NCBI GenBank assembly: GCA_020719005.1
Contig: DYQZ01000003.1
Span: forward strand, 1-38,723
Direction: 5' to 3'
Length of the DNA: 38,723 nucleotides
Source of the DNA: Candidatus Omnitrophus sp.
GTDB lineage: Bacteria; Omnitrophota; Gorgyraeia; Zapsychrales; Fredricksoniimonadaceae
This document shows positions 1 through 38,723 of the stretch, piece by piece. The notes beneath the pieces are model-generated. The model saw only the letters and a program-made list of their open reading frames with translations. It did no database searches and was not told the origin of the DNA. Position 1 is the stretch's first letter, and each line of letters starts with the position of its first letter. A program made the position numbers and the translations under genes.

Positions 1-2
1 GA

Positions 3-1475
3 AAGACTTCTTCCACGAGCGTGCGCACGGATGAAACATCTCTCGGAAAAACATCGACCGTCACCATGTCAGAAAGCGGACGTTTTGATAACGGCCTTGA
101 TCTTACGGCGGAACGCTCTCTCGGCACAGGTGCCAATTTGGCAGAACGTCTGGAGAGTTATAAAGTAACGCGGGACCGTTCGGGGCTTAAGACAGAAACA
201 TCTTACGGACGGAAATACGCGGAAAATCAGATCGAGCGGACAGCCTCGAATATTTTTGGTCTTTCCGGTGACATCAATGATAAATGGGCGGCAAGCGCTT
301 CTCTTGAACAGGGTAACGTGCAGAATCCCGACGGATCAAAGTCAGATCGTATTGCGCTTGCGACCGGTCTTGGGTATCTTGAGAAAGACCCTGAGACGGG
401 CAAAGATGTGTTCAAAAGCTCAACCAAACTTGAAGTGCGCGCTGACCGCGGGGCGAATGACAAGGATCAGTTTTTGGTGTATCAGTCCATGGAAGGCAAG
501 GTCAGTGATGAAATGACCCTGTCTGCGAAATTGGAAGGGGCACAGACGAAGAATCTTGATACCAACAAGACAGAGGCCCAATACAAAGAGATCGTGCTTG
601 GTGCCGCGTATCGTCCGATCGCCGATGATCGTTTGAATTTATTCGGACGCTATACATACAAAGAAAATCAAAAGCCGGATGGCCAGGAAAATACGACCGG
701 CATCGAAGAAAGCAAGATGCATGTGGTCTCGGCGGATGCGGCTTATGACATCAATGATCAGTGGCAGATGGTCGAGCGCATCGCGGTCCGGATCATGGAA
801 GAGAAAGTGGAAGGGTTTGATTTTGCTAAGACCCACACGTGGCTCATGATCAACCGTTTGAATTATCGTGTTAACCAGGATTGGAAGATCGGCGGTGAAT
901 ATCGCGTCCTCACTCAACAGGAAGCCAAGGACCAGAAGCGCGGGTTCCTTTTTGAAGCGGTCCGCAGCGTCAATGATAATGTTGAAATGGGCATCGGGTA
1001 TAACTTCACGAATTTCATCGATGACCTGACCAATCTGGATTATACCGTTCAGGGGCCGTATATCCGCATGACTGGTAAGCTGTATGATCGAACGCCTGAA
1101 GAGCGCACACGGGCGCGTGCCAAGTGGCGTGAGCGCCGTATTGAGCAGTATGCGTGGAGAATGGTGCATGATGAATTCCGCAGAAAAGACAGCCCGCTTG
1201 TTCTCGAACTAAATCAGATGTATCAGATGGGCCGTGTCGCCTCTGACCTCAGCCGTTATGAAGAAGCACGCACTATTTATAAAGATGTGCTCCTCGTGAC
1301 CCAGATGATGTACGAGGAGGCCGCGCAGTTCGTGCGCCAGCACATTGCTTTTGAAGAAGAACTTTACAATGCGTCCCAGCGCGCCAGGGAATATTACGAT
1401 AAAGGCGAGTATTGGACCGCGAGGAAATTATGGGAGAAAATTCTGGAAGAAGCCCAAAAGGCTGTGCTAGAATAA
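3..1475 (+). CDS. C-terminal part of a large outer-membrane beta-barrel protein with a helical TPR-like tail (5' end missing)
   Basis: The frame is already open at the first complete codon (position 3), so this is the end of a longer gene; the GTG at 21 is only an internal codon. Residues up to about 360 (counted from that GTG) are alternating amphipathic strands separated by charged turns, ending with GYNFTNFIDDLTNLDY and a following GPYIRMTGKLYD. That signature is typical of barrels at the ends of very large surface proteins. Unusually, about 125 mostly helical residues follow the barrel. They are rich in Arg, Glu and aromatics and include SRYEEARTIYKDVLL and GEYWTARKLWEKIL, which look like TPR helices. 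This tail resembles the repeats of the large TPR protein encoded just downstream, so the two may interact. No substrate can be inferred. Confidence 0.75.
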   Translation, partial: KTSSTSVRTDETSLGKTSTVTMSESGRFDNGLDLTAERSLGTGANLAERLESYKVTRDRSGLKTETSYGRKYAENQIERTASNIFGLSGDINDKWAASASLEQGNVQNPDGSKSDRIALATGLGYLEKDPETGKDVFKSSTKLEVRADRGANDKDQFLVYQSMEGKVSDEMTLSAKLEGAQTKNLDTNKTEAQYKEIVLGAAYRPIADDRLNLFGRYTYKENQKPDGQENTTGIEESKMHVVSADAAYDINDQWQMVERIAVRIMEEKVEGFDFAKTHTWLMINRLNYRVNQDWKIGGEYRVLTQQEAKDQKRGFLFEAVRSVNDNVEMGIGYNFTNFIDDLTNLDYTVQGPYIRMTGKLYDRTPEERTRARAKWRERRIEQYAWRMVHDEFRRKDSPLVLELNQMYQMGRVASDLSRYEEARTIYKDVLLVTQMMYEEAAQFVRQHIAFEEELYNASQRAREYYDKGEYWTARKLWEKILEEAQKAVLE

Positions 1476-1622
1476 CTTCTGTTCCAGTTAATTATATAGT
1501 ATTTATAAATAGTCGTATCCGTATATAAAGTTTTTTCCGTCGGGTTTCGGTGTTATTTTCTTAATAAACGACCTTAAACTAAGGCCTGTGTCCGCCACGT
1601 GAGACCATCACTTTATTATATT
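1476..1622. other. AT-rich intergenic region, probable promoter region of the TPR-giant cluster
   Basis: About 147 bp separate the barrel gene from the best start of the TPR gene. The first half is very AT-rich and contains several TATAAT-like stretches (for example TATAAA near 1504-1509), but I see no convincing -35 box at the right spacing. I see no strong hairpin terminator and no clear Shine-Dalgarno before either candidate start (GTG 1599 or ATG 1623). Confidence 0.3.
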
Positions 1623-4600
1623 ATGACAATAAGAACGCGAACGATCCTGTCGATCTGCGCTGTTATTTTCCTCATTGCCATTGCTGACGCGCCGGCTCAA
1701 GTTCTTGTTGATGGTCAGCCCTCTGTTCTAAAAGAAGACAAAGCCCAGTCCAGTTATGTTTATGATCTGAAGGATCTCATTAAGAAATCCCGTGAGAACA
1801 TCAAGAATGTCAACGGGAAGATCAAGGAACAGGCTGTCATCAAGCGCAATCAAAAGCGCGAAGAAAAAGCCCGTGAATATTATGAGCAGGCGCAGAAGCT
1901 CGCCGAAGAAGGCCGCCTGGATGAATCCCGCCAGCTTTATGAAAAAGCTGTTCAGATCACTGAACATCCTGAGATGCAATACTACATCAAGGAAAGCGCC
2001 GCGCGCGGAAAAGCCCAGTCATCCGCACTTAAAAAAGAAGAAGAAGAGGCAGAACGCCGCCTGACCGATGAAGAGAAGAACAGTCTTCAGCGTGTTGAAG
2101 GGACATATCAGACAGCCGTTTCTTTATATAAGCAGTTGAAATTCCGTGAAGCCAAGGATGAATTTGAGTCCGTTGAGGAGATCTATCCGGGCTATAAAGC
2201 GGTCCGCAGTTATCTTCAGATCATTGAACAGGACATTGCCCAGGCCGATCAGACCGCAATGAAAGAACAGAAGAAAGAGATCGAGCGTCAACAGAAAGAC
2301 GTTGATATCGCGCGTCTTCGGGAAAAAGAACAGTGGCGTAAAGAGATCGAGAAAAAAGAACAGGCACGTGTTGACCAGCTGAAGAAGCAGGCTGAGGGCG
2401 TTTACATTGACGCCATGCAGTTATATAAAGAACGCAAATACGCGGCCGCAAAAGAAAAGTTCCAGGAAGTTGAATGGGTCGTTCCTGATTATAAAGCCAC
2501 GCGTGCATATTTGAATCGTATCGATCAGGATGTCGACGCAGATCGCCTACGCAGTGTCAAGGAGCGTGAAGAGGATCTGGAGAAACAGCGTTGGCAGGAA
2601 ACGCTGGAGGGTAGAAAACAGGAAGAGCTCCGCAAGAAAGCCTTTCAATTAAAAGAAAAAGACCGGTTGGCCGGGTTGGCCGAGCAGGCTGAATTTGTTT
2701 ATGTGGCGGCCGTGGCGCTTTTTGAAAAGAATCTTTTGGCTCAGGCCAAAGAAAAGTTCACGGAAGTCGAAACGATCTATCCCGAGTATAAGTCCACCCG
2801 TTCTTACTTAATGAAGATTGACCAGACCTTTGCCGGTGAAAAAGAACGTGAACTTGCCGCCCAGCGCAGCAGTGAGGAACAAAAGATCTGGGAAGAGGAA
2901 ATGAACCGCAAGAAAGCGGAAAAAGAATCTTTCCAACAGCGCGTGGATGAAGCGGATTCTTTTTATAATACCGCTTCTGATCTTTATAAAATGGGCCGCC
3001 TGATCGAAGCCAAGGAAAAATTCCTCGAAGTGGATCAGCGTGTTCCGGATTATAAATCCACACGTTCTCTCTTAAAGCGCATTGATGAGGATATTGAGCT
3101 TTTGGTCAAGACCCGTCGTCATGAAAGCGGTCTGGCGGATCAACGCGCCGAGATCGAGCGTTTGAAACAGCAGAAGACGGATGCTGAAAAGTTGTATACC
3201 GAGGCGATCGTGGCTTATGACGCCAAGGAATATGAAACAGCCCGTTCCAAGTTCGAGGGTGTGGAGAAGATCTTCGTCGATTATAAGAAGACAAAGTTTT
3301 ATATCGAGCGCATTGCTGAAGATATCAAGGCGCGGGAAGAGCAGCGTTTGTTGCAGGCAAAAGAAAAGACAGCAGAAGCGTCCTACACCGAGGCGATCGC
3401 GCTATATAACAGTGAGCAGTTTGATGAAGCCAAGAAGAAGTTCATTGAAGTCCAGGCCACGGTCCCTAACTATAAGACCGTTCCTGACTATCTCGACAAG
3501 ATCGATGATGATATTATCCGCAAGAAAGAAAAAGAATTGATCCGCCTGCGTGAGCTTCAGGCTGAAGGCCCTTATAATCAGGCCATGACCTCCTATCAGC
3601 AAGGGGATTTTGAGTCGGCCAAGCAAAAGTTCCTCGAAGTCACCGCGATCTTCCCTGAATATAAAGAGACAGGGAAGTATATCGCGCGTATCGACGATGA
3701 TATCGAACGTCAGAAAAAAGAGATCGATGAACGTAAACGCGCCGAAAGCGCTGACTCGAACTATACACAGGCGCTTGCTTTATATCAGGCCGGGGATTTC
3801 GTCTCTGCGAAAGAAAAGTTCGTTAAAACAGAGATCGCGTATCCCGACTACAAAGACACCTCCCGCTATCTTGCGCGCATCGACAGTGATATTGCATTAA
3901 AGAAACAGCAGGATGATCAAACGCGCCGTTCTCTCGAAGCAGATCCTGTTTATCTTCAGGCTTTGTCCCTTTATAAGGAACAGGAATTCTACGAAGCGAA
4001 GAAGAAATTCATGCAGGTGCAGGTTGTTTATCCGAACTATAAAGATACGGTTCTTTATTTATCCCGCATTGATGCTGATATGGCCAAGCGTGAGGATCGT
4101 ATCGAGCGTCAGGAAAAGAACCGCCGGGCAGATGCCCTTTATACCGAGGCCATGACGCTTTATGCTGAGCGCAAGTTCGTGGAAGCCAAAGAAAAACTTT
4201 TTCAGATCACGGCCATCGATCCGGAATACAAGAATACGCGTTCTTATTTATCCCGCATTGATAAGGATATCGTTGATGAGGTCTCCCGTCTTAATAAGGG
4301 AAGGCTTGAGGCTCAGGCTGAGGCTCCTTATGCAGAGGCGATCAATTTGTATCATGACCGTCAGTTCGAGGAAGCAAAGGTCAAATTCATGGAGGTCGGT
4401 AAGATCCTTCCTGACTATAAGAAGAGCAGGTCTTATCTTTCGAGGATCGATCAGGATATCCGCGACTTGAAGAAGGAAGCAGAAAAAGCACGCCTTAAGA
4501 AAGCCGAAGCTTTGTATCAGGAAGCGACCGTACTTGCCCAACAGAACAATGACGCGCTTGCGTTTGAGACGTTCTCACTGCTTGAGGGGATATATCCTGA

Positions 4601-7600
4601 CTATAAAGCGGTCCGGAAGAACATTGAGACGCTCCGTGTAAAATTGGTCAAGTCCGGCGTGAATGTTGATGCGATCGCCATCCGGTCTTCTGTCAAAGCA
4701 CAACAAGTTACCCTGCCTAAGACGGCGGATGCGGCGGTATTGACATTATATAAAGAGGCTGTTGAACTTTATAAAAACAAGAATTATGAGGATGCCAGGG
4801 CTAAATTCCAAGAACTTGAAAAGACGTCAGTCAACTACCGTTCGACCCGTAAATACCTGACATCCATCGCGGCATTATTAGATCCCGCTACACCCGTAAA
4901 ACAAGAAGTAGAAAAGCCAAAAGCGCTTGTTGTTTCCTCCAAGATGCTGTCTGTTCCGGCGGCCAAGAAAAGCATTGCTAATGAGGAGTCCTTACTCGCA
5001 AAGGCCGAACCTCTTTATATCGAAGCGGTCGCTCTTTATAAGGAAGGGAAGCATGCGGATGCAAAGACGCAATTTGAAGCCGTTTCCGGTGTGATCAAGA
5101 ATTATAAATCGACCAGAACCTATCTTAAGATGATCGATGAGGCTAAAGGCAAAGAAAATGTTCCGGCTGTTGTCACCTCTGTCACGACAACCCGCCTGAG
5201 TGATCAGGATGAAGCCGCGGTCCGTGAATTGGCTGCGCGTTCAGCCGCGATCTATCGTCAGATCAGGACGCTTTCTGAAGATCGGAACCTTGCTTCGACC
5301 GAGCGCACGTTCTCCCGTGTTGACAAGATCCTTGCCAATATCGAAGACGAACAAAAGCGCATGGCTCTTGATATCGAACGCCGTCAGAAAGAAGAGCAGG
5401 CGGAAGTTGAACGTGAGATGCGGCGCAAGAAGCTTGAAGAGCAGACAAAGAAGACCCAGGTTGTGGTCGCAGAAAAACAAGCAAAGCAGGACGCTGTTGA
5501 AAAGAAACAGCAAGAGGAACGTGAGGCCAGGCTTAAGGCCGAAGAACAGTCGCGGTTGGCACAGCAGAAATTTGAATCCATGTATAAAGAGGCTATGAAT
5601 GCCTATCGTCTTAAAGATTACAAGAAAGCCCGTGCTCAATTTGCTGAGCTTGATAAAGCGAAGCCGGGTTATAAAGATGTTTATAATATGCTGATGCACA
5701 GCGAACGGAAAGCGGCAGAGGCTGATCTCGTCGAAGCTGAAAACAAGGATCGTGGGGAGTTGATGCGTTTGGCGGAGGAAGCGAACGCGTTGAATATGAA
5801 GATCCTGGAGCTTTCACAACAGCGCAATTATGAAGAAATAAAGATCAAGTTCTCAGATCTTGAAGGTTTGCTCAAACAGATCCAGACATTAAGAAGTGCC
5901 ATGATAAGCCGTCGTGATGACTGGTCATCACGCTGGCGCGGACGGATCTCTATTCAGCCCAACAAGAATAATCAGGCGATGGCGAAAGAGACCAAAGCAT
6001 TGACACCTGAAACTGATGGCCGCACCTCAAAAGGGCAGGCCAGGATGCTTTTTAGAGAAGGACAACAGCTGTACAGCAGTCGTCACTTTGCTGAGGCTAA
6101 GGTCAAGTTCATGGAAGCCGCCAGTCTTGATGCAAATCTTAAGGCCGCTCTCACCTATGTGACCCGGATCAATCGTTTGCTGGATCAGCGTGATTTTGAG
6201 AATCAACGCGTCCATAACAAGGATATCCGTCGAGGAATGGAAAAGAAACGGGAAGCCAAAGAAGGCCTGACAGCCGAATTATCCGCTGATCAGCGCTTGT
6301 CCCAAGAGGAGCGTTCACGCAAACTTTTGGAAGATGGCCGTGCTTTATATGGCGAAAAGCGTTATCGCGAAGCGCGTATCAAGTTCGAAGAATTGGCGCA
6401 GATAGGGAATGCTGATCAAGAAAAGAAGGCCACTCGGTACCTTAAACTTACTGAAGATGGCATTGCCTTTGAACGTCAGAAAGTTGAAAAAGAAAAACAC
6501 GCTGAGGAAGAGCGTTATTTGCGTGAACGTCTGGATCAGCTTCGGATCGAACAGCAGGACGTCGAGCGTTCTAAAGACAAACAGCAGCGTGCGACAGAGA
6601 TAGTGACACAGGAGTTGCGCGGATTTCAGACCCAACGTCAGCAAGACCTTCGTGAGATCGAGCAGGCCAATAGGGCTGAACGTGAGAGAATGCTTTCTGA
6701 CAAAGAAAAACTTACCGATGTCGCTGATGATACGGAAGATAAAGAACGGGCAAAATTCGACAAGCTGGCGCGTAAAGAAAAGATGCCTAAAGAAGGCCAG
6801 GTCATTCTGCCGGCGCCGGTTGTGGCCGTTCCGCCTCCTCTTCCGGAGAAGGTCAAAGAAACACCGCAACCAAAACCGGTCGTGGTCAAGAAGACTGTTG
6901 TAAGACATCAGGAGCCAGCGATCGATCTTGAAAAGTTCCGCCGTGAAAAGAAGAAGATCGAGCATGAAGATAAGCGGCTTAGAGAGAAGGATGCAGCGTT
7001 AAGAAAGTCATTGCAGCGTGAACAGGAGAAGGCGGTTTCTTGTTTACGTGCCAAGGAAGAGCTTCTTAAGAAAGAAGAAGCGTTGATAATTGTTCCCAAG
7101 CCCGTGGTCTCGGCACAACCGGTCACTGTTGATCAAAAGAGCGAAATAAAGAAAGAAACGCCCATCGTTGTTAAGGCAACGGCGATCGCGGCCGAAAAAG
7201 ATAAGACGGACCTATTGACTCAGGCGGCCATCGAAGAAAGACGGATGCTGGCAGAACAGCGCAGCGCCATTCATAAGGATTTTGAGGCGGGCGTGGACAG
7301 GCTTTATAACGATGCTGTTGTTCTTTATCAGGCGCGTCAGTATGAAGATGCGTATGAGGATTTCATCCAGGTAAATAAAATGATCAAGGAATATAAAAAG
7401 ACTGCTTATTATTTAAAGAAGATCAACAAGATGCCGAAAAAGAATGAAACACGTCTTTTACTACAGCCTGTCGTTGTCCCGAAAAGCAAGGACGAGACGA
7501 AAAAGCCAGAAGTGCCCAAGCCTGTTGAAGAGCCCAAGCCCGTCGATTCATATAAGCCGGTCATGGCTTCTCCCGCCCAAAGTGCAGAGCGTTCAGCGAC

Positions 7601-7646
7601 TGTTACGAATGTGCTGGATCTCTTTGATCCGAATGTCAATAAATGA
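1623..7646 (+). CDS. Giant periplasmic TPR-like repeat protein (about 2,007 aa)
   Basis: I prefer ATG 1623 over GTG 1599 because it puts a clean signal peptide at the N-terminus (MTIRTRTILSICAVIFLIAI, then ADAPAQ with cleavage near APA/Q). The mature protein carries about 19 repeats of 45-50 conserved residues separated by charged linkers. Each unit reads roughly Y-x-x-A-x-x-L-Y, then F-x-E-A-K-x-K-F-x-E-V, then P-x-Y-K-x-T-R-x-Y-L-x-R-I-D-x-D-I. The A-x-x-L-Y and E-A-x-x-x-F helices are TPR-like; the third helix with RIDxDI is characteristic of this protein. Long Glu/Lys/Arg coiled-coil segments lie in the second half. Two Pro-Lys-rich, TonB-like linkers (near residues 1725-1765 and 1945-1985) flank the last repeat. 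It is probably a periplasm-spanning scaffold. It heads a cluster with a coiled-coil membrane protein and an AsmA-like protein. The exact role is unknown. Confidence 0.85.
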   Translation: MTIRTRTILSICAVIFLIAIADAPAQVLVDGQPSVLKEDKAQSSYVYDLKDLIKKSRENIKNVNGKIKEQAVIKRNQKREEKAREYYEQAQKLAEEGRLDESRQLYEKAVQITEHPEMQYYIKESAARGKAQSSALKKEEEEAERRLTDEEKNSLQRVEGTYQTAVSLYKQLKFREAKDEFESVEEIYPGYKAVRSYLQIIEQDIAQADQTAMKEQKKEIERQQKDVDIARLREKEQWRKEIEKKEQARVDQLKKQAEGVYIDAMQLYKERKYAAAKEKFQEVEWVVPDYKATRAYLNRIDQDVDADRLRSVKEREEDLEKQRWQETLEGRKQEELRKKAFQLKEKDRLAGLAEQAEFVYVAAVALFEKNLLAQAKEKFTEVETIYPEYKSTRSYLMKIDQTFAGEKERELAAQRSSEEQKIWEEEMNRKKAEKESFQQRVDEADSFYNTASDLYKMGRLIEAKEKFLEVDQRVPDYKSTRSLLKRIDEDIELLVKTRRHESGLADQRAEIERLKQQKTDAEKLYTEAIVAYDAKEYETARSKFEGVEKIFVDYKKTKFYIERIAEDIKAREEQRLLQAKEKTAEASYTEAIALYNSEQFDEAKKKFIEVQATVPNYKTVPDYLDKIDDDIIRKKEKELIRLRELQAEGPYNQAMTSYQQGDFESAKQKFLEVTAIFPEYKETGKYIARIDDDIERQKKEIDERKRAESADSNYTQALALYQAGDFVSAKEKFVKTEIAYPDYKDTSRYLARIDSDIALKKQQDDQTRRSLEADPVYLQALSLYKEQEFYEAKKKFMQVQVVYPNYKDTVLYLSRIDADMAKREDRIERQEKNRRADALYTEAMTLYAERKFVEAKEKLFQITAIDPEYKNTRSYLSRIDKDIVDEVSRLNKGRLEAQAEAPYAEAINLYHDRQFEEAKVKFMEVGKILPDYKKSRSYLSRIDQDIRDLKKEAEKARLKKAEALYQEATVLAQQNNDALAFETFSLLEGIYPDYKAVRKNIETLRVKLVKSGVNVDAIAIRSSVKAQQVTLPKTADAAVLTLYKEAVELYKNKNYEDARAKFQELEKTSVNYRSTRKYLTSIAALLDPATPVKQEVEKPKALVVSSKMLSVPAAKKSIANEESLLAKAEPLYIEAVALYKEGKHADAKTQFEAVSGVIKNYKSTRTYLKMIDEAKGKENVPAVVTSVTTTRLSDQDEAAVRELAARSAAIYRQIRTLSEDRNLASTERTFSRVDKILANIEDEQKRMALDIERRQKEEQAEVEREMRRKKLEEQTKKTQVVVAEKQAKQDAVEKKQQEEREARLKAEEQSRLAQQKFESMYKEAMNAYRLKDYKKARAQFAELDKAKPGYKDVYNMLMHSERKAAEADLVEAENKDRGELMRLAEEANALNMKILELSQQRNYEEIKIKFSDLEGLLKQIQTLRSAMISRRDDWSSRWRGRISIQPNKNNQAMAKETKALTPETDGRTSKGQARMLFREGQQLYSSRHFAEAKVKFMEAASLDANLKAALTYVTRINRLLDQRDFENQRVHNKDIRRGMEKKREAKEGLTAELSADQRLSQEERSRKLLEDGRALYGEKRYREARIKFEELAQIGNADQEKKATRYLKLTEDGIAFERQKVEKEKHAEEERYLRERLDQLRIEQQDVERSKDKQQRATEIVTQELRGFQTQRQQDLREIEQANRAERERMLSDKEKLTDVADDTEDKERAKFDKLARKEKMPKEGQVILPAPVVAVPPPLPEKVKETPQPKPVVVKKTVVRHQEPAIDLEKFRREKKKIEHEDKRLREKDAALRKSLQREQEKAVSCLRAKEELLKKEEALIIVPKPVVSAQPVTVDQKSEIKKETPIVVKATAIAAEKDKTDLLTQAAIEERRMLAEQRSAIHKDFEAGVDRLYNDAVVLYQARQYEDAYEDFIQVNKMIKEYKKTAYYLKKINKMPKKNETRLLLQPVVVPKSKDETKKPEVPKPVEEPKPVDSYKPVMASPAQSAERSATVTNVLDLFDPNVNK
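2092..7410 (+). repeat. About 19 TPR-like protein repeats within the giant periplasmic protein
   Basis: Repeat units of roughly 45-50 conserved residues, with linkers giving a spacing of about 65-75 residues, recur from residue about 155 onward; a more diverged unit precedes them. The first dozen are nearly regular, each ending in a variant of SYLxRIDxDI. Later units are further apart, more diverged and separated by coiled coil. DNA identity between neighbouring units is low, so the repeats are old at nucleotide level. Confidence 0.8.
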
Positions 7647-7689
7647 TGTCTCATAGATCATGGCGGGGATCTTGTCAGGAGAGGATATA

Positions 7690-8622
7690 ATGCGTTGGAT
7701 AGTGTATGCCCTTCTTGCTGTGACTGCTGTTGTGTTCTTCACCAACCGTATTGCCGGTCATGGGAACGGGAGTTTAGCGGGGATCTTTTCACGCGGCCTC
7801 CATCAGGATCAGGTCAAGATGGGCGTTGCCGAAACAGAAAGAGAACGTCGCGAGCTTGATGAACAGATGTTCAATAAGAAATATGATAAGCCTCGTCGTT
7901 CTTTATTTGCGAATGAGAAAGAGGATCTGACGATCAGGGCTTCTTTATGGGAACCCCGACTGCAGGCATTGAATCGTGCCGTTGATTCGGATGTGCTGGA
8001 TCTTTTGGGAAGATTAAAAGGGGACATAGCGCTCTTGGATGAAATGGTGCGCACAAAGTCCATTCCGGAAATAGCTCTCGAGCAGGCTGAAAAAACACGC
8101 GTTCTATGGGGTAAGATCAAGACTATATACGGTGTAGGTGAGCGTGGTATTGGGGAGGCCTCCTCTCGCATTCCATCTGTGGCGACCCCGGTATGCTTGT
8201 CTGATATGAATGCCTCGGATGTAAAGGCCTCTGACGGGAATGATAAGATTTCTGCCGGGCATATTGATGAGTGTCGTCAGAAGGCTATGCAGACGCTTCT
8301 TGCGCTTGATGAGAAAATGCATATGATCGGTGAACAGCTTGGAGATGAACGTCTGAAGGAGCGGGGCAGTACAGCTGAGCGGATGGAAAAGCATCGGGAA
8401 CTCGTCGAGCGTGTTACGCGTATGGCAGAAAAAGGCTATCAAGTGCGTCCGACAAAGGATATATCTGACCAGATCGAACGTTTACGTGAACAGCAAGAGC
8501 GCAGCAAAGATCAAATACAAGAAATGCAGCGTCGTAATATTATTGACACTGCTTCAAGGGATAAACTGCAGGCCATGCAAGAGCGCATGGAGCGGATGAG
8601 AGAGAAAGCATTCAAGGAGTGA
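7690..8622 (+). CDS. Membrane-anchored coiled-coil protein of unknown function (310 aa)
   Basis: ATG 7690 is chosen over the upstream in-frame ATG 7660 because an AGGAGAGG Shine-Dalgarno (about 7677-7684) sits at good spacing before it. The product then starts with a single membrane helix (residues 2-18, MRWIVYALLAVTAVVFF). The rest is charged and helical: a region around residues 80-140 and a C-terminal coiled coil (about 240-310) rich in Arg, Glu, Gln and Met. A less ordered stretch with several Ser and two Cys lies between them. I recognise no catalytic motif or named family. It lies between the TPR giant and an AsmA-like protein, with a stop that abuts the next start region, so it is likely part of the same envelope assembly, with the coiled coil in the periplasm or cytoplasm. 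Confidence 0.75.
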   Translation: MRWIVYALLAVTAVVFFTNRIAGHGNGSLAGIFSRGLHQDQVKMGVAETERERRELDEQMFNKKYDKPRRSLFANEKEDLTIRASLWEPRLQALNRAVDSDVLDLLGRLKGDIALLDEMVRTKSIPEIALEQAEKTRVLWGKIKTIYGVGERGIGEASSRIPSVATPVCLSDMNASDVKASDGNDKISAGHIDECRQKAMQTLLALDEKMHMIGEQLGDERLKERGSTAERMEKHRELVERVTRMAEKGYQVRPTKDISDQIERLREQQERSKDQIQEMQRRNIIDTASRDKLQAMQERMERMREKAFKE

Positions 8623-8627
8623 TCAAC

Positions 8628-10499
8628 ATGAAGTTCGTTAAGATATTTTTGATCGTATTAGCCGCTATTATTATCTTGATATCAGCGGGGTTGTTTTATT
8701 TTATTAAAACAGTTGATGTGAATAAGTATGTCCCTCAGATTGCCTCAGAAGTGAAAAAAGCGACGGGGCGCGGTCTTGTCATCGGGAAAGTCGGCATTGA
8801 GCTTTCATTCTCCAGGGGGCTTGTCCTGGATATCAATGGCATCACTCTTTCTGATGATCCGGCATTCTCATACAAACCGTTTGTCACGATTGATCGTGTT
8901 TCTTTGGGGTTGAGCCTTCGTCCTCTTATTATGGAACGCAAGATCCAGATAGCCCAAGTGACCATTACGCAGCCTAAGGTCGTGGTGATCCGTAACAAGG
9001 AAGGTCAGATCAATGCGGCATCCATGGCACAGCAGCCGGTCAAGGTCAATACTGATCCTGTGTATGATGAAGTTCACAAAGAAATGGCATTGCCCATTCT
9101 GCTCGTCGATGATCTGTTTGTTTCTAATGCCAGCGTGACCTATATTGATCAGACGTTCCCTGAGGAAATGAAGGTCGTTGTTGATAAGGCGGATATAACG
9201 ATCAAAGATCTTTCGTTAACAACACCATTTTCTTACGATCTTAAATTAGCAGCTTTTTCCAATGAACAGGATGTTGAGATCAAAGGGCGCGCACGTATTG
9301 ATCTTAAGGCGCAGGCTCTGGGCATTGAAGGGCTGTTGGTCGGTGTTGAGCTTGGGGAAGTGTCCATTGAGCAATTAACACAGTCGCTCGCTATGTTGAA
9401 GCCTGCTGGTTTGAAGGTCATGAAAGGCCGTGTTGATGTCGTGGTATCTGATGCCAGGGCAAGCGCCAAGGGCCTTGAGGATTTTCATGGTGAAGCCCGT
9501 ATGAAGAATGGATATATCGCCTCCACACTTTGTCCGATCCCGGCCGAAGATATAAAATTCCTGGTAAAGTTCGATCCTAAGAAGCTGTTCATTGATAGTC
9601 TAACAGCTGTGGTGGCTGGAGGGAATGTCGACGTGAATGGTATTGTTGATCAATATATGAGCCTTCCGGCCGTTGTCTTGAAAGCAAAAGTGGCTGATCT
9701 TCAGGTAAGAAATATTACGACAGCTTACAATTTACCGGTCAATGTTTCGGGCAAACTTACGGCTGAGGCGAACACCAGTTTTGCCGGGTTTACACCTGAT
9801 GGCATGCTGGTTTCCTTAAGAGGGGATCTTCAGGCAGACTTAAAAGAGGGTGTTGTTGAAGGGGAGAATTTCTTAAAGACAACCCTTGGGAATATACCCA
9901 TGCTGCCGAATTTGTTACAGGTTGTCTATGCGGATCTTCCTGCTGAAACAAGGGAAGACATCGACAAAGGAACAACGGTCATTGAAAGTGCCAATCTGAC
10001 TGCGCGTATGGAAGGTAAGGCTGTGACGGTCCGCGAGGCGAATATGACAAGCCGTGATCTGGCTGTTTCCGCGCGCGGGGTAGTGACGATGCTGGATAGT
10101 GTTAACATGAATGCGGATGTTGTGATGTCAAAAGAACTTTCCGCTGTTTTAACGAGAAAGGCTTCTGATCTGACGGCGCTTTCGAATGATGAAGGTAAGA
10201 TCTATATCCCGATAATGATATCCGGTCCTATCTTGAAACCACAAATACAGCCTGATATTGAATATCTTTCCAAAAAGTTGCTTATGGGGCGTGGCAAGAA
10301 AGAGCTTCTTTCTGTGATCGAAAAGAACCCTGAAGTGCAGGGGGTGTTGAATTCCCTGTTCGGTGGTTCTCGTGGACCGTCACAAGAGGCGGCTGCGGAC
10401 GGCTCTTCGAATACCTCTGGAACATCGTCGGAAGGCGATACGCAGACACAGAATAAGAAAACCGTGGACGCCTTGTTGAATTTGATATCAGGCAAATGA
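8628..10499 (+). CDS. AsmA-family envelope protein (623 aa)
   Basis: The start is ATG 8628, preceded by AAGGAG at 8614-8619; a GTG at 8619 is in frame but overlaps that site. An N-terminal membrane helix (residues 4-26) is followed by the typical AsmA N-domain: DVNKYVPQIASEVKKATGR, then a strand pattern ending in ISLSDDP-like and SLRPLIMERKIQIAQVTI motifs. A long all-beta region follows. The C-terminal AsmA-like region contains the recurrent pattern of Leu/Val strands and small turns (around residues 380-560). Ser/Gly/Thr-rich sequence near 585-610 precedes a short amphipathic end. AsmA proteins are inner-membrane anchored, periplasmic and linked to lipid transport or outer-membrane assembly; that role is inferred from the family. 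It fits a cluster of envelope scaffold proteins. Confidence 0.85.
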   Translation: MKFVKIFLIVLAAIIILISAGLFYFIKTVDVNKYVPQIASEVKKATGRGLVIGKVGIELSFSRGLVLDINGITLSDDPAFSYKPFVTIDRVSLGLSLRPLIMERKIQIAQVTITQPKVVVIRNKEGQINAASMAQQPVKVNTDPVYDEVHKEMALPILLVDDLFVSNASVTYIDQTFPEEMKVVVDKADITIKDLSLTTPFSYDLKLAAFSNEQDVEIKGRARIDLKAQALGIEGLLVGVELGEVSIEQLTQSLAMLKPAGLKVMKGRVDVVVSDARASAKGLEDFHGEARMKNGYIASTLCPIPAEDIKFLVKFDPKKLFIDSLTAVVAGGNVDVNGIVDQYMSLPAVVLKAKVADLQVRNITTAYNLPVNVSGKLTAEANTSFAGFTPDGMLVSLRGDLQADLKEGVVEGENFLKTTLGNIPMLPNLLQVVYADLPAETREDIDKGTTVIESANLTARMEGKAVTVREANMTSRDLAVSARGVVTMLDSVNMNADVVMSKELSAVLTRKASDLTALSNDEGKIYIPIMISGPILKPQIQPDIEYLSKKLLMGRGKKELLSVIEKNPEVQGVLNSLFGGSRGPSQEAAADGSSNTSGTSSEGDTQTQNKKTVDALLNLISGK

Positions 10500-10545
10500 C
10501 GGTTTTTATCCTTTTTATCGTAGGATAATGGTTTTTATCACCGTC
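10498..10545 (+). other. Nested inverted repeat after the AsmA-like gene, possible weak terminator or mRNA hairpin
   Basis: GACGGT (10498-10503) pairs with ACCGTC (10540-10545), and inside it TATCCT (10507-10512) pairs with AGGATA (10522-10527). The decamer GGTTTTTATC also occurs twice (10501-10510, 10530-10539). There is no clean U-tract directly after the stem, so termination is uncertain. Confidence 0.3.
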
Positions 10546-10646
10546 GAAATTTTCTCTTGTCATTCCTTAAGTCGGGGTCTATACTAGGAAAAATTTTCAG
10601 TCTTTCTTCTTATAACAACCAAAAATATAAGGTAGATACAGCGCGT

Positions 10647-11372
10647 ATGTCAAACGAAGCCAAGAAAAAAAAGACCTGGAGACTCATCTCAAGCATTGTG
10701 ATCGGGATCCTTGTGGTGGCATCGATCGTTTTGTGGGTGCTTAATTACCGCACACTTGAAACGATCACGCAGATGTCTGACAAGACGGCGACGACCCAGG
10801 CGGTCAACACACGCTATTATATGAATGAGTTCAAGGTGACGAAGATCGCCCTTGATGAAACGACGATCAAGCTGGAAGAAACGACCCGCGAGCTTGAGGC
10901 CGCGAATGCCGAACTTTCTACGACACGTACCGAACTTTCTTCTGTTCAGCAATTGAATGATCAATTCCGCACGGATATTCAGTCATTGGAGCGTTATAAA
11001 GCAAAAGCCATGGCTAAAGGTGAAGCACTTGAGACGATGATCAACAGTTTCAAGAAGAAGAACAAGGAAATGGACATCCAATTGCAAACCGTGCGCAAGG
11101 AACTTTCCACATTCCAGCCAGAGATCGGGGATGCCAATGAAGGCCGTTCTAAAGTTGCCTTGTTCAAGAATCATATCCGGATGGTAAAAAAGAATATGGG
11201 CGCCTTGAAAAAGCAGGCTCTTCAGCTGAAGATCGCGGCCCAGAAAGAACGCGACCGCTTGGAATCGTTGTACGGCAACGGCGGGTTTATGGTTAAAGAA
11301 GGGCAGAATAAATCGATCACTTCTTTTGACCAGAAAAAGGTCGAGATCAATGTGAAATTCATTAATAAGTAG
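10647..11372 (+). CDS. Membrane-anchored periplasmic coiled-coil protein (241 aa)
   Basis: The frame is open from a TTG at 10557, but ATG 10647 gives a sensible product: a short Lys-rich cytoplasmic start (MSNEAKKKKTWR), one membrane helix (about residues 15-35), then about 200 residues outside the membrane. Residues 60-190 have heptad-like Leu/Ile/Glu spacing, including repeated T-R-E-L and T-R-T-E-L segments, consistent with a long coiled coil. The C-terminus has a short predicted beta segment (KKVEINVKFINK). I recognise no family. A strong terminator follows directly, so this is the last gene of the cluster that starts with the giant TPR protein. Confidence 0.75.
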   Translation: MSNEAKKKKTWRLISSIVIGILVVASIVLWVLNYRTLETITQMSDKTATTQAVNTRYYMNEFKVTKIALDETTIKLEETTRELEAANAELSTTRTELSSVQQLNDQFRTDIQSLERYKAKAMAKGEALETMINSFKKKNKEMDIQLQTVRKELSTFQPEIGDANEGRSKVALFKNHIRMVKKNMGALKKQALQLKIAAQKERDRLESLYGNGGFMVKEGQNKSITSFDQKKVEINVKFINK

Positions 11373-11394
11373 TTTTTATAGGTTTGGTGCGGTG

Positions 11395-11433
11395 AAGAAC
11401 GAAGTTGTCACATAACAACTTCGTTCTTTTTTT
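11395..11433 (+). terminator. Strong rho-independent terminator
   Basis: A perfect 14-bp stem (AAGAACGAAGTTGT at 11395-11408 with its complement at 11415-11428) closes a 6-nt loop and runs into seven consecutive T residues (11427-11433). It ends the cluster upstream and lies just before the metallopeptidase gene. Confidence 0.92.
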
Positions 11434-11451
11434 GTAGTGAGTTCTTATCTT

Positions 11452-12183
11452 ATGATGATAATTGATATTCCTTCTGGTCCATTGAATGTAGCGGTCATTC
11501 GTTCACGCCGGCGGACATCTCAGATATCTATTGGGCAGGATGGCCAGGTTGTTTTTAGAGCGCCTGCAGCGCTCACAGATGAGCGTATCGAACGCTTTAT
11601 CCGTCAAAAGACCGCATGGATCGAGCGTGTTCGTAACAAGATGCTGTCGCGTTCTGTAATACGCGCGCTGCCTGAATATAAAGACGGCGGTGTATTTTTT
11701 CTTTTGGGAGAACAGAGACGGCTGTGTATCCAAAAAGGGACGTTGGCATGGCCCAGATTTGAACCAACGTTATCAGGATGGGATCTTTTTGTCCCCACTG
11801 ATTGGGATGAAGAAACGGTCTCTTTGCAAGCGAAAAGATCGTTGGAGTTGTGGTATCGCAGGGAAGCTGAGACGTATTTTCCCTACCGTCTGGCTTTCTG
11901 GTCAGCGCGCATGGCGATCGTGATGCCCACGCTAACACTGCGAGTTCAACAAAGGCTGTGGGGTAGTTGCAATAGCCGCCGCCATGCTGTCAATTTGAAC
12001 AGAAAACTGATCGCTTTCCCTGTCGATGTCATTGATTATGTGGTGATCCATGAGTTGTGTCATTTACGTTTTGCGGATCATTCCGCGCGGTTCTGGAAAG
12101 AAGTAATGGTCTGGTGCCCTTTGTTCCGTCAGCATCGTGAATGGTTAAAGAAGGATGCATTAAGATATGTGAGCCCTCTATGA
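11452..12183 (+). CDS. YgjP-like (DUF45) zinc metallopeptidase
   Basis: The zinc-binding signature VIHELCHLRFADHSARFWKEV is near the C-terminus (broken here as HELCH, then HSARFW): two His and Glu of HExxH, with a third His downstream. This is the hallmark of the YgjP/DUF45 family. Upstream, QQRLWGSCNSRR matches the family's conserved GSC segment, and the N-terminus carries the RRRTSQISI strand usual in these proteins. The length (about 243 aa) is normal. An in-frame GTG at 11437 is possible but lies just after the terminator; ATG 11452 or 11455 is more likely. The stop overlaps the next ATG (ATGA), so the DUF167 gene is translationally coupled. The cytoplasmic substrate is unknown. Confidence 0.85.
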   Translation: MMIIDIPSGPLNVAVIRSRRRTSQISIGQDGQVVFRAPAALTDERIERFIRQKTAWIERVRNKMLSRSVIRALPEYKDGGVFFLLGEQRRLCIQKGTLAWPRFEPTLSGWDLFVPTDWDEETVSLQAKRSLELWYRREAETYFPYRLAFWSARMAIVMPTLTLRVQQRLWGSCNSRRHAVNLNRKLIAFPVDVIDYVVIHELCHLRFADHSARFWKEVMVWCPLFRQHREWLKKDALRYVSPL

Positions 12184-12401
12184 AGGTGAACGTCAAGGTC
12201 ATCCCAGGGGCGAAAAGAGATCTTTTAAAAGAAGAAGAGAATGGCATCAAAGTGTATTTGACCGCTCCAGCCGTTGATGGAAAAGCAAACGAAGCCTTGA
12301 TCGGACTTTTGGCGGAACATTACGGGGTTCGGCAAAGAGAGATAGAGATAACAAAGGGATTGAAAAGCAGAAATAAAGTCATTATTATAAATGACCATTA
12401 A
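12180..12401 (+). CDS. DUF167/YggU family protein (73 aa)
   Basis: The product begins MKVNVKVIPGAKRDLL and continues through VYLTAPAVDGKANEALIGLLAEH to a Lys-rich strand (GLKSRNKVIII). This is the conserved DUF167 fold core, including P-G-A-K and A-P-x-V-D-G-K-A-N. The family is a small alpha/beta protein of unknown function. An earlier in-frame ATG at 12141 would extend it by 13 residues, but family alignment and the ATGA overlap with the metallopeptidase stop support 12180. Length is normal for the family. Confidence 0.88.
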   Translation: MKVNVKVIPGAKRDLLKEEENGIKVYLTAPAVDGKANEALIGLLAEHYGVRQREIEITKGLKSRNKVIIINDH

Positions 12402-12451
12402 ATTAATAATGCCAAGGTTACGGCAAATACAATTAAAAACATGAGGGTGTG

Positions 12452-12904
12452 ATGACACTAGAAGAACAGATCAATAAAGATTATATTCAGGCCATGAAAG
12501 AAAGAAATACCGTTAAATCTGGAACGGTGAATTATTTGCGCGCCATGATCAAACAGGTCAAGGTGGACACACGCGCTGAGGCGATGAGTGATGCTGATGT
12601 CATTGCTATTATTAAGAAACAGATCAAACAGCGTCAAGACTCGATCGAACAGTTCGAAAAAGGCGGACGTGCAGACCTTGCTGATAAAGAAAAAGTTGAA
12701 CTCGCGATCATGAAGGTATATTTGCCTGCTGAAATGGCTGTTGATGAGATCCAAGCTCTGATCGTAGAGGCCATTAAAGAAAGCGGAGCCTCATCTGTAA
12801 AAGATATAGGGGCTGTGATGAAACTCGTACGGGATAAAGCCGCAGGGCGCGCGGATGGAAAATTGATGAGCGAACTTGTAAAAGAAAAATTGGCATCCTT
12901 GTAA
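12452..12904 (+). CDS. yqeY: GatB/YqeY domain protein
   Basis: The protein matches YqeY along its whole length (150 aa): LEEQINKDYIQAMKERNTVK at the start, YLRAMIKQ, RQDSIEQFEKGGRADLADKE in the middle, KVYLPAEM, and the C-terminal GAVMKLVRDKAAGRADGK. YqeY is related to the tail domain of the amidotransferase subunit GatB, which contacts tRNA, but its own function is not established. A GAGGG lies close before the start; GTG 12449 directly precedes ATG 12452. It is often found beside translation or rpsU-dnaG genes; here it sits in a housekeeping run. Confidence 0.9.
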   Translation: MTLEEQINKDYIQAMKERNTVKSGTVNYLRAMIKQVKVDTRAEAMSDADVIAIIKKQIKQRQDSIEQFEKGGRADLADKEKVELAIMKVYLPAEMAVDEIQALIVEAIKESGASSVKDIGAVMKLVRDKAAGRADGKLMSELVKEKLASL

Positions 12905-12914
12905 AAAGGGATCG

Positions 12915-15900
12915 ATGTTTTCGGTAGAGAGACGGTCGTTAAAATTAATCATGGGCAATATTATGAGATCTACAGCGCAGTATTCTTTAGGGCAGGATGG
13001 GAGTTTTGTTATTTCAGACCCGCAGTCAACAAAGCCGTTCTCGAACTTCTTTCCTGGGATCTCAGGGGAATGGGGCATCCCGATGTGGGTGTTCTACGTT
13101 AATCGCGGTCAGGGGATCGCGTCTTTTGGTATCGAGTCTAAAGATAAAGCTATCCTTGAGTTCCAACCTGCCAATAAAGCCTACCGTCTGACGAGCACAC
13201 AGGGTTTTCGCACGTTCCTTAAGGTGACAAAAGCCGGGCAGGTGAAGGCGTATGAACCTTTTTCAAATCCAGCCGCCTCGCCGTATAAAGTATCACAGAC
13301 AATGAAGATGACCTCTTATGACCTTACGTTGGAAGAAGTGAACACAACGCTCGGGCTTGTTGTGAGTGTGAATTATTTCACCATGCCAGAGGAATCTTTT
13401 GCCGGCATTGTTCGCCGGGTGAGCGTTAAGAATATTTCCAAGAAGGCGCTTTCTGTTGAAATGATCGATGGTCTTCCGGTCATCACACCTTATGGCCAGA
13501 ATGATTGGGTCATGAAGAATATGTGCCGCACCATCGAGGCATGGTATAAGGTGAGGAACCTTGATAATAAGGCGCCGTATTTTCAGCTGGATGTCGAGGC
13601 CGCTGATGTGCCGCAAGTCAATCATATCAAGGAAGGAAATTTCTATTTTGCTTTTGACCCGTCAGTTAAAGCAGGGGCATTGCTTGATCCTGTCGTCGAG
13701 GCAGCATTGGTCTTTGGTCAGGCGACGGATCTTGGTATTGCAACGCGTTTCCTGGCAGAAAAGAAATTCACTCTCCCGCGTGTTCAGCAGACGGACAATC
13801 GCACGCCCTCTGCGATGTGTTTCACACGATTCACACTGAATGCGGGCCGGATGAAAGAGATCTTGAGTGTGGTCGGTTTCTCCCGTAGTGTCGATGAATT
13901 GCGCGCTACGGTCAAGAAAGTAACGGCAAAAGGTTTTATTGAACAAAAGAGCGCCCGCAATCGTGCGATCATTGAGGGGATCAAGGCTCTTTCCTTTACG
14001 CATTCGAGCTGTGAGGCGTTCAATGCCTACGCTGGCCAGACATTTTTGGATAATGTTCTTCGCGGAGGCCTTCCAACGAGCCTTAAGACAAGCGAAGGCC
14101 CGGCGGTGTTCAATGTCTTTAGCCGTAAGCACGGGGACCTGGAACGTGATTATAATGCTTTTCGTCTTTCTGCCACGTTCCTTTCTCAAGGGAACGGGAA
14201 TTACCGTGATGTGAACCAGAACCGGCGCAACGATACCTGGTTCAACCCGGACCTTAAAGAAAATGCGGTTGTGAATTTCTTCAGTCTTTCCCAGGCCGAC
14301 GGATATAACCCGCTTGTTGTCTGTGGAATGGCTTTTATTGCGGATGACGTTCAAAAGACCGAAGCCTTGGTTGACAAATTCGTTAAGTCAGGCGACGCAA
14401 AAGCACTGGCCGCCTTCTTGAAAAAAGGCTTCATGCCTGGAGATCTTTTCAATTTTATTACGGATAAAGGCATTGTGCTGAAATGTTCTCCGCGCGCTTT
14501 CCTTGCGGAAGTCCTCGGTGTATGTCAGAAATTCGAGACCGCGGTGCACGGCGAAGGCTTTTGGTCAGATCATTGGACTTATAATCTGGATTTGGTCGAA
14601 AGTTATTTGTCTCTTTATCCCGAGAATTTGAACGAGATCCTTATCAATAAGAAAGATTTTACGTTCTATCATAATGCGGTTTATGTTCGTCCCCGGGATG
14701 AGCGTTATATCCTGACCTCACGCGGAGTGCGTCAATATGATTCTTTGCATGAAGGGAAAGAGGATAAGGACCGTGGCCATAAATTACGCGTGCGTCATGG
14801 TCAGGGAGAGGTTTATCATACAAATCTTCTGGTAAAGGTCCTGTGTCTTGTTGCTAACAAAGTGGCCACGCTTGACCCGAGCGGTATTGGTGTGGAGATG
14901 GAGGCAAACAAGCCGAATTGGTATGATTCGCTCAATGGGCTTCCCGGGCTTTTGGGCTCATCGATCTCGGAAACATTTGAGATCAAGCGTTTTGCTTTGT
15001 TTGCGCTCGAGGCATTGGACCAGCTTGCTGTTAATGCCGGAGAGGCAACGCCTATTTTTGAAGAATTGTTTCTCTTTATTGAGGAGCTGAATGACATTCT
15101 CGGCGAGAAATTGAACGATCTTGATTATTGGAAAAGATCCAATACGATCAAGGAGGAATATCGCCGCAAGGTACGTGCAGGTATCAGTGGGGTGGAAAAA
15201 GAGTTTTCCTTATGTGATGTCAGATCGTTCCTGCAGGCGGTGGTCAGCAAGATCGATACCGCTGTTGCAAAAGCAAAACGGCCGGATGGTCTTTTCGCGA
15301 CATATTATTATCATAAAGTGACGCGGCATGAGTTGGTCGACGGAGTGGCTCCTTCAAAGGAAGGTGTTCATGTGCGTCCTTTGGCGTTCGAACGTCATGA
15401 TATGCCGATCTTTCTCGAGGGGTTTGTTCATGCTTTGCGTTCCGAGCAGGATCCCGCATGTGCCCTCTCACTTCACACCAAGGTCAAACAAAGCGCGCTT
15501 TATGACAAGACGCTTAAGATGTATACGTTAAATGCAGACTTGAGTTCAGAGACCGAGGAAATTGGCCGTACACGGGTGTTCCCGCGTGGTTGGCTTGAGA
15601 ACGGTTCGATATGGCTTCACATGGAGTATAAATATCTTCTGGAACTGTTGCGTCGCGGATTGTATCCTGAATTCCACGAGGCACTCGAGACATGTTGTGT
15701 TGCTTTCATGGATCCTGCACGTTATGGACGGAGCATTCTCGAGAATTCTTCTTTCATTGTGCCAAGCACTCATTCAGATAAAAACCTTCATGGTCAAGGG
15801 AATGTGGCACGTCTTTCAGGTAGTACCGCTGAATTCATTCATATGTGGATGATGATGAATGTCGGCGACCGACCGTTCCGTTTATCTGATCAGGGCGCGT

Positions 15901-16232
15901 TGGCGTTGACGTTCAAACCCGTCCTGAAGGGGTGGATGTTCACGACAGAAAAACGGCAGGTCGAACTTTTTGTGTTGTCAGGGAAGTCGGAGAAAATAGA
16001 GCTTCCTCAGAATACGTATGCATTTAATTTCATGGGGCGTGTACTGGTGGTGTATCATAATCAGGCACGTAAAGATACTTTCGGGAACAAAGCGGCTTGC
16101 GTTTCACGTGTTGCATTGCATTATACGGGTAAGAAAAAACCCGTTATTATTCATGGAGCACAGATCAAGGCATCTGCTGCGGAAGATGTCCGCAGTGGCA
16201 AAGTCGCACGCATTGATGTTTGGATGGAATAA
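12915..16232 (+). CDS. Cellobiose-phosphorylase-like (GH94-related) carbohydrate-active protein
   Basis: This 1,105-aa protein resembles the large cytoplasmic proteins annotated as cellobiose phosphorylase-like (COG3459 type). The N-terminal beta-sandwich region has FSNFFPGISGEWGIPMWVFY and a NRGQGIASFG motif. The central (alpha/alpha)-barrel-like part contains EGFWSDHWTYNLDLVESYL. The end carries ARLSGSTAEFIHMW and a beta-rich cap. I do not see the GDWND-type segment that holds the catalytic Asp in classical GH94 enzymes, so the exact reaction is uncertain. It lacks a signal peptide and is likely cytoplasmic. Start choice is uncertain: ATG 12915 is 10 nt after the yqeY stop, while 12951 or 12963 fit the family N-terminus better. 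It is 3 nt from gcvT, so co-transcription is likely. Confidence 0.6.
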   Translation: MFSVERRSLKLIMGNIMRSTAQYSLGQDGSFVISDPQSTKPFSNFFPGISGEWGIPMWVFYVNRGQGIASFGIESKDKAILEFQPANKAYRLTSTQGFRTFLKVTKAGQVKAYEPFSNPAASPYKVSQTMKMTSYDLTLEEVNTTLGLVVSVNYFTMPEESFAGIVRRVSVKNISKKALSVEMIDGLPVITPYGQNDWVMKNMCRTIEAWYKVRNLDNKAPYFQLDVEAADVPQVNHIKEGNFYFAFDPSVKAGALLDPVVEAALVFGQATDLGIATRFLAEKKFTLPRVQQTDNRTPSAMCFTRFTLNAGRMKEILSVVGFSRSVDELRATVKKVTAKGFIEQKSARNRAIIEGIKALSFTHSSCEAFNAYAGQTFLDNVLRGGLPTSLKTSEGPAVFNVFSRKHGDLERDYNAFRLSATFLSQGNGNYRDVNQNRRNDTWFNPDLKENAVVNFFSLSQADGYNPLVVCGMAFIADDVQKTEALVDKFVKSGDAKALAAFLKKGFMPGDLFNFITDKGIVLKCSPRAFLAEVLGVCQKFETAVHGEGFWSDHWTYNLDLVESYLSLYPENLNEILINKKDFTFYHNAVYVRPRDERYILTSRGVRQYDSLHEGKEDKDRGHKLRVRHGQGEVYHTNLLVKVLCLVANKVATLDPSGIGVEMEANKPNWYDSLNGLPGLLGSSISETFEIKRFALFALEALDQLAVNAGEATPIFEELFLFIEELNDILGEKLNDLDYWKRSNTIKEEYRRKVRAGISGVEKEFSLCDVRSFLQAVVSKIDTAVAKAKRPDGLFATYYYHKVTRHELVDGVAPSKEGVHVRPLAFERHDMPIFLEGFVHALRSEQDPACALSLHTKVKQSALYDKTLKMYTLNADLSSETEEIGRTRVFPRGWLENGSIWLHMEYKYLLELLRRGLYPEFHEALETCCVAFMDPARYGRSILENSSFIVPSTHSDKNLHGQGNVARLSGSTAEFIHMWMMMNVGDRPFRLSDQGALALTFKPVLKGWMFTTEKRQVELFVLSGKSEKIELPQNTYAFNFMGRVLVVYHNQARKDTFGNKAACVSRVALHYTGKKKPVIIHGAQIKASAAEDVRSGKVARIDVWME

Positions 16233-16235
16233 CAC

Positions 16236-17324
16236 ATGGCGCATCACACACCGTTACACGATACACATATTAAACTTGGCGCAAAGATGGTTGATTTCGC
16301 GGGCTGGGATATGCCTGTTCAGTATCCAGATGGGATATTGAAAGAGCATGATGCCAACCGTAAAGGCGTCTCGATCTTTGATTGCTCTCATATGGGGGAG
16401 TTCATCATTGAGGGGGATCACGCAGAGAAAGACCTTGAGCGTATTGTGACGCAATCGATCACAGGGATGCCTATCAAAACATGCCGTTATGGGATGATGT
16501 TAAATGACAAGGGCGGTGTGGTGGATGATCTGATCGTCTATCGCATGACAGACAAGGTCTGGATGCTTGTTGTTAATGCGGCCAATATTGCCAAAGACCG
16601 CCGCAATATCCTTAAGCATATCGCGCGCAGTGTCCGTTTCCATGATATTTCAACGCGCACGGCTAAGCTCGATGTTCAGGGGCCTTTGTCGCGCGAGGTC
16701 CTGCTTCAGTTGTTGCCGGGGATCGAGAAACTTGAATATTATGCGTTTGACGAATTTGATCTTTGCGGCGAGCGGGTGATCGTCAGCCGTACAGGCTACA
16801 CCGGAGAGCTTGGTTTTGAGATCTATTGCCCGTGGGACACAGCACAAAAAGTCTGGGATGCTGTGTTGGCCGATAGTCGTGTGAAGCCGACGGGACTTGG
16901 GGTTCGGGATGTGTTACGTATTGAGGCGACGTATCCTTTGTACGGCCATGAATTATCCGATACGATCTCCCCTTTAGAGGCCGGACTAAAGCGTTTTGTT
17001 GATATGAATAAAGATTTTGTCGGCAAGCCCGCGCTTCTAAAGACGCAGGAAGAGGGGCTTCCTCGTTCTTTGGTCTGTTTTGTTTCAGAGAACCGGCGTG
17101 CGCCGCGTGCGGAGCATAAGATCTTCACCTCTGACGGTGTAGAGGCAGGGGATGTGGTCAGCGGAACGTTCTCGCCTGCCCTTGGGCGTGGCATTGGTAT
17201 TGGTTTTCTTAAAAAAGAGTTTACGAGCATGGGGAAAAATATTATATTTGGGGATACAAAGTTAAAGGCGAATGCAGAGATCGTTCCACGCCCGTTCTAT
17301 AAAGAGGGTTCGTTAAAAAAGTAA
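16236..17324 (+). CDS. gcvT: Aminomethyltransferase, glycine cleavage T-protein
   Basis: The 362-aa product has all landmarks of GcvT: TPLHDTHIKLGAKMVDFAGW at the N-terminus, FDCSHMGE, a GGVVDDLIVY motif (residues 93-102, with the conserved Asp), SRTGYTGELGFEIY, and GLGVRDVLRIEATYPLYGHE. The enzyme takes the aminomethyl group from lipoylated H-protein and makes methylene-tetrahydrofolate plus ammonia. It starts 3 nt after the previous gene and is followed by gcvH, so it is the first gene of the glycine-cleavage block. There is no room for a glycine riboswitch upstream of it. Confidence 0.96.
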   Translation: MAHHTPLHDTHIKLGAKMVDFAGWDMPVQYPDGILKEHDANRKGVSIFDCSHMGEFIIEGDHAEKDLERIVTQSITGMPIKTCRYGMMLNDKGGVVDDLIVYRMTDKVWMLVVNAANIAKDRRNILKHIARSVRFHDISTRTAKLDVQGPLSREVLLQLLPGIEKLEYYAFDEFDLCGERVIVSRTGYTGELGFEIYCPWDTAQKVWDAVLADSRVKPTGLGVRDVLRIEATYPLYGHELSDTISPLEAGLKRFVDMNKDFVGKPALLKTQEEGLPRSLVCFVSENRRAPRAEHKIFTSDGVEAGDVVSGTFSPALGRGIGIGFLKKEFTSMGKNIIFGDTKLKANAEIVPRPFYKEGSLKK

Positions 17325-17358
17325 TTTATATTTATTATTCCTAATAAAGAGAGGCCGT

Positions 17359-17778
17359 ATGGATATTATTAATCATTACCTTTACACCAAAGAACACGAG
17401 TGGATCGACATCGACGGAAAGACGGCGACGGTCGGAATTACGGATTATGCGCAGTCGGCGCTTGGTGATATTACGTATGTTGAGTTGCCAGGGATCGATG
17501 GTCAGGTCGAGCAGTTCGAACAGTTGACCGCGCTGGAATCGGTAAAGTCCGCCAGTGATATCTTTTCTCCCGTATCAGGCAAGATCCTCGAGGTCAATGA
17601 TGAGCTTACGGATGACCCGGGCCTCATCAACCGTGATCCATATGAAAAAGGATGGATCGCCAAGGTTGAGATATCCGACGAAGAAGAGGCCTCTAATTTG
17701 ATGACGGCGGATGAATATCGCAGTTATCTAGAAAGTCTTGATCGTAATGACGGCGGAGCGGCTGAAGCCGAGGAATAG
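17359..17778 (+). CDS. gcvH: Glycine cleavage H-protein (lipoyl carrier)
   Basis: The start has a good Shine-Dalgarno (AGAGAGG). Residues YTKEHEWIDIDG, VGITDYAQSALGDITYVELP and the lipoylation loop LESVKSASDIFSPVSG identify GcvH; Lys63 is the expected lipoylated residue. The protein (139 aa) is slightly longer than usual because of an acidic tail (GGAAEAEE). It shuttles the aminomethyl group between the P- and T-proteins and is presumably modified by the ligase encoded at the end of the same block. Confidence 0.97.
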   Translation: MDIINHYLYTKEHEWIDIDGKTATVGITDYAQSALGDITYVELPGIDGQVEQFEQLTALESVKSASDIFSPVSGKILEVNDELTDDPGLINRDPYEKGWIAKVEISDEEEASNLMTADEYRSYLESLDRNDGGAAEAEE

Positions 17779-17787
17779 TTCCCTTTT

Positions 17788-17806
17788 AGGACGCTGCAGT
17801 CCTTTT
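17788..17806 (+). other. Small hairpin between gcvH and gcvPA
   Basis: AGGAC (17788-17792) and GTCCT (17799-17803) can pair around a 6-nt loop and are followed by four T residues. The stem is only 5 bp, so at most it is a weak attenuator or an mRNA-processing element between the two genes. Confidence 0.25.
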
Positions 17807-17828
17807 CTAATTGTTGCAAGGATTTTTC

Positions 17829-19175
17829 GTGAACCCTTTTATCGCAAACACCCCAGACGACACACGTGCGATGCTCGATGCCATTGGCGTCAAGAGTATC
17901 GATGAGCTTTTTGCTGATATTCAGCCGCGGCATGCACCCCGGTCTTTTGATCTGCCTAAAGGCCTTTCTGAATTTGAGGTCACCTCCAAACTTAACACTT
18001 TGGCGCTTAAGAATTCCGTCGGTCCGGTTCCTTTTATCGGCGGTGGATATTATGACCATTATGTCCCGGCTGCGTGCGGGGCTCTTATTTCAAGAGGTGA
18101 GTTCTATACGGCTTATACACCCTATCAACCTGAAGCCGCCCAAGGGACATTGCAGTCACTCTTTGAGTTCCAGAGCGCCATGTGCACGCTGACGGGGATG
18201 GATGTTTCCAATGCTTCTCTTTATGAAGGTGGCACCGCGCTTTATGAAGCCATGATGATGGCCATTCGTATCACGGGGCGTACGCGCATCGTGATGGATG
18301 GCGGTGTCAGCCCGATCTACCGTAAATTGATCAAGTCCTATACACATAATCTGCATTTTGAATTTGTCGAGGCACCTTTATTGCACGGGCAAAGTGACCG
18401 GGCTCTTTTAAAGAAGCTCGTCGATGATAAGACGGCCGCGGTGATCCTGCAGAATCCGAATTTTTTCGGTGCGATCGACGACCATACTGATATTGTGACC
18501 ACAGCTCATGCCAGTGGAGCTTTGGTGATCGAAAGTGTTTATCCCGTGTCCTTGGGGATGCTCAAAACCCCGGGGGAGATGGGTGTTGATATTGCTACCG
18601 GAGAAGGCCAGAGCCTGGGTCTTCCGCTTAATTTCGGCGGGCCATATCTTGGGTTCATCACGACACGCAAGAAGTTCATTCGCCAGATGCCGGGGCGCAT
18701 TGTAGGCGAGACCGTTGACTCTGCCGGGAACAGATGTTTTGTAAACACCCTGCAGGCACGTGAACAGCATATTCGCCGGGAGAAGGCGACATCGAATGTA
18801 TGCACCAACGTGGCGCTTTGCGCGATCCAGGCCGTGATCTTCATGACGCTCATCGGCAAGCAAGGTTTAAAGAAGCTTGCCCGTCTGAATTATGACAAAG
18901 CTGAGTTCCTGAAAGCGCAGCTAGTGAAGATCCCGGGTGTTCAGGTCAAGACGTCGGCCCCCACTTTTAATGAATTCACGGTTTGTCTGCCTGTGAATGC
19001 GAACGATGTGATCGAGCGCATGATGCACCTTGGGTTTGCCGCCGGTTTCCCTCTTGGCCGTTATTATGACGGGCTTGATAAATATCTTCTTGTGGCTGTC
19101 ACAGAGAAGCGGACCAAGGATGAGATGCTTGCTTATGCCGAAGTGCTCGGGCGTGTTGTAAAGGAACTGCAATGA
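17829..19175 (+). CDS. gcvPA: Glycine dehydrogenase (decarboxylating) subunit 1
   Basis: GTG 17829 is the best start: it follows AAGGA (17818-17822) at normal spacing and gives the family N-terminus NPFIANTPDDTRAMLDAIG. A TTG at 17811 is also in frame. The 448-aa protein carries FIGGGYYDHYVPAA, YTPYQPEAAQGTLQSLFEFQ, NASLYEGGTALYEA and QTLQAREQHIRREKATSN-like segments typical of the N-terminal half of the P-protein. In two-subunit P-proteins this subunit completes the active site formed with GcvPB. Its stop overlaps the gcvPB start (ATGA), consistent with coupled synthesis of equal amounts. Confidence 0.96.
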   Translation: MNPFIANTPDDTRAMLDAIGVKSIDELFADIQPRHAPRSFDLPKGLSEFEVTSKLNTLALKNSVGPVPFIGGGYYDHYVPAACGALISRGEFYTAYTPYQPEAAQGTLQSLFEFQSAMCTLTGMDVSNASLYEGGTALYEAMMMAIRITGRTRIVMDGGVSPIYRKLIKSYTHNLHFEFVEAPLLHGQSDRALLKKLVDDKTAAVILQNPNFFGAIDDHTDIVTTAHASGALVIESVYPVSLGMLKTPGEMGVDIATGEGQSLGLPLNFGGPYLGFITTRKKFIRQMPGRIVGETVDSAGNRCFVNTLQAREQHIRREKATSNVCTNVALCAIQAVIFMTLIGKQGLKKLARLNYDKAEFLKAQLVKIPGVQVKTSAPTFNEFTVCLPVNANDVIERMMHLGFAAGFPLGRYYDGLDKYLLVAVTEKRTKDEMLAYAEVLGRVVKELQ

Positions 19176-20629
19176 AACTTGTTTTTGAAAAAAGTGTAAA
19201 AGACCGCCAGGGTTTTAAACTTCCGGATACAGATGTTCCTTCTGCCGGAGCGTTAAAAGAAACTTATCTGCGCAAGACCGATGCCGCGCTTCCGGAGATG
19301 TCGGAACTCGACGTCGTTCGTCATTTCACCCAACTTTCCCAGCGCAATTTCTCGGTGGATGCGAACTTTTATCCGCTTGGCTCATGCACCATGAAATATA
19401 ATCCGAAATTCACGGAGAAGGTTGCCGCGATGCCTGGATTTGCAGACCTTCATCCGCTATTGCCGCAATTAAAAGGTGGTGAGCGTTACGCGCAGGGTGC
19501 TCTTGAAGTTCTTTATGAATCAGAGCGTTGGCTCTCGATGATCACAGGTATGAAAGCCTTCACGATGCAACCATTGGCCGGCGCACACGGCGAGCTTACT
19601 GGCATCATGCTGATGGCCGCGTACCACAAAGCCAAAGGCAATAAAAAGAAGATCGTTATCATCCCTGATTCCGCACACGGCACGAATCCAGCGAGTGCCG
19701 CGGTCGCGGGTTATGAAATTGTCACTATCCCGTCCGATAAAAAGGGCGGTATGGATATTGAAAAGTTAAAGAGTGTTTTGTCTGATGAAGTCGCCGGGCT
19801 TATGGTGACGAGTCCCGACACATACGGTGTTTTTAATCCCCAGATCGATGAGATCGCCCGACTTATTCATTCTGTCGACGGGATCATGTATTATGATGGT
19901 GCTAATTTGAATGCCATTTTGGGTCGTGCCCGTCCGGGGGACCTGGGGTTTGACGTGGTGCACGTGAATTTACATAAGACCTTTGCCACACCTCACGGCG
20001 GCGGCGGTCCTGGTTCTGGCCCTGTTGGCGTTGGGGAGAAACTTGAGAAATTCCTGCCTGTTTCCCGTGTTACAAAGGATGCTCTGGGTGTTTATGCGTT
20101 GAATTATGACGGTCCTGACTCGATCGGCTATATCGCTTCGTTCTATGGTGCCTTCGGTGTTATCCTTAAAGCCTACGCGTATATGCTTCTTCTCGGCGGT
20201 GATGGTCTTAAAGAAACATCAGCCCATGCCGTATTGAATGCCAACTATTTATTGAGCCGCCTCAAGGGGGCATATTATCTCCCGTTCGACAGAGTTTGTA
20301 TGCACGAATGCCTTTTTTCCGCATCACGTCAGGCGGAGCGAGGAGTTCATGCCATTGATATTGCCAAGTTTCTCATTGATAAGAAAGTCCATCCGCCGAC
20401 CGTTTATTTCCCCTTAACGGTCAAAGAAGCGATCATGATCGAGCCGACAGAGACAGAGAGCAAGGAGACCCTTGACGTGTTTGTTGAGCTGATGCTCGAG
20501 GCAGATGAGCTGACGCGTAAGGACCCTGGGGCGTTCAAGTCTTTTCCGACAACGATGCCGATCTTCCGTCCGGATGAAACAAAAGCCGCGCGTGAATTAA
20601 AAGTTAATTATTTTGCCTCCAACGCATGA
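19172..20629 (+). CDS. gcvPB: Glycine dehydrogenase (decarboxylating) subunit 2
   Basis: This 485-aa product is the PLP-binding half of the split P-protein. Landmarks are FYPLGSCTMKYNPK, QPLAGAHGELTGIMLM, PDSAHGTNPASAA, and VNLHKTFATPHGGGGPGSGP; Lys269 in the LHKTF motif is the expected PLP-Schiff-base residue. The enzyme decarboxylates glycine and passes the aminomethyl group to the lipoyl arm of GcvH. The split PA/PB form is common in anaerobes and deep-branching bacteria. Starts and stops overlap with both neighbours. Confidence 0.97.
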   Translation: MKLVFEKSVKDRQGFKLPDTDVPSAGALKETYLRKTDAALPEMSELDVVRHFTQLSQRNFSVDANFYPLGSCTMKYNPKFTEKVAAMPGFADLHPLLPQLKGGERYAQGALEVLYESERWLSMITGMKAFTMQPLAGAHGELTGIMLMAAYHKAKGNKKKIVIIPDSAHGTNPASAAVAGYEIVTIPSDKKGGMDIEKLKSVLSDEVAGLMVTSPDTYGVFNPQIDEIARLIHSVDGIMYYDGANLNAILGRARPGDLGFDVVHVNLHKTFATPHGGGGPGSGPVGVGEKLEKFLPVSRVTKDALGVYALNYDGPDSIGYIASFYGAFGVILKAYAYMLLLGGDGLKETSAHAVLNANYLLSRLKGAYYLPFDRVCMHECLFSASRQAERGVHAIDIAKFLIDKKVHPPTVYFPLTVKEAIMIEPTETESKETLDVFVELMLEADELTRKDPGAFKSFPTTMPIFRPDETKAARELKVNYFASNA

Positions 20630-21264
20630 AGGTCGTAGACCTTTCTTTTCCTGATCCGGAACGTAACCTCTTGTATGATGATGAACTTTTGCGCTCAGCT
20701 GACCGCGGTGAGGACGGTGAAGTGCTTCGTTTATGGGAATCTCCTTCTATATTCGTAGTTCTTGGCCGCACATGCCAGAGTGATGATGATGTCTTACTTG
20801 ATGTTTGTCAGGCGGACGGCATTCCGGTACTGAAACGTTCCTCTGGTGGTGGTACGGTCCTTCAAGGACCAGGTTGCTTGAATTTCTCCCTTATCCTTTC
20901 CAAAGAAAAACGCCCCCTTATCGATAGTATTTCAAAGTCGTATGTTGTTATCCTTGATAAAGTTCAGCACGCGTTAAAAAGTTTAGGGGTAACGACAGAG
21001 TTCAAGCCGGTCTGTGATCTTGTGTTGTCATCTAACGGAAAGAAGTTCTCCGGCAATGCCCAGCGGCGCGGCCGTCGTTTTATCCTTCATCATGGCACAC
21101 TGTTATATGGTTTTGATCTCTCCTTGATCACAAAATATCTCAAGAACCCTAAGAAAATGCCCGAATATCGTCAAGCACGAGAACACGGCGCTTTCGTTGC
21201 GAATCTTCAGCTTGGTGAAGCTGAGCTAAAACAGGCTCTAACACAAGAGTTTACAAAGTATTAA
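20626..21264 (+). CDS. lplA: Lipoate-protein ligase A family enzyme (catalytic domain only)
   Basis: Motifs KRSSGGGTVLQGPGCLNFSL and GKKFSGNAQRR, then HHGTLLYGFDLSLI, define the LplA/LipM/LipB-related fold; the Lys in KFSGNA is the expected catalytic or binding residue. At 212 aa it is shorter than E. coli LplA (about 340 aa) and lacks the C-terminal accessory domain. It could act with a partner subunit, or be an amidotransferase. A Cys sits directly before the DLVLSS segment, roughly where LipM-type octanoyltransferases carry their catalytic Cys, so that activity is possible. The 4-nt overlap with gcvPB argues that it lipoylates GcvH. Confidence 0.85.
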   Translation: MKVVDLSFPDPERNLLYDDELLRSADRGEDGEVLRLWESPSIFVVLGRTCQSDDDVLLDVCQADGIPVLKRSSGGGTVLQGPGCLNFSLILSKEKRPLIDSISKSYVVILDKVQHALKSLGVTTEFKPVCDLVLSSNGKKFSGNAQRRGRRFILHHGTLLYGFDLSLITKYLKNPKKMPEYRQAREHGAFVANLQLGEAELKQALTQEFTKY

Positions 21265-22637
21265 TGATACGGATCTTCAGCTGGTGGAGATTCTGCTATG
21301 GTTCTTTTGGCCTTTGGTGTAAAATGTCCGCTTCAATGAACAGGAGCCTTGTGCGCAGCATTCTTATTCTTTTTATGTTGATCGTTTTCGTTCCACCAGT
21401 CTTTTCTGCTGAGCCGGTATCTTTACCTGTTCCAGTATCAGGTAGCATTCCTGCGTCCGTGACAATTCCTGTCAGGGCAACACAATCACCGTATGATCAG
21501 TATTTAGCCTATTTTAATGAAATATACAAACTCATGGATGAGCAGTATTATTTTCAGGTCAGCCCTGCGGATCTTGATCGTTTTCTTAAAGCGTTCAATG
21601 AAAAAATATATCCAAGCCTTCTTCTTGAGAAAAAAAGCAATGATTATGTGCGTTGGCGCAGTGCGGCTTATCTGGTTGATTTCTTGAAACAGCCGGATGA
21701 TCTTTTTTCCCGTTTTCTTCCGCCTAAGCCGGCACAGGAGTTTGCCAAAGAAGTCTATGGACAGCGTATTGATCTAGGTATTGAAGGAGCCCTTGAAGCC
21801 TCGGGATTCCTCGTCAGTTTTATAGAACCAAGGTCAGATGCCTATCAGCAAGGTTTGCGTGAAGGGGACAGGATCGTTCTTGTTGATGAGAAAAAGGTTC
21901 AGGATCTCGGCCCCGAGAAGACCAAAGAAAAGTTGAACCCTCTTGTTGGTACAAAAGTCCGTCTTGATTATGTTGAAGTGAGGACGAGTATTGCGCGAAT
22001 GATCACGGTAGAGAGCAAAGAATATTTCAAGCAGACGGTCTTTCTAAAGCCGACGGGCGTAGAGGGTGTTTATTGCCTGCAGATCGAGAAATTCAATCAG
22101 GGGACGCCTGATGACATGGCGCGTTTCGTGACTTTCTTATCAGCTAAGGCGCCAAGAGGGCTTGTACTTGATCTGCGAGGGAATCCAGGTGGCCCGCCGC
22201 TGGCTGCGCGTGCGATCTCCGCATTCTTCCTTCCCAATGGAGAACAATTGGTTTATTTTGAAGGCAGGCATCGCCCGCGTGCAGACCTTGATATCCCTGT
22301 TCTTCCGCCGCAATACCGGTTTGACTGGCCCATTGTGATACTTGTCAATAAAGGCACAGGGAGCGCGTCGGAATTATTCTCCGGTGTGATGCAGGACAGA
22401 AAACGGGCACTGATCCTGGGTGAGAAAACGGCAGGACAGGTTCTTCTTAAAAGCATGTTTGACATGTCGGATGGTTCGACAATGGCAATGATGGTAGCAC
22501 GTGGCCATTTCCCTGATGGGCGCCCGTTCCCTTTTGATGGGGTCGTTCCTAATGAGATCATGGCATCGGAGAATGACAAGGATGCGTTAACATTGGCCGC
22601 AAAATATTTGTTATTAAAAGCCCAAGGAAAGCTTTAG
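21264..22637 (+). CDS. Secreted S41-family (carboxy-terminal-processing-like) peptidase with PDZ domain
   Basis: ATG 21264 overlaps the previous stop (TAATG), but the signal peptide fits best from ATG 21324 or 21336 (MNRSLVRSILILFMLIVF, then PPVFSA with cleavage there). A helical N-domain is followed by a PDZ domain (from IDLGIEGAL through EGDRIVLVDEKKV). The S41 core has GLVLDLRGNPGG and NKGTGSASELFSGVMQDRKR, with the expected catalytic Ser in GSASE. The Lys of the classical Ser-Lys dyad (TxGKG) is replaced: this protein reads GEKTAGQVLL. It may be inactive, use another base, or belong to a subfamily with different chemistry. It acts in the periplasm, probably on envelope proteins. Confidence 0.82.
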   Translation: MIRIFSWWRFCYGSFGLWCKMSASMNRSLVRSILILFMLIVFVPPVFSAEPVSLPVPVSGSIPASVTIPVRATQSPYDQYLAYFNEIYKLMDEQYYFQVSPADLDRFLKAFNEKIYPSLLLEKKSNDYVRWRSAAYLVDFLKQPDDLFSRFLPPKPAQEFAKEVYGQRIDLGIEGALEASGFLVSFIEPRSDAYQQGLREGDRIVLVDEKKVQDLGPEKTKEKLNPLVGTKVRLDYVEVRTSIARMITVESKEYFKQTVFLKPTGVEGVYCLQIEKFNQGTPDDMARFVTFLSAKAPRGLVLDLRGNPGGPPLAARAISAFFLPNGEQLVYFEGRHRPRADLDIPVLPPQYRFDWPIVILVNKGTGSASELFSGVMQDRKRALILGEKTAGQVLLKSMFDMSDGSTMAMMVARGHFPDGRPFPFDGVVPNEIMASENDKDALTLAAKYLLLKAQGKL

Positions 22638-22669
22638 TCCGTATTCTTTATTAAGGATGGTTCTTATTT

Positions 22670-23020
22670 ATGATGAATATGCTCATTATTGTGGTGGTAT
22701 CCCAAGTGCTTCTCACCGTCGCTATTCTGGCGGTATTGTGGATCATGTTCGATCTAGAATTGTGGATGCTGGCCATTGAAAAGGCCATATCGCTTCGCGG
22801 GAATGAGGCGACGGAGATCACGATCGTTACAGCGTGTGTAGCGGGTGATAAGCGGGTGGTCCGTTTGAAAGAGATCATTTCTTCGACGTGTCCTTTGGCA
22901 CGTATTGAGATCGTTCGCTCCGGTGACATTCTCGGCGGTGTTGTATTCCGTCTTGGTCAGACGATCGAAGATTACAGCATCATGGGACGTTTAGACCGTT
23001 TACGCGGTGGTGGGCAATGA
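22670..23020 (+). CDS. Small membrane protein with a C-terminal domain like F-ATPase subunit delta
   Basis: The 116-aa product has one N-terminal membrane helix (residues 4-27), then about 85 soluble residues. The end, from EITIVTACVAGDKRVVRLKE through GDILGGVVFRLGQTIEDYSI to MGRLDRLRGG, closely resembles the C-terminal domain of ATP synthase subunit delta (AtpH/OSCP), where an I-G-G-x-x-x-x-x-G-D-x-x-x-D-x-S-x-x-x-x-L pattern is conserved. Full-length delta is about 180 aa with a helical N-domain and no membrane segment. Here the N-domain is missing and a helix replaces it. No other atp genes are present. It may be a diverged delta/b-like fusion remnant or an unrelated protein with a similar end. 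The stop overlaps the next start. Confidence 0.6.
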   Translation: MMNMLIIVVVSQVLLTVAILAVLWIMFDLELWMLAIEKAISLRGNEATEITIVTACVAGDKRVVRLKEIISSTCPLARIEIVRSGDILGGVVFRLGQTIEDYSIMGRLDRLRGGGQ

Positions 23021-23745
23021 AAAAGACCCTTGTCATCATTCCTGCATTCAATGAAGCGGGTAATATCGGACGGACTGTCCGTGAAGTGCTCGCTGTTGTT
23101 GTGCCGGATACAAAGATCACGGCGCTTGTCATTGATGACGGCTCTTCTGACAATACTGCAGTATTGGCGCATCAGGCCGGCGCGTGTGTTGTTCCATTGC
23201 CGTTCAATCTCGGGATAGGCGGTGCTGTGCAAGCAGGGTATCGTTATGCGGATGAACACGGATTTGATATTGCCGTTCAAGTCGACGGGGACGGACAGCA
23301 CGATGTTTCATATCTCGGTCAGCTTCTGCGTCCCGTGATCGACGGGAATGTAGATATGGCTATCGGGACGCGGTTTTTGTCATCTCAGAATGGATTTCGC
23401 TCGACAGCTCTTCGGCGCGTCGGGATCAGGTTCTTTACCGCGCTTATCCGTTTAATAACCGGCTTTACCGCAACAGATCCGACATCAGGTTTTCGTGCGT
23501 GCGGTCGTCGCTTGATCCGTTTGTTTGCGTCTTATTATCCATCGGACTTTCCTGAGCCTGAGGCGCTTGTTGTTGCGCGCAGACTTGGCGCCCGTATCGT
23601 GGATGTTCCCGTGGTGATGCGCCCGAGGATCGCCGGAAAAAGTTCGATCGGAAGATTAAAGTCGCCATATTATATGTTAAAGGTGACCACCGCGATTTTG
23701 CTTCACTTATTAAAAAAAAGAAAGGCCTACGGCATATGGGAATAA
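23017..23745 (+). CDS. Family 2 glycosyltransferase, dolichol-phosphate-mannose-synthase-like
   Basis: The product (242 aa) begins KKTLVIIPAFNEAGNIGRTV, has the nucleotide-binding VIDDGSSDNT, the metal-binding DGDGQHD, and the acceptor-side motif ATDPTSGFRACGRR. It lacks membrane helices of the extended DPM type, ending with LLKKRKAYGIW. Such enzymes transfer a sugar from a nucleotide donor to a polyprenyl phosphate at the inner face of the membrane. It is translationally coupled to the gene before it and overlaps the DUF2304 gene after it. Co-occurrence of DPM-like glycosyltransferase with DUF2304 is frequent in surface polysaccharide clusters. Confidence 0.92.
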   Translation: MKKTLVIIPAFNEAGNIGRTVREVLAVVVPDTKITALVIDDGSSDNTAVLAHQAGACVVPLPFNLGIGGAVQAGYRYADEHGFDIAVQVDGDGQHDVSYLGQLLRPVIDGNVDMAIGTRFLSSQNGFRSTALRRVGIRFFTALIRLITGFTATDPTSGFRACGRRLIRLFASYYPSDFPEPEALVVARRLGARIVDVPVVMRPRIAGKSSIGRLKSPYYMLKVTTAILLHLLKKRKAYGIWE

Positions 23746-24092
23746 AATTATTGGCATTCATGCTTTCTTTGGGCGTGTTCCTTTTTGTGATCGAGCTTGT
23801 TCGTCGTGAAAAGCTGACGTTCAAGTATGCTTTTGCATGGCTTATCTTTTCAGGGGCCGGCGTTGTCTTCTCGGTATGGCATCAAAGCATCTTTGCGCTT
23901 TCAGCTTTTCTGGGGTTCGAGGTACCGAGTAATTTTATTTTCTTTTCTCTCTTGGGCGGTTTTGTGGTGTTAAGCCTTCTCTTGACTGTGTTTTTGTGCC
24001 AGCAGAATAAGCGCAATGACCGCATGGCGCAGAAGATCGGTATTCTTGAGGCTGATCTGAATGATCTGAAAGGAAATATTAAAGGCCGCTAA
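23736..24092 (+). CDS. DUF2304 family small membrane protein
   Basis: The 118-aa product has three membrane helices (about residues 4-19, 30-48 and 62-88) with the DUF2304 signature R-R-E-K-L-T-F-K-Y-A-F-A-W-L between the first two. It ends in a short coiled coil (LEADLNDLKGNI). DUF2304 proteins are typically encoded beside polyprenyl-phosphate glycosyltransferases, as here, and may act as a membrane partner of the enzyme. The start overlaps the last codons of that gene. Confidence 0.85.
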   Translation: MGIKLLAFMLSLGVFLFVIELVRREKLTFKYAFAWLIFSGAGVVFSVWHQSIFALSAFLGFEVPSNFIFFSLLGGFVVLSLLLTVFLCQQNKRNDRMAQKIGILEADLNDLKGNIKGR

Positions 24093-24093
24093 T

Positions 24094-25095
24094 ATGATAA
24101 CTCCCTCTGTCAGTATCATTATCCCTGTCTACAATGGCTCTGCCACGATCGCTCAAGCGATCGAGAAGTCTTTGGAGCAGGTTTATCCCGGCACTAAAGA
24201 GGTTGTGGTCGTTGATGATGGGTCAACGGATAACACGGCCGCGGTTGTTTCTTCTTATCCCGTTATTTACTTGAAGCAGGAGAACGCAGGCCCCGCGAGT
24301 GCGCGTAATTTCGGCGCAAAGCATGCAAAAGGTGATGTGTTCATTTTTACGGATGCCGATTGCCTTCCCGAGACCGGTTGGCTTTCTAATCTGATCGCGG
24401 GTTTTAGTTCGAATGATATTGGTTCTGTTTGTGGGAGTTACGCGATCGCTAATCCTGAAAAACAGCTGGCGCGCGTTATCCATGATGAAATACTTTTTCG
24501 GCATCAGCGCCTGATGCCTGAATTCCCCCGGGCTTTTGGCAGCTATAATGTCGCCATACGCGCAGACCTGTTCCGTTCTGTAGGCGGATTCAATGCCGTC
24601 TACCGTAATGCCAGTGGTGAGGATAATGACCTGAGCTATAAGATCCTGGCTACAGGGAGAAAGATCCATTTCTTACGGGGTGCGTTGGTTGCGCACTTTC
24701 ATCAGACACATCTACGTAAATATCTTCAAGAGCAATTCCGTCATGGGTTTTGGCGCGTGAAAATGTATCATGACCATGCCCATATGATCACAGGGGATGA
24801 CTATACTTTCTGGAAAGACATGGTCGAGCCCGTGTGTGTCCTGATATCTTTTGTGTTCTTTTTCATACGACCTGACGTCAGTATTCTTGCAGTCAGCGCT
24901 TTCTTTTTGTTCGAGCTTGTCTTTGCTGCTGTGATGATGCGGGATGTTCGGGATGTCTTTTTTTCCGGATGTGTTTTTACTTTAAGAGCTTTCGCCCGCA
25001 CGTTCGGTCTTTTGCTCGGCGGGGTGGCGTTAATATTAACAATAATAAAAAAAGGTAAAAAGAACTTGCGGGGCAATGCCCCTATGTTAATATGA
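24094..25095 (+). CDS. Family 2 glycosyltransferase with C-terminal membrane helices
   Basis: A good AAAGG lies before the ATG. The GT-A domain starts SVSIIIPVYNGSATIAQAIE and carries VVVDDGSTDNTAA, NAGPASARNFGAKHAKGD, and the metal-binding TDADCLPE. A GEDNDLSYKI motif follows (acceptor site and catalytic base region). From about residue 245 there are two hydrophobic segments plus a C-terminal one, ending in a Lys-rich tail. It is a membrane-associated processive or polysaccharide-type glycosyltransferase. The donor sugar is not predictable. It lies in one run with the DPM-like enzyme, directly before the secretin operon. Confidence 0.9.
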   Translation: MITPSVSIIIPVYNGSATIAQAIEKSLEQVYPGTKEVVVVDDGSTDNTAAVVSSYPVIYLKQENAGPASARNFGAKHAKGDVFIFTDADCLPETGWLSNLIAGFSSNDIGSVCGSYAIANPEKQLARVIHDEILFRHQRLMPEFPRAFGSYNVAIRADLFRSVGGFNAVYRNASGEDNDLSYKILATGRKIHFLRGALVAHFHQTHLRKYLQEQFRHGFWRVKMYHDHAHMITGDDYTFWKDMVEPVCVLISFVFFFIRPDVSILAVSAFFLFELVFAAVMMRDVRDVFFSGCVFTLRAFARTFGLLLGGVALILTIIKKGKKNLRGNAPMLI

Positions 25096-25152
25096 GAGTG
25101 TTCCAAAAGAAGAAAGTTTTAAAAATCAGTTCTAATACTATATTTCTCGTCG

Positions 25153-25764
25153 ATGGCACAAAAAGAAACCGCTGAACAGAAGCTCTTGAAGATCATTGAG
25201 GCCACCAAAAAGTCGCAGGCGGCTGCGTCGGGTGCTGGCGGTACTGTTGCTATTGCGAAAAAACCTGCGGCGCGCATCCCGTTCACTTCGCGTCAGCTGA
25301 ATATGGTCCTTATCATTGCGACGGTCATGGGTCTTTTTTATTTTCTCCTCGAGCTTCGCAATGGTCTAGGTTTGGTCAGGCAGGACGTTGTGTTCTCGGT
25401 GGAAGATGTTCTGCCTCAAGAATCACTAAAGCTTTTTGTTCCGCAAATTAAAAGCATTGCGTACTATCTGGATAAAATGAGCAGCCGAGATCTTTTCAAG
25501 CCGTACGAAAAGAAAGAAGATGGTTCTTCTGCAACGCCGACAGAGAAAGCGGCACTTGAAAAAAAGATGTCCCAATACAAGGTGGTCGGTGTTGCCTGGC
25601 TCGATGTGCCTGAGTCAGCGACCGTGATGATCGAAGACAAGTCCAATAGTACGACCCGCTTTTTGAAAGAGGGTGACAAAATAGACGATGTAACTGTTAA
25701 AACGATCTTTACCAATAAGGTTGTTTTCAGTTACGCTAACGAGGAGATAGTGATCAAGCTATGA
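25153..25764 (+). CDS. GspC/PilP-like secretin partner protein
   Basis: The 203-aa protein has a basic, Ala-rich cytoplasmic N-terminus (about 45 residues), one membrane helix (about residues 50-66), and a periplasmic part. The latter contains MSSRDLFKPYEKK followed by a short Ser/Thr linker and a beta domain (YKVVGVAWLD, ATVMIEDKS, FLKEGDKIDDVTVKTIF, NKVVFSY). This matches the HR domain layout of GspC/PilP proteins, which link the inner membrane to the secretin. It overlaps the secretin start by 4 nt (ATGA), which supports the pairing. Whether it belongs to type II secretion or to a pilus-like or minimal system cannot be told. Confidence 0.75.
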   Translation: MAQKETAEQKLLKIIEATKKSQAAASGAGGTVAIAKKPAARIPFTSRQLNMVLIIATVMGLFYFLLELRNGLGLVRQDVVFSVEDVLPQESLKLFVPQIKSIAYYLDKMSSRDLFKPYEKKEDGSSATPTEKAALEKKMSQYKVVGVAWLDVPESATVMIEDKSNSTTRFLKEGDKIDDVTVKTIFTNKVVFSYANEEIVIKL

Positions 25765-27344
25765 CACCGCAAAACACTTTTTCCAAGAAGTTGTTCGCGA
25801 TCACATTGGCCGTGCTTGCCATTACGGCATGTATGACCAAAAGTTCCACCGTAAGAGCCGAGGAAAAGGGTGAACGCCCCAAACCCATGCTCTTGACAGA
25901 ATCAAAAGAATCGTTCGATGAGCGTCTGATGCGTAAGATTGCGCTTGATGTGCGGGATATGAACATCGTTGATGTTCTTAAGTTCCTGGCCATGAAGGGC
26001 GAATTCAACATCATCATCAGCCCTGCTGTCGACGGAAGGACAACGGTCCTGTTGGACAATGTGGCCATCAAGGACGCGATGGACATCGTGGTCGTTTCAA
26101 ACAAGCTTGCTTATTCAGTTCAAAATAATATCATTCAGGTCATGACCGCGGTTGAATATGAGGCCATGTTCGGTAAGCCGTTTGGGGACAAGACCATTGT
26201 TGAGACCATTCATCTGCAGTATGCCAAACCAAGCTATGTATTGGCCGCACTTGATAATTTGAAAAGCAATGTGGGTAAGATCATTATAGATGAAGACACG
26301 GGTTCTGTTGTGCTCATCGATACACCTGAATCCATTATTCGCATGAAAAAGATCGTAGGTGAGATAGAACAGCCGCTTGAAACAGTTGTTTATAATCTTC
26401 AATATGCTAAAGCTGATGTGGTGGCAGATAAGTTGCGTATGAGGATCGATGCCAAGGCTGTTGGTTCGATCACCTCCGATGAGCGTTCCAACCAGCTGAT
26501 CGTGCGTGTGTTCCCTGGTCGTAAACAGGAAGTGGAAAAGATCATCCGTCATTTGGATGAGCCGACCAAAGAAGTCCTTATTGAAGCACGTATTTTGCAG
26601 GTCATTCTTAAGCCTACAGCAGAATCAGGGCTTGATTGGTCTTATCTCACAAAAGATCATGCGCTTGGTGATATTAAAGTTTCTATGACCGCGCCATCAT
26701 CGACGGCATCAGCTTTTGGCCAGGTCGCCGTTGGCTCTGTTAATGTCGATAATTTTGTAGCCAGACTGCAACTTATGGATCAGGTGAGTGATACAAAGAT
26801 CTTGTCTAATCCGCAGATCATTGCTGTTAATAATGAAGAAGCCCATATTCACATCGGCGATACAGTTCCTTATATTATTTCAACCGTATCAGGAACAGGC
26901 GAGAATGCGATCACAAGTGAAGATGTCCGTTTTATTGATGTCGGTCTGAAGCTGAATGTCACGCCGACCATTAATGAAGATGGTATGGTCACGATGAAGT
27001 TGAATCCGGAGATTTCCTCTGTAGTCGATAGGATCACATCTAATTCATCGAATTCCCAAGGTGGTATCCCGCAAGTTAATAAGACCGTTGTAGAAACAAC
27101 GCTTGTTGTTGAGGATGGCACGACCATTATCATGGCCGGTCTGCGGAAAGATGATAAGATCCATCTCAAAAAAGGCATTCCTGGTTTGATGAACATGCCA
27201 ATGCTTGGTAAACTTTTTGGCTATGAGTCTGATTCGATGCAGTCGACGGAGATCGTTATTTTCATTACTCCGCATATCCTGACAGGTAAAGATTCATACA
27301 AGGTTCCAAAAGGCACGATTAAGCCTGCAAAAAATTATAATTAA
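25761..27344 (+). CDS. Secretin (GspD/PilQ superfamily)
   Basis: The N-terminus has a signal with a possible lipobox (ITAC at about residues 21-24); cleavage at VRA/E is the alternative. An STN/N0-like domain (VRDMNIVDVLKFLAMKGEFN) and two N1-type domains (each with a Q-Y-A-K motif: IHLQYAKPSYVLAAL and VYNLQYAKADVVADKL) lead to the secretin core. The core shows SNPQIIAVNNEEAHIHIGD, GLKLNVTPTINEDG and the membrane-end VVEDGTTIIMAGL, KKGIPGLMNMPMLGKLFG, STEIVIFITPHIL. At 527 aa it is short compared with GspD. It should form an outer-membrane channel. If it is a lipoprotein it might not need a separate pilotin. Confidence 0.93.
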   Translation: MTPQNTFSKKLFAITLAVLAITACMTKSSTVRAEEKGERPKPMLLTESKESFDERLMRKIALDVRDMNIVDVLKFLAMKGEFNIIISPAVDGRTTVLLDNVAIKDAMDIVVVSNKLAYSVQNNIIQVMTAVEYEAMFGKPFGDKTIVETIHLQYAKPSYVLAALDNLKSNVGKIIIDEDTGSVVLIDTPESIIRMKKIVGEIEQPLETVVYNLQYAKADVVADKLRMRIDAKAVGSITSDERSNQLIVRVFPGRKQEVEKIIRHLDEPTKEVLIEARILQVILKPTAESGLDWSYLTKDHALGDIKVSMTAPSSTASAFGQVAVGSVNVDNFVARLQLMDQVSDTKILSNPQIIAVNNEEAHIHIGDTVPYIISTVSGTGENAITSEDVRFIDVGLKLNVTPTINEDGMVTMKLNPEISSVVDRITSNSSNSQGGIPQVNKTVVETTLVVEDGTTIIMAGLRKDDKIHLKKGIPGLMNMPMLGKLFGYESDSMQSTEIVIFITPHILTGKDSYKVPKGTIKPAKNYN

Positions 27345-27377
27345 TCCTGTTACTAACCAAACGGGAGAGAGGTTGAT

Positions 27378-28199
27378 ATGACATCTTTGTTGAGAAAAAC
27401 GGTAAACATCACGTTGTATACTGTATTGATCACTGCGTTCTTGTTACCGGCTACTTTTGTCTTTGCCCAGGACGCGGGGGTTTCTGCTCAAGGAGATGCC
27501 GCAGCTCTTCAGAAAGAATTGGAAAAGGCGCGTAATGAGAAAGATTATGAAGCAAAGCGTGTCGAGGAAATGCGTCAGGAGCGTGAGCAGTTTGTAAAAG
27601 AGATCCGCCGAGTAGAAAATCTGAACACAAAATATTCCAAAGAAATAGAAGATGTCCGTGCCCAAATGGCAGAGCAAGAAAAGTCTTTTGAAACGCGGAT
27701 GAAAAAGCTCGAGTCTGATGCGGCAGAGGCCAAAGAGACAAGAACGATCAAACCCGCTGAGGTCATTGCTTCAAAACCAGGCCTTTCCCCGAGGGAAGTT
27801 GAGAAACAGGCAAATGATATTTTGCAAAAAGGTGGGGATCTGGACCCTGAAGATGAAAAATTTAAGGAAGAATTGGCCCGTGCGCACTATAATATGGGGA
27901 ATGTCTATTTTGAACGCGGGGAATACCAGCGTTCGGTAGTTGAATATTATCAGGCTGTTGATCTGATGCCGTATGATGCCGACGCTCATTATAATCTTGC
28001 TTTTGTCAGTGGTGATTATGTCGCCGATCATGAAACAGCTTTGAAGCATTATCAGTGGTATTTGTATCTGAAACCGAACGCTGAAGATAAGAAGTTCATT
28101 GATGAAAAGATCGTGGGAGCAAAACTTAAATTAAGAAGTCAGACGAATGCACGTATTGATACTGGTGATGTTACGGGTCAGATGAATATTGCCCGTTAA
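27378..28199 (+). CDS. Secreted coiled-coil and TPR protein
   Basis: A strong GGGAGAGAGG ribosome site precedes the ATG. The signal peptide runs to about residue 31 (FLLPATFVFAQ, cleavage at VFA/Q). Residues about 40-115 are Glu/Lys/Arg-rich coiled coil. After a linker, residues about 165-240 hold two TPR units (ARAHYNMGNVYFERGEYQRS, then ADAHYNLAFVSGDYVADHET, followed by a third helix pair LKHYQWYLYLKP). It lies directly behind the secretin with a short gap, suggesting a pilotin-like or scaffold role in the same periplasmic machine. That is inference from position. The end of the protein (TGDVTGQMNIAR) is not recognised. Confidence 0.85.
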   Translation: MTSLLRKTVNITLYTVLITAFLLPATFVFAQDAGVSAQGDAAALQKELEKARNEKDYEAKRVEEMRQEREQFVKEIRRVENLNTKYSKEIEDVRAQMAEQEKSFETRMKKLESDAAEAKETRTIKPAEVIASKPGLSPREVEKQANDILQKGGDLDPEDEKFKEELARAHYNMGNVYFERGEYQRSVVEYYQAVDLMPYDADAHYNLAFVSGDYVADHETALKHYQWYLYLKPNAEDKKFIDEKIVGAKLKLRSQTNARIDTGDVTGQMNIAR

Positions 28200-28273
28200 T
28201 TGTATTTATTATATCTTTGTATGCATTCTCGCTGTTTCGTCTCGTTTGGCGGGATAGCTTTTAAAGGAGCAAC

Positions 28274-29854
28274 ATGAGAACGAGAAAGATTTTCTTTTTC
28301 CTTTTAATAAGTATTTTTACCGCAGTATTTTTTCCGTGCGTTTCCGAAGCCAATAATCTTTCTGTTAGTAATGTGCGTGTAGGTTCTCGCAATCCTGCTG
28401 CAAAAACTTTTTCAGTCCTTTTCGATATTTCCTGGGAAAATTCGTGGCGTAATAAGATCAATCACGATGCCGCCTGGCTTACCATCCGTTTGCAAGATGC
28501 CCAAACATCTTCCGCCAGTAAAAAGCTCGGTCTTATCACCACTTCCGGTTTAAATCCAGCCGGTTCTTCAATAGGAAGCAATTCCTCCGCAGAGATCTAT
28601 GGCCCTTCTGATAGAACGGGGTTCTTTTTACGTCGGACATCCAGTGCGCAGGTCGGGGTTTTCAATGCTCAAAGCGTCATGGTCACAGTCGATTATTCAA
28701 GTGCAGGGTTCTTGGAAAGTTCAGAAATATCCGTATCTGTCATAGGTATGGAAATGGTCTATGTTCCCCAAGGTTCTTTCTACGCCGGGGATCACGCTAC
28801 AAGTGCCGCTTCTTTAAAACAGGGAGCGGCGGATACGGATCCCTGGTTCATTCAGAATGAGAACGGCATTAATGTCACTGCTGCGGCGAATGATGGTTTT
28901 TATTACACTTCTGCCGGCAATCCCGAGGAGTTTGCCACAGGTTCTTCTTTTGTTATTCCTGGTGCTTATCCCAAGGGATACAAAGGGTTTTATTCCATGA
29001 AGTATGAAGTAACAGAAGGGCAGTGGGTGGATTTTGTGAATTCTTTAGATGTGAATGCACGCGAAAATAGGGATCTCACTGATGCGGCGCATAAGAATGC
29101 AGATTCAGTATTTAAGCGCAATACTATTTCTTGTTCAGGGTCTCCGGTAGTGTGTGTAACATCGCGTCCTGCGAGGGCATTGACGTATTTGAATTGGATG
29201 GACCTTTGTGCTTTTCTGGATTGGGCCGCACTTCGTCCGATGACTGAACTGGAATTTGAAAAAACAGCACGAGGCCCGTATCTGCCGTTACGTGGTGAGT
29301 ATGCGTGGGCATCTAAGATCGCTATCGCTGCCGCTGTTCTTTCTGGTGCAGAGGATGGCGCTAATGAAATAGTGACAACAGTCAATGCGAATGCTCATTT
29401 CTCAGGGGTCACGATCTCCAGCGGAGATGCTGCAAACGGCCCTGAATATCAACAAGGACCTCTGCGGGCCGGGATCTTCGCCACCGGTTCTTCTGATCGC
29501 ATTTCCTCAGGTGCTGGTTATTATGGTTCGATGGATCTTTCGGGTAATGTCAGTGAATTTGTTGTTAGTGTCGGATCATCCGCTGGTATTGGGTTTTCAG
29601 GCATGCATGGTGATGGTTATTTGGCTACAGCTTCTGGGTTCGAAGGTAATGCTAATGTTGCCGGATGGCCTGGAATGGATGTTGATGCGTCAAAAGGTGT
29701 TGTGATCGCCTCAGGTTCTGGATTGCGCGGCGGATCCTGGATGGACCCTGACGGACGTCTTCGCGTTTCTGATCGTCAGAGCGCGGTATATGGTATCATC
29801 GATGCAACTGCTTATGATGGCGGTCGTGGTGCTCGCTCCTACGACGGCGAATAA
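28274..29854 (+). CDS. Secreted SUMF1-fold (formylglycine-enzyme-like) protein, paralogue 1
   Basis: AAAGGAG precedes the ATG. The signal peptide (to about residue 26, CVSEA/N) is followed by a beta-domain of about 125 residues (strands with WENSWRNKINHDAAW and a FFLRR motif). Then comes a SUMF1 domain: GMEMVYVPQGSFYAGD, FYSMKYEVTEGQWVDFVN, RALTYLNWMDLCAFLDWA, LRPMTELEFEKTARG, MDLSGNVSEF and LRGGSW near the end. The catalytic Cys pair of true FGE (after the GGSW region) is missing: the sequence there is MDPDGRLRVSDRQSA. So the domain is unlikely to make formylglycine; a binding or structural role is more likely. Four other Cys occur elsewhere. It ends a few residues after GARSYDGE. Confidence 0.85.
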   Translation: MRTRKIFFFLLISIFTAVFFPCVSEANNLSVSNVRVGSRNPAAKTFSVLFDISWENSWRNKINHDAAWLTIRLQDAQTSSASKKLGLITTSGLNPAGSSIGSNSSAEIYGPSDRTGFFLRRTSSAQVGVFNAQSVMVTVDYSSAGFLESSEISVSVIGMEMVYVPQGSFYAGDHATSAASLKQGAADTDPWFIQNENGINVTAAANDGFYYTSAGNPEEFATGSSFVIPGAYPKGYKGFYSMKYEVTEGQWVDFVNSLDVNARENRDLTDAAHKNADSVFKRNTISCSGSPVVCVTSRPARALTYLNWMDLCAFLDWAALRPMTELEFEKTARGPYLPLRGEYAWASKIAIAAAVLSGAEDGANEIVTTVNANAHFSGVTISSGDAANGPEYQQGPLRAGIFATGSSDRISSGAGYYGSMDLSGNVSEFVVSVGSSAGIGFSGMHGDGYLATASGFEGNANVAGWPGMDVDASKGVVIASGSGLRGGSWMDPDGRLRVSDRQSAVYGIIDATAYDGGRGARSYDGE

Positions 29855-29888
29855 TCGTTATCTAACCCCGTAACCCTCGCGAATTGGT

Positions 29889-31517
29889 ATGATTAAAAAA
29901 ATAAAATTATTGGTTTTCTTTTGTTTTACGCTTGTAAGTCCTTCGTTTGCCAATGATCTACGTCTCAGTGCTTTAGATGTCTTTGTCACTGATGCGGCGA
30001 GTGACAAAATAACGCTGACATGCGATCTTAAACAGGCTAACAGTTGGCGTAATACTGTTTCACATGATGCGGCATGGGTCTTTGTCAAATATTCGATCGA
30101 TGGTGGACAAACCTGGCATCATGCTTCTATGGGCGGTGTTGGTCTTAATCCAGCAGGTTTCTCGATGCCTGTGAATTTTGAAGCAGTTGTCCCGCAAGAC
30201 TTGAAAGGGTTCTTTTTCCGTCGTTCTGCAGCAGGAACAGGAGCTGTTGAAGCCAAAGGGCTTAAGTTCGTGTGGAATTATGGTCTGGACGGATTATCGG
30301 ATGAGACGGCACAGGCCGCAAATACACTGATCCGTGTCTACGGATTTGAGATGGTTTATATTCCGGAAGGTGCTTTCTTTGCCGGGGATGGGGCAAGCGC
30401 TTCAGAATATCGTTTTAAGCAAGGGGCCGGGGATGATGAGCCATGGTATATCACCAGTGAGAATGCGATCAGTACGGCTAATGTTGCTTCGAATGGATTT
30501 TATTATCAAAGTACGGGAGCTCCAGGAGAGAACGCGTCTGGAGATGCGTTCCTTTTGCCTAATTCTTTTCCCAAAGGATATCGTGGTCTTTATTTAATGA
30601 AATACGAATTGACGGAGGGTGAATGGGTTTCATTTTTTAATACTTTATCTTCTGCTGCGCGCGTTAATCGCGATATCACCAATTCCATTGAAGGCGGCAA
30701 GAATTCAGATGGAGTAGTGAATCGAAATACCATTGCCTGGGATAATACAGAACCAAATACCACAGCTACGACAGCACGTTTTGCACGTGCAATGACGTAT
30801 GTTTCATGGCCTGATGCCGCAGCTTTCGCGGATTGGGCAGGACTTCGTCCGATGACAGAATTTGAATTTGAGAAAGCCGCTCGAGGTGTGGACGTTGTTC
30901 CTGTTGCTGATGAATTTGCCTGGGGAACATCTGCTTATGACGCAGCTGGCGCAGAAGAAATATTTCCTCCGAATCAGGATGAGAATGGCACAGAATCCAT
31001 TTTTGATAGCACCGCTAATTTGAATCGTAACACAACGGGATGGACAACGGGCGATGGCCGCGTCGGAGGAATGGCCGAAGGGCAAAAAGGCGCGCTGCGT
31101 GCGGGTATTTTTTCTGAGAATGCAACAAGCCGTGTCACGAGTGGCGCGGGATATTATGGCAATATGGAACTTTCAGGGAATGTGGCAGAACCTGTTGTGT
31201 CGATCGGACGCGCAGAGGGACGTCAATTTCTGGGGTCTCATGGCGATGGTGAGGTGAATTCTCTTACCGGTTTTGAAGGCAACGCAACCAATGCTGATTG
31301 GCCCGGCATAGACGCAGGTGATGCACGTCGCGGGATCTCCGGCACTAAAGGTATTGGTTATCGCGGCGGTGATTTTCAGTCAGCGAGCCTTCGTCATTTT
31401 CAAGTATCGTCTCGTTCTTTTGGGGTGAAAGATCCTGATAGCGTAGGATTAAAAGAACGTTTTGATGTTTCAGCTGGTGTGGTGTATGGTGCGCGTTTCG
31501 CGCGGACCGCTCCGTAA
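29889..31517 (+). CDS. Secreted SUMF1-fold protein, paralogue 2
   Basis: This 542-aa protein has the same layout as its upstream neighbour: signal peptide (LVSPSFA/N at about residue 21), a beta-domain with ANSWRNTVSHDAAWVF and FFFRRSAAGTG, then a SUMF1 domain (GFEMVYIPEGAFFAGD, YLMKYELTEGEWVSFFN, RAMTYVSWPDAAAFADWAGL, LRPMTEFEFEKAARG, YGNMELSGNVAE, IGYRGGDF). The catalytic Cys pair is again absent: after RGGDF comes QSASLRHFQVSSRSFG. The mature protein has almost no Cys (one in the N-terminal domain). No good Shine-Dalgarno is visible before ATG 29889, so it may rely on readthrough from the upstream gene, 34 nt away. The two genes look like a tandem duplication that has since diverged. Confidence 0.85.
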   Translation: MIKKIKLLVFFCFTLVSPSFANDLRLSALDVFVTDAASDKITLTCDLKQANSWRNTVSHDAAWVFVKYSIDGGQTWHHASMGGVGLNPAGFSMPVNFEAVVPQDLKGFFFRRSAAGTGAVEAKGLKFVWNYGLDGLSDETAQAANTLIRVYGFEMVYIPEGAFFAGDGASASEYRFKQGAGDDEPWYITSENAISTANVASNGFYYQSTGAPGENASGDAFLLPNSFPKGYRGLYLMKYELTEGEWVSFFNTLSSAARVNRDITNSIEGGKNSDGVVNRNTIAWDNTEPNTTATTARFARAMTYVSWPDAAAFADWAGLRPMTEFEFEKAARGVDVVPVADEFAWGTSAYDAAGAEEIFPPNQDENGTESIFDSTANLNRNTTGWTTGDGRVGGMAEGQKGALRAGIFSENATSRVTSGAGYYGNMELSGNVAEPVVSIGRAEGRQFLGSHGDGEVNSLTGFEGNATNADWPGIDAGDARRGISGTKGIGYRGGDFQSASLRHFQVSSRSFGVKDPDSVGLKERFDVSAGVVYGARFARTAP

Positions 31518-31667
31518 TGTTTTCCCCGTCGGTAAAAAAAGAGTAGGCTTTTTATCTTTTAATGTTAAAATCATTGGATAATTTTTCAAATATTTATTGA
31601 ATAATAGAATAAAGAAATTGATAATATACATATTAAGAAACGTTGCTGACCAGTTGATTCCCTGGTA
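31518..31667. other. AT-rich intergenic region upstream of the repeat giant
   Basis: The region starts with a weak A/T hairpin (AAAAAG 31536-31541 with CTTTTT 31548-31553). It then becomes strongly AT-rich and contains the promoter-like boxes listed separately. Just before the next ATG, ACCAG (31649-31653) and CTGGT (31662-31666) can pair, and there is no obvious Shine-Dalgarno. Confidence 0.45.
31597..31625 (+). promoter_or_regulatory. Candidate sigma-70-type promoter of the repeat giant
   Basis: TTGAAT (31597-31602) and GATAAT (31620-31625) are separated by exactly 17 nt. The -35 box matches the consensus at 4 of 6 positions and the -10 box at 5 of 6. Transcription would begin near 31632, leaving a leader of about 35 nt before ATG 31668. 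Confidence 0.5.
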
Positions 31668-34600
31668 ATGAAAATAAATAAAACTACGACAACCCATCGA
31701 CTCTTGCGCCGTTGTGTCAGCGCATTTATTTTAATGATCGCAGTAAATATATTTACTGCGACGTCTTCGTTTGCTCAATATGTTGGTGGCCCTTCTACCG
31801 GTACAGCAGACACAACGATCGGTAGTGATATTTTTTCAGGTGGCGCACAGGGCGGTTCTTCAAGCGCTACATCTGGTTCTGCCGCGGCACTTTCTCACGG
31901 GGATGCCACACACCTCGCGTTCATCGTTTCTCCTTCCAGCACAAAACACATCAACAAATTCGATCGTCAGCCGATCGTTGCGCTTCTCGACGCGAATAAC
32001 AATGTTGTCACCAGCGATAATGCAACTCAGGTCAGCATATCGATCCTGAACAATCCTGGTGCAGCGACGCTTGAGGGTGCAACAACAATCACTGTGGTCA
32101 ATGGTCTTGCTAAGTTTCAGGACCTTCAGATCTCACGCGGCGGTGAAGCCTATACGCTCAAAGCCGAAGTTTCCGGGCTTTCTTCTGCTGTGTCCGAACC
32201 TTTCGATGTGTTCCCTGGCACTGGCGCCAAGTTCGCGGCTGTTTGGGATGAATCAGACGGAGCGTATTCGATCTACACGTGGCTGGAAACAGATGGTCAG
32301 CGTGTTGACCTGGTGACCATTGACACATGTTATGACGCGTATATTTACAATACGGCAGATCTTGCTGGTGTCTCATTTACAAGAAAGATCACATTCACTG
32401 TCAGTGCTACCAAAGATTGGTGTACACCGACAGGCACTTGGGTTCCGACGGCTAATGAATTAAAAGATTCATATATGATCGATTTCGGGATCTACGATAG
32501 CGGCACAGGGCTGTTCAGTGCTTATTCGCCGATGGATCTGATCAAGCCTACGATCTCGGATCTGGCAGCGGTTAATTGGGATATGATCGGTGCGATAAAA
32601 CTTAAGACTGATACGATCAATTGGGAAGATATTGGCATGATCCTTCAAGATACAGCCACGATCAATTGGCAGGATGTGGGCGTTCTGATGGCAGACGTTT
32701 CTACCATCAAGACAACAACTAATCGCATGAATGCGGTCAACTGGGAGAAAATGTCTTCTGCCAATATTAATTGGACCGATGTTAGTGCGATCACTGCAGC
32801 TGGCATTAATTGGGATGATCTTTATACCATGACCACTCAAGGGGTCAACTGGCAAGAGATCAATGTAATGACTGAAGCTGGTCTTAATTGGACAGATCTA
32901 GAACTGATGTCTAATATTGCGATCAATTGGCATGATATCGGTGCGATGGCGTCAAAAGGTATCAATTGGAGTGATCTGGATGCATTAACTAAAACAGGGA
33001 TCAACTGGACGGATCTTGATAGTTTGACAATGGCCGGCGTGAATTGGATCGATTTTGCGGTGATGACCGGAGCGGGAGTTAATTGGCCGGATAGGGTCAA
33101 TTGGGATAGCCTTGCGGTTTTGACAAGAGCCAACATTAATTGGGATGATCTTAATTCCATGTCCAGGCATGCGATCAATTGGACCGATGTTGAGTCATTG
33201 ACCCTTGCCGGCATCAATTGGACAGACATCGCGACCTTCTCAGATATTGGTATAAATTGGACGGATATCGATCTTCTTTCTGCTGTTGGGATCAATTGGA
33301 GAGATGTGCAGGTTCTTTCTACTACCGGTGTGAACTGGACAGATCTTGATGCATTAAGCACAGCTCATATTAACTGGCTTGATATTGGAACAATGAGCCT
33401 TTCAGGTGTGAATTGGGTTGATGTCCAGTCATTATCGATGGCAGGGGTTAACTGGCAGGACATCGCAACATTGTCTGATACGGGTGTAAATTGGACAGAT
33501 ATTCAAGCGTTATCTCTGGCAGGGATCAATTGGACGGATCTGAATACGTTTTCAACAATCGGAATAAACTGGACAGATATCCAGCATCTTTCAACGGTTG
33601 GTGTCAATTGGAATGACATCACCACATTCACAACAGCGGGCATCAATTGGATGGATCTTGATCGATTGATATCTGCAGGTATTAATTGGGATGATGTTGC
33701 GGCATTGACAGATGCCGGGATCAACTGGACAGATGTTTCCAGACTTTCTGCAACTAATATTAATTGGACAGAGATCGAAAAGATCTCCATCTCTGGTGTG
33801 AACTGGACGGATGTTGCTGTTTTAAGTAAGGCTGTAACGAATTGGACAAACATAGGGTCATTGACAGCGGCCGGTATTAATTGGCTTGATATTTCAACGA
33901 TGTCTCAAACAGGAATCAACTGGACAGACATTTCTACGTTATCTGCTAAAGGTGTTAACTGGACAGACCTTGCCGCACTTTCTCTTGCCAATCTTAACTG
34001 GACAGATATTTCTTCTTTATCTCTTACCGGGCTCAATTGGAAGGATCTTCAGACATTAACACATTCTGGGATCAATTGGACGGACGTTGGTTCTTTAGCT
34101 GACGCCGGTATTAATTGGGTAGACATAGAAACTCTTTCTGTCACAGGCATTAATTGGACGGACATTTTAAAGATATCTACAACGACTATTAATTGGACCG
34201 ATCTTTCTGCCTTGTCTAAACAAGGTGTCAATTGGACAGATCTTAAACGGATGACTGAATCTGGTTTGAACTGGACAGAGATCGGAACAATGACAGATGC
34301 AGGGATAAACTGGCTTGATATTGAAACAATGACTGTTGCAGGTGTTAACTGGTTCGATCTGGCACGTATCACGGATAGTTCTATTAACTGGACTGATATT
34401 CAGCGTATCTCTGAAACAGGTATTAACTGGACAGACCTGGCAAGTTCTTCCTTAGCTGGTATTAACTGGATAGACCTGGGCGCATTATCGTTGGCAGGAA
34501 TGAATTGGACTGATCTAACCACATTGACATCTTCTTCTATTAATTGGATCAATATTGGCCAAATGACAGATGCTGGTATTAATTGGGTTGATGTTGGTTC

Positions 34601-37600
34601 TATTTCTTTAGCAGGTGTCAATTGGTCTGATATAGAAACAATGTCTACAAATGGTATTAATTGGATCAATGTAGCGGCTCTTTCAATGAGCGGTATTAAT
34701 TGGATCGATATCGGTACCCTTACGGATGCTTCAGTGAATTGGACTGATATTAATACACTTTCTAATGAGCATATTAATTGGACGAATTTGAATGTTTTAT
34801 CTACAAGTGGTGTCAATTGGACTGATATTGTTACCTTAACACGCAAGGGCATTAATTGGACAGATGTTGGGTCGTTATCAAATACAGGCATTAATTGGAT
34901 TGATATTGGAACAATGTCTTTACGCGGGATCAATTGGTCTGATATTGAAATTGCGTCGGAACGGGGGATCAACTGGACAGATGTCTCTTCATTAACTTCT
35001 GCAGGTATTAATTGGGTCAATATTGCGGATGTTGCTGATCAAGGTGTTAATTGGACAGATATCAGCAGACTTTCTTTGTCAGGGATCAACTGGCTTGATG
35101 TTCAAACATTGTCTGTTAACGGGATCAATTGGCTTGATGTTCAAAAAATGACGGCTACTGGCATCAACTGGACAGACATTGAAACACTTTCTGTTAAAGG
35201 TGTTAATTGGGATGATATTTCAAGATTTGCCAAAGCGGGTGTCAATTGGACAGATGTTGCAACATTGGCATCCAGCGCCATCAATTGGCTGGATGTCACG
35301 GCATTTACAACAGCTAATGTTAACTGGTCTGGATTAAATTCTTTCACAAGAGCTAATATTAACTGGACAGATATTGGAAGATTCTCGTCTTCTTCTATTA
35401 ATTGGGATGATGTCGCCAGACTAACAGCTTCCGGGATCAACTGGACAGATATTGGAAATCTTTCCGGTAATGGCGTTAATTGGCAAGATATTTCACGTTT
35501 GTCACTAGCAGGGATCAATTGGACAGACATTCAGAGCCTAACATCCAGTGGTATTAACTGGTCGAGCATTGGTTCATTATCCCAAAATGATATTAATTGG
35601 ACTCTGATAGAAACATTTTCAAAGACCAATATCAATTGGGCAGATATTGCATCAATGAGTTTGAAGGGTGTTAACTGGACAGATATTGCAGCGATCACAT
35701 CTGTCGGAATGAACTGGACCGATATTCAAACAATGAGTATTACAGGTATTAACTGGGTTGATATTCAACGGATCTCTGCTACGGGCGTCAACTGGATGGA
35801 TATCGGCTCTCTTTCACAAGCAGGTATTAATTGGAACACAATTGATGTGATAACAAGATCCGGTGTGAATTGGACAGATATAACCGGACTAACAAAAGCT
35901 GGTATTAATTGGACGGACATTGGTACATTCTCAGAGCAAGGCATTAATTGGCAGGATATGGAAGCTCTTTCTCTTCAAGGGATCAACTGGGGATCTTTGG
36001 CCGTATTGAGTCAGTCGGATATCAACTGGGTTGATATTTTGACATTAACTTCAGCAGGGATCAATTGGACAGACATTGGTTCGCTGACACAAAAAGATAT
36101 TAATTGGACAGATCTTCAAACATTGACAATCTCTGGTATTAACTGGGTTGATATTGTTCGCATTACCGCAACAGGAATTAATTGGACTAGTGTTGAAGCG
36201 CTTACTCTTGCTGGAATTAATTGGACGGATCTTAATACCCTTTCCAGATCCAATATGAACTGGAATGATATTACGCGTTTGTCTTTATCCGGCATTAATT
36301 GGCTGGATATTGAAGCGTTGACCGCCAGTGATATCAATTGGATGGATATTAATAAATTATCTATAAGTAATATTAACTGGACTGATATTCAAACGTTGAC
36401 AGAAAAAGGTATTAACTGGACTGATATTACAAGAATGGGGAATGCCGGGATCAATTGGATAGATCTTGGTTCATTAACAACAACAGGTATTAATTGGAAC
36501 ATGATAGAGACATTGACCATTTCTGGTGTTAACTGGTCAGATATCTCTTCAATGAGTCTTTCTAATATCAATTGGACAGATCTGTCTACGTTCTCTGAGA
36601 GCGGGATAAACTGGACAGATCTTTTGAGGATCACGACCGGTCAGATCAATTGGACGGATATCGTTACGTTAACAAATCAAGGTATAAACTGGGCAGACAT
36701 TGATACATTAAGTAAAAAAGGTATTAATTGGAGTGATATTGAAACATTAACTGTAAGCGGTATTAATTGGAATGATCTTAATAAACTTTCTGATGTCAAT
36801 ATTAATTGGACAAGTTTAGGAACACTTTCAGTTGCTGGCATTAATTGGACGGATCTTGGTGCGTTATCAACATCTGAAGTAAATTGGATTGATATTGGTG
36901 CGATGTCATTGAGCGGTGTTAACTGGATCGATATTGGCTCTATGTCCTCTACGGGTATTAATTGGGTTGATATTGGAAGTTTGACAGCGAGAGGTATTAA
37001 CTGGCAAGACATCAGCACGTTATCCTCTTCTGCTATTAATTGGGTCAGCTTAGCTACGTTATCTGACACTAATATTAATTGGACTGATATTGTTTCATTA
37101 ACAAAGAGTGGTGTTAACTGGACGGATATTGGTGCCATGTCTGGATCTGGTGTTAACTGGACAGATATTAAGAAAATATCAGCAACAGGGATCAACTGGG
37201 TAGATATTGAAAGGTTATCATTAACAGGAGTCAATTGGACTGATCTGTCCACTATGACAGTGGCATCTATTAATTGGAATGATCTCGCCTCTATTTCCCA
37301 ACAAAATATCAACTGGCAAGATATTCAGAAATTTACTACGGTCGGTATTAACTGGATCGATATTCAGAATATTTCACGTAATGGTATCAACTGGAATGAT
37401 ATTGAACGATTGTCTAAGAATGGCATTAATTGGGATGATATTAATAGTCTTTCAACACGTGGCATTAACTGGATGAATTTAGAAGAATTAACGTTGTCAG
37501 GTGTGAATTGGACAGATATCCAAACATTTACAAAAGCTAATATTAATTGGCTTGATATTCAAACCCTTTCAGAGCGGAATATTAATTGGCTCGATATTGC

Positions 37601-38723
37601 CTCTATTGCAAATACTAATATTAATTGGACTGATATTGCACGGCTTTCTTTGACAGGTGTTAACTGGACTGATATCAATACGCTTTCAGTTACGGGTGTT
37701 AACTGGACGGATATAGGATCTTTATCGGTTACAGGTATCAATTGGACTGATCTGTCTAGAATATCAGAGAGCGGGATCAATTGGACGGATCTTGTTACTT
37801 TAAGTAAAAATAATATTAACTGGTCTGAAATAAAGAATTTATCTACTACTGGGATCAATTGGACTGATCTTCAGTCTATTTCTTCTGTTGGTATTAATTG
37901 GAGAGATATTGAAAGAATGTCTGAACAAGGGATCAATTGGACAAGCATTCAAGCATTAACATTTGCAGGCATAAATTGGCAGTCTCTTGAACAAATGACA
38001 GCATCAAATGTAAATTGGACAGATCTTTCGTCCTTAACCGGATCTGATATTAATTGGACTGATCTTAAATCGTTAACAACAACTAATATCAATTGGCAAA
38101 CGATCCAGACCTTGAGTCATGCGGGTGTTAATTGGACAGATATTAATGCATTAACAACTAAAGGTATTAATTGGTCTGATATTGCAACATTCTCTAACAT
38201 TAATATTAACTGGTTAGATATAGGATCATTGACAGCATCTGGTGTTAATTGGACAGATATTCAAACATTAACAATCAGTATGATTAACTGGAAAGATGTA
38301 AATCTGCTTTCTACTTCTAATATTAATTGGGTTGATATTGTTGAATTAACTCGTTCTGGTGTTAATTGGTCTGATATTAATACAATGTCTAAGCAGGGGA
38401 TTAATTGGGATGATGTTGAACGAATAACGAAAACACGTCTTAATTGGACAGATCTTGGCAGAATGACGTTGTCTGGTCTTAATTGGACAGATATACAAAC
38501 ATTAACAGCAAACAGGATCAATTGGACTGATCTAAGTAAGATCTCAACTAGTAGTATTAATTGGGTGGATCTTAGCAAGATGACCATTTTAGGAATTAAT
38601 TGGTCAAGTCTTCAGGATCTAACAATATCAAATATAAATTGGCAGGATCTAAATACAGTAACAATGGCTGGAGTGAATTGGACCAATATTGGAGCGATGA
38701 GTGATGCAGGTGTGAACTGGGTG
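31668..38723 (+). CDS. Giant exported protein with a 13-residue Asn-Trp repeat array (3' end missing)
   Basis: The frame opens at ATG 31668 and stays open for 2,352 codons to the window edge. The N-terminus is a signal peptide (basic start with HRLLRR, hydrophobic core about residues 19-30, cleavage SFA/Q at 36/37). A Gly/Ser/Ala-rich linker follows. Residues about 82-181 form an Ig-like domain (invasin/filamin-type, with DANNNVVTSD and GLAKFQDLQIS). Residues about 188-290 form a second beta-domain with two Cys (221 and 252). From residue 302 the sequence becomes tandem repeats, strictly 13 residues long from residue 367, consensus [IV]NWTD[IL]xx[LM][ST]xxG. The regular array has no Cys and a single Pro. 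I do not recognise the repeat family. The protein is presumably exported and surface-located; the C-terminus, perhaps with a barrel as in the gene at position 1, is outside the window. Confidence 0.93.
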   Translation, partial: MKINKTTTTHRLLRRCVSAFILMIAVNIFTATSSFAQYVGGPSTGTADTTIGSDIFSGGAQGGSSSATSGSAAALSHGDATHLAFIVSPSSTKHINKFDRQPIVALLDANNNVVTSDNATQVSISILNNPGAATLEGATTITVVNGLAKFQDLQISRGGEAYTLKAEVSGLSSAVSEPFDVFPGTGAKFAAVWDESDGAYSIYTWLETDGQRVDLVTIDTCYDAYIYNTADLAGVSFTRKITFTVSATKDWCTPTGTWVPTANELKDSYMIDFGIYDSGTGLFSAYSPMDLIKPTISDLAAVNWDMIGAIKLKTDTINWEDIGMILQDTATINWQDVGVLMADVSTIKTTTNRMNAVNWEKMSSANINWTDVSAITAAGINWDDLYTMTTQGVNWQEINVMTEAGLNWTDLELMSNIAINWHDIGAMASKGINWSDLDALTKTGINWTDLDSLTMAGVNWIDFAVMTGAGVNWPDRVNWDSLAVLTRANINWDDLNSMSRHAINWTDVESLTLAGINWTDIATFSDIGINWTDIDLLSAVGINWRDVQVLSTTGVNWTDLDALSTAHINWLDIGTMSLSGVNWVDVQSLSMAGVNWQDIATLSDTGVNWTDIQALSLAGINWTDLNTFSTIGINWTDIQHLSTVGVNWNDITTFTTAGINWMDLDRLISAGINWDDVAALTDAGINWTDVSRLSATNINWTEIEKISISGVNWTDVAVLSKAVTNWTNIGSLTAAGINWLDISTMSQTGINWTDISTLSAKGVNWTDLAALSLANLNWTDISSLSLTGLNWKDLQTLTHSGINWTDVGSLADAGINWVDIETLSVTGINWTDILKISTTTINWTDLSALSKQGVNWTDLKRMTESGLNWTEIGTMTDAGINWLDIETMTVAGVNWFDLARITDSSINWTDIQRISETGINWTDLASSSLAGINWIDLGALSLAGMNWTDLTTLTSSSINWINIGQMTDAGINWVDVGSISLAGVNWSDIETMSTNGINWINVAALSMSGINWIDIGTLTDASVNWTDINTLSNEHINWTNLNVLSTSGVNWTDIVTLTRKGINWTDVGSLSNTGINWIDIGTMSLRGINWSDIEIASERGINWTDVSSLTSAGINWVNIADVADQGVNWTDISRLSLSGINWLDVQTLSVNGINWLDVQKMTATGINWTDIETLSVKGVNWDDISRFAKAGVNWTDVATLASSAINWLDVTAFTTANVNWSGLNSFTRANINWTDIGRFSSSSINWDDVARLTASGINWTDIGNLSGNGVNWQDISRLSLAGINWTDIQSLTSSGINWSSIGSLSQNDINWTLIETFSKTNINWADIASMSLKGVNWTDIAAITSVGMNWTDIQTMSITGINWVDIQRISATGVNWMDIGSLSQAGINWNTIDVITRSGVNWTDITGLTKAGINWTDIGTFSEQGINWQDMEALSLQGINWGSLAVLSQSDINWVDILTLTSAGINWTDIGSLTQKDINWTDLQTLTISGINWVDIVRITATGINWTSVEALTLAGINWTDLNTLSRSNMNWNDITRLSLSGINWLDIEALTASDINWMDINKLSISNINWTDIQTLTEKGINWTDITRMGNAGINWIDLGSLTTTGINWNMIETLTISGVNWSDISSMSLSNINWTDLSTFSESGINWTDLLRITTGQINWTDIVTLTNQGINWADIDTLSKKGINWSDIETLTVSGINWNDLNKLSDVNINWTSLGTLSVAGINWTDLGALSTSEVNWIDIGAMSLSGVNWIDIGSMSSTGINWVDIGSLTARGINWQDISTLSSSAINWVSLATLSDTNINWTDIVSLTKSGVNWTDIGAMSGSGVNWTDIKKISATGINWVDIERLSLTGVNWTDLSTMTVASINWNDLASISQQNINWQDIQKFTTVGINWIDIQNISRNGINWNDIERLSKNGINWDDINSLSTRGINWMNLEELTLSGVNWTDIQTFTKANINWLDIQTLSERNINWLDIASIANTNINWTDIARLSLTGVNWTDINTLSVTGVNWTDIGSLSVTGINWTDLSRISESGINWTDLVTLSKNNINWSEIKNLSTTGINWTDLQSISSVGINWRDIERMSEQGINWTSIQALTFAGINWQSLEQMTASNVNWTDLSSLTGSDINWTDLKSLTTTNINWQTIQTLSHAGVNWTDINALTTKGINWSDIATFSNININWLDIGSLTASGVNWTDIQTLTISMINWKDVNLLSTSNINWVDIVELTRSGVNWSDINTMSKQGINWDDVERITKTRLNWTDLGRMTLSGLNWTDIQTLTANRINWTDLSKISTSSINWVDLSKMTILGINWSSLQDLTISNINWQDLNTVTMAGVNWTNIGAMSDAGVNWV
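32571..32765 (+). repeat. Irregular first units of the Asn-Trp array
   Basis: The array opens with three 15-residue units (VNWDMIGAIKLKTDT, INWEDIGMILQDTAT, INWQDVGVLMADVST), then a 10-residue non-repeat insert (IKTTTNRMNA) and a 10-residue unit (VNWEKMSSAN). Only after this does the 13-residue period lock in. The 15-residue units may be the ancestral form or the cap of the solenoid. Confidence 0.85.
32766..38723 (+). repeat. Tandem array of about 152 units of 39 bp (13 residues)
   Basis: Each unit encodes [IV]-N-W-x-D-[ILV]-x-x-[LMI]-[ST]-x-x-[GNSD]. N and W at positions 2 and 3 are essentially invariant and D at position 5 nearly so. The length from 32766 to the edge equals 152 full units plus one 18-bp partial unit (VNWPDR, 33078-33095) and four terminal residues. 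The units differ at many synonymous sites (all three Ile codons, both Asn codons, all Gly codons), so the protein motif, not the DNA, is being conserved. A few neighbouring pairs remain nearly identical, for example 35085-35162. Confidence 0.95.

Follow-up and report, generated by a model that had tools for sequence, protein, structure and literature searches.

A conserved Omnitrophota envelope locus pairs a giant, tailed barrel-like protein with a giant TPR protein

The window, by which we mean the whole analysed stretch of 38,723 bases, comprises bases 1-38,723 of contig C50 (46,235 bases) from a genome of 1.44 Mb that is 85.5% complete. Its first part is occupied by five open reading frames on the forward strand (3-1475, 1599-7646, 7660-8622, 8619-10499 and 10557-11372; P0001 to P0005). 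These are followed by a strong terminator, a 15-pair hairpin and then a T run at 11394-11429, which was the top site of our terminator scan. The frames and the terminator were thus recovered as the first-pass annotation had described them. Searches of literature titles and passages returned no recognisable description of such a locus. The features are as follows:

3-1082, forward strand: C-terminal part of the ~1,000-residue beta (outer-membrane barrel-like) domain of the giant P0001, judged from the 5′-open frame at the contig edge, relatives and a model
1083-1475, forward strand: 130-residue helical (TPR-like) tail of P0001, after a beta-signal-like segment; absent from tail-less homologues and seen in a model
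1599-7646, forward strand: TPR giant P0002, 2,015 aa, with an N-terminal signal peptide and ~20 TPR units; likely start ATG 1623
7660-8622, forward strand: P0003, one N-terminal TM helix and a charged coiled-coil-like region; a fast-evolving inner-membrane protein
8619-10499, forward strand: P0004, AsmA-family (Pfam PF05170), one N-terminal TM; likely start ATG 8628
10557-11372, forward strand: P0005, TM and coiled coil; likely start ATG 10647; a conserved but separable neighbour
11394-11436, forward strand: intrinsic terminator-like hairpin with T run, from the terminator scan

The distribution of these genes was followed in 92 genomes and in the best 80 of at least 528 named loci. The phylum of each relative was taken from its record title. 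Most titles named Omnitrophota, and the few that deviated, such as that of L070 (Ca. Elulimicrobium), were presumed to be mislabelled.

P0001 had been annotated as a barrel protein. A barrel-like domain is indeed present, but the protein is not complete: the frame, open at its 5′ end at the contig edge, covers no more than the final 490 residues of a giant. An open ORF of 2,524 aa at the end of another contig of this genome, C19, matches residues 285-2869 of the orthologue L070, and P0001 matches the remainder of L070 from about residue 2879. Since the two frames cover successive parts of one orthologue, the giant gene here has ~3,000 codons and was split by the assembly. A profile of the whole beta-domain matched a second place in the window's own genome, the end of C19, and 36 of the 92 relatives at E 1e-10. 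Relatives of P0001 itself were found in 37 of the 92 genomes, with 45-64% identity for most full-length matches, and lay within ORFs of up to 3,476 aa. Seven orthologues from the same family of Omnitrophota (L070-L076) are intact, with both ends within the contig, and measure 3,338-3,454 aa. The giant is built, in this order, from a signal peptide, a long beta-helix, DUF11/Ig-like domains, the ~1,000-residue beta domain and the 130-residue helical tail. The complete giants begin with a hydrophobic stretch that resembles a signal when judged by eye, and Pfam places Big_6, CarboxypepD_reg, DUF11 and SpaA-type domains in the middle of L070. We also noted a barrel-domain fragment inside a 6,976-aa open frame of a relative (G026:C65:34478-34861) and, in other lineages, a Y1_Tnp (IS200-like) gene directly upstream of the giant barrel gene, as if domesticated (L080, L084, L086, L113).

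Both large domains of L070 were modelled with AlphaFold. The model of residues 34-1150, based on an 18-row alignment, contained many short strands (mean pLDDT 89.0, pTM 0.57), and structural comparisons returned mostly beta-helices, including EtpA (Z 14.7, rmsd 5.1, 280 aligned), the HMW1 secretion domain (Z 13.9, rmsd 3.9, 233 aligned) and antigen 43 (Ag43; Z 13.1, rmsd 4.1, 253 aligned). Foldseek gave no match to this model at E 0.001 or better; its best E was 0.057 and its top matches were again mostly beta-helices. The model of residues 2216-3367, based on a 60-row alignment (pLDDT 74.6, pTM 0.66), showed 48 strands of at least 8 residues up to its residue 1023, followed by four helices. 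Only 33 of the 48 strands lay within blocks of pLDDT 70 or more, and the model was weak at residues ~534 to 752. The Foldseek matches to it were nearly all outer-membrane barrels, among them TonB receptors, LptD and SprA, with TM-scores of 0.33 or less. Porin alignments covered the model from residues ~13-25 to ~1022, with 6eus as the top row (Z 13.7, rmsd 6.7, 249 aligned). These models predict a beta-helix and a barrel fold for the giant. By itself, the beta-domain is also present in records whose titles name, besides other groups, Proteobacteria, Planctomycetota and Desulfuromonadales.

What distinguishes the giant at its C-terminus is the tail. Among 38 ORFs of tail-less homologues, 35 have F, Y, W, L or I as their final residue, immediately behind the last strand, while in the tailed proteins the same final-strand segment is internal and ~130 residues come after it. 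The description of this tail as TPR-like could be upheld in part: the AlphaFold model of L070 shows four helices there, but the tail falls below every Pfam cut-off, scoring 15 bits against the cut-off of 27 for the TPR family PF07719. A search of solved structures with the barrel profile gave weak matches to TPR structures at the tail only (E 3e-4). Homology of the tail to the TPR units of P0002 was considered and rejected, the BLAST E being 0.2 and an HMM of the P0002 unit finding no match in P0001. Outer-membrane barrels end on the periplasmic side, and the tail should therefore be periplasmic, where it may serve as a docking module.

The TPR assignment of P0002 itself was confirmed by Pfam (TPR_2 E 8e-25; PF07719 85.3 bits, cut-off 27), and an HMM built from its own repeats detected 20 units after residue 160 and a marginal one at 90-115. 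To describe how this gene and the tail are distributed, we compared the best 80 of at least 528 named loci, comprising 37 with a tail and 43 without a full tail. A gene with TPR units came next in 31 of the 37 tailed loci. In five more (L097, L099, L101, L103 and L108) the next gene resembled the N-terminus of P0002 by BLAST, in places where that gene is short or the contig runs out shortly afterwards; only L110 was a tailed locus with no TPR gene next to it. Not one of the 43 loci without a full tail had a TPR-unit gene next, 18 of them having no nearby ORF, and the same was true for the 13 of them from Omnitrophota. Fisher's test for tail versus adjacent TPR giant, from which the truncated locus L105 was excluded (leaving 42 of the 43), gave p 3e-16 overall and 8e-8 against the 13 Omnitrophota loci, values to be read for related loci: because related lineages have tail and TPR giant in common, the 80 loci do not count as independent. 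In a separate set of relatives, 30 of 31 loci had the TPR giant directly after the barrel; the one that did not, L069, has 676 bases of contig left, in which no ORF was found. Given the TPR gene next to 31 of 37 tailed barrels (plus the five) and to none of the 43 others, we conclude that the barrel tail and the TPR giant form a specific pair, in which the latter would be the periplasmic partner of the former. TPR giants also occur with no barrel adjacent, in at least four genomes where the upstream sequence is present (L157, L161, L163 and L165) and probably in several other loci (L172, L185, L187 and L189), which points to a separate function of the TPR protein.

The reading that we prefer, with a probability of roughly 0.58, is that of an autotransporter-like surface giant whose barrel sits in the outer membrane and whose periplasmic tail is docked to a TPR rod. 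The giant, about 3,000 aa here, would be exported through its signal peptide. Its beta-helix and DUF11/Ig-like domains would be displayed at the surface, as in adhesins, while the very large beta-barrel of ~1,000 residues would anchor it in the outer membrane and the 130-residue helical tail would project into the periplasm. The TPR giant, 2,015 aa long, could then form a long periplasmic rod that binds the tail and links the surface protein to a deeper element of the envelope. The order of domains, the pairing of the two genes and the co-occurrence of tail and TPR giant are observed; that the giant is displayed at the surface, that its tail is periplasmic and directly touches the TPR giant, and that the protein serves adhesion is what we infer.

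A type Va autotransporter has an N-terminal signal peptide, a beta-helical passenger and a barrel of ~12 strands at its extreme C-terminus. With autotransporters and two-partner adhesins (Ag43, EtpA, HMW1) the giant shares the signal peptide and the long parallel beta-helix, and with autotransporters also an outer-membrane beta-domain in the same chain. In contrast to theirs, its beta-domain spans ~1,000 residues with ~48 predicted strands, is internal and is followed by a helical tail; moreover, up to E 0.01 no autotransporter barrel model was among the Pfam matches of the giant. The giant is not a classical autotransporter but probably works like one. The same ~1,000-residue beta-domain, at about 27-34% identity, is found in OmpA-containing barrel proteins of Proteobacteria (for example Microbulbifer L139). 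These differ in having OmpA-type stretches upstream of the beta-domain (in L139), no tail, so that the barrel ends the protein, and a separate gene of ~1,900 aa upstream.

It had been proposed that a single machine, reaching from the outer to the inner membrane, is made up of the barrel, the TPR giant, AsmA and the two coiled-coil anchors, a reading that we consider unlikely. The gene order behind this proposal is conserved, so that a lack of conserved order, which would have refuted the proposal, was not observed. Of the 31 loci compared, nine did not extend far enough to include AsmA and P0005; in 18 of the remaining 22 the order barrel, TPR giant, AsmA, P0005 was kept. The TPR giant followed the barrel in all 22, AsmA was present in 21 (all except L065) and P0005 in 19; in L045, L046 and L049 (genera g5 and g6), P0005 was missing from the locus and found on another contig. 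Envelope signals on all parts would likewise fit a single machine.

AsmA-family membership of P0004 was borne out by PF05170 (82.2 bits against a cut-off of 29.8, E 5e-23), and AsmA of this type was detected in 73 of the 92 relatives. For comparisons at the level of the order we used 81 genomes, 35 of them with the barrel, from presence lists compiled by hand. All 35 genomes with the barrel had AsmA, as against 36 of the 46 lacking it (Fisher p 0.004), which favours a joint machine. AsmA and P0005 nevertheless stay close to each other in L158-L160, where barrel and TPR giant are absent, and we regard the association of AsmA with the barrel as intermediate. The two proteins described as single-helix coiled-coil proteins, P0003 and P0005, do each have one hydrophobic segment near the N-terminus, but the start given for P0005, TTG 10557, is less likely than ATG 10647, from where its relatives align. 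A weak promoter-like site lies ahead of P0005 at 10557-10585; such sites are only mildly in excess. For P0003, no relatives were found by sequence in the 91 other genomes, and this lack of conservation speaks against the single machine. Twelve proteins of the same family at the P0003 position each had a single strong hydrophobic segment, which lay close to the N-terminus in 11 of them, and a charged C-terminus; their similarity was weak. Several other genera and families carry a DUF255/thioredoxin-type protein between TPR giant and AsmA that is absent here (for example L080:15909-18161, L088:18051-20210, L045, L046, L047 and L049).

P0005 is separable from the barrel. Relatives of it were present in 75 of the 92 genomes and, within the order, in 33 of 35 genomes with the barrel and 40 of 46 lacking it (Fisher p 0.46). 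The barrel-TPR-AsmA block and P0005 lie on different contigs in g5, g6 and g8. We inspected 20 neighbourhoods of P0005, 17 from barrel-less genomes and three from genomes with the barrel elsewhere, and an HMM search found no barrel in any of them. In 19 of the 20, YqeY followed P0005 directly or one gene on, and the remaining one stops at a contig edge. P0005 keeps YqeY and a phosphorylase-like gene as neighbours where barrel, TPR giant and AsmA are absent. This similar frequency with and without the barrel, together with neighbours of its own, demonstrates that P0005 is not specific to the barrel. The proposal of one five-gene chain is borne out in its conserved order but weakened by P0005, whose distribution is independent of the barrel, and by P0003, which lacks sequence relatives in the 91 other genomes. 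We conclude that the conserved envelope locus is real and that its specific core is the tailed giant surface barrel plus the TPR giant. AsmA and the small TM-coiled-coil proteins are conserved neighbours that perhaps contribute lipid supply and inner-membrane contacts, not obligate parts; for AsmA, P0003 and P0005 these roles, like the step to the inner membrane, are tentative. AsmA is, as a Pfam family, shared with the AsmA/YhdP/TamB-type lipid-transport proteins, and its joint action with the barrel is putative.

Some relatives of P0005 have a PilZ domain at the N-terminus (Pfam E 8e-7 in L113 and 9e-11 in L158), and others have a PilZ ORF just upstream (L035 and L150) with the RxxxR and [D/N]xSxxG motifs, which are those of c-di-GMP binding. 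P0005 itself had no Pfam match to PilZ (PF07238), a six-frame motif scan of 10201-11800 was empty, and PilZ is also missing at the loci of genus g7; elsewhere in this genome, six PilZ matches were found. P0005 seems to belong to a unit of its own, one that is usually linked to PilZ (c-di-GMP). A c-di-GMP-gated adhesin is known in LapA/LapD, which operates with the LapG protease and the LapD receptor. One might imagine a trans-envelope adhesion machine new to biology in which a single-chain outer-membrane barrel of more than 40 strands with a beta-helix stalk is mechanically tethered by its tail to a rod of 20 TPR units. In most relatives it would also be connected with a PilZ-TM-coiled-coil sensor of the inner membrane, and cytoplasmic c-di-GMP would thereby control surface attachment of Omnitrophota; we regard this as a long shot.

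Rather improbable, too, is a large uptake or secretion channel, in which the barrel would move macromolecules, as do SprA and SusC-like systems, with the TPR giant as periplasmic receptor. The predicted size of the barrel and the TonB receptors, LptD and SprA in the Foldseek list are in line with this, as is a weak match of P0002 to NCBIfam NF052542 (Mul1B family putative transporter subunit). That match, however, reached 42.6 bits against a cut-off of 75 and covered the TPR stretch only, the TM-scores were at most 0.33, and the Pfam matches of P0001-P0005 included no energy-coupling or substrate-binding family. Least probable is that unrelated envelope genes merely share one slowly rearranging neighbourhood, for although YqeY, ORF260, the phosphorylase-like gene and, in many relatives, glycine-cleavage genes downstream are equally syntenic, the upstream flanks vary between lineages, the barrel-TPR-AsmA block is intact beside other downstream genes in g5 and g6 (L045, L046 and L049), and the association of tail and TPR giant cuts across loci, including those of Omnitrophota that lack a full tail.

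SprA of the type 9 secretion translocon, a very large single-chain barrel, offers a further comparison for the predicted barrel of the giant. It appeared in the Foldseek list (8gl6 and 6h3j, TM 0.11-0.19), while the barrel-profile search of solved structures gave no sequence match to it. In the accessible text, the SprA barrel is described with 36 strands (PMC9581022). Should our strand count hold, the barrel described here would exceed that number and raise the question of how the barrel-assembly machinery can build it. The uncultured Omnitrophota are considered to live on or in company with other cells, according to the accessible text of a study that also reports giant ORFs of >20 kb in this phylum, with few annotated domains and a suggested role in adhesion (PMC10066038). 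The gene described here comes from the same phylum as those ORFs but differs from them, measuring ~9-10 kb and showing good conservation within an order. The main text of that study does not contain the terms TPR, AsmA and operon. A conserved giant, probably a surface protein with a periplasmic partner of its own, offers a concrete candidate for the means of attachment in Omnitrophota, and the tail and the TPR giant constitute a directly testable binding pair.

Further along the window, at 31668-38723 on the forward strand and continuing in L054, lies a giant ORF with 157 [IVML]NW motifs, 150 of whose 156 spacings are exactly 13 residues, with a consensus like GINWTDIxxLSxA. A second giant ORF with this NW repeat, at 47% identity, lies in the remainder of the contig. 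A toxin function for the NW-repeat giant was rejected, as its toxin-like Pfam matches were short repeat matches. Just before it, two ORFs (28274-29854 and 29889-31517) look, by reading only, to be of the formylglycine-generating-enzyme type.
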